NCBI GenBank assembly: GCA_016870195.1
Contig: VGCC01000002.1
Location: 1 to 64,000 of the forward strand
DNA length: 64,000 nucleotides
DNA from: Actinomycetota bacterium
GTDB lineage: Bacteria; Actinomycetota; Actinomycetes; S36-B12
Reading direction: 5' to 3'
Each line of letters begins with the position of its first letter. Positions within the stretch are counted from its first letter, which is position 1. Under the pieces are notes generated by a model. The model was not told the origin of the DNA and did no database searches. It worked only from the letters and a program-made list of their open reading frames with translations. The position numbers were made by a program, and so were the translations under genes. Positions 1-64,000 of this stretch are shown one piece after another.

Positions 1-2
1 TC

Positions 3-704
3 TGGCTGACTCTTGACGAAGCCGATCTCGCACTCGTGGCCCACTTGGGTATGAGTGGACAACTGCTTGTGCAACCACCCGAATGCGAGTACGAGACGCA
101 CCTGCGCATACGTTTCGCCTTCTCCGACGGGGGTCGCGAGGTGAGGTTCGTAGACCAGAGAACCTTCGGCTGGATGGGTGTCGAGCCTCTGACTCACGAC
201 GCCTCCGGTCGGCCTATCCCGATCTCGGTGGCGCATATCGCCGCCGATCCCTTCGATGCGGCGTTCGACCCCGATGCCGTCATCAGTCGTCTCCGATCCC
301 GTCGGACCGAAATCAAGCGCGCGCTGCTCGACCAGACCCTCATCTCGGGGGTGGGGAACATCTACGCGGACGAGGCCCTCTGGCGGGCCGGCCTGCACGG
401 GCGGCGACGCACCGATGCACTGTCGGCGGCGGCCGTCGGATCACTCCTTGAACACGTTCGGGACGTCATGGGCGCAGCCCTACGGGAGGGGGGAACCTCC
501 TTCGACTCCCTCTACGTCAACGTGAACGGACAATCGGGGTACTTCGACCGTTCGCTCCACGCCTACGGACGGGAGGGGGAGCCGTGTGTTCGATGCGGCA
601 AGGCGATCCGGAGGGAGAGTTTCATGAATCGATCGAGCTTCTCTTGCCCTCGCTGTCAACGTCCTCCACGGACGCGGGAGGCCCCGACGAGGGCGAGAAG
701 GTAG
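3..704 (+). CDS. mutM: Formamidopyrimidine-DNA glycosylase, N-terminus cut by window edge
   Basis: Bifunctional glycosylase/AP lyase that removes 8-oxoguanine and ring-opened purines in base-excision repair. The reading frame is open from the first bases, so the gene starts outside the window and the catalytic N-terminal Pro-Glu is not seen. Visible family marks are the HLGMSGQL strand, the helix-two-turn-helix [14 protein letters not shown], and a C-terminal zinc finger with two CxxC pairs (CVRC and CPRC) just before the stop. An in-frame GTG at 36 is not the true start, because conserved sequence ([12 protein letters not shown]) precedes it. In actinobacteria mutM usually follows rnc and precedes smc, as here. 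Confidence 0.93.
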
Positions 705-714
705 CGTCCGAGAG

Positions 715-2457
715 GTGAGTGTCGTGCGCGTTCGGCCCCTCTGGTGGGAGCCGCTGTGGAGTGCCCTTATCAGCGCGACCCTCTCAATGGTTGTGTTCCT
801 GCCGATTGTTCGTCGGTGGTCGTCAGCTTGGGCTCCGGGCGACATGTTGAGTACTTACAACAACAGCCAGAATTGGACCCCCCTCGGCTACTCGATCACC
901 AATCAGGCCGGTTTCCCGTCAGGCATGAATCTCAATCTCTTTCCGGGTGTGGATATCACTCAAAACGCGGTCGCGAGTCTGATCGGTGCCATCACGAACT
1001 CTCCGTTTCTCGGAATCAACATGGTGGTGATCTTGTCTTTTCCGCTCACTGCAGGCCTTGCTGCTGTCGCACTCAGACTGGTGGGTCTGCGCGGTTGGTG
1101 GGCGATCTCCCTAGCTGTCGCATACTCGTGCATCCCTTTCCACTTTGGCCGCGCTCTCGGGCATGCATATCTGTCGACGATGTATGCGGCAGTGACAGGT
1201 GTGATCCTTGCACTGATCATCGGCACTGGACGTTGGCGCGATGCACGCCCGGCGGGGCTGAGCAAGTGGGGCATGCTCGTAGTACTCATTGTCGTGACCG
1301 CTTGGTCCGGCATCTACTACGCCGCGTTCGGGCTGATCCTCACGAGCGCCGCTGTCCTGTGGCGCTTCGCTCATGGTTCCTCTCGACGCGAGACGATCTG
1401 GAATCTCATCCCCGTTGTGGCGATCGTCGGCGTGACGGTGATCGGGTTGTTGCCCGCCGCACTGGCTCGGCTTCACGAGAATGTCGCTGGTTTAGGGGAT
1501 CGCCCGGCGTACGAGTCCGTTGCCCTTGCCGGCTCCCTCGCGATGGCCCTTCTTCCCGCTCCTCTGAGCCTCCTGCCGCGGATGGGCTACGTCAACGAGG
1601 CCGTCCTCGGCTTCATCCAGGATGCCCCCTTCTCCGAGGCGACTCAAGTGCCCAACTATGGAACGTGGATCACGACTGCCTGCCTGCTGTACGCAGCCAC
1701 GTGGTGCGTGGCCAGCCTTAGGCGCCGGAAGCGTGGGCTTGGCGATGTTGCTTTTCTTGTCTTCCTCTTAGCCGTCGTGATTCTGTTCTTCATGCCCTGG
1801 GGCCTGAACAGCATTTTTGCGGAGTTCATCACCGCTCAGATTCGGGCTTGGAACCGACTTCTCCCGACTCTCCTGCTCCTTTTCGTCTTGCTCGGAGCTG
1901 CTGCTTTGGCCCGCACATCGTTTGCCGGTCGACGAATCGTCGCGTCCGTCGGACCGGCTCTCATCCTTCTCATCGTGCTCGTGGAGCAGGTGATCCCGTT
2001 TAGACAGCTCTACCTTGATAATGCGGCACGATACGGTCGTGTGACCGATTGGTCATACGCCTACGCGGCTGATGTGAACAGAGCGATTCCACGAGAATGT
2101 GGAGTCGTGCAGCTGCCCTTCATGGTCTATCCCGAGAATGGAAGCGTATCCCGGCGCCTGAACGACTACGAGCACTTCTGGCAGTCGCTCACGAATGGTG
2201 ACAAGAGGTGGACATACGGGGCTGTTCGGGGATCAGAAAGTGGTAGCCGCGCCGAAGGACTTGCACGCGCGGCGGAATCAGGCGATGTCGTGCGCCTGAC
2301 ACGTGAGGGAGTCTGTGGGATTCACCTTGACGTCAGGGGCTACTCCCGTGACGAGTCGCGGACGATCACAACACTGCTGAGCGAGCTCACCGGGCCCCCC
2401 GTCGCGATCGGCCACGATGGGGACTGGCTTTTCTACCGGGTGCCCGCACCAACGTAA
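715..2457 (+). CDS. Polytopic membrane protein, possible GT-C-fold glycosyltransferase
   Basis: About 580 residues with roughly ten or more hydrophobic segments. A GD pair follows the first membrane segment (residues about 40-44, APGDMLSTY), followed by a large loop. This topology, with an acidic first outer loop and a soluble C-terminal domain from about residue 430, is typical of polyprenyl-phosphate-sugar-dependent GT-C transferases. No family was firmly identified, so the role in cell-envelope glycosylation is inference. The start is GTG 715; GTG 724 is an alternative with a better-spaced AGAGGTGA. It lies 10 bp after mutM and 69 bp before smc, and a membrane protein is not a usual partner of either. 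Confidence 0.6.
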   Translation: MSVVRVRPLWWEPLWSALISATLSMVVFLPIVRRWSSAWAPGDMLSTYNNSQNWTPLGYSITNQAGFPSGMNLNLFPGVDITQNAVASLIGAITNSPFLGINMVVILSFPLTAGLAAVALRLVGLRGWWAISLAVAYSCIPFHFGRALGHAYLSTMYAAVTGVILALIIGTGRWRDARPAGLSKWGMLVVLIVVTAWSGIYYAAFGLILTSAAVLWRFAHGSSRRETIWNLIPVVAIVGVTVIGLLPAALARLHENVAGLGDRPAYESVALAGSLAMALLPAPLSLLPRMGYVNEAVLGFIQDAPFSEATQVPNYGTWITTACLLYAATWCVASLRRRKRGLGDVAFLVFLLAVVILFFMPWGLNSIFAEFITAQIRAWNRLLPTLLLLFVLLGAAALARTSFAGRRIVASVGPALILLIVLVEQVIPFRQLYLDNAARYGRVTDWSYAYAADVNRAIPRECGVVQLPFMVYPENGSVSRRLNDYEHFWQSLTNGDKRWTYGAVRGSESGSRAEGLARAAESGDVVRLTREGVCGIHLDVRGYSRDESRTITTLLSELTGPPVAIGHDGDWLFYRVPAPT

Positions 2458-2526
2458 GCGTTGAGTCAACTTTTCGCGGAGTGGCGACTGTAGGGTTAGG
2501 CGGAATACAACCGAGACTGGAGTGAC

Positions 2527-5500
2527 GTGCACCTCAAGACCTTGGTCCTGAAGGGTTTTAAGTCCTTCGCGGCGCCAACCACTCTGCACTTCGAGCCCGG
2601 CGTCACGTGCATCGTTGGCCCCAACGGCTCCGGAAAGTCGAATGTGGTTGACGCTCTGGCCTGGGTGATGGGTGAGCAAGGGGCGAAGTCCCTGCGCGGC
2701 GGCAAGATGGAAGACGTCATCTTCTCGGGAACCACCGGGCGCGCGCCCCTCGGACGCGCCGAGGTCTCCCTCACGATCGACAACACCGATGGCGCGCTTC
2801 CGATCGACTACACCGAGGTCACGATCTCCCGAACTCTCTTCCGCAACGGGGGATCCGAGTACGCGATCAACGGGGATCCCTGTCGACTCCTCGACGTGCA
2901 GGAGTTGCTCTCGGATTCGGGTATCGGGCGCGAGATGCACGTCGTGGTCGGACAGGGTCAACTCGACTCCATCCTGCGGGCGACCCCGGAGGACCGCCGA
3001 GGATTCATCGAGGAAGCGGCGGGTGTCCTCAAGCACCGTAAGCGCAAGGAGAAGGCCCTTCGCAAATTGGATGCGATGCAGGCGAACCTCACGCGTCTCT
3101 CGGACTTGACGGCAGAACTGCGACGTCAACTGAAGCCGCTCGGGCGCCAGGCGGAGGTCGCGCGCCGCGCCGTCGTGATCCAGACCGATGTTCGCGACGC
3201 ACGACTGCGCCTCATGGCCGACGATCTGGCGCAGATGCGTGAGGTGCTGGCGGCCGAAGTCGCTGATGAGACGGCCCTGCGCGAACGTCAGTCATTGGTG
3301 GAAGCAGAAATTGCCGGACTGCAAGCATCCGAGGCTCAGCTGGAAGCCGACGCAAAGCGCGATGGCCCCGCGGTGACCCTCGCTCAAGAGACCTGGTTCA
3401 CCCTCAGTTCGTTGAAGGAGAGGTTCCACGGTCTGGAGCAGTTGGCTGTGGAGCGAGTTCGTTACCTCCAGCCGGAGGACGAGGAGATCTCTCAGGGACG
3501 CGATCCGGAGCACTTTGAGGCCGAAGCTCGAGCACTCCGGACCGAGGAATTCGAGTTGGGGCGCGAGGTGACAGCGCTTCGCGAGGCGCTGACCGTGGCC
3601 ATCGCTGGCCGCGAGGCTTCGGAGACCGTACTTTCGGTCGAGGAAGAGCGTGTGGCGAGCGTCGAACGCGCGCATGCGGACCGCAGGGAAGGACTCGCGG
3701 TGCTCGCGGGCGACGTCAATGCAGCCCAATCGGCGGTAGCCGCTCGCGAGGCGGAGATTGCGCGCCTCACCGAACAAGTCCGGGAGGCGCGCGATCGGAG
3801 TGTGGTAGCGCAGGGTGAATTCCAGCGCATCGAAGTTAATGTTGTGGGGCTCGGCCGAGGTGAACTCGGCCTCGACGCCGAACACGAGGCGTCATTGGTG
3901 GCCCTAGCGCAGGCAGACGGAGAAGTCGAACGTGTTCAGGCTGAGATCAACGATGTGGACCGCCGCCGAGTTGCGGTCGCTGCTCGTTGCGACGCCCTTG
4001 AGTTAAGCCTTCGACGCAGTGATGCGAGCGGCACGCTCCTTGCCTCCTCTGACCGGGTGGCCGGAATGATCGGTTCGCTCGCTTCGTTGATTCAGGTCGA
4101 TCCGGGTGCCCAAGCAGCCGTCGCGGCCGTTCTTGGAGACGTGGCCGATGCCGTCGTCGTTCGTGGCGTGCGCGGAGCCGTGGAATCCCTCGTGGTTCTA
4201 AAGGAACTCGATGCAGGTCGCGCCACGATCATCGTCGCCGATCAGAGCGCGCGGAACCCGTCCTCGACGATGGTCCACCCGCCCGCAGGGCGATGGCTGA
4301 GGGATTCTGTTCGGGCAGGTGACGACCTCGGGGCGATCGTCGACCATCTGCTTGGATCCGCGGTCCTCGTGGCCGACAGTGACGCAGCTGCTCGCGGGGT
4401 GGAACTCGATTCGGCGTTGACGTGGGTGACCGAGCAGGGCGATGTCTTCCGCAACGGAGTTGTGCGCGGGGGCTCCACTGGCGCGCCGAGCCTTGTCGAG
4501 GTTCAGGCGGCTCTCGATGAGGCGCGTGCGGAATTGGAGCGATGGACGCACGCCTCGGAGCGACTCACGTTCGATCTTGCTGGGGCACGGGAGAGGCAGA
4601 GCGTGGCCACGCGCGTCGCGGAGGGGACCCTCCGGAAGTTGCACGAGTCCGATGCGCAGATGGCAGCAGTCGCAGAGCAACTTGGCATCTTGGGTCAGAC
4701 CGCGCGGTCCGCCGCAGCGGAAGCCGACCGTCTCGAACGTGCCCTGGAGGTTGCTCGCGGCGCGCTGACCGCGGATCGCGAGTCGATGGAGCGGCTGCGT
4801 AGCCGACTCGCGTCGACCCATGATGAACCTGAGCCGACCGTGGGCGTGGACCGTCGTGGAGAACTACTCGCAGCAGTCACGCAGGGTCGTACGGCTGAGG
4901 TCGACGCGCGACTTGCCGTGCGCACGGCGGAGGAGAGAGTTTCGGCCGTGTCCGAGCGTGCGTCGCGATTGGAGAAGGACGCCGCACGCGAGCGCTCGGC
5001 GCGTGCGGCCGCGGTTGAACGCCGTGAGCGCAGGGCTGCGGCACTCATCGTTTCCCACGCCGTCCTCAAGGCCAGCCGCGCGGTGGCCGCCTATGTTGAG
5101 AGGTCGACTCACCTTGCGCACCGGGAGCGCACCGCGATCGAGACCCGCGCGCGTGAGCGTGACAACACGCTGTCCCACATCCGCACCCGCCTCCGCGAGT
5201 TGGGCACGGAATCCGATGCTCTGCGCGACAGTGTCCACCGGGATGAGATGGCGCGCGCCGAACAGCGCCTTCGGATCGAGCAACTCGAGGAACGAGCGCT
5301 GACGGAATTCGGCGTCGAAGCTGATGTCCTCGTCGCCGAGTACGGGCCGGATCAACTGGTCCCGCCGAGCGTGTCGGCACCCGGCGACGAAGTCGATCCA
5401 CTCGCCCCGGCACCGGAGCCCTACCCGTATGTGCGCGCCGAGCAGGAACGTCGATTGGCCGTTGCCGAGAAGGGGCTTGCGCTTCTCGGTCGGGTGAACC

Positions 5501-6093
5501 CCCTTGCGCTCGAGGAGTTCGCCGCCATGGAGGAGCGTCACCGCTTCCTGACGGAGCAACTCGATGATCTGAAGCGCACGCGTGAGGATCTCTTGGCGAT
5601 CGTCCGTGAGGTCGACGCACGGGTGCAGCAGGTCTTCTCCGAGGCATACGCCGATGTCGCTCGGGAGTTCGAGAGTGTCTTCGCCCGGGTCTTCCCTGGG
5701 GGTGAGGGCAGGCTCGTCCTCACTGACCCATCCGACATGCTCACGACAGGCATCGACATCGAGGCTCGGCCCCCCGGTACGCGTGTCAAGCGACTATCCC
5801 TTCTCTCGGGAGGGGAGAAGTCCCTGACGGCGGTGGCGTTCCTCGTCGCCCTCTTCAAAGCCCGCCCGAGTCCCTTCTACGTGCTCGACGAGGTGGAGGC
5901 CGCGCTTGACGACGTCAACCTCGGGCGATTGATCGACATCATTGACGAGTTGCGTGATTCTTCCCAGTTGATCGTCATCACCCACCAGAAGCGGACGATG
6001 GAGATCGCCGACGCCCTGTACGGCGTCTCGATGCGAGGCGATGGGGTGACGCAGATGATCAGTCAGCGGCTCCGGGAGTCCGTCAGCGCCTAG
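2527..6093 (+). CDS. smc: Chromosome segregation protein SMC
   Basis: Structural maintenance of chromosomes ATPase that, with ScpA and ScpB, loads at parS and organises the nucleoid. The 1188-residue length is normal. Walker A GPNGSGKS is at residues 31-38. Long Glu/Arg/Ala-rich coiled-coil arms flank a hinge at about residues 510-640. The C-terminal head has the LSGGEKSLTA signature and the Walker B YVLDEVEAALDD. The start is GTG 2527, preceded by a GGAG; the 69-bp gap upstream is the only room for a promoter. No scpA or scpB is in the window, which is usual. Confidence 0.98.
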   Translation: MHLKTLVLKGFKSFAAPTTLHFEPGVTCIVGPNGSGKSNVVDALAWVMGEQGAKSLRGGKMEDVIFSGTTGRAPLGRAEVSLTIDNTDGALPIDYTEVTISRTLFRNGGSEYAINGDPCRLLDVQELLSDSGIGREMHVVVGQGQLDSILRATPEDRRGFIEEAAGVLKHRKRKEKALRKLDAMQANLTRLSDLTAELRRQLKPLGRQAEVARRAVVIQTDVRDARLRLMADDLAQMREVLAAEVADETALRERQSLVEAEIAGLQASEAQLEADAKRDGPAVTLAQETWFTLSSLKERFHGLEQLAVERVRYLQPEDEEISQGRDPEHFEAEARALRTEEFELGREVTALREALTVAIAGREASETVLSVEEERVASVERAHADRREGLAVLAGDVNAAQSAVAAREAEIARLTEQVREARDRSVVAQGEFQRIEVNVVGLGRGELGLDAEHEASLVALAQADGEVERVQAEINDVDRRRVAVAARCDALELSLRRSDASGTLLASSDRVAGMIGSLASLIQVDPGAQAAVAAVLGDVADAVVVRGVRGAVESLVVLKELDAGRATIIVADQSARNPSSTMVHPPAGRWLRDSVRAGDDLGAIVDHLLGSAVLVADSDAAARGVELDSALTWVTEQGDVFRNGVVRGGSTGAPSLVEVQAALDEARAELERWTHASERLTFDLAGARERQSVATRVAEGTLRKLHESDAQMAAVAEQLGILGQTARSAAAEADRLERALEVARGALTADRESMERLRSRLASTHDEPEPTVGVDRRGELLAAVTQGRTAEVDARLAVRTAEERVSAVSERASRLEKDAARERSARAAAVERRERRAAALIVSHAVLKASRAVAAYVERSTHLAHRERTAIETRARERDNTLSHIRTRLRELGTESDALRDSVHRDEMARAEQRLRIEQLEERALTEFGVEADVLVAEYGPDQLVPPSVSAPGDEVDPLAPAPEPYPYVRAEQERRLAVAEKGLALLGRVNPLALEEFAAMEERHRFLTEQLDDLKRTREDLLAIVREVDARVQQVFSEAYADVAREFESVFARVFPGGEGRLVLTDPSDMLTTGIDIEARPPGTRVKRLSLLSGGEKSLTAVAFLVALFKARPSPFYVLDEVEAALDDVNLGRLIDIIDELRDSSQLIVITHQKRTMEIADALYGVSMRGDGVTQMISQRLRESVSA

Positions 6094-6116
6094 GCTGACC
6101 TCCCGGAGGACTCTTC

Positions 6117-7247
6117 ATGGACACCTCGCTCTCACTCGTCATCGGCGTCATCGCCGTCGGGTTGCTGCTCGGGATCATGATCGGCCTCCTTCTCCGGCGA
6201 TCACGAGCGGATGCGCCGCCCGCGATGGAAGCACCGACGGTCCTCGTGGAGGACCCGTCTGCGGTGCTGCCCGATGCGGCGGTGACACTGGAAGACCTCG
6301 CCGTCTGGGAGGTGGAGGTCCCGGCACCTGCCACCGGGCGCCTGCATCGACTGCGCTCCCGCCTCGCGCGCTCGCAGTCGACCCTGGGTAGTGGTCTGTT
6401 GTCCCTGCTCACCCGGGAGCGGGTGGATGCCGGCACCTGGGACGAGGTCGAGGAACTGCTCCTGACGTCGGATCTGGGTGTGGGCCCCACTCGGGAATTG
6501 CTGGAGCGGTTGCGGGCAAAGGTTCGGGTGGAAGGAAGCCAGGACCCACGCGAGGTGCGCACCCTCCTCCGCGAGGAGCTTCTGGCCATGGTTGGTCCGG
6601 AGTTGGATCGAACAATCAGGTCGTCTGTCGGGGGGCGCCCCGCAGTGGTACTCGTGGTGGGCGTGAACGGCACGGGCAAGACGACAACGACGGGCAAACT
6701 CGCACGCGTCTTGATCGCACAGGACCGAACGGTGCTTCTCGGAGCGGCGGACACCTTCCGCGCGGCGGCGGCGGAGCAACTCCAAACCTGGGGCGACCGG
6801 GTGGGAGCCCCCGTTGTGCGGGGACCGGAGGGAGCTGACCCAGCAGCAGTTGCCTTCGACGCCGTGTCCACGGCAGCCGATGCAGAGCTCGACGCGGTCA
6901 TCATCGACACTGCGGGACGCCTGCACACGAAGACCGGGCTGATGGACGAACTCGGGAAGATCAAGCGCGTGGTCGAGAAGCGCAGTGCCGTCGACGAGGT
7001 TCTCCTGGTGCTGGATGCCACCACCGGCCAGAACGGTCTCACTCAGGCGAGGGTGTTCTCCGAGGCGGTCGCCGTGACGGGGATCGTCCTCACCAAGCTC
7101 GATGGCACCGCGAAGGGCGGCATCGTGGTCGCGGTGCAGCGCGAACTGGGGGTCCCGGTGAAACTTGCGGGCCTCGGGGAGGGGCCTGATGACCTCGCAC
7201 CCTTCGAGCCCGGCGACTTCGTGGATGCTCTGCTCGCGGAGTCGTAA
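6117..7247 (+). CDS. ftsY: Signal recognition particle receptor FtsY
   Basis: SRP-type GTPase that docks Ffh-ribosome complexes at the membrane translocon. Residues about 4-27 form an N-terminal transmembrane helix followed by basic residues, as in actinobacterial FtsY with a membrane anchor. The NG domain follows, with G1 GVNGTGKT (182-189), DTAGR and TKLDGTAKGG. At 376 residues it has a short acidic linker compared with E. coli. Its partner Ffh is encoded at 11353. The ATG lies 23 bp after smc with GGAGGA upstream, so the two genes are probably co-transcribed. Confidence 0.97.
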   Translation: MDTSLSLVIGVIAVGLLLGIMIGLLLRRSRADAPPAMEAPTVLVEDPSAVLPDAAVTLEDLAVWEVEVPAPATGRLHRLRSRLARSQSTLGSGLLSLLTRERVDAGTWDEVEELLLTSDLGVGPTRELLERLRAKVRVEGSQDPREVRTLLREELLAMVGPELDRTIRSSVGGRPAVVLVVGVNGTGKTTTTGKLARVLIAQDRTVLLGAADTFRAAAAEQLQTWGDRVGAPVVRGPEGADPAAVAFDAVSTAADAELDAVIIDTAGRLHTKTGLMDELGKIKRVVEKRSAVDEVLLVLDATTGQNGLTQARVFSEAVAVTGIVLTKLDGTAKGGIVVAVQRELGVPVKLAGLGEGPDDLAPFEPGDFVDALLAES

Positions 7248-7259
7248 CAGACCTGTAAC
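7244..7259 (+). promoter_or_regulatory. Possible GlnR-type operator upstream of amt
   Basis: Two GTAAC pentamers (7244-7248 and 7255-7259) are separated by exactly 6 bp and overlap the ftsY stop. Actinobacterial GlnR sites are gTnAC and GAAAC half-sites spaced by 6 bp, and amt-glnB-glnD is a classic GlnR target. The second half-site deviates from consensus and no second pair follows in register, so this is tentative. Confidence 0.35.
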
Positions 7260-7334
7260 TCGATCCACCGATTCGTCACGCCCCTGAAATCGGAGCAGGT
7301 CCTGGATGAAATGCATACCCCCGAGGCTGGTTCC

Positions 7335-7353
7335 CGCCGTGAAACGCACGGCG
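7335..7353 (+). promoter_or_regulatory. Hairpin in the amt leader
   Basis: A perfect 7-bp stem (CGCCGTG / CACGGCG) with a 5-nt loop lies 30 bp before the amt start. No T-run follows, so it is not an obvious terminator. It may be a structured 5' UTR element; function unknown. Confidence 0.4.
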
Positions 7354-7382
7354 AAGCCCGAGTGACGTAGGGAGGTACGCGT

Positions 7383-9034
<1,652 letters not shown>

Positions 9035-9038
9035 TTGC

Positions 9039-11333
9039 ATGGTGAACGCGCAGCGGGAGGCCGTACGGCGCTCGGATCTCACCGGTCCGGAGCGCCGTGC
9101 GGCTCTCTCGCGGGCCACCGATGAATGGTTGATCGAACTCTTCGACAGTGCCACCACGCGGCTTGACATCGACCCGTTGAGCGCCTGTCTGGCGGCGGCA
9201 GGAAGTTTTGGACGGCGTGAACTGTCTGAGCGGAGTGACCTGGACCTCGTGTTGCTGCATACCGACGGTCGCTCCATCGATGCCCTCGCCGAGGCCGTCT
9301 GGTATCCGATCTGGGATGCGCGGGTTCCGATGGACCACAGCGTTCGGACCCCGGCGCAGACGCGACTCATGGCCCAGAAGGACCTCCGCGTAGCTCTCGG
9401 GGTCATGGACCTGAGGACGATCGCGGGGAATGACGAACTGGTGGCGACCACGCGCGGCTCCATCCTCGCCGACTGGCGGGCCCAGGCACTGCGCCGATCC
9501 CTCGAATTGCGGGAGCTCGTGGCGACCCGTCGAGAGCGGGCAGGCGAGCTCGCCCAGCGCATCGAACCCGACCTGAAAGATTCCTACGGAGGTATCCGCG
9601 AGGCGACCGTAATCCGCGCTCTCGCGAGTTCCTGGCTTGTGGACATCCCGCACGTCACGTGGGACCAGTCCCTGTCGCTGCTCCTCGATGTGCGGGATGT
9701 GCTGCATCGCCAAGGCTTAGGGAATCGACTGGTCTTGCAGAGCCAGGACGACGTAGCCGAGGCCATGGGCCTGCCTGACGCGGACAGTCTGCTGCGGTCG
9801 GTGTACCTCGCTGCTCGACAGATCGCCTACGTGAGTGACCAGGCCTGGCTTCGACTGGATCGGCTCGAGCGTCGAAGCACCGCGCGCAGGATCGTCGGGG
9901 GCGCACCCCGGAGGACTCCCGTCGCGAATGGCCTCGTGGTCTCCGATGGTGAGCTTCAGATAGCACGCGATGTCGATGTGTCGTCTGACCCCGGGCTGGT
10001 CCTCCGTGCCGCCGCAGCGAGTGCGCAGCATCACTATCCGCTTGCGGAGGCAACCGTTACCCGACTCTCGGCGGAGGCAGATTTTCCCAACCAATGGACC
10101 CCGGAGATGCTCGGCTCGTTCGTATCCCTTCTCGGGGCCGGGCCGGGAACCACGGATGTGATCGAGGGACTGGATCAAGCGGGCATCTGGGTGCGCATCA
10201 TCCCGGAGTGGGAGATCATCCGTTCCGCACCGCAGCGGGATCCCGTCCATACCTTCACCGTCGACCGACATCTCGTCATGACCGCTGTGCACGCCTCTCA
10301 GTACACGCGCGACGTACGCAGACCCGATCTCCTGCTTATCGGGGCCCTGCTCCATGACATCGGGAAGGCCCGCGGTGGGGACCATTGCGTCGTTGGAGCA
10401 GAACTCGCACCGGCCATGTGCGTGCGCATGGGACTGAGTGCCCACGACGCGGACGTGATCACAGCTCTTGTCCGGTGGCACCTGCTCCTTCCTGAGACGG
10501 CGTTTCGACACGACATCGCGGATCCGTCCATCTGGCGCGCAGTCCGGGAGAAGGTTCCCGACCCCGAGACGCGCGAACTGCTGCTCTACCTCGCGCTGGC
10601 GGACCAGAAGGCGACCGGTCCGAGCGTGGCTACCGAATGGCGTGAGCAGCTCCTGCGCCAACTCGTCGCTCACGTCACCGGAGGTGCCGCAGAGGAAGAG
10701 CCGATTCCCGAACCATCGATCGATCAACGCGGGGTACTTGGTGTGGAAGGAGTGGTGGTCCACTCGCGCCCTGAGGCCGACGGCGTGCTCGTGACTGTGG
10801 GGGCGCCAGACCGAGTCGGATTGCTGTCCATCGTCGCCGGCGTCCTCGCCGCGCACCGGATGGAGATTCGATCTGCGCGCGTGGTGACCGTGGGCGACAG
10901 CGCGGCCCAGGACTGGCATGTTCGCCCGTTCTTCGGTGATGCGCCCAACCCGGGATTAATCGCCGAGGACATACGCCGAGTGTTGGAGGGCTCCTCGCAT
11001 CTCGAAGAGTGGTTGGCCCGGCGGGTGGCATCGGAGCGTCACTCGGACACACCTCCACCCCGAGTCATCGTCAGCCACGCCCCCGACACCCATACGCGAC
11101 TTGAGGTTAGGGCCCACGACGAACCCGGTCTGCTCCACCGCATCGCCCGCATCATTTCCGAGCACGGCTTGGTGATCCGTGGCGCGATCGTGACCACAGC
11201 GGGATCAGAGGTCGTGGACTCCTTCTTCGTGGTGGACTCGTGCGGGCATCCCCTGGAGCCGCTGCAGGCGGATTTCCTCGCCGACGCGATCATCAGTGGA
11301 TTGATGGCACCCCCGGCCAGCGCATCCGCCTGA
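9039..11333 (+). CDS. glnD: [Protein-PII] uridylyltransferase/adenylyltransferase GlnD
   Basis: Bifunctional enzyme that nucleotidylates PII at low glutamine and removes the group at high glutamine. It has an N-terminal nucleotidyltransferase domain with GSFGRRELSERSDLD at about residues 53-67, and a central HD hydrolase domain (LLHDIGKARGGDH). Two C-terminal ACT domains sense glutamine. ATG 9039 is preferred: it is 4 bp after glnB, whereas a longer frame would run through glnB. In many actinobacteria GlnD adenylylates PII; which nucleotide is used cannot be read from sequence. Confidence 0.95.
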   Translation: MVNAQREAVRRSDLTGPERRAALSRATDEWLIELFDSATTRLDIDPLSACLAAAGSFGRRELSERSDLDLVLLHTDGRSIDALAEAVWYPIWDARVPMDHSVRTPAQTRLMAQKDLRVALGVMDLRTIAGNDELVATTRGSILADWRAQALRRSLELRELVATRRERAGELAQRIEPDLKDSYGGIREATVIRALASSWLVDIPHVTWDQSLSLLLDVRDVLHRQGLGNRLVLQSQDDVAEAMGLPDADSLLRSVYLAARQIAYVSDQAWLRLDRLERRSTARRIVGGAPRRTPVANGLVVSDGELQIARDVDVSSDPGLVLRAAAASAQHHYPLAEATVTRLSAEADFPNQWTPEMLGSFVSLLGAGPGTTDVIEGLDQAGIWVRIIPEWEIIRSAPQRDPVHTFTVDRHLVMTAVHASQYTRDVRRPDLLLIGALLHDIGKARGGDHCVVGAELAPAMCVRMGLSAHDADVITALVRWHLLLPETAFRHDIADPSIWRAVREKVPDPETRELLLYLALADQKATGPSVATEWREQLLRQLVAHVTGGAAEEEPIPEPSIDQRGVLGVEGVVVHSRPEADGVLVTVGAPDRVGLLSIVAGVLAAHRMEIRSARVVTVGDSAAQDWHVRPFFGDAPNPGLIAEDIRRVLEGSSHLEEWLARRVASERHSDTPPPRVIVSHAPDTHTRLEVRAHDEPGLLHRIARIISEHGLVIRGAIVTTAGSEVVDSFFVVDSCGHPLEPLQADFLADAIISGLMAPPASASA

Positions 11334-11352
11334 CACTCATTACGGTGAACGC

Positions 11353-12861
11353 GTGTTCGCATCCCTTGCCGACCGGCTGAGCACCACCTTCCGTGGGCTC
11401 CGGGGCAAGGGTCGGCTGTCCGAGCAGGACATCGATGCAACGGTGCGGGAGATCCGGACGGCACTTCTCGAGGCCGACGTCGCACTGCCGGTGGTACGGA
11501 ACTTCACGGACGCGATCCGCGAGCGGGCACGGGGTGCAGAAGTATCGGGAGCACTGAATCCCGCACAACAGGTCGTGAAGATCGTCCACGAGCAGCTCGT
11601 CGAGATCCTCGGTGGCGACACCAGGCCATTGCGGATGGCCAAGACCGCACCCACTGTGATCGTCCTCTCGGGATTGCAGGGTTCGGGGAAGACGACGCTT
11701 GCCGGGAAGCTCGGCTTGCACCTGCGGGGCCTGGGGCACACCCCGCTCCTGGTAGCTGCCGACCTGCAACGCCCCAACGCGGTTGATCAACTGCGCATCG
11801 TGGGCGAGCAGGCGGGTGTGGCCGTCTATGCGCCCGAGCCGGGTAACGGGGTAGGCGACCCGGTACGCGTTGCTCGGGAAGCGCGACGATTCGCTTCCGA
11901 GAAACTCCACGATGTCGTCGTCGTCGATACCGCAGGCCGACTCGCGGTCGACGAGGAACTCATGACGGAGCTTTCTCATGTGATCGCTGCTGTGGAGCCT
12001 GACGACGTCCTCTTCGTAGTCGATTCCATGATCGGCCAGGACGCGGTGACCACGGCGCGGGAGTTTGCCGAGCGCGTCGGTTTCGACGGCGTGGTCCTGA
12101 CGAAACTCGATGGCGATGCACGCGGTGGCGCAGCGCTCTCCATCCGCGGAGTGACTGGTCGTCCGATTCTCTTCGCATCTGTCGGCGAGAAGCTCGATGA
12201 CTTCGAAGTCTTCCACCCGGATCGCATGGCCAACCGCATCCTCGACATGGGGGATGTGCTGACCCTGATCGAGCAGGCGGAGCGTGCCTTCGATGCCGAG
12301 CAGGCCGAACGCATGGCGCGCAAGGTGAGCCAAGGAGAGAACTTCACTCTTGAGGATTTCCTCGAACAGATGCAGTCGATCAAGAAGATGGGTTCGCTTG
12401 GCAAAATCCTGGGCATGCTCCCAGGTATGGGGGAGATGAAGGCCCAGTTGGACAGCGTGGACAATCGCGAGCTCGACAGGGTCTCGGCGATCATCCAGTC
12501 CATGACCCCGGCGGAGCGTCGGAACCCGAAGATCCTCAACGGTTCGAGGCGGTCGCGCATCGCACGCGGCTCGGGAACGTCGGTTTCCGATGTGAACGGG
12601 CTCATCGATCGGTTCGGGCAGGCCCAGAAGATGATGCGTCAGATGGGTGGGTCGGGAATGCCGGGGCTTCCCGGGCTCCCGGGAGGTATGCCGGGAGGTG
12701 GCAAGAAGAGCAAGGGTCGCCAGGCCAAGCAGGACAAGCCAGGAAAGGGAGCCAAGGGGCGGAGCGGCAACCCCGCCAAGCGTGCCCTGCAGGGACAGGG
12801 CGGTGCCGAGAGCGTCGACATGGGGAGCCTCCCCCCGGACCTCAAGCGCCTCTTGCAGTAG
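11353..12861 (+). CDS. ffh: Signal recognition particle protein Ffh
   Basis: SRP54 GTPase that binds 4.5S RNA and signal peptides. The N domain is followed by G1 GLQGSGKTTLAGKL from residue 107, DTAGR and TKLDGDARGG. The methionine-rich M domain (about 325-450) contains MTPAERRNP and the RNA-binding SRRSRIARGSG. The C-terminus is a Gly/Lys-rich low-complexity tail. The GTG start is 19 bp after glnD. No 4.5S RNA gene was recognised in the window. Confidence 0.97.
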   Translation: MFASLADRLSTTFRGLRGKGRLSEQDIDATVREIRTALLEADVALPVVRNFTDAIRERARGAEVSGALNPAQQVVKIVHEQLVEILGGDTRPLRMAKTAPTVIVLSGLQGSGKTTLAGKLGLHLRGLGHTPLLVAADLQRPNAVDQLRIVGEQAGVAVYAPEPGNGVGDPVRVAREARRFASEKLHDVVVVDTAGRLAVDEELMTELSHVIAAVEPDDVLFVVDSMIGQDAVTTAREFAERVGFDGVVLTKLDGDARGGAALSIRGVTGRPILFASVGEKLDDFEVFHPDRMANRILDMGDVLTLIEQAERAFDAEQAERMARKVSQGENFTLEDFLEQMQSIKKMGSLGKILGMLPGMGEMKAQLDSVDNRELDRVSAIIQSMTPAERRNPKILNGSRRSRIARGSGTSVSDVNGLIDRFGQAQKMMRQMGGSGMPGLPGLPGGMPGGGKKSKGRQAKQDKPGKGAKGRSGNPAKRALQGQGGAESVDMGSLPPDLKRLLQ

Positions 12862-12980
12862 ACCCGATCACCGCCCGCCTACGCGGTCTGGCAGACTTGG
12901 TGGGCACTCACCGACGACGGGCCCCTCTCACCCCCTTCGGTACCCACGGTTTTCACCGTCAGCGCGTCCCCACGTGCAGA

Positions 12981-12992
12981 TGGTGCGCACCA
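12981..12992 (+). promoter_or_regulatory. 12-bp perfect palindrome before rpsP
   Basis: TGGTGCGCACCA is a perfect palindrome 25 bp before the rpsP start and just ahead of its CAGGAGA ribosome-binding site, inside the 156-bp ffh-rpsP gap. It could be a hairpin in the rpsP leader or a protein-binding site. No clear promoter was assigned in the rest of the gap. Confidence 0.4.
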
Positions 12993-13017
12993 CCCAATAA
13001 CTCAGGAGAAGCAGTTC

Positions 13018-13557
13018 GTGGCTGTCAAGATCAAGTTGAAGCGCCTGGGCAAGGTCCACGCGCCGCAGTACCGCATCGTGGTGGCAGATTCCCGTACCGC
13101 GCGGAATGGTCGCGCGATCGAGGAAGTCGGCATCTACCAGCCCCTGGACAACCCGAGCGTGATCAAGGTCGACTCGGCGCGGGTGCAGTACTGGCTCGGC
13201 GTCGGGGCACAACCGACGGAGGCCGTGACGGCGATCCTCAAGGTCACCGGCGACTGGCAGAAGTTCAAGGGACTTCCCGGTGCCGAAGGAACCTTGGAGG
13301 TTGCTCCCGAAAAGCCCAACAAGATGCTCGCATACGAGGCTGCGGTGAAGTCGGCCGCGGACGCTCCCAAGACACCCAAGAAGAAGCCGGCGGTCGTGGA
13401 GACAGTCGAGGAAGTCGCGGACAAGGTCGTCGAAGCAGTGGAAGAGGTTGTCGAGGCCGTCGCGGAAGCCGTCGAGGATGCTGTGCACGCGGTCGAGGAC
13501 GCTGTCGAGCGTGTCGTCGAGGGCACCAAGGACGAGCCCGCGGAGAAGAGCGACTGA
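13018..13557 (+). CDS. rpsP: 30S ribosomal protein S16 with long C-terminal extension
   Basis: Primary 16S rRNA-binding protein of the small subunit body. The core is residues 1 to about 80 ([20 protein letters not shown] near the N-terminus). It continues into about 95 residues rich in Ala, Val, Glu and Lys, giving 179 in total compared with 80-90 in most bacteria; actinobacterial S16 often has a shorter such tail. The last about 60 residues repeat VEEV/VEAV-like heptads predicted to form an amphipathic helix. GTG 13018 follows AGGAGA. The stop overlaps khpA (TGATG). Confidence 0.96.
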
Positions 13558-13796
13558 TGCTCGACGAGGCGCTGCGGCACCTGGTGCGCGGCATCGTCGA
13601 CAACCCCGAGGACGTGCGGGTCCAGGAGAAGAGCGGGCGTCGGGGCACGAGTCTCAACGTCAGCGTCAACCCCGAGGACATGGGGCGAGTCATCGGCAGG
13701 AACGGCCGCACGGCAACGGCCCTGCGCACGGTGATCGCGGCGATCAATTCCGGCCGAGGCGTGCGAATCGACTTCCTCGACACCACCGAACGGTAG
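13557..13796 (+). CDS. khpA: KH-domain RNA-binding protein KhpA
   Basis: A 79-residue single KH domain with the GxxG loop in GRVIGRNGRTA. The family binds RNA, often with KhpB/Jag, and affects ribosome or cell-wall gene expression. ATG 13557 overlaps the rpsP stop by one base. The conserved place between rpsP and rimM supports the assignment; a longer frame starting at 12897 would cover rpsP in another frame and was not used. Confidence 0.92.
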   Translation: MLDEALRHLVRGIVDNPEDVRVQEKSGRRGTSLNVSVNPEDMGRVIGRNGRTATALRTVIAAINSGRGVRIDFLDTTER

Positions 13797-13801
13797 ACAC
13801 C

Positions 13802-14302
13802 GTGCAGGTGGTGATCGGTCGCATTGGCCGTCCCCACGGAGTCCGAGGCGATGTCATGGTCGAGCCTCGGACCGATGAGCCCGACGTGCGCTTCGCTCCC
13901 GGAGCCTCCATGGTCGATGACGAGGGGCGCACCCTCGTCGTCGAGGAGAGCCACGTTCACTCGGGCAGACTGCGCGTGAAGTTCCAAGGGATTGTCGGCC
14001 GCGAGGGTGCGGAAGGCCTTCGGGGACGGATCCTTCACGTCGAGCGCGCCGACGACGCCCGACCGTCCGATCCCGAGGAGTTCTACGACACCGAGTTGAT
14101 CGGGATGCGGGCGGTGCTGCCCGATGGTGCATATGTCGGGCTGGTGAGGGAAGTGCTGCACCTTCCGGGCCAGGATGTCCTGGCGATCGACCACGACGGG
14201 CGCGAAATTCTCGTGCCGTTCATCGCGGACTTCGTGCCAACGGTGGATGTGGTGACACGCGAGATCAGGCTCACGCCACCCCCCGGCCTCGTGGATCCCT
14301 AA
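13802..14302 (+). CDS. rimM: Ribosome maturation factor RimM
   Basis: Assembly factor for the 30S head that binds S19. The 166 residues begin VVIGRIGRPHGVRGDV, the family N-terminal barrel, and end with a PRC-barrel domain (residues about 95-165: FYDTELIGM onward). GTG 13802 lies 5 bp after khpA and fits known N-termini. The stop shares its last base with the ATG of trmD (TAATG). Confidence 0.93.
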   Translation: MQVVIGRIGRPHGVRGDVMVEPRTDEPDVRFAPGASMVDDEGRTLVVEESHVHSGRLRVKFQGIVGREGAEGLRGRILHVERADDARPSDPEEFYDTELIGMRAVLPDGAYVGLVREVLHLPGQDVLAIDHDGREILVPFIADFVPTVDVVTREIRLTPPPGLVDP

Positions 14303-15018
14303 TGCGTGTCGACATCGTCACCGTCTTCCCCGACTATCTCCGTCCCCTAGATCTCTCCCTGATCGGGAAGGCGCGTGACATCGGGCTCCTCGACGTTCGA
14401 GTGCACGATTTACGCGACTGGGCGACTGACCGGCACCGCACCGTCGACGATGCCCCGTACGGTGGTGGACCCGGCATGGTGATGCGGGCAGATGTGTGGG
14501 GCGAGGCGCTCGATGCGATTCGCCTCTCGGGAGAGGGAGCCCCCCTGCTCGTGATCCCCTCACCGTCCGGGCTACCACTCGACCATCGGGCGGTCGAGGC
14601 CTTGAGCCGCAGCGAATGGATCGTCATCGCGTGCGGCCGGTACGAGGGGATCGATGCGCGCCTGGAGCAGCACTACCGAGGCCGCCCGGATTGGCGCGGT
14701 GTCCAGGAGATCTCGCTGGGGGACTACGTGGTCGCAGGTGGGGAGGTCGCTGCGTTGGTGCTCGTCGAAGCGATCGGCCGACTCATCCCGGGTGTGCTCG
14801 GCAATGAAGAGAGCGCCATCCGGGACTCCTTCGGTGAGGGCTGCTCGGGATTTCTCGAGTCGCCAACCTTCACCCGGCCGGAGGAGTGGAGGGGATTGCG
14901 TGTCCCCGAGGTTCTCCTGAGCGGCGACCACGGGCGTGTCGCAGCCTGGCGGGATGACCAGGCGCGCCGCCGGACCGAGGCGAACCGTCCCGGCTTACTC
15001 GACCCCGGGCTGGAGTGA
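14302..15018 (+). CDS. trmD: tRNA (guanine37-N1)-methyltransferase TrmD
   Basis: SPOUT-class methyltransferase that makes m1G37 in tRNAs and so prevents +1 frameshifting. Typical elements are [22 protein letters not shown] and the trefoil-knot SAM site [12 protein letters not shown]. The 238-residue length is normal. It overlaps rimM by one base and precedes rplS, the standard order. Confidence 0.97.
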
Positions 15019-15102
15019 GCTCCGCAGCCATGTGGCAGACTTCGATCTTGCCCACGGTCCACCACGGAGGATCGGGTGCGCACCAGACTCACCCGTAGAC
15101 CA

Positions 15103-15118
15103 CGGGCGCTCGCGCCCG
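15103..15118 (+). promoter_or_regulatory. Hairpin abutting the rplS ribosome-binding site
   Basis: CGGGCG-CTCG-CGCCCG forms a perfect 6-bp stem with a tetraloop. Its last base is the first G of the Shine-Dalgarno GGAGGAAG (15118-15125), with the rplS ATG at 15134. It resembles the hairpins before rpsB and tsf and could affect translation initiation or L19 autocontrol. Confidence 0.5.
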
Positions 15119-15133
15119 GAGGAAGAGATAGCC

Positions 15134-15496
15134 ATGAAGACGCTCGACACGGTAGACGCCGCCTCCCTGAAGGCGGGGGTGCCCGATTTCCGTCCCGGTG
15201 ACACCGTCAAGGTCCACGTCAAGGTCGTTGAGGGCAACAAGACCCGCGTTCAGATCTTCCAGGGACAGGTGGTCGGTCGCTCGGGTTCGGGTGTTAACGA
15301 GACGTTCACCGTCCGCAAGGTTTCCTACGGCGTCGGAGTTGAGCGCATTTTTCCGGTGCACACGCCGATCATTGAGAAGATCGAGCTCGTCTCCCGCGGC
15401 GATGTGCGCCGTGCCAAGCTCTACTACCTGCGCGATCTGCGTGGCAAGGCTGCGAAGATTCGCGAAAAGCGCGAGAACACCAAGTCCGAGGAATAA
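15134..15496 (+). CDS. rplS: 50S ribosomal protein L19
   Basis: Large-subunit protein at the 30S-50S interface. The 120 residues contain [17 protein letters not shown] and [13 protein letters not shown], both diagnostic. ATG 15134 with GGAGGAAG upstream is clear; a longer frame from 14936 overlaps trmD and was rejected. The 115-bp gap after trmD leaves room for its own promoter. Confidence 0.97.
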
Positions 15497-15499
15497 CCC

Positions 15500-16165
15500 T
15501 TGGCCGATGAGCGTCGGCGACCATGGTGGGACTTGCCGGTCACCATCTCCGTGGCGATCGGAATCGTCCTCCTGATCACCACATTCGTTGCGAAACCCTT
15601 CTCGATTCCCTCAGGATCCATGGAGAACACCCTTCAGGTGGGCGATCGGATCCTGGTGAATCGTGTCGTGTACCACATCCGGCCAATCGTCCGTGGCGAT
15701 GTCATCGTGTTCGATGGCACGGACTCGTTCGTCCCTGCATCGGAGGTTCCCGACCGGAACCCGATCATCGGGGTACTCGCCTATGTGGGCCAGTCCTTCG
15801 GGCTGATGGCCCCGGACAATACGGACTTCGTCAAGCGGGTCATCGGCGTCGGGGGTGACCGGGTCACGTGCTGTGATGTGTCCGGACGGATTCTCGTGAA
15901 TGGAACACCGCTCACGGAGGGCGACTACCTCTTCCCCGAGGACTCACCGAGCGAACAGCCCTTCGATGTCGTCGTTCCCTCCGGCATGCTCTGGGTCATG
16001 GGCGATCACCGGTCGAATTCCGCGGACTCGCGATTCCACCTGGGGTCACCCGGTGGAGGGTTCGTCCCGGAGAGTCGGGTCGTGGGTAGGGCGATGAATG
16101 TCCTGTGGCCGGTGACGCGCGTCGATTCCATCGATATTCCGGAAACCTTCGCGGGGATTCGCTGA
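15500..16165 (+). CDS. lepB: Signal peptidase I (first copy)
   Basis: Membrane-anchored Ser/Lys protease that removes secretory signal peptides. One N-terminal membrane helix (about residues 13-31) is followed by the catalytic Ser40 in IPSGSMENTL and Lys112 in DFVKRVIGVGGDR. The MGDHRSNSADSR box is near the C-terminus. The start is a TTG at 15500, 3 bp after rplS; no better start fits the N-terminal anchor. A second paralogue follows directly, overlapping by one base. Confidence 0.94.
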   Translation: MADERRRPWWDLPVTISVAIGIVLLITTFVAKPFSIPSGSMENTLQVGDRILVNRVVYHIRPIVRGDVIVFDGTDSFVPASEVPDRNPIIGVLAYVGQSFGLMAPDNTDFVKRVIGVGGDRVTCCDVSGRILVNGTPLTEGDYLFPEDSPSEQPFDVVVPSGMLWVMGDHRSNSADSRFHLGSPGGGFVPESRVVGRAMNVLWPVTRVDSIDIPETFAGIR

Positions 16166-16929
16166 TGGCGGTCCCGGCGCGCGACCCCAACGATCCGCAC
16201 GTCGCGCCCGCGGATCCGCGGGCGGGCGATCCGCGCGGTGGCAGACACGCCGCGGCGAACCGACAGTCCTCCCGGGGCTGGCATGCGTTTCGGGAGTTCG
16301 TCCTGATCATCGTCATCGCTCTTGGATTGTCCGCGGTGGTCCGCGCTTTCGTAGTTCAGGCCTTCTATGTGCCGAGCGCGTCGATGGAACAGACGCTGCT
16401 GATAAACGATCGCATCATCGCCTCACGGATCACCACCAAGGTTTCCGGAGTGGCCCGCGGCGAGATCGTGGTTTTCAAGGACCCCTCCACCTGGCTACCG
16501 GAGCCACCACCACCCCCGGGGGGCCCATTGGGCTGGCTCCAGCAGGCGCTCACGTTCGTGGGCGTGCTCCCCAGCGACTCGGGTAAGGACCTTGTGAAGC
16601 GGGCGATCGGAATCGGTGGTGATCGCGTCGCCTGCTGTGACGCGGAGGGTCGCATCGTCGTGAACGGTGTGCCGCTCGACGAGCAATACATCGTTGGCCC
16701 CACGGATCAAGTCCTGTTCGATGTCGAGGTACCCCAGGGATCAGTCTTCGTCATGGGGGATAACAGGGGTGATTCCCGAGACTCGCGTTTCCATCTGGAC
16801 CAGGACAACGGATCGGTCCCGGTGGATGCCGTCGTCGGGCGGGTAGTCGTGGTCATGTGGCCCTTCGATCGCCTGGGAATCGAGAGGATTCCGGAGATCT
16901 TCGGGAACCCAGCGCTCGATATGCGGTGA
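16165..16929 (+). CDS. lepB: Signal peptidase I (second copy)
   Basis: Second type I signal peptidase, 254 residues. A polar N-terminus of about 43 residues precedes the single membrane helix (about 44-66). Catalytic Ser73 is in VPSASMEQTL, Lys145 in DLVKRAIGIGGDR, and MGDNRGDSRDSR near the end. It differs from the upstream copy by a Pro-rich insertion (around 112-121) between the catalytic residues. Its ATG overlaps the preceding stop (TGATG) and its own stop overlaps rnhB in the same way. Tandem lepB genes downstream of rplS are common in actinobacteria. Confidence 0.95.
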   Translation: MAVPARDPNDPHVAPADPRAGDPRGGRHAAANRQSSRGWHAFREFVLIIVIALGLSAVVRAFVVQAFYVPSASMEQTLLINDRIIASRITTKVSGVARGEIVVFKDPSTWLPEPPPPPGGPLGWLQQALTFVGVLPSDSGKDLVKRAIGIGGDRVACCDAEGRIVVNGVPLDEQYIVGPTDQVLFDVEVPQGSVFVMGDNRGDSRDSRFHLDQDNGSVPVDAVVGRVVVVMWPFDRLGIERIPEIFGNPALDMR

Positions 16930-17585
16930 TGGCGGCGCCGACCCTTCGTCTCGAGCGCCGCCTGCTGCGCGAGGGGGCGACCCGTGTGGCGTGCGTGGAC
17001 GAAGTGGGTCGAGGTGCGCTTGCAGGACCCGTCACCGTGGGGGTCGTCGTCGTGACGCAGGGATGTCGTAAACCACCCCCGGGCATTCGGGACAGCAAAG
17101 CCCTGACCGCGGCGATGCGGCAACGGCTGCGTCCACAGATCGAAGCCTGGGCGCCGGAGTGTGCGATCGGCCATGCGACACCGCAGGAGATCGACCGCGT
17201 GGGAATAGTGACAGCGATGCGCATGGCCGCGGTGCGTGCCCTGGCGACCATCGTTGTCGAGCCGGATTCGATCTTGCTCGATGGGTCGCACGACTACCTG
17301 AGTGTCTTTCCGCAGGGAACTCTGTTCGATCAGTCCGAGACCCCTGTTATACCTCCCGTGACGATGGTGGTCCGGGGTGACGCATCATGCGCAGGGATCG
17401 CGTGCGCAAGCATCATCGCCAAGTGCGCACGTGATGACCTGATACGCGATTTGGCGCGCGATTTTCCCCAGTACGAATGGGATAGCAACAAGGGCTACGG
17501 GAGCGCGAACCATCTAGGAGCCATCGCAGCGCACGGACTCACGGAACACCATCGGGTGAGCTGGCGCGTGGGAACTCCCGCGTAG
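16929..17585 (+). CDS. rnhB: Ribonuclease HII
   Basis: Removes RNA from RNA-DNA hybrids and single misincorporated ribonucleotides. The active-site stretch CVDEVGRGALAGPV contains the first Asp-Glu pair, and DSKAL follows as in the family. ILLDGSHDYL and KGYGSANHL supply further conserved positions. The 218-residue length is normal. ATG 16929 overlaps the lepB stop. Confidence 0.95.
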   Translation: MAAPTLRLERRLLREGATRVACVDEVGRGALAGPVTVGVVVVTQGCRKPPPGIRDSKALTAAMRQRLRPQIEAWAPECAIGHATPQEIDRVGIVTAMRMAAVRALATIVVEPDSILLDGSHDYLSVFPQGTLFDQSETPVIPPVTMVVRGDASCAGIACASIIAKCARDDLIRDLARDFPQYEWDSNKGYGSANHLGAIAAHGLTEHHRVSWRVGTPA

Positions 17586-17660
17586 GCGATCCACAGGTCA
17601 CTGTCCCCAACTCCCAGACATGGCCTTGCCGCCCGGCATTGCCCGCAGGACAGTCAGCAG

Positions 17661-18041
17661 GTGACGGAACACTCGACGCGATCCTCGATTGCCCCCAAGG
17701 ACGCCCTCGGAGCGTACGGCGAAGGGCTTGCCGCGGAATTCCTCAGGGGGCAGGGCATGGTGATTCTTCATCGGAATTGGCGATGCGAGGTCGGCGAAAT
17801 CGACGTGGTCGCACGCGATGGTGACGCCTTGGTCATCTGCGAGGTGAAGACTCGTAGGTCCGTCTCCCATGGAACACCGCTCGAGGCCGTGGGTCGCCGC
17901 AAGTTGGGGAAGCTCCGTCACCTGGCTCTGCGCTACGTGACCGAGCAGCGCATCGGTCCTCGCGTGATCCGTTTCGATGTGGTCGGGGTGATCCAACCCT
18001 GGGACGGCCCTCCCATCGTCCAACACGTGAGAAACGTGTGA
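17661..18041 (+). CDS. yraN: YraN/UPF0102-family endonuclease-like protein
   Basis: A 126-residue protein with a restriction-endonuclease-like fold. GEIDVVARDGDALVICEVKTR carries the D-ExK motif characteristic of the family. The precise role is unknown; neighbourhood with rnhB, comM and dprA is widespread and suggests DNA processing. GTG 17661 is chosen because the family begins shortly before GAYGEGLAAEFL. Confidence 0.92.
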   Translation: MTEHSTRSSIAPKDALGAYGEGLAAEFLRGQGMVILHRNWRCEVGEIDVVARDGDALVICEVKTRRSVSHGTPLEAVGRRKLGKLRHLALRYVTEQRIGPRVIRFDVVGVIQPWDGPPIVQHVRNV

Positions 18042-18042
18042 C

Positions 18043-19551
18043 ATGGGACTTGCGCGTGCGTCTGGCGCGGTTCTCGACGGAGTTCGCGGCGTTCTGATCG
18101 ACATCGAGGTCCACGTCGGGCCCGGTTTGCCATCGGTGGGCATTGTGGGCCTGCCAGGTGCCTCGGTCAACGAGGCCCGTTGGAGGATCCGAAGTGCGAT
18201 TCAAAACTCGGGGTATCCATGGCCCGACTCACGGGTGACAGTCAGCCTCGCACCGTCCGAATTACCGAAGCACGGCGCAGGCCTCGATCTCCCGATGGCC
18301 CTGGCGATCCTCGCTTCCTCAGGTCGGATTCCGGGCCACTGCCTCGTGGGTGTGGCGCTGATCGGTGAACTGGCCCTAGATGGTGGAGTACGGCCAGTGC
18401 GCGGTGCTCTTGCACTGGCACTCGGTCTCGTCGAGCGGGGCTGCCGCAGCGTGATCGTTCCGCACGACAACGCCACCGAGTGTGCGGTGGTCCCCGGTGT
18501 TGAGATCTTCGCCGTCGATAGCCTGGCAGCTGCGCTCCGCACCCTCGCGGGAGAAGGTGTGCCGGTTCGTGCGGACGACGTGGTCCACGACGACCACCAC
18601 TCCCACCTCGACCTCCAGGACGTGCAGGGTCAGTCGCAGGCCAGGTGGGCGCTGGAGATCGCCGCGGCTGGCGGTCATCACCTGTTGCTCCTCGGGAATC
18701 CGGGAGTCGGCAAGACGATGTTGGCCGAGCGCCTCCCCGGGATACTTCCGGACCTCGATGACGAGTCGACCCGCGAGGTGACTGCGATTCACTCCGTCGC
18801 GGGCCTGACTCACGATCGCATGGTCCGTCGGCCACCGTTTCAAGCTCCACACTGCAGCGCCTCGTCGGCCGCGGTTCTCGGTTCCGTGCGTCGATCCGGG
18901 GTGGTGCCGGGTGCCGTGACCCTGGCCCACCGAGGAGTGCTGTTCCTGGACGAGGCACCCGAATTCGATCGTGATGTCCTTGAGGGTTTGCGCCAGCCCA
19001 TGGAATCCCGCGCGATCGCGATTCACCGCGCAGGGTGGCTCGGCTCGCTCCCAGCCGACGTGCAGATGGTCCTTGCGGCGAACCCCTGTCCCTGCGGCCA
19101 CTACAACCAGGCGGTCACGGACAGCTGCCTGTGCAGGTCAGATCGGATCCGGGCCTATCAGTCTCGAATCTCGGGCCCGGTGCGTAGTCGACTGGACCTC
19201 GGGGTGAACATGCACGCACTCGGCGCTGCTTCGCTGGATTCGGAAGACACGCGTTCCGTGCGCGATCGCGTCTGGGAGGCACGCGTACGAGCAGCTCATC
19301 GCCTCGGCAGATTCGGTGTTTCCCTCAACTGTCGCGTGCCGGGCAGGATCCTCACCGATGAATTGAGTGTGGACCCTGGGGCGCAAGACACGGTCACCGA
19401 ACTGGCCGATCTCGGGATGCGTGGACTTCACAGGTGCCTCCGCGTTGCGTGGAGCATCGCCGATCTCCGGGCGCATGAGCGTCCCACCCGGGATGACGTA
19501 CGTGAAGCGGTGGACTTCTATCGTGCCGCGCAACAGGTCGGAGTGCCGTGA
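18043..19551 (+). CDS. comM: ComM/YifB-family AAA+ ATPase (Mg chelatase-like)
   Basis: Hexameric helicase-like ATPase; in Vibrio ComM promotes branch migration of incoming DNA during transformation. The N-terminal Lon-like fold (about 1-170) is followed by an AAA+ core with Walker A GNPGVGKTML and Walker B GVLFLDEAPEF. An ANPCPCGHY cysteine segment and a C-terminal Mg-chelatase domain follow. Length 502 is normal. It begins 1 bp after yraN and its stop overlaps the dprA start (GTGA). Confidence 0.95.
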   Translation: MGLARASGAVLDGVRGVLIDIEVHVGPGLPSVGIVGLPGASVNEARWRIRSAIQNSGYPWPDSRVTVSLAPSELPKHGAGLDLPMALAILASSGRIPGHCLVGVALIGELALDGGVRPVRGALALALGLVERGCRSVIVPHDNATECAVVPGVEIFAVDSLAAALRTLAGEGVPVRADDVVHDDHHSHLDLQDVQGQSQARWALEIAAAGGHHLLLLGNPGVGKTMLAERLPGILPDLDDESTREVTAIHSVAGLTHDRMVRRPPFQAPHCSASSAAVLGSVRRSGVVPGAVTLAHRGVLFLDEAPEFDRDVLEGLRQPMESRAIAIHRAGWLGSLPADVQMVLAANPCPCGHYNQAVTDSCLCRSDRIRAYQSRISGPVRSRLDLGVNMHALGAASLDSEDTRSVRDRVWEARVRAAHRLGRFGVSLNCRVPGRILTDELSVDPGAQDTVTELADLGMRGLHRCLRVAWSIADLRAHERPTRDDVREAVDFYRAAQQVGVP

Positions 19552-20651
19552 AGGAAACCGACATAACCCACTGGTGCAGCGATGATCGTCGTGCGCGCTT
19601 CGCTCTTGCTCATATATGCGACCCCGCCGATGCACTGGTGGACGAACTATGCGCCCGGCAGGGTGCGCCGGCAACACTGGCACGCTTGCTCGGCGGCGGG
19701 ATTGCCAACCGCGACCGAGAGGTCTACGCGCTCCGGTGGACCCGATGTGATCTCAGCTCCGAGCACGACCGAGCCGAGGAGCGCGGTATCCGGTGGCTGG
19801 TGCGCGGCGATGCGGAGTGGCCCAGGGGGCTCGACGACGTAGGTGTTGTGGCTCCGCACGTCCTCTGGGTTCAGGGGAGTGCCCACCTGGCTCGCGCGTG
19901 CGACCTGTCGCTGGCAATGGTGGGTGCCCGTGCGTGCACGCACTACGGCGCGGATGTGGCCCGCGCGTGGGCGGCCGAACTCGCATCGTCGGGGGTCACC
20001 ATCGTGTCGGGGGGAGCATTCGGGATCGATGCGTCGGCCCATCGTGGCGCCCTTGCGACCGGAAACAGCATCCTGGTCACCGCAGCCGGGATCGATAGTC
20101 CCTACCCGCGGGCCCACGAGGGCCTTTTTGCGAGCGTAGCCGAACGCGGATGCGTGGTCTCGGAGAGTCCACTTGGCTCCAGTGTTCGCCGGGCACGGTT
20201 CCTCACTCGAAACAGGGTGATTGCCGCGATGTCCCGGGCGACGCTCATCGTGGAAGCGGCGCACCGATCGGGATCCTTGAACACCGCGCGTCACGCTGCG
20301 GAGGTTGGCCGGCAGGTCCTGGCTGTACCGGGTCCGGTCACGTCCGCGCTATCCCACGGGTGTCACGGACTCGTCATCGATCGCCGTGCGGAATTGGTGA
20401 CCGGAGTGCGTGATGTTCTCTCATTCCTCGTGGATAGTGTCGATGCCAGACAGGCTTCTTCCGGCGTGCACCTCTCCGTGCCGCAACGCACGCTGCTTGA
20501 TTCGTTGCCGGAGTCGGGCGGTGCGAGTGTGGACGATCTCATCGCGGCGAGCGGGATGGCGCGGCACCAGGTGGAGCGGACGATCCGCGAGTTGGCCACT
20601 ATGGCGCGGGTGCTCGGTACGGACGCTACGTGGTCACGGCGCACGCGGTGA
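19548..20651 (+). CDS. dprA: DNA-processing protein DprA
   Basis: Single-stranded-DNA-binding RecA loader. The Rossmann-like domain contains VSGGAFGIDASAHRGAL and the downstream TLIVEAAHRSGSLNTA, the conserved DprA core. A C-terminal winged-helix (about 300-365) is present. GTG 19548 overlaps the comM stop. The 3' end overlaps the convergent M23 gene by 18 bp. Confidence 0.95.
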   Translation: MKETDITHWCSDDRRARFALAHICDPADALVDELCARQGAPATLARLLGGGIANRDREVYALRWTRCDLSSEHDRAEERGIRWLVRGDAEWPRGLDDVGVVAPHVLWVQGSAHLARACDLSLAMVGARACTHYGADVARAWAAELASSGVTIVSGGAFGIDASAHRGALATGNSILVTAAGIDSPYPRAHEGLFASVAERGCVVSESPLGSSVRRARFLTRNRVIAAMSRATLIVEAAHRSGSLNTARHAAEVGRQVLAVPGPVTSALSHGCHGLVIDRRAELVTGVRDVLSFLVDSVDARQASSGVHLSVPQRTLLDSLPESGGASVDDLIAASGMARHQVERTIRELATMARVLGTDATWSRRTR

Positions 20652-21122
20652 CTTGATCACCAGCCGCGGCTGCAGGAACTGGAGCGGATCCCGGTACCTC
20701 CCTTCGACACGCACTCCCAGATGGAGACACGTACACGTGCCATGTCGGGCTCCGAGGCGACCGATGACATCCCCGGCCCGCACGACCGCACCCACTGCCC
20801 GACTCGAATGGACAGGCTGGTAGCTGGTCGCTATCGGACCAATGCGGATGGTGACCGTCGGGACGCCCGCGACCAGCCCGGCGAAGGCGATCGCCCCGTC
20901 GTGGGCTGCCCGGATGGAGCTTCCCTCCTCGGCCTCGATGTCGACCCCCCGGTGCCCTGGACCGAATGCGTGCGCGGGTTCCTGGAAGGGGGTCACGACT
21001 GGGCCCACCACGGGCCAGAGCCAGACGAGGGAGGTGAGGAGTGCGGTCAGGGTCACGGGCTCCACGGTGCCCCGAACACCCGCCGGCTGGGGCTCCGCGT
21101 GCGCCGGCGGGGTCCGCGGCAC
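20634..21122 (-). CDS. M23-family peptidase-like protein
   Basis: LytM/M23 metallopeptidase domain, normally a cell-wall endopeptidase or an amidase activator. HRGVDIEAEEG has the first zinc ligands (HxxxD). The C-terminal motif is CLHLGVR where most family members have HLHFGVR, so the first His of HxH is Cys here. An N-terminal hydrophobic segment (about residues 22-44) suggests export or anchoring. At 162 residues it is short. M23 genes between dprA and rpsB are typical in actinobacteria. Start choice is uncertain. Confidence 0.8.
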   Translation of the reverse strand: MPRTPPAHAEPQPAGVRGTVEPVTLTALLTSLVWLWPVVGPVVTPFQEPAHAFGPGHRGVDIEAEEGSSIRAAHDGAIAFAGLVAGVPTVTIRIGPIATSYQPVHSSRAVGAVVRAGDVIGRLGARHGTCTCLHLGVRVEGRYRDPLQFLQPRLVIKSPRAP

Positions 21123-21345
21123 GCCCTGTGGAGGGAGTCGCGGGGGGACGCCCTAGACTCGGGGGGCCCCTTCGGGGGTGCAGTACACATTTCGCGTGGC
21201 CCGAGCCGAAAGGCCTGAACGCCCCAGCGGTCCTCCTCGGAGGTGCGGGCGGCAGGGGTCACCAGGGATCGTCCCGCCGGGATGATCGTCAACCGTCGCC
21301 TCACTCAGGTGGGGCCACACGGGCGTACGCCCGAGGGAGTTCGTC
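21123..21345 (+). other. Divergent non-coding region between M23 gene and rpsB
   Basis: A 223-bp region without a credible gene that must hold the promoters for the - strand peptidase and the + strand rpsB-tsf unit. No -10/-35 pair could be assigned with confidence. The only clear structure is the hairpin at 21320-21333. Confidence 0.6.
21320..21333 (+). promoter_or_regulatory. Hairpin before the rpsB ribosome-binding site
   Basis: CGGGCGTACGCCCG is a perfect 14-bp palindrome, folding as a 5-bp stem with a GTAC loop. It directly precedes AGGGAG (21334-21339) and the rpsB ATG at 21346. Stem sequence and placement are close to those before rplS and tsf. Confidence 0.5.
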
Positions 21346-22143
21346 ATGGCTGTCGTCACCATGCGCCAGTTGCTCGAGAGCGGTGTCCACTTCGGCCACC
21401 AGACCCGACGCTGGAATCCGAAGATGAAGCGGTTCATCTTCACCGAACGCAATGGCATCTACATCATCGATCTGCAGCAGTCGCTGTCCTACATCGATCG
21501 CGCCTACGAGTACGTGAAGGAGACCGTCGCCCACGGCGGCACCGTCATGTTCGTGGGGACCAAGAAGCAGGGGCAGGAAGCTATCGCCGAGCAGGCAGCT
21601 CGTGTTGGCATGCCCTTCGTGAACCAGCGTTGGCTCGGTGGCCTGTTGACCAACTTCAGCACAGTCCACAAGCGTCTCCAGCGCCTCAAGGAACTCGAGG
21701 AGATCAACTTCGACGACGTGTCAGGGTCCGGCATGACCAAGAAGGAATTGCTGATGATGCGTCGTGAGAAGGAGAAGCTCGAGCGCACCCTCGGCGGCAT
21801 CCGCGATATGGCGAAGATTCCTTCCGCGATCTGGGTGGTGGACACCAAGAAGGAGCACATCGCCGTGGGCGAGGCCCGCAAACTGGGTATTCCGGTCATC
21901 GCGGTGTTGGACACGAACTGCGATCCAGACGAAGTCGACTTCCCCATCCCCGGGAACGACGATGCGATCCGATCCGTCGCTCTTTTGACTCGGGTGATCG
22001 CCGATGCGGTTGCAGAGGGACTGATCGCGCGGGCTGGCGTTGTGACGGGCACCGTCGCAGAAGAGCCCTTGGCGGAGTGGGAGCGCGAGTTGCTGACCGG
22101 AAATGCGGCCGTGGAGTCCACGGACGAGACCTCTCAGGAGTAG
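21346..22143 (+). CDS. rpsB: 30S ribosomal protein S2
   Basis: Small-subunit protein at the head-body junction. Diagnostic stretches are [20 protein letters not shown] at the N-terminus, [12 protein letters not shown], and [20 protein letters not shown]. The 265-residue length is normal. It forms a pair with tsf, 42 bp downstream, as in most bacteria. Confidence 0.98.
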
Positions 22144-22153
22144 ACCAACAGTT

Positions 22154-22168
22154 GGGCGCTTCGCGCCC
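22154..22168 (+). promoter_or_regulatory. Hairpin in the rpsB-tsf intergenic region
   Basis: GGGCGC-TTC-GCGCCC forms a 6-bp stem followed by GAGCGGAAAGG and the tsf ATG at 22186. There is no T-run, so it is unlikely to be a full terminator. It could tune the S2/EF-Ts ratio or stabilise processed mRNA. Confidence 0.45.
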
Positions 22169-22185
22169 GAGCGGAAAGGCTGGAC

Positions 22186-23786
<1,601 letters not shown>

Positions 23787-23808
23787 CGCTCGTGAAGGGA
23801 CCCAGGCT

Positions 23809-24375
23809 ATGAGCGAAGAAATCGATCTGACGTTGCTTGAGGCAACGGAGAAAATGGATAAGGCAATCGAAGTTGCCCGGGAGGATTTCGCCACCATTCG
23901 CACGGGGCGCGCGAATCCTGCCATGTTCAACAAGATTCTGGTCGACTACTACGGGACGCCGACACCGATCAATCAGCTTGCCTCGTTCCAGACCCCCGAG
24001 GCCCGGATGATCATCATCACGCCGTACGACAAGGGCGCGTCATCAGGCATAGAGAAGGCACTTCGTGAGAGTGACCTGGGGATCAATCCCACCACCGATG
24101 GGGCCATTATCCGAGTCGTCCTCCCGCAGTTGACCGAAGAGCGACGAAAGGAGTACATCAAGGTTGCCCGCACGAAGGCCGAGGACTCACGGATCTCCAT
24201 TCGGAACATCCGTCGCCATGCCAAGGACACCCTGGATCGACTCCAGAAGGACGGCGAGGCAGGCGAAGACGATGTTCGTCGCGCTGAAAAGGCCCTCGAC
24301 GACCTGACCCATAAGCACGTCGAGCACGTTGACGAAATCCTGAAGCACAAAGAAGCAGAACTACTCGAGGTCTGA
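23809..24375 (+). CDS. frr: Ribosome recycling factor
   Basis: Splits post-termination ribosomes with EF-G. The 188 residues include FATIRTGRANPAMF near the N-terminus, YYGTPTPINQLASF, and the C-terminal helical region with KHVEHVDEILKHKEAELLEV. ATG 23809 is 22 bp after pyrH with a GAAGGGA upstream. Confidence 0.98.
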   Translation: MSEEIDLTLLEATEKMDKAIEVAREDFATIRTGRANPAMFNKILVDYYGTPTPINQLASFQTPEARMIIITPYDKGASSGIEKALRESDLGINPTTDGAIIRVVLPQLTEERRKEYIKVARTKAEDSRISIRNIRRHAKDTLDRLQKDGEAGEDDVRRAEKALDDLTHKHVEHVDEILKHKEAELLEV

Positions 24376-24376
24376 A

Positions 24377-25216
24377 GTGACGGACACCAGTTCCGGCTCG
24401 CGCGCGGGGCGGAATCTCCCGGCGGCCATCGCCTCGAGTCTCGTGCTGGGTGCGCTTGTCCTGGTGAGCCTCTTCACTCAGAAGTGGCTTTTCGTCGTGG
24501 TCGTCGTCGCGGCGCTCGTCATCGCGAGTCGGGAACTGATTAGCGCCTTCCAGGGCGCGGGCATCCGCATCGCGCGCACACCCGTCTATGCCGCCGCGGT
24601 GATCCTGCCGTCGGTCGCATACATCTGGGGTACGACGCTGCAATTGGTCGTCCTGGGTGTTTCGGTCCTGCTGTCCATGCTGTGGCGAATCCGCAGGGGA
24701 TTCGAGGGCTACGTCAAGGACACCGCGGCAACGATCTTCACCATCGTCTACCTGCCTTTCATGGCCGGATTCCTCATGCTGACTCTCGCCGCAGACGACG
24801 GTCCCGTGCGCGTCGTCGTGTTCATCCTGCTCACGATGGGAAATGATGTTGGCGGATACGCGGTAGGTGTCCTCTTGGGACGTCACCCCATCGCCAAGGA
24901 CATCAGCCCGAAGAAGTCGTGGGAGGGGCTGGCGGGTTCCTTCGTGGTCCAGGCGGTTGTGGGCGCACTCACGTTCACCTACCTGCTCGACGCAGCGTGG
25001 TGGCAAGGCGTCATCGTCGGTTTGGCTCTGACGGTCACGGCCACCGCCGGCGACTTCGCCGAGAGCGCCTTAAAGCGCGACCTGGGCGTCAAGGACATGG
25101 GGAGCCTGCTGCCCGGCCATGGAGGCATGATGGATCGACTTGATTCCCTCGTGCCCAACGCCTTCGCGTCCTGGGCCTTGTTCACCCTGTTCCTGGGATC
25201 CGGCATCTCCTCATGA
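24377..25216 (+). CDS. cdsA: Phosphatidate cytidylyltransferase
   Basis: Integral membrane enzyme that makes CDP-diacylglycerol from phosphatidate and CTP. About eight membrane segments precede the signature [20 protein letters not shown], followed by MMDRLDS, close to the C-terminus. GTG 24377 is 1 bp after frr. The stop overlaps rlmN by 4 bp (ATGA). Confidence 0.96.
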
Positions 25217-26298
25217 GCATCACCCTGGAGGCCCCATCGCGCGGGCGCCCCCCGGAGCATTTCTTGGACCGGGATTCCGCGGGTCGACGCACGTTGGTCG
25301 AGGAGCGAGGGCTTCCCGGTTATCGAGCGGACCAGGCATCGCGACATCTGCTCGGTCGATACGAGTTCGACCCGGACACCTGGACCGACTTCTCCGCGGG
25401 TGACCGGGAGACCATGCGCGCACTCCTTCCGGATCTGTTGACCCCCATCCGGACCCTCGAATGCGACGACGGGACCACGGTGAAGACCCTGTTCCGGCTC
25501 CACGACGGATCACTGGTGGAGTCGGTGCTGATGCGCTACCGCGATCGCACAACGTTGTGCATCTCCTCCCAGGCGGGTTGCGGGATGAACTGCCCGTTCT
25601 GCGCCACCGGCCAAGCGGGTTTGACAAGGAACCTCTCGACGGCCGAGATCGTCGGGCAGGTCCTCGCCGGTGCGCGTGCGTTGTCCATGGGCGAGGTGTC
25701 CGGGGGTCCGGGTCGGGTCAGCAACGTCGTATTCATGGGAATGGGCGAGCCGCTCGCGAACTACTCCGCCGTCGTGGGCGCCCTCCACCGTCTCGTGGAT
25801 CCCGTCCCCGCTGGCATGGGCATCAGTGCACGGGGGATCACCGTCTCCACGGTGGGCTTGGTTCCCCGCATCCATCAGTTGGCCACCGAAGGCCTTCCGG
25901 TCACCCTCGCCGTCTCGCTCCATGCGCCCGACGATGCGTTGCGTGACACACTGGTGCCGATCAACACCCGCTGGCCCGTGCGGGAGGTGCTCGCCGCGGC
26001 ATGGGACTACGCAGAGATCACCGGACGCCGCATCAGCATCGAGTACGCGCTCATCCGCGATGTCAATGATCAGCCGGATCGGGCCGCTGCACTCGCCGAT
26101 CTCCTGGCAGGACACCTCGTTCACGTCAACGTCATCCCACTCAATCCGACCCCCGGATCGGCATGGACGGCGTCGACCCCGGAGCGTGAACGTGAATTCG
26201 TCCGCATCGTCCGAGATCGCGGCGTGGCCATCACCGTGCGCGATACCCGCGGCAGGGAAATCGACGGAGCCTGCGGCCAGCTCGCCGCCCTGGCCTAG
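25213..26298 (+). CDS. rlmN: 23S rRNA (adenine2503-C2)-methyltransferase RlmN
   Basis: Radical-SAM enzyme that methylates A2503 of 23S rRNA and A37 of some tRNAs. The [4Fe-4S] cysteines are C123, C127 and C130 (CGMNCPFC), and the methyl-carrier Cys is C354 (GACGQLA). The 361-residue length fits. ATG overlaps the cdsA stop. This is the last core gene; its stop codon is shared, on opposite strands, with the GntR regulator. Confidence 0.97.
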
Positions 26299-26939
26299 CC
26301 CTGCCGGGATTCGATGACCGCGCTCACCGCGGTGATGGTGTTCTGGCGATGGACGTTGTGCCATCGGACAGTTCCGCCGATGTCTCCGCGACGCAACGCC
26401 TCGAGAATCTCGACGTGTTCGTCATGAATGCGATCGCGGTTGGGCGGGGATGTGAAGTAGACCGAGCGGTAGGCCTCCGTCGCATCCCACAACTGGCGGA
26501 TCAGCCTGACCAACCGCGGCATGCCACTGAACTCGAAGAGCGCGAAGTGGAAGCGTCGATTGGCCTCGGAGATGGCTCGCACATCATCGTCGCGGATCGC
26601 GTGGTCGACCCCGGCCATGAGGTCGCTTAGTGCATCGCAGTCCTCAGGAGTCAGCATGGGTACGGCGTGTTCGAGGGCCTCTGTCTCGAGGATCTCCCGC
26701 AACCGATACACCTCCAGTAGATCATCGGTGCTCAAGCGCGTGACGAAATAGCCACGGTGCGGGTGGTAGGTCACATGTCCCTCGGCCTCAAGGATCTTGA
26801 GAGCTTCGCGCAGGGGGACCCGGCTGACCCCGAGTCGCTCGGCAAGGCTCTCCTGCACGAGTTGCTCACCTGGGTCGAAGCGACCGGTGATCAGATCGGT
26901 GCGTAGTGCGCGGAGGACTTCTTCCTGGGCGGTCGTCAT
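26295..26939 (-). CDS. GntR-family (FCD/FadR-type) transcriptional regulator
   Basis: The N-terminal winged helix-turn-helix ([20 protein letters not shown], about residues 30-50) is followed by an all-helical FCD ligand domain with acidic and His residues suited to metal/carboxylate binding. It sits immediately downstream of a CoA-transferase and glutaryl-CoA dehydrogenase, so a glutarate- or lysine-catabolism regulator is plausible (inference). It converges on rlmN, with the two stop codons overlapping in a CTAG. Confidence 0.9.
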
Positions 26940-26942
26940 GTC

Positions 26943-28085
26943 TTAGGCGTCCAAACCGAATCGCTCGACGACGGAATCAGTATCCGCCCCGAGGTGCGGG
27001 GCGCGACGACGGTAGCTGGCGGGGCTGCGCGACAGATGGAACGGGGGGGAGACGTGTGCGACCGGATCTGAGGCGTCGAGCGCGGTGGGTTGGGGCGTGA
27101 GCCCTAGGCGACGGGCTAGCTCGAGTCCCTGGGCGATGTCGTTGATCGGTCCGCAGGGAATGCCCGCCTCGGTGAGCAGGTCATTCCACCGATCCGCGGG
27201 AGCGTGCTGGAGCACACCGGTGATGCCCTCCCGGAGTTCGTCACGATGGGCAACGCGGTCCGTGTTGGTGCGGAACCGCGGGTCGGCGGCCCACGCTGGG
27301 TGCTCGAGAACTGCGCAGAGGACGGCGAACTGCTGGTCGTTACCCACGGCGATCACGATCGGCCTGTCCCCCGTGGGATACACCTCGTAGGGGGCGATCG
27401 ACGGATGGGCATTGCCCATGAGTCCCGGAGTGATCCCAGCGCCGAGGACCGAGGATGCTTGATTCACGAGTGCGCTCAGGGCACTGCCGAGAAGGTTGAC
27501 CTCGACATGCTGGCCCAGACCCGAGGAGTCGCGCTCGTGAAGTGCGGCGAGGATGGCCACGCATGCGTGGAGTCCGGTTACCACGTCCACCACCGCGACA
27601 CCGACCTTTGTGGGCTCCTCACCCCCGGTAATGCTCATCAGGCCGCTAGCGGCTTGCACGAGCAGGTCGTACCCCGGCAACGTCGCACCGGCACCGGCGC
27701 CGAAACCACTGATCGAGCAGTAAATCACCCGAGGGTTGCGAGTGGCGACCGTTGCGTAATCGAGGTCGAAGCGGACGAGGGATCCAGCTTTGAAGTTCTC
27801 GACAACGACGTCGGCGCGATCGACGAGCCGTTGGACGCGTTCCCGATCGACTGGATCGTCGAGGTCTGCTGCGAGGGATTCCTTGTTCCGATTGACGCTA
27901 TGGAAGTACGTGGAGATTCCATCGTCCGCGAAGGGTGGACCCCACCCGCGGGTGTCATCGCCCGTGTCCGATCTCTCGACCTTGATGACCGTGGCTCCGA
28001 GATCGGCGAGGAGCATCGTGCAGTAGGGCCCTGCGAGGACTCTGGAGAGGTCCGCGACGATGAGACCCTCGAGTGGGCCCGGCAT
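26943..28085 (-). CDS. Class III (CaiB/BaiF) CoA-transferase, possibly succinyl-CoA:glutarate
   Basis: Formyl-CoA-transferase-fold enzyme moving CoA between carboxylic acids. GLIVADLSRVLAGPYCTMLL is the family N-terminus. The GYD motif with Asp140 before QAASGLM is the likely catalytic aspartate. Length 380 is typical. Its ATG shares a base with the stop of glutaryl-CoA dehydrogenase (TGATG). That pairing suggests activation of glutarate to glutaryl-CoA, as in the human SUGCT reaction; specificity is inferred from context only. Confidence 0.88.
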   Translation of the reverse strand: MPGPLEGLIVADLSRVLAGPYCTMLLADLGATVIKVERSDTGDDTRGWGPPFADDGISTYFHSVNRNKESLAADLDDPVDRERVQRLVDRADVVVENFKAGSLVRFDLDYATVATRNPRVIYCSISGFGAGAGATLPGYDLLVQAASGLMSITGGEEPTKVGVAVVDVVTGLHACVAILAALHERDSSGLGQHVEVNLLGSALSALVNQASSVLGAGITPGLMGNAHPSIAPYEVYPTGDRPIVIAVGNDQQFAVLCAVLEHPAWAADPRFRTNTDRVAHRDELREGITGVLQHAPADRWNDLLTEAGIPCGPINDIAQGLELARRLGLTPQPTALDASDPVAHVSPPFHLSRSPASYRRRAPHLGADTDSVVERFGLDA

Positions 28086-29260
28086 CAGCGGAATGCGGCG
28101 ATTCCCGTCAGGGCCTCACCGATCACCAGAGTATGCATCTCGTTGGTGCCCTCGTAGGTGTAGACCGATTCGAGGTTGTTCATGTGGCGGATGATCGGAT
28201 ACTCGAGTGTGATGCCGTTGCCACCGAGGATCCCGCGGGTCTCGCGTGCGATTTCGAGCGCGATTCGTGCATTGTTCATCTTGCCAACGGAGACCTGTTC
28301 GGGGCGGAGCGTGCCGGCCTCCTTGAGGCGACCGAGGTGGATCGCGAGCAGCATCGCGTTTCCGAGGTCGACGCTCATATCCGCAAGCTTGCGCTGGGTC
28401 AGTTGGTAGGCCGCGATGGGCTTGCCAAACTGCTCGCGATCGATGGCGTAGTCGATGGCCGTCTCGAGGCAGTCACGTCCGGCGCCGACCGTGCCGAAGA
28501 TGATGCCGAACCGTGCCTCGTTCAGGCAACTGAGCGGGCCGCGAAGCCCCACGACGCCCGGGAGGACGGCATCGGCCGGGAGTCGGACGTTGTCGAAGAC
28601 GAGCTCTGCGGTTACCGAGGCGCGAAGCGACATCTTGTGCTTCACGTCGTTGGCGGTGAATCCGGGTAGGTCCGTGGGCACGATGAAGCCGCGGATCCCG
28701 TCGTCGGTCTGTGCCCAGACGATGGCGAGGTCGGCGATGGTTCCGTTGGTGATCCACATCTTCGAGCCGTTGAGCAGCCAATCGTCGCCATCGCGCTTGG
28801 CCGAGCTGCGCATGCCGGAGGGATTCGAACCGTAGTCCGCCTCGGTGAGACCGAAACACCCGATGAGGTCACCGGCAGCCATACCCGGAAGCCATGCGTT
28901 CTTCTGCTCCTCGGATCCAAATGCGTGGATGGCGTACATCGCCAGAGAGCCCTGCACGCTGACCATCGAGCGGATACCGGAGTCTCCGGCCTCCAGTTCG
29001 AGATCGGCCAGTCCATAGGGGACGGCGGACATTCCGGCACAGCCGTAGCCCTCGAGGTGCATCCCCATGAGTCCGAGCGCACCGCACTCCTTGGCCAGGT
29101 CACGTGCCGGGAGATGGCCCTTCTCGAACCATTCCGCCACGTTCGGCCGGATAGTGCTGTCGACGAACGTGCGCACGACGTCGCGGATCGCCTTCTCCTC
29201 TTCGGAGAGGAGGGAGTCGATGTTGTAGAGAGCGAATGGGTGCTGTGGGGACTTGCTCAT
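28085..29260 (-). CDS. gcdH: Glutaryl-CoA dehydrogenase
   Basis: FAD acyl-CoA dehydrogenase that oxidises and decarboxylates glutaryl-CoA to crotonyl-CoA. LTEADYGSNPSGM and KMWITNG are acyl-CoA dehydrogenase signatures. The C-terminal YEGTNEMH supplies the catalytic Glu370, the same number as in the human enzyme, and the N-terminal PFALYNIDSLLSEEE pattern is GCDH-like. It is first in a coupled unit with the CoA-transferase and then the GntR gene. Other short-chain acyl-CoA dehydrogenases cannot be fully excluded. Confidence 0.87.
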   Translation of the reverse strand: MSKSPQHPFALYNIDSLLSEEEKAIRDVVRTFVDSTIRPNVAEWFEKGHLPARDLAKECGALGLMGMHLEGYGCAGMSAVPYGLADLELEAGDSGIRSMVSVQGSLAMYAIHAFGSEEQKNAWLPGMAAGDLIGCFGLTEADYGSNPSGMRSSAKRDGDDWLLNGSKMWITNGTIADLAIVWAQTDDGIRGFIVPTDLPGFTANDVKHKMSLRASVTAELVFDNVRLPADAVLPGVVGLRGPLSCLNEARFGIIFGTVGAGRDCLETAIDYAIDREQFGKPIAAYQLTQRKLADMSVDLGNAMLLAIHLGRLKEAGTLRPEQVSVGKMNNARIALEIARETRGILGGNGITLEYPIIRHMNNLESVYTYEGTNEMHTLVIGEALTGIAAFR

Positions 29261-29297
29261 CGGACCTCCGGGCTCAGGATTGGATCCAATCGTAGTG

Positions 29298-30671
29298 TCA
29301 TCCGCCGAGTAGGCGCGTCACGATCGATGCCGAGAGGGGGGTCCTCCCGCGTCTCTCCTCGGCCGAGTCCGCGCGGGACATGACCTGGAGCCCGGCGTTC
29401 ACGCCCAGCCAGCGGAGGGGCTCGGGCTCCCATCGGGGGGATCGGTGCCCCACCCACGGGAGGTGTGTGCGTGGGGAGTCGACCCCGACGATCAGGTCGG
29501 CGAGGGTGCGACCACCGAGGAAGGAGGTCGTGACGCCGTCTCCCACGTACCCACCACTCCACCCGAGTCCGGTGTCGTGATCTAGGCCGCAGCTAGGCCA
29601 CCAGTCGCGCGCCACACCGAGGGGGCCACCCCACGTGTGGGTGACGCGGTACTCCGCGAGGACCGGGAAAAGATCGAGCAACGTGGCCCAGAGTGCCCGA
29701 TGGATCCTCGGGTCGCGATCGTTGACTGGATCGATATCCGAGCCAAAGTGGTACGGCGCGCCGCGCCCGCCGAAGGCGATGCGATCGTCGGCGGTGCGCT
29801 GTCCGTAGATGATCAGGTGTCGACCATCGGAGAACGTAGCTCGATCTGCGAGGCCGATCTCGTCCCAGACCTGCGCAGGGAGCGGTTCCGTCGCCAGCAT
29901 GAGCGAGTAGATAGGGGCCAATGTGCGACGCAAGCCGCCTAGGCGCGCTGTGTACCCCTCCGTGGCACGGATCACGTAGCGCGCGCGGATCGTCCGATCA
30001 TCCGTACGCACCGCGCCGGATTCGATGCGGTGGACTGGAGTGTGCTCGACGAGGGTGGCTCCTCGTTCCACGACCGTGCGTGCGAGCAATCGGACGAGTC
30101 GAGCAGGATGCAGCGCAGCACAGTGGGGGGTGTACGTCGCGGAGAGGAGATCCGTGGGGCGCATGAGCGCGCTGGCCTGCGCGCGGTCAAGGAAGGTGGG
30201 CGCGTCGAGTCCCCAGGCGGCAGCGTGTGCGACTTCCTCGTGCGCACGGTTCACCTGTAGGGGGGTACGCGCCGCAACGATGGTGCCACCGTGCGCCCAA
30301 TCGATGTTCCATCCCTCCGCGGCGGCTGTGCTTCCGAGGTCGGTGACCGAATCGATCATCGTCGTCGTTGTGGCGAGCGCGGCCTCCGTACCGTTGCTGC
30401 GCGCGATGGCCTCACGCTCCACGGGAAACAGGGCGGACGCCCACCCCCCGTTGCGGCCGCTCGCGCCGAAGCCGGCCACGTGGGCATCGACAAGGACGAT
30501 GCGCAGGCCGGGATCAAGCCGCTGCAGGTGGTACGCGGTCCAGAGTCCGGTGTACCCGGCGCCGACGATCGCGACGTCGGCATCGACGTCGGACACCAGA
30601 CGCCCGCCCAGGGGAGTGCGCAGTTCCTCGGGTAGGGAGTCCCACCAGAACGAGATATTTGCGGGATTCAC
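29298..30671 (-). CDS. FAD-dependent amine oxidoreductase (DAO/PuuB-like)
   Basis: D-amino-acid-oxidase-fold flavoprotein, 457 residues. The dinucleotide motif GAGYTG is at residues 37-42 after VAIV, and GASGRNGGW follows as in gamma-glutamylputrescine and related amine oxidases. The C-terminal GWSGGYVGDGV closes the FAD site. GTG 30671 is preferred over an upstream in-frame ATG (30788) because it overlaps the preceding stop (GTGA) and fits the family N-terminus. It probably deaminates an amine or amino acid whose aldehyde is used by the neighbouring dehydrogenase (inference). Confidence 0.85.
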   Translation of the reverse strand: MNPANISFWWDSLPEELRTPLGGRLVSDVDADVAIVGAGYTGLWTAYHLQRLDPGLRIVLVDAHVAGFGASGRNGGWASALFPVEREAIARSNGTEAALATTTTMIDSVTDLGSTAAAEGWNIDWAHGGTIVAARTPLQVNRAHEEVAHAAAWGLDAPTFLDRAQASALMRPTDLLSATYTPHCAALHPARLVRLLARTVVERGATLVEHTPVHRIESGAVRTDDRTIRARYVIRATEGYTARLGGLRRTLAPIYSLMLATEPLPAQVWDEIGLADRATFSDGRHLIIYGQRTADDRIAFGGRGAPYHFGSDIDPVNDRDPRIHRALWATLLDLFPVLAEYRVTHTWGGPLGVARDWWPSCGLDHDTGLGWSGGYVGDGVTTSFLGGRTLADLIVGVDSPRTHLPWVGHRSPRWEPEPLRWLGVNAGLQVMSRADSAEERRGRTPLSASIVTRLLGG

Positions 30672-31351
30672 TGCTTCCCCGGTGGGGTCCAGGACGCGAT
30701 GTAGTCGGGAGACGGAGTACCAGCGGGCGTCGCGTCGTCTGCTCGGGGTGGTCCCCACCGGGACTCGATCGGGACAACGCCAGCCCACAGGGCGGAAATG
30801 CGCGGATCGGCGCGATCTTCCTCGGTGTCGAGGGGCTCGCCGTCGGAGACCTTCACGGCGATCTCGTCGAGTGGGAACGCAATGGTGAGGGTCGCCTTGA
30901 GTTCCTGCGGTGCGGGGTGGCGTGCGTCGGCATAGCGACCGGGGAGCATGTGCTCGGACATGATTCTCAGCGCCTCATCGACTTCGTCTGAGCGTACTTC
31001 GATGGCGGATCCGAATGCGGTCACGCTGCGATAGTGCATGCTCGATTCGAAGAGACTTCGCGCGAGCACGACACCATCGAGAAGGGTGACGTTCACGACG
31101 GCTGGGACGCCTGATGCCAGGGCACGTATCGTGCGTGACGCGCGGGACCCGTGCATGAGGAGACGGTCGTGATCACGTGCGTAGGCAAGGGGAGTGAGTA
31201 CCGGACCGTCGTCCCCCTGGTGCGCGACATGTGCGAGCAGGCCTGCGTCCAGGATGGCGTACGCAGTGTCGCGGTCGGGGACCGCCTTCTCGGGAAGGCG
31301 GTGGATAGTCGTGCGCCGCGTCGAACCGGGCGGCGCTAGAGAATCGTCCAT
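30668..31351 (-). CDS. Pyridoxamine 5'-phosphate oxidase-like flavin-binding protein
   Basis: A 227-residue split-barrel protein of the Pyridox_ox_2 type. After a polar N-terminus it reads GLLAHVAHQGDDGPVLTPLA and LLMHGSRASRTIRAL, typical of this FMN/haem-binding family. The substrate is unknown. It overlaps the aminotransferase by 16 bp upstream and the flavoprotein by 4 bp downstream, so all three are one operon; a role in flavin or PLP chemistry for these partners is speculative. Confidence 0.82.
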   Translation of the reverse strand: MDDSLAPPGSTRRTTIHRLPEKAVPDRDTAYAILDAGLLAHVAHQGDDGPVLTPLAYARDHDRLLMHGSRASRTIRALASGVPAVVNVTLLDGVVLARSLFESSMHYRSVTAFGSAIEVRSDEVDEALRIMSEHMLPGRYADARHPAPQELKATLTIAFPLDEIAVKVSDGEPLDTEEDRADPRISALWAGVVPIESRWGPPRADDATPAGTPSPDYIASWTPPGKQ

Positions 31352-32736
31352 GCCTCGGTCAACGTCTGGCGCAGAACCTGCTCGATCTCGTCAAATTCCT
31401 TTTGGCCGATGATGAGCGCGGGCGCGAGCTGCACCACGGGGTCACCTCTATCGTCGGCCCGGCAGTACAGGCCGTTGTCGAACAAGGCCTTGGACAAGAA
31501 GCCGCGAAGCAGCCGTTCCGCCTCGTCATCGGTGAACGTCTCCCGGGTCACCTTGTCCTTGACCAACTCGATTCCGAAGAAGTAACCGGCGCCCCGCACA
31601 TCGCCCACGATCGGCAGGTCACGCAACTTCTCGAGTGTTGAGCGGAAAGCACCTTCGTTCTCCAGGACGTGCTGATTAATCCCTTCGCGTTCGAAGATGT
31701 CGAGATTCGCCATCGCAACGGCCGCACTGACCGGATGCCCACCCCAGGTATAGCCATGGAGGAATGCGTTCGAGCCCTTGGTGAAGGGCTCGAACAGACG
31801 ATCACTTGCGATCATCGCCCCGAGGGGCGAGTAGCCCGACGTCATGCCCTTCGCGCACGTGATCATGTCGGGAACCACCCCGAACCGGTTCATCGCGAAC
31901 ATGTCGCCGATACGCCCGAACGCTGTGATCGTTTCGTCGGCAACGAATAGCACGCCGTACTGGTCGCAGATCTCTCGCACTCGCTCGAGGTAACCCGGGG
32001 GCGGCGGGAAGCAGCCGCCGGAGTTTTGGACCGGCTCCAGAAAAACCGCCGCGACGCTGTCGGGTCCTTCGAACTCGATGGCCTCCGCGATTCGGTTCGC
32101 CGCCCACAGTCCGAAGGCCTTCTCGTCGTACCGGTACTCCTCCGGCGCGCGATAGAAATTCGTGTTAGGGACCTTGACGCCGCCGGGAACAAGTGGCTCG
32201 AACGGAATCTTCGCCGGCGGAATTCCGGTGATGCTCAATGCACCTTGCGGGGTTCCGTGGTAAGCGATCGATCGGCTAATCACCTTGTGCTTGGTGGGCT
32301 TGCCGGTCATCTTGAAGTACTGCTTCGCCAACTTCCAGGCGGTTTCAACCGCCTCGCCGCCACCCGAGGTGAAGAAGACCCGGTTGAGGTCGCCGGGGGC
32401 GTAGGCAGCCAGTCGTTCGGCGAGCTCGATGGCGCGGGGGTGGGCGTAGGACCACACTGGGAAGAAGGCCAGTTCCTCAGCTTGGGCGGCAGCGGCGGCC
32501 GCCAGCTCCTTGCGTCCATGGCCCACCTGCACAACGAACAGGCCGGCGAGGCCATCGATGTATCGCCGCCCCTGGTCGTCCCAGATGTAGCAGCCGTCGC
32601 CCTTCACAATCACGGGCACGTGGCCGCCGTCGTAGTACACGGAGTGGCGGGTGAAGTGCATCCACAGGTGGTCCCGGGCACGTGCCGCCAGGGAGTCCGG
32701 GCCGGATTCCGTCACGAACTGCGGTGTCGTTGTCAT
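31336..32736 (-). CDS. Class III PLP-dependent omega-aminotransferase
   Basis: Transfers amino groups from omega-amino acids or diamines to pyruvate or 2-oxoglutarate. The PLP lysine is Lys296 (ITCAKGMTSGYSPLGA), preceded by VADETITAFGR. Length 466. ATG 32736 is chosen over ATG 32748 because GGGGAA precedes it and it overlaps the Lrp stop (ATGA). Candidate substrates from context are putrescine/cadaverine, 5-aminovalerate/GABA, or beta-alanine from the pyrimidine pathway downstream; sequence alone does not decide. Confidence 0.9.
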   Translation of the reverse strand: MTTTPQFVTESGPDSLAARARDHLWMHFTRHSVYYDGGHVPVIVKGDGCYIWDDQGRRYIDGLAGLFVVQVGHGRKELAAAAAAQAEELAFFPVWSYAHPRAIELAERLAAYAPGDLNRVFFTSGGGEAVETAWKLAKQYFKMTGKPTKHKVISRSIAYHGTPQGALSITGIPPAKIPFEPLVPGGVKVPNTNFYRAPEEYRYDEKAFGLWAANRIAEAIEFEGPDSVAAVFLEPVQNSGGCFPPPPGYLERVREICDQYGVLFVADETITAFGRIGDMFAMNRFGVVPDMITCAKGMTSGYSPLGAMIASDRLFEPFTKGSNAFLHGYTWGGHPVSAAVAMANLDIFEREGINQHVLENEGAFRSTLEKLRDLPIVGDVRGAGYFFGIELVKDKVTRETFTDDEAERLLRGFLSKALFDNGLYCRADDRGDPVVQLAPALIIGQKEFDEIEQVLRQTLTEAWTIL

Positions 32737-33194
32737 CGTGTTCCCCATGCGTAGAACTGCTTGCGCAGTTTGAGATAGACGAAAGTCTCAGTGGCGCGGA
32801 CTCCCGGGATGCCACGGATCGACTGGTTGACGACCCGAAGCAGGTGGTCGTCGTCTTCGGCGGTGACCTCGGCGAGGATGTCGAAGGAACCTGCACAGAT
32901 CACCAGGTAGTCGACCTCGGGCAAGGCCTCCATCGCCGTGGCCACCGGATCGATATCCCCGTCGACCCTGATCCCGACCATGGCTGCGCGGGGGAAGCCC
33001 ACCTGCATCGGGTCGGTGACGGCGACAATCTGGAGGATTCCTGCGTCTTGGAGGCGCCCCACGCGTTGACGCACGGCCGCCTCGGAGAGACCGACGGCCT
33101 TTCCGATCGACGCATAGGGGCGGCGGCCGTCCTGCTGGAGCTGCTCAATGATCGCCCGGGAGACGTCGTCAAGAACGGCGGGGCGGGTGGCCAT
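32733..33194 (-). CDS. Lrp/AsnC-family transcriptional regulator
   Basis: A 153-residue regulator with an N-terminal HTH (ASIGKAVGLSEAAVRQRVGR) and a C-terminal RAM/ACT-like ligand domain (GSFDILAEV). ATG 33194 fits the family; an upstream in-frame ATG at 33263 would add an unrelated N-terminus. It is the first gene of the - strand unit with the aminotransferase and lies opposite an aldehyde dehydrogenase, so it likely controls both through the 153-bp divergent region (inference). Confidence 0.92.
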   Translation of the reverse strand: MATRPAVLDDVSRAIIEQLQQDGRRPYASIGKAVGLSEAAVRQRVGRLQDAGILQIVAVTDPMQVGFPRAAMVGIRVDGDIDPVATAMEALPEVDYLVICAGSFDILAEVTAEDDDHLLRVVNQSIRGIPGVRATETFVYLKLRKQFYAWGTR

Positions 33195-33221
33195 GGCCCT
33201 ATCCTGCCGAGGGGGGACCAC

Positions 33222-33318
33222 CGAAAGCAAATGATTTCGTAGGCTCAACCCGGATTTCGCCACGAATTCAGGCCCTTTCTTCCGACCAATACCGCGAAAA
33301 GCGCACTTTCAGTAGGCT
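33222..33318. promoter_or_regulatory. Divergent control region with CGAAA/TTTCG repeats
   Basis: Between lrp and the aldehyde dehydrogenase lie an inverted pair CGAAA-N8-TTTCG (33222-33239), further TTTCG/CGAAA words at 33255-33259 and 33295-33299, and a repeated TTTCGTAGGCT / TTTCAGTAGGCT (33235-33245 and 33307-33318). Spaced imperfect repeats of this type fit cooperative Lrp binding. Binding is inferred, not shown. Confidence 0.4.
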
Positions 33319-33347
33319 GTCCGCACCTTCGATTTCAGGGAGTCGCC

Positions 33348-34790
33348 GTGGCACGCGCAGTTCGCAACCTCATCAATGGACAGTCGTCGGAATCGGCCGA
33401 TGGTCGGACGAGCGACCTCGTCAATCCCACAACGGGGGAGGTGTTCGCAACGGCACCGGTGTCCTCAGCGACGGACGTGGATCGTGCCTACGCGTCGGCG
33501 CAGGCAGCTTTCGAGTCCTGGCGGGATACAACACCCTCAGAGCGACAGGCCGCCCTGTTGAAGATCGCGGATGCGCTGGAGTCCCATGCCGAGGAGCTGA
33601 TCGCCCTGGAATCCGAGAACACCGGCAAGCCGGTTCCGGTCACAGCGGCGGAGGAGATCCCGCCGATGCTGGATCAAATCCGCTTCTTCGCGGGCGCCGC
33701 TCGCGTGCTGGAGGGTCGCGCAGCAGGGGAGTACATGCGCGGATTCACGTCGATCATCCGTCGCGAGCCGATCGGCGTGATCGGTCAGGTCACTCCGTGG
33801 AACTACCCCATGCTCATGGCGGTGTGGAAGTTCGCCCCGGCGATCGCTGCCGGTAATGCCGTGGTACTCAAGCCCAGCGACACCACACCGGTTTCCACGG
33901 TGCGCATGGCCGAGATCATCACCGAGGCGGACGCGCTTCCGCCCGGTGTGCTGAACGTGATCTGCGGTGACCGGGATACCGGGCGTGCGCTGGTGGAGCA
34001 CCCCATCCCGCAGATGGTGGCGATCACCGGGTCTGTGCGCGCCGGCATGCAGGTCGCGGAATCGGCCGCTCGCGACGTGAAGCGTGTCCACCTGGAGTTG
34101 GGCGGCAAGGCTCCCGTCGTCATCTTCGACGATGCCGATATCGCGGCTGCAGCAGAGTGGCTCGCTGTCGCCGGATACTTCAACGCTGGCCAGGACTGCA
34201 CGGCAGCCACGCGAATGATCGTCGGCCCCGGCATTCACGATGAGTTCGTGGCAGCGCTCGCCGAGCAAGCGGCCGCGACCGCTACGACCTTCCAGGACGG
34301 GCCAACCGGTGACGGGCTGGTCCCTCCGGTCAACAACATCAACCAGTTCGAACGCGTCCTCGGCTTCCTTGAGCGGACGCCCTCGCACGCATCGATTGCC
34401 GCCGGAGGCAAGCGGCAGGGGGAGAAGGGCTTCTTCATCGAACCCACGGTCGTGTCCGGCCTGCAGCAGGACGACGAGATGATCCAGAACGAGGTCTTCG
34501 GGCCGGTCATCACGGTGCAGAAGTTCTTCGACGAAGCCGAAGCCCTGCGTTGGGCCAATGGCGTCAACTACGGCTTGGCGTCATCGGTCTGGACGAGGGA
34601 CTTCGGTCGCGCGATGCGCATGGCGCGGGGCCTGGACTTCGGCTGTGTCTGGATCAACACACATATTCCACTGGTGGCCGAGATGCCCCACGGCGGGTTC
34701 AAGCACTCCGGCTACGGCAAGGACCTGTCGATGTACGGATTCGAGGACTACACCCGGATCAAGCACGTGATGGCGAATATCGACAGTTAG
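33348..34790 (+). CDS. Aminoaldehyde (gamma-aminobutyraldehyde-type) dehydrogenase
   Basis: NAD(P)-dependent aldehyde dehydrogenase, 480 residues. The catalytic Cys lies in [12 protein letters not shown] and the general-base Glu in [28 protein letters not shown] is typical of PatD/betaine-aldehyde-type enzymes. GTG 33348 with AGGGAG upstream. Transcribed divergently from lrp-aminotransferase, it would oxidise the aldehyde made by that transaminase or by the amine oxidase. It is followed by a strong terminator. Confidence 0.9.
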
Positions 34791-34803
34791 GCACGTAAAA
34801 GGA

Positions 34804-34840
34804 GGGGCCCGGGCATCACGCCCGAGCCCCTTCCTCGTTC
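34804..34840 (+). terminator. Rho-independent-type terminator after the aldehyde dehydrogenase
   Basis: Stem of 11 positions with a single mismatch (34804-34814 against 34820-34830), GC-rich, with loop ATCAC, followed by TTCCTCGTTC. It begins 13 bp after the stop at 34790 and also faces the - strand remnant, so it may work in both directions. Confidence 0.75.
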
Positions 34841-34847
34841 GACGTGC

Positions 34848-35020
34848 CTAGGTTCCACCCTCCTTGAGGGTCACCGTGATCGGGGCGAATCCTTCCCCGG
34901 TGGTGTTGAGGCCCTCCGCCTCAAGCGTCGCATTGGCCGCGTCGACGTATTGCTCCGTGCATGCCTCCGCCGGGGGTGCAGCTGTGATCACCGTCGCACC
35001 CTCCAGGTTGGGCGTTTTCG
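34848..35020 (-). pseudogene. C-terminal remnant of an NMT1/SsuA-type ABC substrate-binding protein
   Basis: The last about 56 codons of a - strand frame read NLEGATVITAAPPAEACTEQ and end ITVTLKEGGT. This matches the typical C-terminal end (alpha-helix with ACxxxYV, then a VTLxEGG tail) of nitrate/thiamin-precursor-type solute-binding proteins. Upstream of about 35020 the similarity stops and an AT-rich scar (around 35028-35070) follows, with no signal peptide or body of the protein. It lies just downstream of the pyrimidine operon in the same orientation, so an ABC transporter was probably once part of that operon and was deleted. Confidence 0.6.
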
Positions 35021-35192
35021 CCGAGATAAGAACGGTGATATGCCATAGATCAATATTTATATAACCGACACCGTTGAAAGATGGCCAGGGAGATACCAGC
35101 CAACCCGCAGAGCACGGATAACGTGCCACCCCGCAGGTGCGCGGTGACCCCACATGATCGACGAGGGGGCGCGGCGGTTGAGCTCCCGGCGC
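35021..35192. other. Intergenic scar between SBP remnant and LLM gene
   Basis: About 170 bp with no credible gene. The part at 35028-35070 is distinctly AT-rich (TCAATATTTATATAACC) compared with its surroundings, and the rest is GC-rich without recognisable motif. It probably marks a deletion junction. Confidence 0.5.
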
Positions 35193-36221
35193 TTAGCTTC
35201 TGGCCAGGATGGCGTCCTGCACGGCGGGGATGATCTTCTCGCCATAGGCGGCCATTGTGTGGTCCTTGTCGTCGTGCTGGAGGTACACCGCGAATTGATC
35301 GACCCCGAGGGCCTTGAGTTCCTCGAGGCGACGAATGTGATCCTCGGGGGTGCCAATGATGCAGAAGCGGTCCACGATCTCGTCCGGTACGAAGTCCGTG
35401 TGTGTGTTTCCCACGCGGCCGTGCTCGTTGTAGTCGTATCCCTGACGACCCTTGATGTAGTCGGTGAGTGCCTTGGGGACGGCTCCAGAGTCACCATACC
35501 GCTCCACGATGTCGGCTACGTGGTTTCCGACCATGCCGCCGAACCAGCGCAACTGGTCGCGGGCGTGGGCGTGATGCTCGGGAGAGCCGTCGCTGACGTA
35601 CGCGGGAGCCGCCACGCAGATATACACGTCGTCGGGATTGCGCCCAGCCGCTGTAGCGGACTCGCGAACAGAAGCGATGGTCCACTCGGCGATGGAGGGA
35701 TCAGCCAACTGAAGGATGAAGCCATCGCCCACCTCGCCAGCAAGTGCAAGGACCTTGGGACCGTAGGCGGCTACCCATACGTCGGCTCGACTATCCAGCG
35801 CCCAAGGCAAGCGGAGGCTGTTCCCCTTGTACTCGATGGCATCACCGTTCACCAGACCCTTGATGTCGATTACTGCCTGGCGCAACTCGGCGACCGATAC
35901 CGGCTTGCCGTTGGTGACGCGCACAGCGGAGTCGCCACGGCCGATGCCGATGACCGTGCGGTTTCCGTACATCTCATTCAGCGTCGCGAAGACGGAGGCA
36001 GTCACCGTGATGTCGCGCGTTGCCGGGTTGGTGACCATAGGCCCGACGATCACCTTGCGTGTCTCATCGAGGATCTTGCTATAGATGACGTAGGGTTCCT
36101 CCCACAGGATGTGCGAGTCGAAGGTCCACACGTAGGTGAATCCATACGTCTCAGCGCGCTTGGCGAGGTCGATGACTCGAGCGGCAGGGGGGGTGCATTG
36201 CATGACGACGCCAATTTCCAT
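35193..36221 (-). CDS. LLM-class flavin/F420-dependent oxidoreductase in pyrimidine operon
   Basis: Luciferase-like TIM-barrel oxidoreductase, 342 residues, close to the actinobacterial family described as F420-dependent (TIGR03842-type). MEIGVVMQ starts the barrel; FDSHILWEEPYVIY and GRGDSAVRVTNGKPV are visible cofactor-region segments. ATG 36221 is used; an upstream extension to 36488 runs through the neighbouring gene in another frame. It is last in the - strand order amidase, dihydropyrimidinase, MmsA, LLM. A redox role on the pyrimidine ring is suggested by the absence of PydA (inference). Confidence 0.85.
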   Translation of the reverse strand: MEIGVVMQCTPPAARVIDLAKRAETYGFTYVWTFDSHILWEEPYVIYSKILDETRKVIVGPMVTNPATRDITVTASVFATLNEMYGNRTVIGIGRGDSAVRVTNGKPVSVAELRQAVIDIKGLVNGDAIEYKGNSLRLPWALDSRADVWVAAYGPKVLALAGEVGDGFILQLADPSIAEWTIASVRESATAAGRNPDDVYICVAAPAYVSDGSPEHHAHARDQLRWFGGMVGNHVADIVERYGDSGAVPKALTDYIKGRQGYDYNEHGRVGNTHTDFVPDEIVDRFCIIGTPEDHIRRLEELKALGVDQFAVYLQHDDKDHTMAAYGEKIIPAVQDAILARS

Positions 36222-36249
36222 GAGGGCTCCTGTCTCGGGTAAGTGCTTG

Positions 36250-37737
36250 TCAACGCGTCCGCGGGAAACCAAGATCGACCGACGACGTCGCCGGATCGGG
36301 CCACCGGGACGTGACCGTCTTAGTGCGGGTGTAGAAGTCGATACCTGCGGGTCCGTACATGTTGGTGTCGCCGAACAGCGATGCCTTCCAACCGCCGAAG
36401 CTATAGTACGCCACGGGCACGGGTATCGGCACGTTGATGCCCACCATGCCGACCTGGATGTCAAACTGAAACTGTCGCGCCGCACCACCGTCGCGGGTGA
36501 AGATAGTGGTGCCGTTGCCGTACTGGTGGTCGTTGATCAGCTTCACGCCCTCCTCATAGGTTGCGACCCGGGTGACCGAGAGGACCGGCCCGAAGATCTC
36601 GTCGTCGTAGGCCTTCATGCCGGGCTTAACGTTGTCGATGAGAGAAGGAGCCAGGAAGAACCCTTCCTTCGGAAGGTCGTTCTCACGCCCGTCCACGACC
36701 ACGGTCGCGCCCTCACCCGGTGCGCCAGCGACGTACGACGCGACCTTGTCGCGGTGCTCGCGGGTGATGAGCGGCCCCATCTCGGCATCGGGGTCGGTGC
36801 CCGGTCCGACCTTCAACTTGGGCAGCCGTGCGGCGATGGCGTCGACGAGCTTGTCGCCGACGTCGCCGACCGCCACGACCACCGAGGTCGCCATGCAGCG
36901 CTCGCCGGCGGAGCCATATCCCGCACTTACCGCCGCATTGGCGGCCATGTCAATGTCCGCGTCCGGTAGGACGATCATGTGGTTCTTGGCGCCACCAAGC
37001 GCCTGGACGCGCTTGCCGTTCGCGGTGCCCGTCGAGTAGATGTACTGGGCGATTGGCGTAGATCCGACGAAGGAGACCGCCGAGATATCCGAGTGATCCA
37101 GGATTCGGTCCACGGCGACCTTATCACCGTGGACCACGTTGAAGACACCATCGGGCAACCCGGCCCGCTTCAGCAATTGGGCCATGAGCAAGGACACCGA
37201 AGGATCCTTCTCACTCGGCTTGAGGATGAAGGTGTTACCGGTGGCGATCGCATTCGCGAACATCCACATCGGCACCATGGCCGGGAAGTTGAAGGGCGTG
37301 ATGCCCGCGACTACGCCGAGGGGCTGACGGATTGAGTAGACGTCGACACCCGTGGATGCCTGCTCGGAGAAGTTTCCCTTCATCAACTGCGGAATTCCGC
37401 AGGCGAATTCGATGTTCTCGATTCCGCGCGCCAACTCACCGGCTGCATCCGAGGGGACCTTGCCATGCTCGGAGGACACCAGGTCAGCGATCTCGTCGCG
37501 GTGCGAGACCACGAGCTCGTGGAATCGGAACATGATCTCTGCACGGCGGGACAAAGAAGCGGACCGCCATATGGCGAAGGCCTCCTTAGCCGTCGCTACC
37601 GCGGTGTCGATGTCGGCAACTGTGGCGAAGCCCACCTGAGCCTGCTGTTCGCCGGTAGCCGGATTGAACACCGATCCGAAGTACCCGGAGGTCGCCGGGA
37701 CTTCCTTGCCGCCGATCCAGTGATTGATGGTGCGCAC
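36250..37737 (-). CDS. mmsA: CoA-acylating (methyl)malonate-semialdehyde dehydrogenase
   Basis: Converts malonate semialdehyde to acetyl-CoA, or methylmalonate semialdehyde to propionyl-CoA, with NAD and CoA. The catalytic residue is Cys281 in GSAGERCMATS. The ALGGAKNH segment lacks the general-base Glu of ordinary aldehyde dehydrogenases, the hallmark of this CoA-acylating group. Length 495. In a pyrimidine operon it would finish beta-alanine (uracil) or beta-aminoisobutyrate (thymine) degradation after a transaminase step. Confidence 0.93.
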   Translation of the reverse strand: MRTINHWIGGKEVPATSGYFGSVFNPATGEQQAQVGFATVADIDTAVATAKEAFAIWRSASLSRRAEIMFRFHELVVSHRDEIADLVSSEHGKVPSDAAGELARGIENIEFACGIPQLMKGNFSEQASTGVDVYSIRQPLGVVAGITPFNFPAMVPMWMFANAIATGNTFILKPSEKDPSVSLLMAQLLKRAGLPDGVFNVVHGDKVAVDRILDHSDISAVSFVGSTPIAQYIYSTGTANGKRVQALGGAKNHMIVLPDADIDMAANAAVSAGYGSAGERCMATSVVVAVGDVGDKLVDAIAARLPKLKVGPGTDPDAEMGPLITREHRDKVASYVAGAPGEGATVVVDGRENDLPKEGFFLAPSLIDNVKPGMKAYDDEIFGPVLSVTRVATYEEGVKLINDHQYGNGTTIFTRDGGAARQFQFDIQVGMVGINVPIPVPVAYYSFGGWKASLFGDTNMYGPAGIDFYTRTKTVTSRWPDPATSSVDLGFPRTR

Positions 37738-37807
37738 CTTCTTGCTCCCTTATCTCGCTTGTCTGCCGCTGCCGATCTGATCGACCCACCGATTCGATTC
37801 CCGCTGC

Positions 37808-39226
37808 CTAGATCAGGTACTGGTTCATACCCCGTTTGAGGTACTTGCCGTGACCGTCGGAGCCGATGTACTTATTGTCGTCCACGATCACCGTGCCGCG
37901 GGAGATCACCGTGTCGACGTGCCCGTCGATGTTGAATCCCTCCCAAGCCGAATGATCCATGTTCATGTGATGGGTCTTCTCGTGGCCGATCTCCGTGCGC
38001 CCGTCCGGGTTGTAGATTACGATGTCGGCGTCCGAGCCGGGGGCGATGACGCCTTTGCGTGGGTAGAGGCCGAACATACGAGCAGGTGTGGTCGCGGTGA
38101 TCTCCACCCAACGCGCCAGGGTGATCTGACCGTCCACCACGCCTTGGTAGATCAGGTCCATGCGGTGCTCGACCGATCCGATGCCGTTGGGGATCTTGGA
38201 GAAGTCGCCGACACCCAACTCCTTTTGCTCCTTCATGCAGAAGGGGCAGTGATCCGTAGAGACGATCGACAGGTCGTTGGTGCGCAGATAGCGCCACAAC
38301 TCCTGCTGGTGACGCTCGGCCTTGGAGCGCAGCGGCGTGGAGCAGACCCACTTGGCACCTTCGAAGCCGGGCTGGGACAGGTGCTCTTCCAGTGACAGGT
38401 AGAGGTATTGTGGACAGGTCTCTCCGAACACGTTCCACGCTTCGTCGCGCGCCTGCTGGACCACGTTCACCGCCTGCTTGGCGGACATGTGCACGATGTA
38501 CAACGGCGTGCCTGTCATCTTCGCGAGCATTATCGCCCGGTTGGTGGCTTCCGCTTCGGTCTCCCAGGGGCGGGTGAGGCTGTGGTACCTCGGGTCCGTC
38601 TTACCCTCGGCTAGTGCCTGCTGCACTAGGACGTCGATCGCGATGCCGTTCTCGGCGTGCATCATGATCGTCGAACCGTTCTTTGCGGCCGTTTGCATGG
38701 CGCGCAGGATCTGGCCGTCATCGCTGTAAAAGACCCCCGGGTAAGCCATGAACAACTTGAAGCTCGTGATTCCCTCATCGACGAGTTCGTCCATCGCCTT
38801 CAAGGAATCGTCGTCGACACCACCGATGATCTGGTGAAAGCTGTAGTCGATCGCGCACTGTCCGTCGGCTTTGGCGTGCCACGCTGCGAGGGCATCTTGA
38901 ACGCGCTCACCGAACTTTTGCACGGCGAAGTCGATGATCGTGGTCGTCCCGCCCCAGGCTGCTGCGCGGGTACCCGTCGCGAAGGTGTCCGAGGCGAAGG
39001 TGCCACCGAACGGCAACTCCATATGCGTGTGGACGTCCACTCCACCGGGGATGACGTACTTACCCCGGGCATCGAAGACCTTATCGACAGTGGCCTCCAG
39101 GTTCGCACCGAGTGAGGTATCTCCAGGAGCGATGACGGCAGCGATCGTCTCACCGTCAATGAGGACGTCGGCCTGGATCGCTCCAGTCGACAAGACGACG
39201 CTGCCGTTCTTGATGAGGATGGTCAT
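37808..39226 (-). CDS. hydA: Dihydropyrimidinase (hydantoinase family)
   Basis: Zinc amidohydrolase that opens dihydrouracil/dihydrothymine to N-carbamoyl-beta-amino acids. Metal ligands include H66 and H68 (VDVHTHME), and Lys157 (SFKLFMAYPG) is the residue that is carboxylated. MMHAEN and STDHCPFC complete the site. Length 472. ATG 39226 fits the MTILIKNGSVV N-terminus; an upstream extension to 39319 has no support. It lies between the carbamoyl-amino-acid hydrolase and mmsA, the reductive pyrimidine route. Confidence 0.95.
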   Translation of the reverse strand: MTILIKNGSVVLSTGAIQADVLIDGETIAAVIAPGDTSLGANLEATVDKVFDARGKYVIPGGVDVHTHMELPFGGTFASDTFATGTRAAAWGGTTTIIDFAVQKFGERVQDALAAWHAKADGQCAIDYSFHQIIGGVDDDSLKAMDELVDEGITSFKLFMAYPGVFYSDDGQILRAMQTAAKNGSTIMMHAENGIAIDVLVQQALAEGKTDPRYHSLTRPWETEAEATNRAIMLAKMTGTPLYIVHMSAKQAVNVVQQARDEAWNVFGETCPQYLYLSLEEHLSQPGFEGAKWVCSTPLRSKAERHQQELWRYLRTNDLSIVSTDHCPFCMKEQKELGVGDFSKIPNGIGSVEHRMDLIYQGVVDGQITLARWVEITATTPARMFGLYPRKGVIAPGSDADIVIYNPDGRTEIGHEKTHHMNMDHSAWEGFNIDGHVDTVISRGTVIVDDNKYIGSDGHGKYLKRGMNQYLI

Positions 39227-39261
39227 AGGTACCCCCTTTATACGCTCTGGCTGCCGGATAT

Positions 39262-40098
39262 CTATGGTCGAACCAGATCGTCGTACGCATCCGGACGACG
39301 ATCCCGGTAGAAGGCCCACCGATTACGTACCGTGGTTATGAGGTCCATGTCCAGGTCCCGAACGATGAGTTCGGACTTGTAGGGGTCGCCCTTGTTGCCC
39401 ACGTAGTTTCCCTCGGGGTCGACGAAGTAGGACTGTCCATAAAAGTCGTCGTCGCCTAGGGGCTCGATCCCCACGCGATTGATGGCGCCCACGTAGTACT
39501 CGTTGGCGACGGCTGCCGCAGGCTGCTCGATGCTCCACAGGTATTGGGACAGTCCACGCGAGGTGGCCGACGGATTGAACACGATCTGGGCACCGTTGAG
39601 TCCGAGCGCACGCCAACCCTCGGGGAAATGGCGGTCGTAGCAGATGTACACGCCAATTTTACCGACCGCGGTATCGAAGACGGGGTAGCCACCGTTGCCA
39701 GGGCGGAAATAGAACTTTTCCCAGAAGCCGTTGACGTGCGGGATGTGCTGCTTGCGGTACTTGCCTAGGTAGGAGCCATCGGCGTCGAGTATGGCCGCGG
39801 CGTTGTAGAGGAACCCTGGCCCGGCGTCCTCATACACCGGCAGTACCACCACCATCTGTAGTTCTCGCGCGAGAGCCTGGAAGCGCTCAACGATCGGGCC
39901 GGGTACCGCTTCGGCGAACTCGTAGAACTTGGTGTCTTGCACCTGGCAGAAGTACGGGCCGTAAAACAGTTCTTGGAAGCAGATCACCTGAGCACCTTGC
40001 TTGGCCGCCTCGCGAGCGAACTCCTCGTGCTTTACGATCATGGACTCCTTGTCACCGGTCCAGTCGGTTTGAACCAGGGCGGCTTTAACGACGCTCAT
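39262..40098 (-). CDS. N-carbamoyl-beta-alanine amidohydrolase (nitrilase superfamily)
   Basis: Hydrolyses N-carbamoyl-beta-alanine to beta-alanine, CO2 and ammonia. The catalytic triad is Glu43 (FQELFYG), Lys116 (YRKQHIP) and Cys153 (ICYDRHFPEG). Length 278. It is first in the operon and divergent from a MocR regulator. This nitrilase type resembles animal/plant beta-ureidopropionase, not the bacterial PydC metalloamidase. Confidence 0.92.
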   Translation of the reverse strand: MSVVKAALVQTDWTGDKESMIVKHEEFAREAAKQGAQVICFQELFYGPYFCQVQDTKFYEFAEAVPGPIVERFQALARELQMVVVLPVYEDAGPGFLYNAAAILDADGSYLGKYRKQHIPHVNGFWEKFYFRPGNGGYPVFDTAVGKIGVYICYDRHFPEGWRALGLNGAQIVFNPSATSRGLSQYLWSIEQPAAAVANEYYVGAINRVGIEPLGDDDFYGQSYFVDPEGNYVGNKGDPYKSELIVRDLDMDLITTVRNRWAFYRDRRPDAYDDLVRP

Positions 40099-40161
40099 GG
40101 ATCCTCCAGGTCGAGGTGGCTGCTGATGATTCGTTGACCACCATGTTCTACGTCAGTCTAG

Positions 40162-40201
40162 ACAAAACCTGTTGTGCTTCGCTTGGTTCGGATACAATTG
40201 T
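40162..40201. promoter_or_regulatory. Divergent promoter/operator region of MocR and pyrimidine operon
   Basis: Two ACAA/TTGT inverted sites are visible: ACAA-N6-TTGT at 40162-40175 and ACAATTGT at 40194-40201. TACAAT (40193-40198) is a good + strand -10, with TGTTGT (40170-40175) 17 bp upstream as a weak -35, placing transcription of the regulator near 40205. The sites overlap the promoter, which fits MocR autoregulation; the regulator identity is inferred. Confidence 0.5.
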
Positions 40202-40265
40202 CTTCCTAGGCCTGGCGATCTCGCAGCCAGGCCTCGGTCACCTGTACTAGCTCATCGGAGGCGCG

Positions 40266-41672
40266 ATGACTCTGGCACCGGACCAGAGTGCGCGAGTCAC
40301 GGACCCGGCTGTCACCGCAAGCGTGCGTGACGCGGTCTCGGAACCGTCCCCGAGGGGGATCGCCGCCGCCGTCAACCGGCTCATCCGTGCAGATCGCCTA
40401 AAGGTCGGGGTCCGACTTCCCACGGTGCGCGACCTGGCGGCCGAACTCGGTGTGAGTCCGGCAACTGTCAGTGAGGCGTGGCAGGCGCTCAGCGCCGTGG
40501 GGGCCATCGAGTCCCGGGGTCGGGCCGGCACCTTCGTTCGGAGCAGCGCCGAGCCGAGCAGGCCGGTCCGCTACCTGAGTGTCGGGATGGCGCCGAGCGT
40601 GGGAGGCCTCGACCTGTCTACGAGCATGCCTGATCCGGCCTTGTTGCCATCGTTGGATTCGTGCCTGCGCTCGGTGACGTGGACTGCGCTGCAGTGGACG
40701 ACGAGCTACCTGGATGACCCGGTCATACCGGAGCTACAGGCGAAATTCCTCGAAACGTGGCCCTATCGACCCGAGCGCATGGTGACCGTCGACGGAGCGC
40801 TCGACGGTCTCTCCCGGGTCATCGACCAGGTGGTGAGTATCGGTGATCGGGTGGTCGTGGAGGACCCGGGTTTCCCCGCGCTGCTGGATCTCCTCGACTC
40901 ACGCGGAGCGGAAATCATCCCGGTGGAGATGGACGGTCAGGGGATCCTGCCGGAGGCCTTGGCCCGCGCCCTAGCAGGGGAGCCCGTCGCCACCTTCTTG
41001 CACTCCCGGGCGCAGAATCCGACCGGCGCAGCACTGACTGAGGGCCGACGCTCGCAGCTGGCGGCGGTGCTGTCGGCAAGCAGGGCGGTGGTCGTCGAAG
41101 CCGATCACTCGGGCATGATCGCTCAGGCGCCGGAGATTTCTTTGGGATCCGAACTCCCGGATCGCACGGTGCACGTGCGCAGTTACTCCAAGTCTCACGG
41201 CCCCGACCTTCGGCTCGCCGCGTTGAGCGGCCCGGCGCACATCGTCGATCCACTCATGGCTCGTCGAATGTTGGGACCGGGGTGGACGAGTCGCATCCTG
41301 CAGTCGCTGCTGCTGGCGCTGCTGGACGATCCCGAGGCCCAGGAGTGCGTAGCGCGAGCGCGGTCCATCTACCGGGATCGCAGGGAGATGTTGTCCGGAT
41401 TGCTGGAAAAGCACGGATTGCACGTGCACCCCGGCGATGGCGTTAACCTCTGGGTTGGTGTCGAGGATGAGCGGTCTGCGTTGTTGACCCTCGCGGCGGC
41501 CGGAATACGGGTAGCCCCCGGAAGTCCCTTCAGTGTCAAGCCAAGGGGAGTCGCGCATGTGCGCGTTACTTCGGCGCTCATGCCCGACGACGCAGACGAA
41601 CAGGCGATTATCGCCGGCCACATCGCAGTAGCGGCACGTGTCACGCCCAGCCCACGGGGCGGAGTCTCCTGA
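40266..41672 (+). CDS. MocR-type (GntR-HTH plus aminotransferase-fold) transcriptional regulator
   Basis: N-terminal GntR winged helix (LPTVRDLAAELGVSPATVSE, about residues 51-70) fused to a fold-type-I aminotransferase domain. The PLP lysine is present (Lys309 in RSYSKSHGPDLRLA), so it can bind PLP and perhaps an amino acid such as beta-alanine as effector. Length 468. Divergence from the beta-ureidopropionase/dihydropyrimidinase operon suggests it controls pyrimidine catabolism (inference). Confidence 0.92.
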   Translation: MTLAPDQSARVTDPAVTASVRDAVSEPSPRGIAAAVNRLIRADRLKVGVRLPTVRDLAAELGVSPATVSEAWQALSAVGAIESRGRAGTFVRSSAEPSRPVRYLSVGMAPSVGGLDLSTSMPDPALLPSLDSCLRSVTWTALQWTTSYLDDPVIPELQAKFLETWPYRPERMVTVDGALDGLSRVIDQVVSIGDRVVVEDPGFPALLDLLDSRGAEIIPVEMDGQGILPEALARALAGEPVATFLHSRAQNPTGAALTEGRRSQLAAVLSASRAVVVEADHSGMIAQAPEISLGSELPDRTVHVRSYSKSHGPDLRLAALSGPAHIVDPLMARRMLGPGWTSRILQSLLLALLDDPEAQECVARARSIYRDRREMLSGLLEKHGLHVHPGDGVNLWVGVEDERSALLTLAAAGIRVAPGSPFSVKPRGVAHVRVTSALMPDDADEQAIIAGHIAVAARVTPSPRGGVS

Positions 41673-41701
41673 CGTGCAGGTCCGTGATGTGGGATGGTCC
41701 C

Positions 41702-43060
41702 ATGGGTGACCTGGCCCTGCACGGTGCATCCGCATTGGTGACCGATTGGCGCACTCCACCTTTGATGGACGGGTGGCTGCTTGTGTCCGATGGCAAGGTT
41801 CAGGCCAGCGGCTCGGGTACGCCTCCGCATGCCTCGGAATCGATCGATGCCTCCTCCATGATCGTGGTGCCAGGTTTCGTTGCTGCTCATCACCACCTGT
41901 ATCAAGGCGTCGCACGTGGCGTCCACGTCGAAGGCGGGTTGATCGATTGGCTTGACGTCCATTACCGAGCCTGGTCGAAGATGACGGCCGATGACGTCCG
42001 GGTCGGTGCCCTGGTGTCTGCTTCGTTGGCCGCGTTGGGTGGATGCACCACCGTCGCAGGTTTCGAGTACGTCCATCCGCCCTCGGAGGATTTCGTCACC
42101 CCGGTGGTCGAATCCGTCGATCGAGTCGGTATCCGTCTGCTCTACGTCCGCGGGTGTGCACCGCGATTGGAGGGACCGCTTGGCGAGCGCTTGGCAAACC
42201 AGGGAGTCGACATCACTCGCTTGGTCGAGCCGGAGTCCGTCGCATTATCGCGAACCGCGGAGGTGCTCGCTGGGCCCACGCATGAGCGATTGCGTTGGGC
42301 GGCCGGCCCGACCACACCGGTAGTCGACGACGACGGCGATTTCCATCGTGCGTTGGATGAGATCGCTCAAGGGGCAGGTACTTGGCTGCATACGCATTTC
42401 CATCCGATTCCGGGTACGCGCGTGTCCGGGGAGTCCGCCTTTGACATGGCTGCGCGGGTGGGTTTGGTTCGCAAGGGGAATTGGCTCGCACATGGGTCGC
42501 GCCTGACTTCGGAAGATGTCGCGCGCTTCGGTCACAACGGCATGGGTGTCGTGCACAACCCCAGTTGCAGTGCTCTCTTGGGTTATCCGACGCCTCCACT
42601 AGCGCAGTGGATGGCGGGCAACGACCGCATCGCCATTAGTGTCGATGGAGCAGCGTCCAATGATCGCGGCGGCATGCTCGCCGAAACCCAATTGGCCTGG
42701 CAGATGCAACGAGCTCGCTTCGGCGCAGAAGTGGAGGCGGCGTGTGGACCGGAGGCGATCCTCGATGCAGCCACCCGGGGGGCAGCGCGGGCCATCAACT
42801 GGGAGGGATTGGGAACCCTCACCGTGGGAAGCACGGCGGACATCGCCGCCTGGAGTCTGGCCGACATGGGTTTCGCCGGGAGTCCCGCGTCGGCGCAAAC
42901 CACCCCCCAGTGGCTCGTGTTCCGGTGCTTTGCGGGGGCGAATGCGTCCCATGTCTTGGTGGGCGGTGACCCGGTGGTGGTCGGGGGGCGACTGGTGCAC
43001 GTGGAGACACAGCAGTTGATTCAACAGTCGCGCCATACGGCAACTCGGTTGTATGGATGA
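41702..43060 (+). CDS. Amidohydrolase, 8-oxoguanine deaminase/AtzB-TrzA-like
   Basis: Metal-dependent deaminase of the cytosine-deaminase/ATZ superfamily. AAHHHLYQG gives the HxH metal pair (H63, H65); HTHFHPI, LAHGSRLTSED and SVDGAASNDRG supply the remaining ligands. The HHHLYQ spelling is characteristic of 8-oxoguanine deaminases. ATG 41702 with GGGATGG upstream suits the family N-terminus; GTG 41684 and ATG 41687 are alternatives. Likely acts on a purine or triazine-like base; substrate unproven. Confidence 0.82.
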   Translation: MGDLALHGASALVTDWRTPPLMDGWLLVSDGKVQASGSGTPPHASESIDASSMIVVPGFVAAHHHLYQGVARGVHVEGGLIDWLDVHYRAWSKMTADDVRVGALVSASLAALGGCTTVAGFEYVHPPSEDFVTPVVESVDRVGIRLLYVRGCAPRLEGPLGERLANQGVDITRLVEPESVALSRTAEVLAGPTHERLRWAAGPTTPVVDDDGDFHRALDEIAQGAGTWLHTHFHPIPGTRVSGESAFDMAARVGLVRKGNWLAHGSRLTSEDVARFGHNGMGVVHNPSCSALLGYPTPPLAQWMAGNDRIAISVDGAASNDRGGMLAETQLAWQMQRARFGAEVEAACGPEAILDAATRGAARAINWEGLGTLTVGSTADIAAWSLADMGFAGSPASAQTTPQWLVFRCFAGANASHVLVGGDPVVVGGRLVHVETQQLIQQSRHTATRLYG

Positions 43061-43088
43061 AAATGTCGAGCGAAAGGTGACAACAGTT

Positions 43089-43751
43089 ATGGATCCTTAT
43101 TCCGGGCGCAGACTCTTCGGTCGACCGCTGGTCGTGGAACCGCAAGCGACGGCGGTCCTCGTGATCGACATGCTCAACGACTTCTGTGAGCGGGAGGGCG
43201 TTCTTGGAAACCCCCAAGCGCTCGCCCTATGCGACAACCAGAATCGGATTTTGGCGGCCGTGCGCGATAAGGCCGGAACGGTCGTCTTCGTCAACGAGCA
43301 GCATCGGACGAATCTGGCTCCAACGCGTGCGTTCGCTCAGCAAATGACCCACACCTACGAAAACACGTGGGGCGCCGAGGTAGTCGAGCCGCTGACCGCC
43401 GGCGAAGGGGATCTCTCGGTCATCAAGCGCCGGTATTCCGGATTCTTCCAGTCGGATCTAGATTTGGTCCTCAGAGACAGGGTCGTTCGCACGGTCGTGC
43501 TACTGGGTGTTCTGACGAACATCTGCGTTCGGGCAACGGCGCACGACGCCTTTTTCCTAGGGTACAACGTCGTCGTGCCGGAGGACGGCGTCGGCGCGAT
43601 GTCCCAGATGGAGCAGCTCGCGAGCCTGTACGACATCGCCACCCATTTCGGATGGGTCTGCGACACGTCGGCGGTATGTGCAGCGCTGACGGACGGCCAA
43701 CCGATCGAGAACTCCGATGTGACGCTCGGCTCACGCTTGACCAGCGTCTAA
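43089..43751 (+). CDS. Isochorismatase-family cysteine hydrolase
   Basis: Alpha/beta hydrolase of the isochorismatase/nicotinamidase/ureidoacrylate amidohydrolase family. The triad is Asp27 (LVIDMLNDF), Lys113 (VIKRRYSGF) and Cys146 (LTNICVRATAHDA), with a cis-peptide region before the Cys. Length 220 from ATG 43089, which has GAAAGGTG upstream; ATG 43053 would overlap the previous gene and lacks a ribosome-binding site. Could hydrolyse a carbamoyl or amide product of the adjacent deaminase. Confidence 0.87.
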   Translation: MDPYSGRRLFGRPLVVEPQATAVLVIDMLNDFCEREGVLGNPQALALCDNQNRILAAVRDKAGTVVFVNEQHRTNLAPTRAFAQQMTHTYENTWGAEVVEPLTAGEGDLSVIKRRYSGFFQSDLDLVLRDRVVRTVVLLGVLTNICVRATAHDAFFLGYNVVVPEDGVGAMSQMEQLASLYDIATHFGWVCDTSAVCAALTDGQPIENSDVTLGSRLTSV

Positions 43752-44683
43752 GCCTCGCCGGTGATGGCTCGTCGAGGGTTGTCGTCGAAGAGGCGGGACA
43801 GCTCGTCGCCACTGAAGCCGCGTTCGACCAACGACTGGGCGAACTCACCATGGGTAAAGGAATAACCAGGGCCTCCGTACCTTTGTAAGTCACCCTTGAC
43901 GCAGCAATCTGTGCTCATGAGCACTCTGTCCAGGTAGCCATCGCGCGCGGCGTCTTGGAGTAGGTTCCTGCGGCGGTCCACTTCCCAGGGTCGCAATTGG
44001 TGGACGAGGTCCCAGCCTTGAATGCGGTCGTAGGAGAGCCAGACACCGAGATCGACGGCTTGCCGTTGAACCGAGGAGTCGAAAATCGAATCCATGTGAC
44101 AGAAGACCACCCGGTGCGGGTCGACGCCTTCCTCCTTGAGGATGCGCAGTGCGGCTGGACCGCTGAAGACGCGTTGCTGGTGGATGAAGATCGTCAAGTG
44201 GGTGGCCGCATGCGCACGCGCAACGGCGCGCAGGACTCGTTCTTCGCGGGCATCCACGAATTCGCCCGCGACACCGATCTCACCGATCACTCCCGGACGG
44301 ACGCCGTGCTCTCCCACCTCGATGTCCTTGATCAGGAACTGCGCGAGTTCGTCCGTCGAGGCCTCGTTGATCATTGCCGGATAGGTCTTGTGGATGTACC
44401 AGCCGGTGCCCATGATGATGTTCACGCCGGATCGCTCAGACAGTGTCCTGAGGGCCGCCGGATCCCTGCCGAGATCGAACGTCGTGAGATCGACGACCGA
44501 GCGGGTTCCGACGTCGCGAGCGTCCGACAATTCCAGAAGCGCTATCTGGGGATCGGCCAGGTACATTCCCGGGCTGTCGTACGCTACGGTGAAGAAGTGT
44601 TCGTGCGCAAGGGTGCGCCCCAGGTCGGTCGGGGAGATCGGACCCGTCACCGTTTGCACCGTTGACAGCACGGTCCTAGCCAA
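43748..44683 (-). CDS. Phosphotriesterase-family metallohydrolase
   Basis: Binuclear TIM-barrel hydrolase. Visible ligands are HxH (H27, H29 in LAHEHFF), a bridging Glu in VIGEIGV (instead of the carboxylated Lys of true phosphotriesterase), the His of FCHMDS, and Asp in STDCC. Such PTE-related proteins are mostly lactonases or esterases. Convergent with the isochorismatase gene (stops overlap) and coupled to the SDR upstream (8-bp overlap). A lactone from the neighbouring dehydrogenases is a reasonable substrate (inference). Confidence 0.82.
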   Translation of the reverse strand: MARTVLSTVQTVTGPISPTDLGRTLAHEHFFTVAYDSPGMYLADPQIALLELSDARDVGTRSVVDLTTFDLGRDPAALRTLSERSGVNIIMGTGWYIHKTYPAMINEASTDELAQFLIKDIEVGEHGVRPGVIGEIGVAGEFVDAREERVLRAVARAHAATHLTIFIHQQRVFSGPAALRILKEEGVDPHRVVFCHMDSIFDSSVQRQAVDLGVWLSYDRIQGWDLVHQLRPWEVDRRRNLLQDAARDGYLDRVLMSTDCCVKGDLQRYGGPGYSFTHGEFAQSLVERGFSGDELSRLFDDNPRRAITGEA

Positions 44684-45440
44684 CGATCACTCCACCATCA
44701 ACCGTGATGGTTTGGCCGGTCACCATCGAGGCGCCATCGGAGGCCAGAAACCGAACAGCTCCCACCATATCTTCGGCTTCCAGAAGTCGGCGCACACTTT
44801 GCGCATCGAGAATCTCCCGTTCCAGTCGGGCAACTTCCTCTGCAGAGCCCATGTTCCTGGTGGCTGGAGTGATCGTGTACCCGGGAGCGACGCAGTTCAC
44901 CGTGATGTTCGTGCCGGCAAATTCCCGTGACATGGCATTTGTCAGCGCCCAGACAGCACCCTTGGATGTCACGTAGTGCAGGAAGTTCGTCTTGCCCATG
45001 AAGACCACGTTGCTGGAAATATTGATGATGCGTCCGAAATTCTGTTGGCGCATGTGCGGGGCGACGGCTGAGCACGTCAGCCACACGCCCTTAACGTTCA
45101 CGTTCATCGAACGATCCCAGTCGCTCTCAGGAATCTTGTCGAAGGGTTGGAAGGTCAAACCCTCGTAGAAGGCGGCGTTATTCACCAGGACGTCAATTTG
45201 GCCGAACGCAGCAAGAGTCTCCTGCACCGCGGCGTCCACCTGCGCTTTGTTCGTGACATCCACTCGTCGGCCGATGACCGCTCCGGATTTACTGGAGATC
45301 TCTTCGGCCACCGGCGCCGGATCGCAGATATCGAAGATCGCGACGTTGGCTCCTGCTTCGGCGAACGATTCGACGTATGCACGCCCGATTCCTTGTGATC
45401 CTCCGGTGACGACGATGACTCGGTTGTCGAACTCACTCAT
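44676..45440 (-). CDS. SDR-family NAD(P)-dependent oxidoreductase
   Basis: Classical short-chain dehydrogenase, 254 residues. TGGSQGIG cofactor loop, NNAA, and the catalytic Ser143, Tyr156 and Lys160 (HYVTSK) are present. The second-strand Asp (IFDICD) after the cofactor loop favours NAD. It overlaps the aldehyde dehydrogenase by 4 bp and the phosphotriesterase-like gene by 8 bp. The three would oxidise an alcohol to acid and open a lactone; substrate not known. Confidence 0.9.
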   Translation of the reverse strand: MSEFDNRVIVVTGGSQGIGRAYVESFAEAGANVAIFDICDPAPVAEEISSKSGAVIGRRVDVTNKAQVDAAVQETLAAFGQIDVLVNNAAFYEGLTFQPFDKIPESDWDRSMNVNVKGVWLTCSAVAPHMRQQNFGRIINISSNVVFMGKTNFLHYVTSKGAVWALTNAMSREFAGTNITVNCVAPGYTITPATRNMGSAEEVARLEREILDAQSVRRLLEAEDMVGAVRFLASDGASMVTGQTITVDGGVIVG

Positions 45441-46924
45441 GAGTTTGCCTCCCAGATGGACTTGTGCTCGAGGTACGCGTCAAGGGCAAGATGACTCCAT
45501 TCACGATGGGAGCTCCCGCTGAGTTTCACTCCACCGAATGGCATTGCAGGGTTAAAGACCCCGTAATCGTTGATCCAGACGACTCCGGCTTCCAATCGAC
45601 CCGCTATCTCTCGTGCCCTGCCCGAGTCACGGCTCCACACCCCGGCACTGAGACCGAATTGAGAGTCGTTCGCCCACGCAACGGCCTGGTCGAGGTCGAC
45701 CACTCGCTGGATCACGAGGACTGGACCGAATACCTCCTCGCGTGAGATAGGCGCGGTAGGGGGAACATCGACGAGCACGGTGGGTTGCATGAACGCACCG
45801 TCGGGCAAGCCGTCGACGACGGCTGCCTTGCCACCCGTGACGATTCGTGCCCCGTCGGCGACCGCTCGATCGACCCAACCGATGAGTTCATCACGGTGGG
45901 AAATCGACGTGACGCACCCGAATTCGGTGCCGTCGTCGAGAGGATCACCGATCTTCATGTTCTGTGCGAAGGTAGCGACGCCGTCGACCATGTCGTCGAA
46001 AACCGCACTCTCGACGAGTAGGCGCGATCCCGCTGCACAGATCTGACCCTGGCCGTAGAAGATGGCATTCGCCGATCCGGGAATGGCCTTGTCCAGATCC
46101 GCATCGGCAAGGACGATATTGGGTGACTTTCCCCCCAGCTCGAGCATCACACGCTTGCTCTGTTGAGAGGCCAATCTCCCGAGATGCAGGCCGGTCTCGG
46201 TACCCCCGGTGAAGGTGATGCCCGTCACCAAGGGGTGAACACATAGCACCTCTCCGACGCTTCGTCCGGGCCCGTTGATGACGTTGTAAACACCGCGCGG
46301 GAGATCCAATTCCTCCCAAAGACGGGCCAGGTAAAGCGCGGTGAGCGGCGTGGTCTGGCTTGGCTTGACGATGACGCTATTGCCCGCCGCCAGTGCGGGG
46401 GCGACTTTGGACACCGTGAGCACTATGGGCACGTTCCACGGGACAACCGCCGCGACCACGCCGATGGGTTGGCTGACGACGTACGAATGATGACGCGGGC
46501 TCACGTCGATCACCTCTCCGCGGATATTCCGTGCGCTGGCCGCGTAGAAGCGGATGCCATCGAGGGCTCGAGCAACGTCACCGCGCGACTCACGGATCGG
46601 CTTGCCTGTTTGCAGGGTCTCTAGTTCAGCCAGGATTTCGCTGTCCCGCTCCACCAGGTCGGCTAAGCGTGCGAGATCCCTGGAGCGCTGATCGGGACGA
46701 GCGCGTGACCAAGCACCTCGGTCGAAGGCGGCGCGCGCGGCCCTCGCAGCGCGATCGACCTCCGCCTGATCCGCAACTGCCACTGCGCACACCGGTTGTG
46801 CATGTGCAGGATCGATGACGGCGATTGGTGTGTCGGTTCCCTGATTCCACTGCCCATCGACGAAGTAGGGGACCGGTTCGCCCGCGCAGAAATCTGCGAC
46901 AGCTCCGATGCGCGCTCGATTCAT
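45437..46924 (-). CDS. Aldehyde dehydrogenase family protein
   Basis: A 495-residue NAD(P) aldehyde dehydrogenase. Glu in MLELGGKSP and Cys in GQGQICAAGSR are the catalytic pair; PWNVPIVLTV is the cofactor region. ATG 46924 is chosen because GGAGG lies 7 bp upstream; an ATG at 46948 has no such site. First gene of the three-gene - strand unit, divergent from an ACMSD-family amidohydrolase across a palindrome-rich region. Confidence 0.9.
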   Translation of the reverse strand: MNRARIGAVADFCAGEPVPYFVDGQWNQGTDTPIAVIDPAHAQPVCAVAVADQAEVDRAARAARAAFDRGAWSRARPDQRSRDLARLADLVERDSEILAELETLQTGKPIRESRGDVARALDGIRFYAASARNIRGEVIDVSPRHHSYVVSQPIGVVAAVVPWNVPIVLTVSKVAPALAAGNSVIVKPSQTTPLTALYLARLWEELDLPRGVYNVINGPGRSVGEVLCVHPLVTGITFTGGTETGLHLGRLASQQSKRVMLELGGKSPNIVLADADLDKAIPGSANAIFYGQGQICAAGSRLLVESAVFDDMVDGVATFAQNMKIGDPLDDGTEFGCVTSISHRDELIGWVDRAVADGARIVTGGKAAVVDGLPDGAFMQPTVLVDVPPTAPISREEVFGPVLVIQRVVDLDQAVAWANDSQFGLSAGVWSRDSGRAREIAGRLEAGVVWINDYGVFNPAMPFGGVKLSGSSHREWSHLALDAYLEHKSIWEANS

Positions 46925-46981
46925 GCTCAAACCTCCAGGGTTGTGCACATCTCGACGTTCAAGTGATCATCTCGCACCTAA

Positions 46982-47011
46982 ACATATTTTCACAAGAAAA
47001 AATGTCATTTT
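46982..47011. promoter_or_regulatory. Overlapping palindromes in divergent operator region
   Basis: A 24-bp inverted repeat, ACAT-A-TTTTC / GAAAA-A-ATGT with a 4-bp centre and one mismatch (46982-47005), overlaps a perfect 13-bp palindrome AAAATG-T-CATTTT (46999-47011). Both are very AT-rich within a GC-rich genome and lie between two divergent genes, so a dimeric regulator site is likely. No candidate regulator gene is adjacent. Confidence 0.55.
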
Positions 47012-47048
47012 GCATAGGGTCTTGTTCGACTCTGTCTATAGTCGCACC

Positions 47049-47099
47049 ATGTCATCTACCCAATCGATGTTGATGGACGACGAACGCCAATTGCGTTGA
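47049..47099 (+). other. Possible leaderless 16-residue upstream ORF
   Basis: ATG 47049 opens a 16-codon frame (MSSTQSMLMDDERQLR) ending in TGA at 47097-47099. TATAGT (47037-47042) lies 6 bp before it, as expected for a leaderless transcript starting at the ATG. The stop falls just after a small hairpin that precedes T7. Translation is not proven. Confidence 0.35.
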
Positions 47100-47109
47100 A
47101 CATTTTTTT
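47083..47109 (+). terminator. Weak hairpin plus T7 tract in the amidohydrolase leader
   Basis: AACGC-CAATT-GCGTT forms a 5-bp stem (47083-47097), and a run of seven T follows at 47103-47109. It lies between the probable promoter and the GTG at 47141, so it would act as an attenuator rather than an end-of-operon terminator. The stem is short; moderate to low confidence. Confidence 0.35.
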
Positions 47110-47140
47110 GCGTCCCGTTGCTGGGTGAAAGGGGTCAGAA

Positions 47141-48190
47141 GTGCTGCGTGATAACCGAGCAGTGATTGATATTCACTCGCATTTCTATCCGCGGTGGTAT
47201 CTCGATCTACTTGAGGCCAGACCATCCATCCCGCGCGTATCGCGCGCCGGTGGGGTCGAGAGGTTTGTTATATTCCCGGAGGAGGAAGCACCTGGTCACG
47301 CAGGTCGAGTAATTTCCGAGGACTACTGGTCCCTGGAAGCAAAGATTGATTACATGGATCGCTTCGGGATCGATCAAACGATTCTGTCCCTGGGTAATCC
47401 GTGGTTGGACCCTTTCTCCGAAGCAGAGGGTCTAGACGTGGCGCGGCAATTCAACGAGGACTTCGCGACGCTGCAATCAGACACGAACAACCGAGTCCTT
47501 GGCATGGGTGCGCTGCCGGGTCTGGGCGTCTCTAATGTGGTCCAGATCGTCGCGGAGATCGCAGCCACAGGAAATCTGTTTGGCGCGATCACCGGGACGC
47601 GAATAGCCGGCCTGCGTTTCGATGATGTGCGACTCAACCCCGTGTGGGAAGCGCTCCAGGAGACCGGCCTGCCCCTGTTGATCCATCCGCACTACGGCAT
47701 TGCCTTAGACGAATTAGAGGGCTTCGGACATGCGATGCCGGTGGCCGTCGGCTTCCCCCTCGAAACCACGGTCGCGCTAGCCAGACTCCTCTACTCGGGT
47801 GTCCTGCATCGGTACCCTGGCGTTCGACTGATCGGTTCGCATGGTGGGGGTACCATCCCGTTCCTAGGCGGTCGTCTGGATGCGGGATGGCGATCCGACC
47901 CAGGCTTGGTGGAGCGAATGCCGACACCTCCGGGAGAGGTGATCGATCGACTGTTCCTCGATGCGGTGCTCTATCATCCGCGAGCATTGCGAGCAGCGGC
48001 GGATCTGGTGGGTGTTGATCACCTGATGTTCGGTACCGATCACCCGTTCTCGATAGCCGATCCCGAAGCGAATATCCTTGCAATCCGAGACGAGTTCTCA
48101 GCAGGGGATGCATTGAGGGTATTGGCCGAATCGGCGATCGCTTTGTACGGAGGCGCGGATCAAGGCGTGACTCGCCTTCTCGTTGACTAA
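47141..48190 (+). CDS. ACMSD-family amidohydrolase/decarboxylase
   Basis: TIM-barrel metal enzyme of the amidohydrolase_2 family that includes 2-amino-3-carboxymuconate-semialdehyde decarboxylase and gamma-resorcylate decarboxylase. IDIHSHFYP holds the HxH pair (H12, H14), LIHPHYG the next His, SHGGG another, and FGTDHPF the Asp. Length 349; GTG 47141 with AAAGGGG upstream. It probably decarboxylates or hydrolyses a cyclic or muconate-like acid; the substrate is unknown. Confidence 0.85.
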   Translation: MLRDNRAVIDIHSHFYPRWYLDLLEARPSIPRVSRAGGVERFVIFPEEEAPGHAGRVISEDYWSLEAKIDYMDRFGIDQTILSLGNPWLDPFSEAEGLDVARQFNEDFATLQSDTNNRVLGMGALPGLGVSNVVQIVAEIAATGNLFGAITGTRIAGLRFDDVRLNPVWEALQETGLPLLIHPHYGIALDELEGFGHAMPVAVGFPLETTVALARLLYSGVLHRYPGVRLIGSHGGGTIPFLGGRLDAGWRSDPGLVERMPTPPGEVIDRLFLDAVLYHPRALRAAADLVGVDHLMFGTDHPFSIADPEANILAIRDEFSAGDALRVLAESAIALYGGADQGVTRLLVD

Positions 48191-48224
48191 TTTGTAGTGG
48201 ACATTTTACGCGTACGTAATCGAA

Positions 48225-48247
48225 CAATTCGATAAATTGGCTTGACA
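48225..48247 (+). promoter_or_regulatory. Operator-like repeat and -35 box before the ABC importer operon
   Basis: CAATT-CGATA-AATTG is a 5-5-5 inverted repeat (48225-48239), and a consensus -35 TTGACA follows at 48242-48247. The matching -10 is poor (TGCCAT at 48265-48270), suggesting an activator-dependent or regulated promoter. The whole gap (48191-48366) has no other recognisable feature. Confidence 0.45.
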
Positions 48248-48366
48248 GGGACTAACATTCGGTGTGCCATGTAGGCAGCACGCGGTGACGCACACACGTG
48301 CGCTCGGATATGCGTGAAGACCGTCATCGCGGCATCACAGGGATGTCATCAATGGAAGGGGAGCGA

Positions 48367-49512
48367 GTGAGGACATACACACCGAAGGCCCGGAGATTCG
48401 CGCGAGCCCTCGTCGCCGTCGGAATTGCTGGAAGCATGATGCTTGTCGCCGCATGCGGTGGCTCGTCGGATTCTAGCGATTCTGGTGCAATGGAGGACGA
48501 TTCTGGTGCAATGGAGGAAACGAGCGAAGGTGGCGCGGCAGCGGAAGAGGCTCCGGCGGAACTAACGAAGGTCAAGTACGTCCAGCCCTGGGTCATCCAG
48601 GGAGAGTCGGCCGGCCAATTTGCGGCGGTGGTCCAGGGCTTCTTCGCAGAAGAGGGCCTCGACGTTGAGATCATTCCCGGTGGACCGGATGTGCGTGCCG
48701 GCGCTCTGTTGGCGTCCGGTTCGGCTGATTTTGCCGTGATGAATCCATCCGGTGTTTTCACCAACCGGCAGGAGGGAATCCCCATCGTCGGGGTTGGCGG
48801 AATCAACCAGGCCGACGGCCTGCTCATCATGTGTAAGACGTCCACGGGTATCACTGGATTCAAAGATCTTGCTGGTAAGAAGATAGGGGTCTGGGTCGGT
48901 GGTGGTGAATCCGGTATCCAGGCAGCGACCGTGAAGGCGGGCGTTGCCGTGGATGCAGTCGAGTGGCTGCCGCAGAAGTTCTCCATGGAGGAGTTCTTCA
49001 ACGATGCATTCGACTGCGCGAGCGCTACCGAATGGAACGAGAAGCACGTGGTCTACAAAGAGGGCTACGAAGCCGGAAAGGACGTGGTCGAACTTCGTCC
49101 CAGCGACGACGGGCTCTTCCTCCCGGGCGACTCGATCGTGGCGTTGGAGAGCACCGTCGCGGAGCGTCCGGAGATTGTCCAGGGCCTGGTCACGGGAACC
49201 TTGCGCGGTTGGCAGTGGGTGTGCTCAAGTGAGGAGAATCGGAAGGCTGGTGCGCAGTACACGGTCGACGCGGCTCCCGACCTCGATCTAGACCTGCAGA
49301 TCATCCAGGTTAATGAGATGTGCAACCTCATGTCCCTCGGGCCGGCCGCTGAAGCGGGTCAGATCGGTGACATGGTGCAGTCGAGCTGGCAGCAGTCAGC
49401 TGATGCAACGCTGGCGATCGGACTGTTGGAGGGTCCGCCGGACGTTCCCGCTGCGTTCACCGATCAGTTCGTGGCCAACGTCCCGGCTGATTACCGCAAG
49501 ATCACCTGGTAG
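48367..49512 (+). CDS. ABC transporter substrate-binding lipoprotein, NMT1/ThiY-type
   Basis: Extracytoplasmic solute receptor. A basic N-terminus and hydrophobic helix end in the lipobox LVAAC, so it is lipid-anchored. The linker is Ser/Glu-rich and contains an exact 20-bp tandem copy. The mature part has NMT1/THI5 features: GFFAEEGLDVEII, a GSADFAVMNPS region and GFKDLAGKKIGVW. GTG 48367 preceded by AAGGGGAG is preferred to upstream starts. By relation to ThiY it may bind a thiamin-type aminopyrimidine, but taurine/sulfonate or other ligands belong to the same fold. Confidence 0.85.
   Translation: MRTYTPKARRFARALVAVGIAGSMMLVAACGGSSDSSDSGAMEDDSGAMEETSEGGAAAEEAPAELTKVKYVQPWVIQGESAGQFAAVVQGFFAEEGLDVEIIPGGPDVRAGALLASGSADFAVMNPSGVFTNRQEGIPIVGVGGINQADGLLIMCKTSTGITGFKDLAGKKIGVWVGGGESGIQAATVKAGVAVDAVEWLPQKFSMEEFFNDAFDCASATEWNEKHVVYKEGYEAGKDVVELRPSDDGLFLPGDSIVALESTVAERPEIVQGLVTGTLRGWQWVCSSEENRKAGAQYTVDAAPDLDLDLQIIQVNEMCNLMSLGPAAEAGQIGDMVQSSWQQSADATLAIGLLEGPPDVPAAFTDQFVANVPADYRKITW
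48478..48518 (+). repeat. 21-bp tandem duplication in the lipoprotein linker
   Basis: GATTCTGGTGCAATGGAGGA occurs at 48478-48497 and again at 48499-48518, encoding DSGAMED-DSGAMEE. It is in frame and lengthens the flexible linker after the lipobox; probably a recent slippage or duplication event. Confidence 0.85.
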
Positions 49513-49618
49513 TGAGTTGTTGTGCCGGCGGGGACTCGGTTCCCCGCCGGCAGGCTGTACCGAGTGAGGGCTTCGAAGGTCGTGAAGCTGAGGGAGTAGT
49601 CAGTGGAGGATGGAATCT

Positions 49619-50410
49619 GTGAATGTGGCGGTAGAAGTTCGAAAACTTGAGATCACTTTCGGCTCTGCTGCCGGACCGTTGACGGTCCTTGATGACTTTG
49701 ATCTGACGGTCAAGCGAAACGAATTCGTGTCTCTGATTGGTCCCTCGGGTTGCGGCAAGACCACGGTGCTGCGCTGCATCGCGGACCTGTTGGAGCCCAC
49801 CTCCGGGCAGTTGCTGGTCAACGACTTGGACCCGAAGGCGGCTGTCAAGCAGCGCCAAATTGGCTACGTTTTTCAATCCGCCACGTTGCTTGAGTGGCGC
49901 AACGTCCTGAAGAACGTCCTTCTGCCTCTGGAGTTGGCCGGTGTCCGGCGAAAGGTCGCCATCCCACGCGCGCAAGCCATGATCGAGCGGGTAGGCCTGA
50001 CTGGCTTCATGAAGCACTATCCGAGGCAACTGTCGGGCGGTATGCAACAGCGTGTCGCCATAGCTCGGGCAATGGTCATGGAGCCCGACATCATTCTCAT
50101 GGATGAGCCGTTCGCCGCGCTAGACGAGATCACACGCGACGACATGAATCAGTGGCTTACTGAGGTGTTCATGTCCACAGAAAGCACCGTGCTATTCGTG
50201 ACCCACAATATCCGTGAGGCCATCCAACTGTCCGACCGCGTGGCTGTGATGGCGGCGCGACCAGGGCGGATCGTGGAGGAGTACACAGTCCCATTCCCCA
50301 GACCACGGACGGCAGAACAACTGTTCTCAGAGGAGTTTAATGTTCTGCGCCAGCAGGCGGAGCAGGCGCTCTACCAGGCTGCGCACGCGATGCGAAAGGC
50401 GGCGTCATGA
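49619..50410 (+). CDS. ABC transporter ATP-binding protein (SsuB/TauB/ThiZ-type)
   Basis: ATPase of the importer. Walker A GPSGCGKT (residues 41-48), Q-loop YVFQSATLLEW, signature LSGGMQQRVAIARA, Walker B IILMDEPFAALDE and His in VTHNIREA are all present. GTG 49619 is preferred because GGAGG (49605-49609) is 9 bp upstream; the ATG at 49610 directly abuts it. Length 263. The stop overlaps the permease ATG (ATGA). Confidence 0.94.
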   Translation: MNVAVEVRKLEITFGSAAGPLTVLDDFDLTVKRNEFVSLIGPSGCGKTTVLRCIADLLEPTSGQLLVNDLDPKAAVKQRQIGYVFQSATLLEWRNVLKNVLLPLELAGVRRKVAIPRAQAMIERVGLTGFMKHYPRQLSGGMQQRVAIARAMVMEPDIILMDEPFAALDEITRDDMNQWLTEVFMSTESTVLFVTHNIREAIQLSDRVAVMAARPGRIVEEYTVPFPRPRTAEQLFSEEFNVLRQQAEQALYQAAHAMRKAAS

Positions 50411-51225
50411 CGACGACGGTAGTGGGCGAGCGGGGTGCGCTAAGCGCGAAAATATCCAAGGCGCGAAAGTTTTTCCACTCTGTGTGGCCGGCGATCATCA
50501 TCGCGATTATCGTCATTGCTTTGTGGTACGTGGCGTCGAATGTCTGGGGCCTGCCGAAATACATACTCCCGTCTCCCGACTTGATTCTGCAGGAGGCGAT
50601 CGACAATCCAAACTCGCTCATCCGCAACGGATGGGTAACCTTCGTCGAAGCGGCGGCCGGATTCTCGATCGGCGTCGTCGCAGCCGTCTTCGTTGCCCTT
50701 GTTTTGGACTCATGGCGATTCCTTGAGAAGGGCACGTCGCCATACCTGGTTATCGGCTTGAACATCCCGATCGTCGCCATCGCTCCAGCGGTAATCATCT
50801 GGTTCGGCTTTGGTATGGCATCGAAGGTCGTGGTGGCGGCGGTTCTCACCTTCTTCCCCGTCGCCATCTACACCCTAAAGGGACTCAAGGCAGCCGATAG
50901 ACGTGAGGTCGATCTGTTCAGGGTGTTGAGCGCCTCACGTTTTCAGGAGCTGATCAAGCTACGGATGCCGTCATCCCTACCATTTTTCTTTGCGGCCTTG
51001 CGTGTGGCATCGGCTGCCTCCGTGCTGGCCGCCGTCGTCGCCGAGTTCATCCAGGCGAATGCTGGGATTGGATACCTGATCTTGACTGCGGCCTACACCA
51101 ACGACACCCCCCGCATCTGGGCGGCCGTAGCCGTGTCCGCGGGCATCGCACTCGTCTTTTACGGGATCGTCACCTTGGTCGAGCGTAGGGTCATCCCCTG
51201 GCACTCATCGGTAGGTGACCGATGA
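50407..51225 (+). CDS. ABC transporter permease (BPD_transp_1)
   Basis: Integral membrane subunit, 272 residues, with about six membrane helices. The EAA-type coupling loop is at about residues 165-200 (TLKGLKAADRREVDLFRVLSA region). It overlaps both neighbours by 4 bp (ATGA on each side), so importer and the first SUMF1 protein are strictly co-translated, which ties the SUMF1 proteins to the imported substrate. Confidence 0.94.
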   Translation: MTTTVVGERGALSAKISKARKFFHSVWPAIIIAIIVIALWYVASNVWGLPKYILPSPDLILQEAIDNPNSLIRNGWVTFVEAAAGFSIGVVAAVFVALVLDSWRFLEKGTSPYLVIGLNIPIVAIAPAVIIWFGFGMASKVVVAAVLTFFPVAIYTLKGLKAADRREVDLFRVLSASRFQELIKLRMPSSLPFFFAALRVASAASVLAAVVAEFIQANAGIGYLILTAAYTNDTPRIWAAVAVSAGIALVFYGIVTLVERRVIPWHSSVGDR

Positions 51226-51953
51226 CGAAGGGCAGCGTCATGGGTGAGACCGGAACGAAAACCGAGGGTATGGTGTTTGTGCCCGCCGGCGAATTCATCA
51301 TGGGAGACGATCGCGTAGCGCGAGAAACGCCACGAAGGATCGAGTCGACTGATGCGTTCTGGATCGACCGCTTCCTCGTTACGAACGAGCAGTACCTGGC
51401 CTTCGCCGAAGCCACCGGCGCGGCGCACCCGGCTCATTGGCAAGGCGGCCTATTTCCGGCCGGACACGAGCGTCACCCGGCCGAAGTGAGTTGGACGATG
51501 GCCGATGCCTACGCACGGCACGTGGGTAAGCGTCTGCCGACCGAAGCCGAGTGGGAGAAGGCGGCTCGCGGGACTGACGGTCGTCTCTTCCCATGGGGTG
51601 ACGAATTCGACTCAGATAGGTGTTTGACCTGGGAGACGGCCTCGGTGACGGGTGCTCATTCCGAACCCGTTGACGTTCGCCCCTCCGGTGCCAGCCCTTA
51701 TGGATGCGAGCAGATGGTTGGACTGTGCGAGGAGTGGATCGCGGACGAGTACGCCGGCTACCCGGGTTCGACCCATACAAGTGTGGGTTACGGAGCGGGG
51801 ATGTACGTACTCCGCGGAGGCTCCTGGATCTTCCCGGTGACTCACGTTCGCTGCTCCTATCGATGCTTCGAGGAGCCCGACCTCGACACCAGCGGCTACG
51901 CACAGTTGGGTGGGCCCGGTTTCCGGTGTGTCATTTCGGAGAAAGCGCTATGA
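51222..51953 (+). CDS. SUMF1/FGE-fold domain protein (first of tandem pair)
   Basis: Single-domain member of the formylglycine-generating-enzyme/EgtB/PvdO fold, 243 residues. Typical pieces are VPAGEFIMGDD, RLPTEAEWEKAARG, LFPWGDEF and YVLRGGSW. The C-terminal segment THVRCSYRCFEEP has two Cys, but not in the positions of the copper-binding pair of true FGE, and no DinB domain for EgtB chemistry is present. No sulfatase is nearby. Reaction unknown; co-translation with the permease and overlap with a second copy suggest a paired enzyme. Confidence 0.88.
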   Translation: MTKGSVMGETGTKTEGMVFVPAGEFIMGDDRVARETPRRIESTDAFWIDRFLVTNEQYLAFAEATGAAHPAHWQGGLFPAGHERHPAEVSWTMADAYARHVGKRLPTEAEWEKAARGTDGRLFPWGDEFDSDRCLTWETASVTGAHSEPVDVRPSGASPYGCEQMVGLCEEWIADEYAGYPGSTHTSVGYGAGMYVLRGGSWIFPVTHVRCSYRCFEEPDLDTSGYAQLGGPGFRCVISEKAL

Positions 51954-52639
51954 ACGGTCGTCAGGATTCGATGATCTGGATCGAAGAGGGTCCCTTCACG
52001 ATGGGCAGCGACTTATACGAGATCGAGGGCCCGGTGCGGCAGGTATTCGTTCTGGGATTCTGGATCGACCGCCTTCCCGTTACCCATGCGGAGTTCTTCG
52101 CGTACGTGCAGGACACGGGCGCACCCATGGTTCCGGACTGGCCAGCGGACGGGCCGGGCGCCGACATCGCGAATTATCCCGTGGAGCGAGTCTCCTGGCA
52201 GGAGGCTCGAGATTACGCAGCCTGGTGCGGCAAGCGGCTCCCGACGGAAGTGGAGTGGGAGAAGGCGGCACGTGGGACCGATGGCCGCGAGTGGCCCTGG
52301 GGAGACGAACTGATTGAGGAACACATGAACGTGTGGGATTCGGCGAAGCCGACGAACGTGATGACTATCGCCAACGGAAGCCGACTAGGAAACGTGAGCC
52401 CTTACGGGGTGATCGATATGTCGGGCAACGTGGAAGAGTGGGTTGAGGATCTCTTCTTGCCTTACGAAGGCGGCACGTCCAATTTCCCTTCAACGCAAGG
52501 CAACTGTCGAGTGCTCCGTGGAGGTTCGTGGTTCTACACCAACGAGATGGCACGCTGCAGTTTCCGCCGAGGTGCTCTGCCCACCTTCTCCGGGTACGAA
52601 CGAGCAGGAGGACCGGGTTTCCGCTGTGCTCAGTCATGA
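51950..52639 (+). CDS. SUMF1/FGE-fold domain protein (second of tandem pair)
   Basis: A 229-residue paralogue of the preceding protein. EEGPFTMGSD, RLPTEVEWEKAARG, EWPWGDEL, DMSGNVEEWVEDLF and RVLRGGSWFY are retained. The C-terminal part reads ARCSFRRGALP, with only one Cys where FGE has its catalytic region. It keeps the SGNVEEW motif, which the first copy has in altered form (VGLCEEW), so the two differ and may form a heterodimer. ATG 51950 overlaps the previous stop (ATGA); the next gene overlaps by 14 bp. Confidence 0.88.
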   Translation: MNGRQDSMIWIEEGPFTMGSDLYEIEGPVRQVFVLGFWIDRLPVTHAEFFAYVQDTGAPMVPDWPADGPGADIANYPVERVSWQEARDYAAWCGKRLPTEVEWEKAARGTDGREWPWGDELIEEHMNVWDSAKPTNVMTIANGSRLGNVSPYGVIDMSGNVEEWVEDLFLPYEGGTSNFPSTQGNCRVLRGGSWFYTNEMARCSFRRGALPTFSGYERAGGPGFRCAQS

Positions 52640-53087
52640 GGAGCGCTATCGAACGGCGTTCGATCAAGCGATGCAGGGTCTCGCTGAAGGTGGAATCCCC
52701 ATTGGGGGTGCGCTGTACCTCGGTGACGAACTCGTGGCCACTGGTCGGAACCGGCGAGTGCAAGAGTCGAGTCCCATCATCCACGGTGAGATTGACGTAC
52801 TCCGAAACGCGGGTCGGCCGCAGCCATCGTGGTACGGCCAACTCACGTTGTACACGACTCTGTCGCCGTGCTACATGTGCGCCGGTGCTTCGAGTATCTA
52901 CGGGATCACCACCCTGGTGATCGGGGAGAACCGCAACTTCAGGGAGAGCGAGGATCTCCTCAAGAGCAGGGGCGTCGAACTCATCGTCATGGACGACCCC
53001 GAGACCCTGGAGATGTTCGGCAGCTGGACGGTGGCCAATCAAGATCTCTGGTTCGAAGACATCCCCGACCCTAGGAGGAAGACATGA
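52626..53087 (+). CDS. Fcy1-type cytosine/aminopyrimidine deaminase
   Basis: Zinc deaminase of the CDA superfamily, 153 residues. Zn ligands H53 (with Glu55 in HGEIDVL), C82 and C85 (SPCYMCAG). The segment TLYTTLSPCYMCAGASSIYG, then VIGENRNF and the C-terminal LWFEDI, is strikingly like yeast cytosine deaminase Fcy1 (TTLSPCDMC, GENVNF, DWFEDI). It probably deaminates a free 4-aminopyrimidine base. GTG 52626 lies inside the end of the previous gene; the stop overlaps tenA by 4 bp. Confidence 0.85.
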   Translation: MLSHEERYRTAFDQAMQGLAEGGIPIGGALYLGDELVATGRNRRVQESSPIIHGEIDVLRNAGRPQPSWYGQLTLYTTLSPCYMCAGASSIYGITTLVIGENRNFRESEDLLKSRGVELIVMDDPETLEMFGSWTVANQDLWFEDIPDPRRKT

Positions 53088-53773
53088 CGTTCACCCAGGA
53101 TCTACTCGCCAAGGCAGACCCGTATCTCAAGGTTCAAATGGGGACGCCCTTCGTTCAGGAGATGATCGCAGGCACGCTTGCACCCGAACGGTTGCAGTAT
53201 TGGGTGCGCGTCGACTACCCATATTTGATCAACTTCTCACGGATCCTCGCCTTGGGCGTTCTTCGGGCCCCGAACCTCGACGCGATGCGCATCGTACAGC
53301 GCTACCTAAACTACATTGTGGACGAGGAAATGGCGTCGCATGAGCGCTTCGCCGCCGCTCAGGGGATCTCCCTGAGCGAACTCGAGACTCAGCAGATGGG
53401 GCCGACGAAGTATGCCTACGCCCAACACGAGTTCGCCAGTGCTAACCGCGGTGAACTCCCCGAAATTTTAACGGCGATCACACCGTGCCTGGTCGGATGG
53501 CAGATCCTGTCGAAGCGAATCTTGAAGGACCACGCCATCGCCGCGGATAACCCCTACAAGTGGTGGTTCGACACGTATGGCAGCGATGCTGGCCTGGACA
53601 GCCACGTCGAGGCACTGCTCGGATTGATCGATTTGATGGCGGCTGAGGTGAGTCAAGCGCGGCGAGCGCGGCTGACGGAAATATTCCTGACCAGTGAGTA
53701 CTACGAAACTGTCGCTTGGTCGGCCTACCACTCCATGGAGGAGTGGACTATGCCGGATGGGTCGCTGAGTTGA
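53084..53773 (+). CDS. tenA: TenA-family aminopyrimidine aminohydrolase/thiaminase II
   Basis: Haem-oxygenase-fold protein, 229 residues. Asp44 and Tyr47 (VDYPYLINF) and Cys135 (ITPCLVGW) match B. subtilis TenA numbering exactly; catalytic Glu is 205 or 208 in SEYYETVAW. TenA hydrolyses aminomethyl-pyrimidine to HMP or cleaves thiamin. No other thiamin gene is nearby, but the ThiY-type importer in the same operon recalls the B. halodurans ThiXYZ-TenA salvage system. ATG overlaps the deaminase stop (ATGA). Confidence 0.87.
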   Translation: MTFTQDLLAKADPYLKVQMGTPFVQEMIAGTLAPERLQYWVRVDYPYLINFSRILALGVLRAPNLDAMRIVQRYLNYIVDEEMASHERFAAAQGISLSELETQQMGPTKYAYAQHEFASANRGELPEILTAITPCLVGWQILSKRILKDHAIAADNPYKWWFDTYGSDAGLDSHVEALLGLIDLMAAEVSQARRARLTEIFLTSEYYETVAWSAYHSMEEWTMPDGSLS

Positions 53774-54558
53774 TGACCCAGCGGTCAAGTGTGCGCGGGC
53801 GGGTATGCCTCGTAACCGGTGCAGCGCGTGGAATCGGAGCAGCGACGGCTCGCGTGCTGGCGAGCGGTGGCGCAAAGGTCGTTGTGGCGGACATCTCTGT
53901 GTCGGGCGAGCAAGTTGCTCGCGACATCGCGACCGATGGAGGACAGGCGATCTTCGTTGGAGGTGACGTGAGTAGCGATGATGGTGCTCAGGCGGTGGTG
54001 GCGGCCGCACTCGCCGAGTACGGGCAACTGGACTCGTTGATCAACAACGCGGGAATCCTCCGCCTTGCCGATTCATTCGAGCACACGACCGACGCACAGT
54101 TGAGCGACATGATGCGCATCAACTTCGAGTCGGTGTTTCGCCTATCTCGCGCTGCACTGCCTGCCTTGGAGACCAGTGGACATGGATCGATCGTCAACAC
54201 CGCATCCATGGTCGGCCACCGGATAGGTATGCCGTCGCATGCCGTGTACGGCGCGTCCAAGGCCGCGGTGGTGGGCTTGTCCATGACCTTGGCCTTGGAG
54301 TTGGCCCCGAGAGGTGTCCGGGTCAATTGCGTGGCCCCGGGAGTCGTAGCCACGGACCTGTACGTTGAGGAGTTCTTGAAGGAGCACTCCCGCGAGGACC
54401 TCGAGTCCGGCAGTGCGAGCACACTCGCAGCGATACCGATAGGCAAGTATGCGACTCCTGAGCAAATCGCCGAAGTGATCACGTTCCTCGCTGGCGACGC
54501 CTCTGACTACATCACCGGCCAGACAGTGGTCGTCGATGGTGGATTCACGGGAATCTGA
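53773..54558 (+). CDS. SDR-family oxidoreductase
   Basis: Classical short-chain dehydrogenase, 261 residues. TGAARGIG, an Asp after the second strand (VVVADIS) favouring NAD, NNAG, and catalytic Ser145, Tyr159, Lys163. ATG 53773 shares a base with the tenA stop (TGATG). A hydroxymethyl group on a pyrimidine would be a suitable substrate in this operon (inference); generic alcohol dehydrogenase otherwise. Confidence 0.9.
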   Translation: MTQRSSVRGRVCLVTGAARGIGAATARVLASGGAKVVVADISVSGEQVARDIATDGGQAIFVGGDVSSDDGAQAVVAAALAEYGQLDSLINNAGILRLADSFEHTTDAQLSDMMRINFESVFRLSRAALPALETSGHGSIVNTASMVGHRIGMPSHAVYGASKAAVVGLSMTLALELAPRGVRVNCVAPGVVATDLYVEEFLKEHSREDLESGSASTLAAIPIGKYATPEQIAEVITFLAGDASDYITGQTVVVDGGFTGI

Positions 54559-55497
54559 GTGCGTTTCGCGATCCTGCTGGAGAGTCAAGAGGGCTTGACG
54601 TGGCCCCAACTGTCCAATGCCGCCGAGCACGGGGAACGTCTGGGCCTCGATGGCGTGTACGTATCGGACCACTACGCACCCGTCGACATCACTAACCCGC
54701 GCGATGTCCTGCCCGCATGGATGGGGATCGCTGTCCTCGCGGCCACGACCTCCACGATCCGCATCGGACCGCTCGTCAGCCCGATCACCTTCCGCCACCC
54801 AGTGGATTTGGCACAGCAGGCGATCGCCCTCGATGTCCTGACGGGTGCGCGGATCGATCTCGGCATGGGCGCAGGCTGGCATGAGGACGAACACGTGCGC
54901 TTTGGTCGGGCATTCCCGGTGGCCGGAGAACGAGTATCCAGGCTAGAAGAGAGCCTCGAGGTGGTAACTCGACTGTGGCGGCAAACTGACGTCACCTGGG
55001 AAGGTCGGTTCTTTACGCTGCGCGAAGCAACGGTGTTGCCGCGCCCGGTGACAGTCGATCCACCCATCATCTTGGGCGGATCCGGACCACGGATGCTGGG
55101 TCTCGCCGCTCGATACGCGAAGGAATGGAACTGCTTCTACAAGAGCGTGGACGAAGTGGTCCAGATGCAGTCGGTGATGGACGATGCCTGTCGCTCCATC
55201 GGCCGCGATCCGGCGGCGTTAGCCCGCTCGCTCATGACACCCTTGGTGATCGGACGCGGAGAAGAGGACTTGTCGCGTTGCATCGACCGGCACCGAGAGG
55301 TATTTCCCGGTCTACCGGCGACTCCCGGGGAGTGGCGTGCGTCGGGTTTCCTCGGCGGGACCCTCGAAGAGGTTCGTCGTCAGGTAGGGCGTTTGACCGC
55401 CGCGGGAGTTGAGCGCCTCATCTTCGAATTCAACGATGTGGAGGACGTTTGTGCCCTTGAACTCGTCGCTGACGAACTATCGAACCTCGATACCTGA
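54559..55497 (+). CDS. LLM-class flavin/F420-dependent oxidoreductase
   Basis: Luciferase-like TIM-barrel protein of 312 residues. RFAILLESQEGLTW opens the barrel; GVYVSDHYAP, LGMGAGWHEDEH and ILGGSGPRML are characteristic of F420-dependent actinobacterial LLM enzymes. GTG 54559 directly follows the SDR stop. Last gene of the importer operon; its 3' end overlaps the convergent amidohydrolase by 21 bp. Could oxidise or reduce a ring; cofactor F420 versus FMN is not settled by sequence. Confidence 0.88.
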   Translation: MRFAILLESQEGLTWPQLSNAAEHGERLGLDGVYVSDHYAPVDITNPRDVLPAWMGIAVLAATTSTIRIGPLVSPITFRHPVDLAQQAIALDVLTGARIDLGMGAGWHEDEHVRFGRAFPVAGERVSRLEESLEVVTRLWRQTDVTWEGRFFTLREATVLPRPVTVDPPIILGGSGPRMLGLAARYAKEWNCFYKSVDEVVQMQSVMDDACRSIGRDPAALARSLMTPLVIGRGEEDLSRCIDRHREVFPGLPATPGEWRASGFLGGTLEEVRRQVGRLTAAGVERLIFEFNDVEDVCALELVADELSNLDT

Positions 55498-56832
55498 CCT
55501 CTGGAGAAGCGTGCGACTGGCGTGTTGAGCTCTCAAGAGAGTGGCGTGCAATGGGACTCCGGTGGGCTGCCGTGCCGTCAACACAGCCTCACCCTGAACG
55601 AAGACGTCCGTAACGTTCTCCTGGGTGGCGCTGAAAACCAGGAGGGAATAGGGATCACTGAAGGACACGCTGTTCGGCAGCCAGGGGTTCAGAACGAACA
55701 GGTCGGCTAGCTTGCCGATTTCGATGGACCCGAGGTCATCCCCCCACCCGAGGGACGTGGCACCACCCCTGGTCGCCATCCAGACAATGTCACGGGCCAT
55801 GATTATGGCGGGATCCCGATGCTCCAGTTTGTGGAGTAGCCCGGTCACCTTCATCACCTGCAGCATGTCCTGATTGTTGTTGCTAGCTGGCCCGTCAGAT
55901 CCGAGGCTCACGGTGATGCCGTGTTCGCGCATGTCCACGAGTGGTGCCAGACCTTCACCGAGGTAGGCGTTACTGATCGGATTGTGCGAGATCGAGCAAC
56001 CGGACCGTGCGATCGACTCCAGATCCATGGCGCTTGGGTGGGTGCAATGCACGAGAAGGGTCCGCGGCCCCAAAAAACCGATGGACTCCTCGTACGCGAT
56101 GTCGGATGACCCGAAAAGCTCACGTGCCGCGTCGAGCGTGGATGGGGTCGTTGCGTGGATTGTCACTCCAGAATCGAACTCGCGGGCCAGCTCGCTTGCT
56201 GCAACCAGAGACTTCGGAGAAGTGCTGAATATCGTGTAGGGAGCAAACCAGACACGGACACGATCGACGTCGGTACGATGGAATCTCTCAGCAAGACTCC
56301 GGCACGCTGCGATTTCATCGGCCGATGATTGGATTATGTCGGCGTGCACGGATCCGGCATCGATGATTCCTCTTGCCAAGATGGTTCGGACGCCAACCTC
56401 GCGCATGCCTGCGATCGTGGCCTCCGCCATGCCGGGCTGCGGGTGGGGGTAGTTGTAATCCACGACCGTGGTGGTCCCGCTCATGATCGCCTCGAGGGCC
56501 GTTACCTGACCGGCAACACGTGCATCGTCCACGGAGAGGTGGCCGACCACCCTGTCTATGGCCTGAGAGAACCAATCCCAGACGCCCAATCCCTCGCCGA
56601 TCCCGCGAGTTAGGGTCTGGAAGGAATGGGTATGGGTGTTAATCAGACCGGGAAAGACGAAAAATCCTCGAACGTCGTACACTGGTGCTGCGCCTGAAAC
56701 GAAGTCGGCCATGGAGCCGATGGCGTCAATACGCCCATGTCGGATGCGAATGAATCCATCGGGAATCCTTGTCCAGCGATCATCAAGTGTCACCACATTG
56801 GCGTTGACGATGTCGCAATTACACGACGTCAT
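55477..56832 (-). CDS. Amidohydrolase, cytosine-deaminase/ATZ-TRZ superfamily
   Basis: Metal-dependent hydrolase, 451 residues. HxH at H67 and H69 (NTHTHSFQTL), then TIHATT, LVHCTHPSAMD and the SLGSDGPASNNN aspartate. It belongs with S-adenosylhomocysteine/guanine/triazine deaminases. The N-terminus has an unusual CNC. Its ATG overlaps the PsuG stop (ATGA), so it is co-translated with a C-glycosidase, suggesting deamination of the released base (inference). Confidence 0.87.
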   Translation of the reverse strand: MTSCNCDIVNANVVTLDDRWTRIPDGFIRIRHGRIDAIGSMADFVSGAAPVYDVRGFFVFPGLINTHTHSFQTLTRGIGEGLGVWDWFSQAIDRVVGHLSVDDARVAGQVTALEAIMSGTTTVVDYNYPHPQPGMAEATIAGMREVGVRTILARGIIDAGSVHADIIQSSADEIAACRSLAERFHRTDVDRVRVWFAPYTIFSTSPKSLVAASELAREFDSGVTIHATTPSTLDAARELFGSSDIAYEESIGFLGPRTLLVHCTHPSAMDLESIARSGCSISHNPISNAYLGEGLAPLVDMREHGITVSLGSDGPASNNNQDMLQVMKVTGLLHKLEHRDPAIIMARDIVWMATRGGATSLGWGDDLGSIEIGKLADLFVLNPWLPNSVSFSDPYSLLVFSATQENVTDVFVQGEAVLTARQPTGVPLHATLLRAQHASRTLLQRSGIEVR

Positions 56833-57734
56833 GTCAATGAGTGAAGACTGCGCGCAAGGCGTGCGCCGACGAGAGCATTGTTCTTGATTAACGCCACATT
56901 TGCGTCCAAGCTCGCGCCGCCAGTGATCTCGAAGATCGCGCTGAGGAGGAATGGCGTGAGCGGCTTACCTGAGATTCCCTCCGCCGTGGCGCGTTGGAGA
57001 GCCACGTCGATCGCCCGACGGGTCTCAGCTTCTGGCAGGGCGTCGGCTTCGGGCAATGGCACCCCCAGCAGCATCCCTGCTGCGCCACGGAGGTCTTGGT
57101 CTGCCAGGAATGCTCGGGCGACCTCGTTGACGGACTCGGCCTTCCACTCAACTTTGACGCCACTGTTGCGGCTGTAGAACCACGGGAACGTGCTCTCCAT
57201 CCACGAGGCCACCGGGCAGCCGATCGTCTCCAGGTACTCCAGGGTCGCGCGCACGTCCATGAAGGCTTTGGTGCCCGAGGTAACCGTGATGCAGGGGTAC
57301 TTCTGAATAGCGAGTAAATCGGCGGAGATGTCCAAGGTCTCACCGAAGTCCGGGGCCACCCCGCCGATACCCCCGGTCACATGCACACGGATACCGGCCA
57401 GGCTGGCAATGAACAACGTCGCACCGACCGTTGTGGCACCACTGCGACCGGAGATGCTCGCGCAAGCAAGATCGCGCTCTTGCGCCTTGACGACATCGTC
57501 GGCATTCGCTAGGAAGGTCAACTCGTCTGGAGACAGTCCGCAGACAATGTCTCCTCTAATGAGGCCTATTGACGCCGGAATCGCACCTTCGCTGCGAATG
57601 ATCTCTTCAACCGCCAGTGCGGTCTCGATATTCGTGGGGCGGGGCATCCCGTGGGCGACGATGGTCGACTCGAGAGCGACGAGCGGAGTGCCATCCTGAA
57701 GAGCTCGCTGTACTTCCGCACTGACACGCATCAT
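56829..57734 (-). CDS. psuG: Pseudouridine-5'-phosphate glycosidase
   Basis: Cleaves the C-C glycosidic bond of pseudouridine 5'-phosphate to uracil and ribose 5-phosphate. Catalytic Lys156 (VTSGTKAFMD) forms the sugar adduct. Conserved LESTIVAHGMPRP (Glu22), GATTVGATLFIA, TGGIGGV, LDISADL and ALIKNNALVGA complete the family pattern. Length 301. ATG 57734, with ATG 57731 as alternative, follows AAAGGAAAGG. pfkB lies upstream in the same direction, the usual psuK-psuG pair. Confidence 0.95.
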   Translation of the reverse strand: MMRVSAEVQRALQDGTPLVALESTIVAHGMPRPTNIETALAVEEIIRSEGAIPASIGLIRGDIVCGLSPDELTFLANADDVVKAQERDLACASISGRSGATTVGATLFIASLAGIRVHVTGGIGGVAPDFGETLDISADLLAIQKYPCITVTSGTKAFMDVRATLEYLETIGCPVASWMESTFPWFYSRNSGVKVEWKAESVNEVARAFLADQDLRGAAGMLLGVPLPEADALPEAETRRAIDVALQRATAEGISGKPLTPFLLSAIFEITGGASLDANVALIKNNALVGARLARSLHSLT

Positions 57735-57818
57735 CGGCCTTTCCTTTTGGGCTATTATTTAATCATTTGCGGGCCAGGTGATGTAGCAAATCCACACAAG
57801 GCGTAGCCTCTGAATATG

Positions 57819-58769
57819 TCACTTAAATTGTGTTGAATATTTGTCACGAAGTTTCGCGGTGATTGCAGCGCATGCGGAATGTCCACCGACAGATGCGATT
57901 GTCATTGCTGCGGCTTCAGATCCGCACGTGACTGCGGTCCTCAGGTCAGCTCCTGACAGATGCGCGGCGATGAATCCAGCGGCTAATGCGTCCCCTGCGC
58001 CGGTCGTATCGGCAACCAGCGCGGCACTCGTTTCGATGGGTTCGATTGTGGAATTGGTGATCATGAAAGCGCCTGCGACGCCGAGTTTCATCACGACCAC
58101 GGGAATGTTTAGGCTGCAAAGAGCAGTCGCGGCGGCGCGGGTGTCGGTCGCACCGGTAAAGGCGCATGCCTCGTACTCATTGGGAAAAAAAGCGGTGGCG
58201 AGTTCCAGCAATGCACCGAGTTCGGGGGAGGGTCGCTCCATCAGCTGGGGACTGGGATCGAATGAGATCGGGATGCCGCGTTCGCTGGCGAGCCGTGCAG
58301 CGTCCATCACCAGATGCGTGGTCGACTCGCGCTGGAGCCAGAAGCCGGAGATGTGCAACCAATCGACGTCCGGGACGGTATCGAGGATTTGACTCGAGAA
58401 CTCCGAGAATGCCGCCGCCGACGGTGTGGTTTCTGAGCCGCGGTAGGACAGGAAGCGCCGGTCTCCGTCCACGCCGATTGCCACCACGCACAGCGAATTC
58501 GGGCCAGACCTGCGCCGAACCAGGGACATGTCTAGCCCGTGAGAGGTGAGATCTTCGACAAGTAGATCGGTGAACAGGTCGGAGCCGACCTCGGTCGCGA
58601 GCGTTGCCTTCAGGCCGAGGGCCGAGGCAACGGCCGCGAAATTCGCTGCAGACCCACCCGTGCCGACGGCACTCGCCGATGCCGCGACGTCCGGGGACGA
58701 TTCCCAGGCATCTGCAACCTGCAGGCTCACCTCGACCATGGTGTCGCCTATTGCAAGGACGGTCGGCAT
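57819..58769 (-). CDS. PfkB-family sugar/nucleoside kinase, probable pseudouridine kinase
   Basis: Ribokinase-fold kinase, 316 residues. GTGGSAANFAAVASALG is the N-terminal substrate motif, and DTTGAGDALAAGF carries the catalytic Asp and anion hole. Position immediately before psuG suggests phosphorylation of pseudouridine or another C-nucleoside. Sugar kinases of the same family look similar, so specificity is inferred from context. First gene of a - strand unit, divergent from a DMT transporter. Confidence 0.88.
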   Translation of the reverse strand: MPTVLAIGDTMVEVSLQVADAWESSPDVAASASAVGTGGSAANFAAVASALGLKATLATEVGSDLFTDLLVEDLTSHGLDMSLVRRRSGPNSLCVVAIGVDGDRRFLSYRGSETTPSAAAFSEFSSQILDTVPDVDWLHISGFWLQRESTTHLVMDAARLASERGIPISFDPSPQLMERPSPELGALLELATAFFPNEYEACAFTGATDTRAAATALCSLNIPVVVMKLGVAGAFMITNSTIEPIETSAALVADTTGAGDALAAGFIAAHLSGADLRTAVTCGSEAAAMTIASVGGHSACAAITAKLRDKYSTQFK

Positions 58770-58799
58770 GTCAACAGCATATGGGTGTACGGATCACAT

Positions 58800-58821
58800 G
58801 AAATGTGTTGATCAATATTTC
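58800..58821. promoter_or_regulatory. Imperfect palindrome between pfkB and the DMT transporter
   Basis: GAAAT (58800-58804) and ATTTC (58817-58821) flank a perfect TTGATCAA (58808-58815). The site is AT-rich and central in the 169-bp divergent gap, fitting a common operator for the pfkB-psuG and the transporter-phosphorylase units. A related run, GTGTTGAATATTTGTCA, occurs at the 3' end of pfkB (around 57828-57844). The regulator is unknown. Confidence 0.45.
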
Positions 58822-58938
58822 GTGTCATCGACGATGAGTCATAGCCTATGCTGTGCAAGTCGTTACTAGCGTAGGGGCGCGTGCTCCTCGTGTCGGGTAC
58901 CGGTGAGGAACGACGTGAGCACCTGTGAGAGTCGGACG

Positions 58939-59781
58939 ATGATCAGCGTGGTGACTGGATTCGCTACAGCATTCTTTTTCGCCATCGGCATGATCGCCGC
59001 CGCTCGGGCCAGTAGAGGTGCGCACGCCACGCAGGTCATTGCATTGTCCGCGCTCATCTCGTCTCTGTTCGTCGTTCCGTGGGCACTGTCCGACGGTGTT
59101 CCCACCCTCACGACCGGCCAGACTGGATTGATGCTGGTCTCAGGGATCGGCAGTATCTTCGGATTCCTGTGCGTCTACACGGCATTAAAATACGGCAAGG
59201 TGGGGCTCGTCGCTCCGATCGTCGCCACGGAGGGCGGAATCGCGGCCCTCATCTCCTCGATCCTGGGAAGAAGCGTAGATCCGATCATCGCCTTCGTGCT
59301 CTTGATCATCGTTCTGGGCATCGTCATCGGCGCCCGATCACACGATCCCGATCCGTTTCCGGGCGAGAAGCCGGTGCACGCCGCCTTGTTCGCCGTCGCG
59401 GGCTCTCTGCTCTTCGCGATGGGACTAGTAGCCGTCGGGCTTCTGAGCGGCGACGTGATGCTGTCGTGGGTACTGCTCCCGGCTCGACTCGTGGGCGTCG
59501 CCATTCTGACGATTCCGTTGTTGCTGCTGGGTCGCCTGCGGGTTCCGCGACGGATTCTCGCCTGGGTAGTGCTCTTGGCAACGGTGGACGTGATCGCAAT
59601 CAGCACGTATACCATCGGCGCGGCGAGTGATCTGCCGGTGACAGCCGTTCTCGCTTCGCAAATGGCACCACTCGCGGCCGTTCTTGCTTTCGTGCTTTTC
59701 AAGGAGAGGCTGGGGCGCGGGCAGATTGTCGGCCTCATGTTGATGATGGCTGGGATGACCGTTCTTGGAGTTCTGCAGTGA
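58939..59781 (+). CDS. EamA/DMT-superfamily transporter
   Basis: About ten hydrophobic helices in 280 residues, in two EamA-like halves (around 1-135 and 150-280); ALKYGKVGLVAPIVATEGG and the C-terminal FKERLGRGQIVGL are family-like. ATG 58939 with GAGAG upstream is preferred; GTG 58903 would add 12 residues. It is the first gene of a unit with nucleoside phosphorylase, so nucleoside or base import or efflux is plausible. Confidence 0.85.
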   Translation: MISVVTGFATAFFFAIGMIAAARASRGAHATQVIALSALISSLFVVPWALSDGVPTLTTGQTGLMLVSGIGSIFGFLCVYTALKYGKVGLVAPIVATEGGIAALISSILGRSVDPIIAFVLLIIVLGIVIGARSHDPDPFPGEKPVHAALFAVAGSLLFAMGLVAVGLLSGDVMLSWVLLPARLVGVAILTIPLLLLGRLRVPRRILAWVVLLATVDVIAISTYTIGAASDLPVTAVLASQMAPLAAVLAFVLFKERLGRGQIVGLMLMMAGMTVLGVLQ

Positions 59782-59841
59782 ATGATCTATGCGGTTCCCC
59801 GCACGTGGCACCGTCAGCCCACGAAGTGATAGGAGTCAGCT

Positions 59842-60702
59842 GTGGATGAAAGGCCAACGACGCCACCGTTGTTCGATGTGGACGGTGCCTCAGTGATGAC
59901 GCGCATCACCGAGCAAGACGTGGGTCGCTATGTAATTTTGTCAGTGCATGATCCGCTGGGCTACGAGGACGACGTCGCCGCGGTCATCGCCACGTATCTC
60001 GACGACGCCTATCTGGTGGCTGACACACACATGTTCGTGACGTATACGGGACACTACAAGGGAACCAAAGTCACGGTTTGTTCGACAGGCAGCGGTGCGC
60101 CGGAGACGGAGATCGCACTCGTCGACTTCTTCAGATTCTCCGAGGCGGATACCTTCATTCGTGCTGGAACATCGGGCACGTACCTGGAGCACGTCGCGGT
60201 CGGTGACGTTGTAATCGCTGCCGCAGCCGTACGAGACGAGGGCACCTCACAGGCTTACATCGTTCCGACCTATCCGGCGTTTGCCAATTACGAAGTGGTG
60301 CTGGCGATGCTCCAGGCGGCTGACGATCTTGGTGTCGGTCACCACCTGGGCGTGACTCGGTCGACCGATTCTTGTCAAGCGGGACAGGGGAGGCCCGTCC
60401 TCGGTTACCACCAGGCGGACAGCAAAGCCCAGCCCGAGTACTGGAAGCAGGCCGGAATCTTGAATTTCGAACGGGAGACTTCGATCATCTACGTGCTCAG
60501 CAGTCTCTTCGGGTTCCGAGCCTGCGCGGTCAACGCAGTGGTGAATAGCACTCCACGGGCGAACCTGGAGGTCGGAGCGGGATCCGATGAGGTGTTTCGA
60601 ACGGTGCTCGAGGGCATCCACAACCTTTCGACCTGGGATCGAATCAAGGAGGACTCGGGCAAGGCCTACCTCTTGCCGTCCATGATGGCGATCAAGGAGT
60701 AG
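59842..60702 (+). CDS. Nucleoside phosphorylase (uridine phosphorylase-like)
   Basis: PNP/UDP family 1 enzyme, 286 residues, that splits a nucleoside with phosphate to base and ribose 1-phosphate. CSTGSGAPETEIALVDFF and FIRAGTSGTYLEHVAVGDVV are the family phosphate/ribose-binding signatures; the Glu-containing NFERETSIIYVLSSLFG resembles the base-specificity region of uridine phosphorylases. GTG 59842 is 60 bp after the transporter. It complements PsuG by handling N-nucleosides. Confidence 0.87.
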   Translation: MDERPTTPPLFDVDGASVMTRITEQDVGRYVILSVHDPLGYEDDVAAVIATYLDDAYLVADTHMFVTYTGHYKGTKVTVCSTGSGAPETEIALVDFFRFSEADTFIRAGTSGTYLEHVAVGDVVIAAAAVRDEGTSQAYIVPTYPAFANYEVVLAMLQAADDLGVGHHLGVTRSTDSCQAGQGRPVLGYHQADSKAQPEYWKQAGILNFERETSIIYVLSSLFGFRACAVNAVVNSTPRANLEVGAGSDEVFRTVLEGIHNLSTWDRIKEDSGKAYLLPSMMAIKE

Positions 60703-60708
60703 GCGCCG

Positions 60709-61479
60709 GTGGATACCCAGCAGGACTTCTCCCTTGCCGGCAAGGTCGCCTTCGTCACGGGGGCTAACAGGGGAATCGGTCGGGCTCTCGCCATCGGGTT
60801 GGCTACCGCGGGAGCTGACATCGCGGTGCTGCACCGTGGGGACGTCGAGGCGACGATGGGCGAGTTGTCCAGTCTGCCCGTTCGAAGCCGGGCGTACGAG
60901 TGTGACCTGGCCAACGCCGACGACGAGGAGCTGAGGGGAGTCGTGGACTCCGTTGCCAAGGATTTCTCCGGGCTGGATGTCCTTGTCAACAATGCTGGTG
61001 CGATTCATGTTTCTCCAGCAGTCAGTTACCCCATCGCTGACTGGGATGAGATCCTCCGTATTAACGTGACGAGTGCGTTCCTCCTCTCCCGTGCCGTGGG
61101 CGCGTCGTTCATCGACAGGGGGATTGCCGGCAGAATCATCAATGTCGCGTCGTTGCTCTCGTTCCTGGGGGGTCACTCGGTCGTCGCGTACACTGCCAGC
61201 AAGAGTGCACTAGCCGGTGTCACGCGTACCTTGGCAGTGGAGTGGGGCGCCCTCGGGATTCGGGTCAACGCCATCGCTCCGGGATACATCGTTACCGACA
61301 ACACGCGTCGACTCCTGGAAAACAAGAACCTCAAGGCGATGATCGACGCGCGAATTCCCGCAGGAAGATGGGGACAACCGGCCGACATAGTCGGACCTGC
61401 CGTATTCCTCGCATCCGACGCATCTCGATATGTGAATGGCGTGGTGCTTCCCGTCGATGGCGGAATCCTTGCGAACTGA
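60709..61479 (+). CDS. SDR-family oxidoreductase
   Basis: Short-chain dehydrogenase of 256 residues. TGANRGIG, LHRGD after the second strand (suggesting NADP), NNAG, and catalytic Ser148, Tyr161, Lys165. GTG 60709 follows the phosphorylase by 6 bp. Together with the Gfo/Idh protein downstream it may oxidise a sugar moiety; the substrate is unknown. Confidence 0.9.
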   Translation: MDTQQDFSLAGKVAFVTGANRGIGRALAIGLATAGADIAVLHRGDVEATMGELSSLPVRSRAYECDLANADDEELRGVVDSVAKDFSGLDVLVNNAGAIHVSPAVSYPIADWDEILRINVTSAFLLSRAVGASFIDRGIAGRIINVASLLSFLGGHSVVAYTASKSALAGVTRTLAVEWGALGIRVNAIAPGYIVTDNTRRLLENKNLKAMIDARIPAGRWGQPADIVGPAVFLASDASRYVNGVVLPVDGGILAN

Positions 61480-61485
61480 GATGGC

Positions 61486-62592
61486 GTGATGGTCGCTGAG
61501 CTTGGGAGGGCTGCCGTTCCTGTCGGGGTGATTGGGGTTGGAAACATCAGCGACACGTACCTGGAGAACCTTCGATCAAGTTATTCCCCCTTTGTCGAGG
61601 TTATCGGCTGTGCCGACGTGATCCCCGAGCGAGCGCGAGCGGCTGCGACGAGGTGGGCGCTGCCCAGGACCTACGAATCGGTGGACGACCTGTTGGCCGA
61701 TGAGCAGATTCGTGTGGTTTTGGTCCTGACGACCCCTGCCAGTCACTTCGAAGTCTGCTCGGCTGCGGTGTCCGCTGGCAAACATGTGTTCGTCGAGAAA
61801 CCGATCAGTGTCAGCGTCGATCAGGCGTCGGCGCTGGTCGAACATGCAGCGCAGGTAGGTGTCTCAATCGCTGTTGCCCCGGATACGTGCCTTGGGACTG
61901 CGCTGCAGTTGGCGCTCCAGGTGGTCGAAGATGGTCGCATTGGTGAACCGATTGCCGCCAGCGCCAACATGTTGTGCCATGGTCATGAGAAATGGCATCC
62001 GAATCCGGCGTTCTTCTACGAGCCGGGCGCGGGACCGCTGATGGATATGGGCCCCTATTACTTGTCCGCCTTACTGGGGCTCATGGGGTCCGTCGAATCG
62101 GTCCAGGCTTCGTCGCAGGCGTCCTTCGGCCAACGTGAAGTATCAAGCGAGCCCTTGAAAGGCACCTGGATCGACGTGCACGTGCCAACGCACGTCGCTT
62201 CGACCATGCGATTCGAGCGCGGCGGAATCGCCACCATGGTCACCAGTTTCGATGTCTGGGCTTCCCAGGCACCGCACCTGGAGATTTATGGATCCTCAGG
62301 AACTCTCGTGCTGCCGAATCCAAATTGGTACGACGGGCAAGTGCTCTTGTGGCAGGTTGCCGGACAAGAGTGGGTGTCGCTGTCGCCACCGGTCTCTGCG
62401 AACATCGACCGACGTGGTCTGGGTCTCGTTGACTTCGTCGAGGCGATCGCCGCGGGCGCGCAACCACGACTCGATGCGTCTCTCGGTTTGCACATTCTCG
62501 ACATCATGGAGTCGATCGGTGTCAGCGCAAAAACTGATTGCTTAGTACCCGTGAGCAGTCGATTAAGTGGGCCACCTCTTCTGCAAGCATGA
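61486..62592 (+). CDS. Gfo/Idh/MocA-family oxidoreductase
   Basis: NAD(P)-binding Rossmann domain (GVIGVGNISDTYLENL) followed by the C-terminal alpha/beta substrate domain. The catalytic-region EKP of HVFVEKPISVS and the PLMDMGPYYLSALLGLMG stretch are diagnostic. Length 368. GTG 61486 or ATG 61489, 6 bp after the SDR. Such enzymes dehydrogenate sugars or cyclitols, so the operon may process the sugar of an unusual nucleoside (inference). Confidence 0.88.
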   Translation: MMVAELGRAAVPVGVIGVGNISDTYLENLRSSYSPFVEVIGCADVIPERARAAATRWALPRTYESVDDLLADEQIRVVLVLTTPASHFEVCSAAVSAGKHVFVEKPISVSVDQASALVEHAAQVGVSIAVAPDTCLGTALQLALQVVEDGRIGEPIAASANMLCHGHEKWHPNPAFFYEPGAGPLMDMGPYYLSALLGLMGSVESVQASSQASFGQREVSSEPLKGTWIDVHVPTHVASTMRFERGGIATMVTSFDVWASQAPHLEIYGSSGTLVLPNPNWYDGQVLLWQVAGQEWVSLSPPVSANIDRRGLGLVDFVEAIAAGAQPRLDASLGLHILDIMESIGVSAKTDCLVPVSSRLSGPPLLQA

Positions 62593-62657
62593 CAGTCATC
62601 GTTCACGCGGGCCGTACCCCTCGTGCTCGAGCCACTCGGGCAACGGGCACGAGATCG

Positions 62658-62685
62658 TGCGCTAGGCCCGAAGTGGCCTAGTGCA
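62658..62685. repeat. Inverted repeat at the convergent end of Gfo/Idh and YciI-like genes
   Basis: TGCGCTAGGCC / GGCCTAGTGCA pairs over 11 positions (one G-T) around a 6-nt loop, and overlaps the - strand stop at 62678. No T-run on either side, so termination is possible but not typical. Confidence 0.4.
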
Positions 62686-62998
62686 AGTCGATGGCCTCGA
62701 AGATGTGAACGCGGCCACCATGCTCCAGGTGAGGGTGGTCAGCGCAGGCGCTCGCTGCTGCATCGAGCGACGAGGCCTCAATGACTGTGTACCCGGACGC
62801 AGGCATACCGCCATCACCATCAGCCGCTGGAGATCCGGGAGCCGAGATGAACTTCGACGACCCCAAGGGATCGCCGCCTGCGGCGATCGCACTTCCCATC
62901 TTGGCGTACCACGCCTCCCAAGCAGCGAGAATCGCATCTTGCTCATCGCGCGATTCTGCAGTTTGTGAGCCTGAGTAGATCAAGACATAGCGGGACAC
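62678..62998 (-). CDS. YciI-like (YCII domain) protein
   Basis: A 106-residue ferredoxin-like-fold protein: YVLIYSGS at the N-terminus, then GGDPLGSS, SGYTVIEASSLDAA and a C-terminal GGRVHIFEAI, typical of DGPF/YCII-domain proteins. Some relatives are lactone- or muconolactone-type enzymes; most have no known function. GTG 62998 is preceded by AGGAAAATT. It stands alone between the Gfo/Idh unit and the P450 gene. Confidence 0.8.
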   Translation of the reverse strand: MSRYVLIYSGSQTAESRDEQDAILAAWEAWYAKMGSAIAAGGDPLGSSKFISAPGSPAADGDGGMPASGYTVIEASSLDAAASACADHPHLEHGGRVHIFEAIDLH

Positions 62999-63005
62999 AA
63001 TTTTC

Positions 63006-63015
63006 CTAACGTTAG
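63006..63015. promoter_or_regulatory. Perfect palindrome over the YciI-like gene start region
   Basis: CTAACGTTAG lies 8-17 bp upstream of the GTG at 62998 and overlaps its ribosome-binding site (AGGA on the - strand). It would suit a repressor site such as a TetR-type operator half; function unproven. The rest of 63016-63141 shows no gene. Confidence 0.4.
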
Positions 63016-63141
63016 CCGTGATCCAAGCTTAGTAGGCTTACAGGCTGCTCGTCCACGTAACGCAAATCCAAGATTCACCAAATTGACTAAAACAAAGTGC
63101 CGACGTGATGTTTCGATCGGATTGGACGAACTTCGATATAG

Positions 63142-63157
63142 CACGAGTGCATTCGTG
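63142..63157 (-). terminator. Short hairpin after the P450 stop
   Basis: CACGA-GTGCAT-TCGTG forms a 5-bp stem starting 2 bp after the - strand P450 stop codon. No T-run follows, so this is a weak terminator candidate. Confidence 0.3.
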
Positions 63158-63158
63158 A

Positions 63159-64000
63159 TTAACCCATGAGCTGAACGGGAATAGAGGCGTATCCGCGAAC
63201 GACGAAACCGTGGTGGCGAACGGGTTCTCCGCTCAATGAGATTCCTGGGAATCGGTTCAGCAGGTGCTCAAGAGCAGTCTTCATCTCCAGGCGCGCGAGC
63301 GATGCACCCAGGCAGAAGTGGGTGCCGGCGCTGAAAGTCAGGTGGGGGTTCGGGTTGCGATTCATGGTGAATCGCTCAGGCTGCACGAAGACGCTCGGAT
63401 CGTGATTGGCGCCCCCGAGTAACAGCCCTATCCGCTCACCGGCTGGAATCCGGATCGTTGCGGTCATGATCGGAGCGACGGCGAGACGCTCAAAGAGCTG
63501 CAATGGAGCGTCGAATCGCAAAATTTCGTCGACCACGGTTGACAGATCGATGGAATCGTTACTGAGCAGGGCCTGCCTGACCGTTACGTCCCGAAGGATA
63601 GTTACGACTCCCGTGCTCGACGCATTGATCACTGCGCCGGTACCACCGTTGAAAAGGAGAGCCGCACTGGCGACAGCCTCCTCGAAGGACAGGTGTGCAG
63701 GGCACTGGCTCATAAGGAAATCCAGGGGTATCGATTCAGTCGAACTCGATGCTCTCGACAGCCCAGCCGCCAGGATCTCCTCCATTTCCCGCGCACCGGC
63801 TTGGCTCAGGTACGCCTCGTTCGGTGTTTGGCACTTCTCAAAGGCTGCAACCATTTGCTCTGACGCCTCACGCAAGCGTTTGCCGTTGTTCTCGGAAAGG
63901 TTGAGGATCGAGCAGATCACTCGCACCGGCAAAGGTTCGAGGAATTCGGGCACGAGATCTCTCGTGGTGTGAGGATCGAGCAACATTGAATCGAGCAACT
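63159..64000 (-). CDS. Cytochrome P450, N-terminus beyond window edge
   Basis: Haem-thiolate protein; the frame runs through the right edge, so the N-terminal third is missing. The haem loop FSAGTHFCLGASLARLEMK has the axial Cys, EILR is the K-helix ExxR, and PERFTMNRNP the meander. The I-helix position reads LLFNGGTGAVIN where most P450s have AGxET, so the acid-alcohol pair used for O2 activation is not seen. A bacterial soluble P450; substrate unknown. No ferredoxin partner is in the window. Confidence 0.88.
   Translation of the reverse strand, partial: LLDSMLLDPHTTRDLVPEFLEPLPVRVICSILNLSENNGKRLREASEQMVAAFEKCQTPNEAYLSQAGAREMEEILAAGLSRASSSTESIPLDFLMSQCPAHLSFEEAVASAALLFNGGTGAVINASSTGVVTILRDVTVRQALLSNDSIDLSTVVDEILRFDAPLQLFERLAVAPIMTATIRIPAGERIGLLLGGANHDPSVFVQPERFTMNRNPNPHLTFSAGTHFCLGASLARLEMKTALEHLLNRFPGISLSGEPVRHHGFVVRGYASIPVQLMG

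Follow-up and report, generated by a model that had tools for sequence, protein, structure and literature searches.

Pseudouridine catabolism (PsuK-PsuG; YeiC-YeiN of E. coli; PUKI-PUMY of Arabidopsis) is the described system closest to the locus reported here, with which it shares the adjacency of kinase and PsuG, the catalytic residues and the fold. Glu31 and Lys166 of PsuG are catalytic and Asn289 contacts the base, according to the accessible part of PMC7722734. Other known systems resemble the surrounding genes. The COG0402 aminohydrolases (Vcz, 8-oxoguanine deaminase, AtzA, TrzN) have fold and metal ligands in common with the amidohydrolase encoded here. Thiamine salvage by TenA and a ThiXYZ-type importer is matched by a TenA whose catalytic residues align and by an NMT1/THI5-like protein, and the iso-orotate decarboxylase step of fungal thymidine salvage supplies the closest solved relative of an Amidohydro_2 protein that has a short-chain dehydrogenase (SDR) and an aldehyde dehydrogenase (ALDH) adjoining it. 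In the 64,000-nucleotide stretch of DNA from an uncultured actinobacterium that we analysed (the window), the genes for PfkB, PsuG2 and the amidohydrolase stand in line on the minus strand, with PfkB upstream of PsuG2 across a gap of 84 bases:

57819..58769, minus strand: PfkB/ribokinase-family kinase, presumed C-nucleoside kinase (PF00294, 2e-47)
56829..57734, minus strand: PsuG2, a diverged pseudouridine-5'-phosphate glycosidase family protein (301 aa; PF04227, 2.2e-102)
56829..56832, minus strand: ATGA stop/start overlap between PsuG2 and the amidohydrolase, four bases in common
55477..56832, minus strand: COG0402-type amidohydrolase without the HxxE glutamate (451 aa; PF01979, 1.8e-59)

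Our preferred reading, which we hold tentatively and at somewhat less than an even chance, is that these three genes belong, as one arm, to a conserved island whose enzymes take substituents off pyrimidines.

Linkage and distribution of the island

The preliminary description had PsuG and the amidohydrolase co-translated through ATGA, and the bases shared at 56829-56832 on the minus strand confirm the overlap. The overlap recurs in loci L003, L038 and L039; in L004 the two genes lack it and are separated by 14 bases. Family searches place the PfkB protein as ribokinase-like, with no clear substrate among the matches. Across the island genomes, PsuG2 and the amidohydrolase are accompanied by about 20 more genes, listed here as they occur in the window:

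40266..41672, plus strand: MocR/GntR-like regulator (by sequence appearance, no family search)
41684..43060, plus strand: second COG0402 amidohydrolase, HxxE glutamate absent too
43053..43751, plus strand: isochorismatase-family hydrolase, RutB-like
43748..44683, minus strand: phosphotriesterase-family hydrolase
44676..45440, minus strand: short-chain dehydrogenase (by sequence appearance)
45437..46948, minus strand: aldehyde dehydrogenase
47141..48190, plus strand: Amidohydro_2 protein, closest to uracil-5-carboxylate (iso-orotate) decarboxylase (IDCase)
48349..49512, plus strand: NMT1/THI5-like solute-binding protein, ThiY-related (start not fixed)
49610..50410, plus strand: ABC transporter ATPase (by sequence appearance, no family search)
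50407..51225, plus strand: ABC transporter permease (by position and sequence appearance, no family search)
51222..51953, plus strand: FGE-sulfatase-domain protein 1 (FGE51)
51944..52639, plus strand: FGE-sulfatase-domain protein 2 (start not fixed; open frame from 51704)
52503..53087, plus strand: cytosine deaminase-like protein (yeast FCY1 type)
53084..53773, plus strand: TenA / thiaminase II (TIGR04306, over cut-off)
53764..54558, plus strand: short-chain dehydrogenase
54559..55497, plus strand: LLM-class (luciferase-like) oxidoreductase
58903..59781, plus strand: EamA-family transporter (family search)
59842..60702, plus strand: uridine-phosphorylase-like nucleoside phosphorylase (among island genomes, in the window and G497 only)
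63159..63998, minus strand: cytochrome P450-like protein (by sequence appearance; cut by the window's end)

With so many neighbours in equally tight linkage, co-translation by itself says little; we rejected it as a sufficient guide to the chemistry of the released base, since the whole island co-occurs. The pathway proposed below assigns no step to either FGE-like protein, to the P450-like protein or to the LLM-class oxidoreductase, which counts against it.

Orthologues of the amidohydrolase occur in 7 of 85 genomes of the family. FGE51 is present in 6 of the 85, all of which also carry the amidohydrolase (Fisher 1.6e-8, in a test that ignores kinship between genomes), and it was not found in the other 395 genomes of the phylum sample (n=396, the sample size of our phylum searches). 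The PsuG2 clade was seen in six of the order's 166 genomes; all six are among the seven amidohydrolase genomes and are the same six that carry FGE51. The pairing of PsuG2 with the amidohydrolase is more than chance. In the seventh amidohydrolase genome, G457 (71% complete), the contig stops within the amidohydrolase gene, which adjoins the MocR gene without the intervening genes seen in the others and is thus differently linked. Apart from G457, gene order agrees wherever contigs permit, as drawn for a selected part of the 79 loci kept by the contig scan. The FCY1-like gene lies at the island in five of six genomes and is missing there from G012.

Divergence of PsuG2

PsuG2 of the window has the PF04227 domain and the PsuG/YeiN fold, its model matching the YeiN-R5P adduct with a TM of 0.98 and an rmsd of 1.1 (this model and that of the amidohydrolase are ligand-free AlphaFold structures). 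E31, K93, T130, D149, K166 and N289 are kept in the alignment in all five PsuG2 sequences that make up the residue table and tree (that of G484, the sixth, was left out). We take Lys93, Thr130 and Asp149 to be catalytic as well. With every catalytic residue kept, ordinary cleavage of pseudouridine 5'-phosphate may still be within the reach of PsuG2, and the protein could be a common glycosidase of this kind that drifted after duplication or transfer and yields uracil, the amidohydrolase belonging to another branch of the island. We consider this possible, if on the doubtful side. In addition to residues and fold, the protein's own PfkB fits such a role.

The clade itself argues for a change of function. 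At E. coli position 137, alanine is found in 5/5 PsuG2 sequences as against histidine in 26/26 other PsuGs examined. Further clade changes are S36A, S95Q, A114G, A165T, I168F, L169M, Y188W, A195W and N235V, some of the clade-specific replacements adjoining the catalytic Lys. PsuG2 forms a separate clade (support 100/99) on a long stem of 2.08 changes per column, in a midpoint-rooted tree whose long T. maritima branch, with a program warning that long branches meet, makes a deep placement of PsuG2 impossible. The clade-wide loss of an otherwise invariant residue, the changes beside the Lys and the long stem all weigh against mere drift. No role for His137 is given in the accessible part of PMC6321120. 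AlnA, with its different acceptor, retains the equivalent histidine, so H137A may bear on the sugar phosphate instead of the base; it lowers the likelihood of action on pseudouridine 5'-phosphate, not of membership in the PsuG family.

Genome content points both ways. A canonical PsuG stands beside PsuG2 in four of the six PsuG2 genomes, which counts against a second ordinary enzyme; in the window's genome it lies at C2:152432-153304 with its own adjoining PfkB. None was found in G006 (99% complete) or G497, where PsuG2 might thus be the pseudouridine enzyme. A dihydropyrimidinase scores over its cut-off near the island and is present in five of the six, which fits a PsuG2 that yields uracil; it was not found in G006, which counts against uracil as a common end product there and weakens it as the sole end product. 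The earlier proposal that the substrate could be a C-nucleotide other than pseudouridine gains partial support from a diverged paralogue with this stem and these replacements, which make a substrate other than pseudouridine 5'-phosphate plausible.

Thiamine-related enzymes and the amidohydrolase

TenA scores 135.8 against a TIGR04306 cut-off of 130 and aligns at the Cys135, Glu and Asp44 positions, its catalytic residues, and ThiY is among the matches of the solute-binding protein. The Amidohydro_2 protein is closer to IDCase (1.7e-55), its best PDB match, than to ACMSD (9.5e-32); its motifs HSH, SHGGGTIPFLAGR and TDHPF were compared by eye only with the IDCase residues in PMC6305744. The FCY1-like protein is closer to FCY1 (1.6e-31) than to TadA (1.2e-11) and in the alignment has intact HxE and PCxxC zinc motifs and an FCY1-like C-terminus.

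Such enzymes might together degrade thiamine-type pyrimidines (thiamine, hydroxymethylpyrimidine (HMP) or a thiamine antivitamin such as bacimethrin, which is 2-methoxy-HMP), with PsuG2 as an accessory. TenA would free the pyrimidine, the SDR, ALDH and IDCase-like enzymes would remove the hydroxymethyl group, the FCY1-like enzyme would deaminate, and the AtzA/Vcz-like amidohydrolase would hydrolyse the C2 substituent. The intact TenA residues, the ThiY-like protein, the presence of IDCase-like and FCY1-like enzymes in the same block and an amidohydrolase closest to Vcz and AtzA are consistent with this route. Some island genomes also have isolate names such as Loclat, which we take to be a lake. 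Bacimethrin is present in Upper Klamath Lake at 3-8 pM, as given in the accessible part of PMC12345177. The route is weakened, however, by ThiC, which was found in 0/7 island genomes (control: found in 13/14), so that imported HMP is probably needed and would hardly be burned. Rfam gave no match at gathering, and hence no TPP riboswitch, in the window; TPP riboswitch matches in six of the seven genomes are all on contigs other than the island's. PsuG2 and PfkB would also be left unexplained, and AtzA-type action on the C2 group is itself conjecture. We regard this route as unlikely.

The amidohydrolase keeps its metal ligands H67, H69, H226 and D313 (HxH, His, Asp). Its model is closest to the isocytosine deaminase Vcz (8is4, Z 56.1) and its top Foldseek match is AtzA, at 28-32% identity to the two; the 25 NCBIfam matches listed, of 39, are all under their own cut-offs. 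The HxxE glutamate, Glu218 of CodA, is conserved in cytosine, 5-methylcytosine, isocytosine and 8-oxoguanine deaminases (PMC6186785, accessible part). It is replaced by Thr in 7/7 orthologues of the amidohydrolase as against Glu in 53/53 other homologues passing our score and length cut, and on this absence we rejected deaminase as the activity. For cytosine deamination the island has an enzyme of its own in the FCY1-like protein with its intact zinc motifs. The preliminary description had taken the protein for a deaminase and from this deduced an amino group on the released base, and neither step survives. That the protein deaminates a base released by PsuG2, such as isocytosine from pseudoisocytidine, is very improbable in spite of the likeness to Vcz and the kept ligands. 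It may instead hydrolyse another ring substituent or a ring amide. Least probable of all is a synthetic PsuG2 like AlnA in an island that builds a C-nucleoside: YeiN can run in the synthetic direction (PMC7722734, accessible part) and a P450 and oxidoreductases are present, but the gene content, in which a PfkB kinase and numerous hydrolases accompany an importer and its solute-binding protein, favours import and degradation, and PsuG2 matches YeiN with a higher score (245 bits) than it does AlnA (157 bits).

A candidate pathway and its relation to known systems

For the island as a remover of pyrimidine substituents, with the three-gene locus as one arm, the genes with their linkage and joint occurrence, the intact residues of PsuG2 and TenA and the absent amidohydrolase glutamate are observations, from which we infer the reactions, the step order and a substrate other than pseudouridine. 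Besides the shared linkage and the divergence of PsuG2, this reading draws on the kinship of the IDCase-like, FCY1-like, TenA and ThiY-related proteins, of the dihydropyrimidinase nearby and of the Vcz-like amidohydrolase with enzymes and carriers of pyrimidines. PfkB would phosphorylate a C-nucleoside. PsuG2 would form a Schiff base between its own Lys and the opened ribose and break the C5-C1' bond, giving ribose 5-phosphate and a pyrimidine other than uracil, or others besides it. The amidohydrolase would then act on the freed base, hydrolysing either a substituent of the ring or an amide within it. TenA would remove a C5-CH2-N group, the SDR/ALDH and iso-orotate-decarboxylase-like enzymes a C5-CH2OH group, and the FCY1-like enzyme a 4-amino group. 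More specific, and in our judgement rather unlikely, is a bacterial pathway devoted to some C-linked pyrimidine nucleoside that is not pseudouridine (such as base-modified RNA pseudouridine or a natural C-nucleoside). In it the specificity of PsuG2 would have shifted, the released base would pass to a relative of isocytosine deaminase that lacks the glutamate, and the whole would be embedded in an island that peels off C5, C4 and C2 substituents.

Cytosine, thymine and 1-methyluracil are not coupled by YeiN of E. coli (PMC7722734, accessible part), so a naturally occurring PsuG of different specificity would, if real, make further C-nucleosides accessible to degradation and could help in making C-nucleotides. 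As a candidate pathway of pyrimidine degradation that can be put to the test, the island brings together TenA, a step like that of iso-orotate decarboxylase and the cleavage of C-nucleosides. Word searches of the open-access literature found no description of this combination, and nothing relevant on PsuG with an amidohydrolase, HMP catabolism genes or breakdown of modified C-nucleosides.

Relative to pseudouridine catabolism, PsuG2 is a separate clade with His137 replaced and altered residues around the catalytic Lys, is linked to an amidohydrolase gene within a large pyrimidine island, and coexists with a canonical PsuG in most of its genomes (4/6). The island amidohydrolase differs from the COG0402 aminohydrolases in lacking the HxxE glutamate. 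Compared with thiamine salvage, the window has no TPP riboswitch and the island adds genes for oxidation, decarboxylation, deamination and PsuG2. Unlike fungal thymidine salvage, the island is bacterial and includes TenA and PsuG2, and its decarboxylase role is a predicted one.

The PsuG2 gene trio and PsuG copies

PsuG2, the diverged PsuG (PF04227) of the window, belongs to a set of three genes:

57819-58769, minus strand: PfkB
56829-57734, minus strand: PsuG2
55477-56832, minus strand: amidohydrolase, 451 aa

The coordinates bear out this arrangement and the ATGA overlap of the PsuG2 and amidohydrolase genes, both as given in the preliminary description. Judged by eye, a AAGGAAAGG-like leader precedes PsuG2, and inspection of the amidohydrolase start found no obvious leader. 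The overlap recurs at three related loci (L003, L038 and L039); at L004, 14 bases separate the two genes.

The window's genome (G000; 2.13 Mb, 87 contigs, 99% complete) carries a second, canonical PsuG with its own PfkB at G000:C2:152432-153304 (loci L002 and L034), 41% identical to PsuG2. This pair is flanked by gyrase/topoisomerase-like genes, and L157 and L158 have a similar neighbourhood. PsuG occurs in 35 of 59 relatives searched (G000 included), where identity to PsuG2 is mostly 40-45% and reaches 65-69% in G006 and G012 only. With PsuG2 as query and a threshold of 1e-85, 8 of 166 genomes of the order pass: six form the PsuG2 clade (524-603 bits), and the remaining two, at 287 and 296 bits, adjoin topoisomerase/gyrase-like genes, like the canonical gene. 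Seven of 396 genomes pass in the phylum sample, all except G000 itself at 288-321 bits. Both forms co-occur in four of the six PsuG2 genomes (G000, G012, G476, G484); the search of these six found no canonical PsuG in G006 or G497.

The amidohydrolase and the PsuG2 pocket

The preliminary description placed the amidohydrolase among the deaminases and took its co-translation with PsuG to suggest that the released base carries an amino or cyclic amide group and that the substrate could be a C-nucleotide other than pseudouridine. The deaminase assignment is not supported: the HxxE glutamate is replaced by threonine in 7/7 orthologues. Every one of the 53 further homologues in the comparison has glutamate there; three of these are PDB chains and 50 come from loci. 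According to the excerpted text of PMC6186785, this residue (CodA Glu218) is common to cytosine, 5-methylcytosine, isocytosine and 8-oxoguanine deaminases. The metal ligands H67, H69, H226 and D313 are kept. Among the family models listed, the protein is COG0402-like, under cut-off. Its predicted structure (pLDDT 94.0) is closest by VIA to isocytosine deaminase Vcz (Z 56.1, rmsd 1.5, 438 residues), with 7ww2 and 3hpa tied within 1, and Foldseek places AtzA nearest. Amidohydrolase 41 (41684-43060), the window's other COG0402 enzyme, also lacks the glutamate, as do its four orthologues examined. Since the glutamate is absent, we class neither enzyme as a deaminase; hydrolysis of a different ring substituent, or of an amide, is possible.

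A non-pseudouridine substrate is partly supported, by the divergence of PsuG2 rather than by the deaminase argument. In a tree of 31 sequences, five PsuG2 form a separate group (support 100/99) away from G000's own canonical PsuG. The stem leading to this group measures 2.08 changes per column, but its depth is uncertain because the tree program warned of long branches meeting. All five keep the catalytic residues E31, K93, T130, D149, K166 and N289 (E. coli numbering). The E. coli His137 position is alanine in all five and histidine in 26/26 other sequences compared, YeiN, PUMY and TM1464 among them; AlnA also has His137. Clade-specific changes lie beside K166 (A165T, I168F, L169M) and elsewhere (S36A, S95Q, A114G, Y188W, A195W, N235V). 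The predicted structure (pLDDT 94.8) superposes on the YeiN-R5P adduct with TM 0.98. From these sequences and the model, we read PsuG2 as an enzyme that is still active but whose pocket has changed, in a way that may affect recognition of the base or of the sugar phosphate. The excerpted PMC7722734 gives roles for E31, K166 and N289 in PsuG and names cytosine, thymine and 1-methyluracil as bases that YeiN does not use. A base altered in such a way would therefore need a changed pocket.

A conserved island around the trio

The amidohydrolase orthologue occurs in 7 of 85 family genomes, counted over whole genomes, and FGE51 (FGE-sulfatase-domain protein 1) in six, every one among those seven (Fisher p 1.6e-8, not corrected for kinship); only G000 itself has FGE51 among 396 genomes of the phylum sample. 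Island gene order recurs in G006, G012, G476, G484 (in pieces) and G497: MocR, amidohydrolase 41, isochorismatase, PTE, SDR, ALDH, IDCase-like and ABC importer; then two FGE-like, FCY1-like, TenA, SDR and LLM; then, on the opposite strand, amidohydrolase, PsuG2 and PfkB, followed by EamA and P450. The FCY1-like gene stands ahead of the importer in G006 and was not found at the G012 island, and MocR was not seen in the G012 and G484 pieces examined. In G457 (71% complete), the amidohydrolase adjoins MocR, unlike in the other island genomes.

Between EamA and P450, a cassette at 59842-62998 (uridine-phosphorylase-like, SDR, Gfo/Idh, YCII) is common, among island genomes, only to the window and G497 (phosphorylase 87% identical). 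The tandem FGE-domain pair (51222-51953 and 51944-52639) lacks the DinB domain of EgtB and, by eye, the paired cysteines of FGE copper binding.

Several neighbours match pyrimidine enzymes. The Amidohydro_2 protein is closest to uracil-5-carboxylate decarboxylase (1.7e-55 versus 9.5e-32 for ACMSD) and the small deaminase to yeast cytosine deaminase (1.6e-31 versus 1.2e-11 for TadA). TenA scores above its family model's cut-off and, when aligned, is identical at the TenA positions Asp44, Tyr47, Tyr112, Cys135, Tyr163 and Glu205. The solute-binding protein matches 4nmy first (3.8e-15), then ThiY (3ix1, 3.4e-9). Close to the island, 33348-40098 holds aldehyde dehydrogenases, an LLM protein, a dihydropyrimidinase (above cut-off) and a C-N hydrolase, the last two ~16-19 kb off; the set is likely for reductive pyrimidine breakdown, and part of it is adjacent in G476 too. 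The dihydropyrimidinase was found in five of the six PsuG2 genomes searched, G006 being the exception. From the enzyme families we infer that the neighbours would jointly strip groups from pyrimidine C5, C4 and perhaps C2, with PsuG2 contributing removal of the C5-ribosyl group.

Pyrimidine supply and likeness to thiamine handling

ThiC was found in none of the seven island genomes (G000, G006, G012, G476, G484, G497, G457; control 13/14), so these organisms probably depend on imported pyrimidine. TPP riboswitch matches occur in six of the seven, five above cut-off, all located elsewhere than the island. Together, these sequence searches suggest probable HMP auxotrophs. Such auxotrophs could conceivably use the island to counter an antivitamin, an idea that has no other support; bacimethrin is reported from a Microcystis lake in the excerpted PMC12345177. 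We judge the wider island a more interesting object than the trio. Its gene set resembles what would be needed for handling thiamine's pyrimidine half, or bacimethrin.
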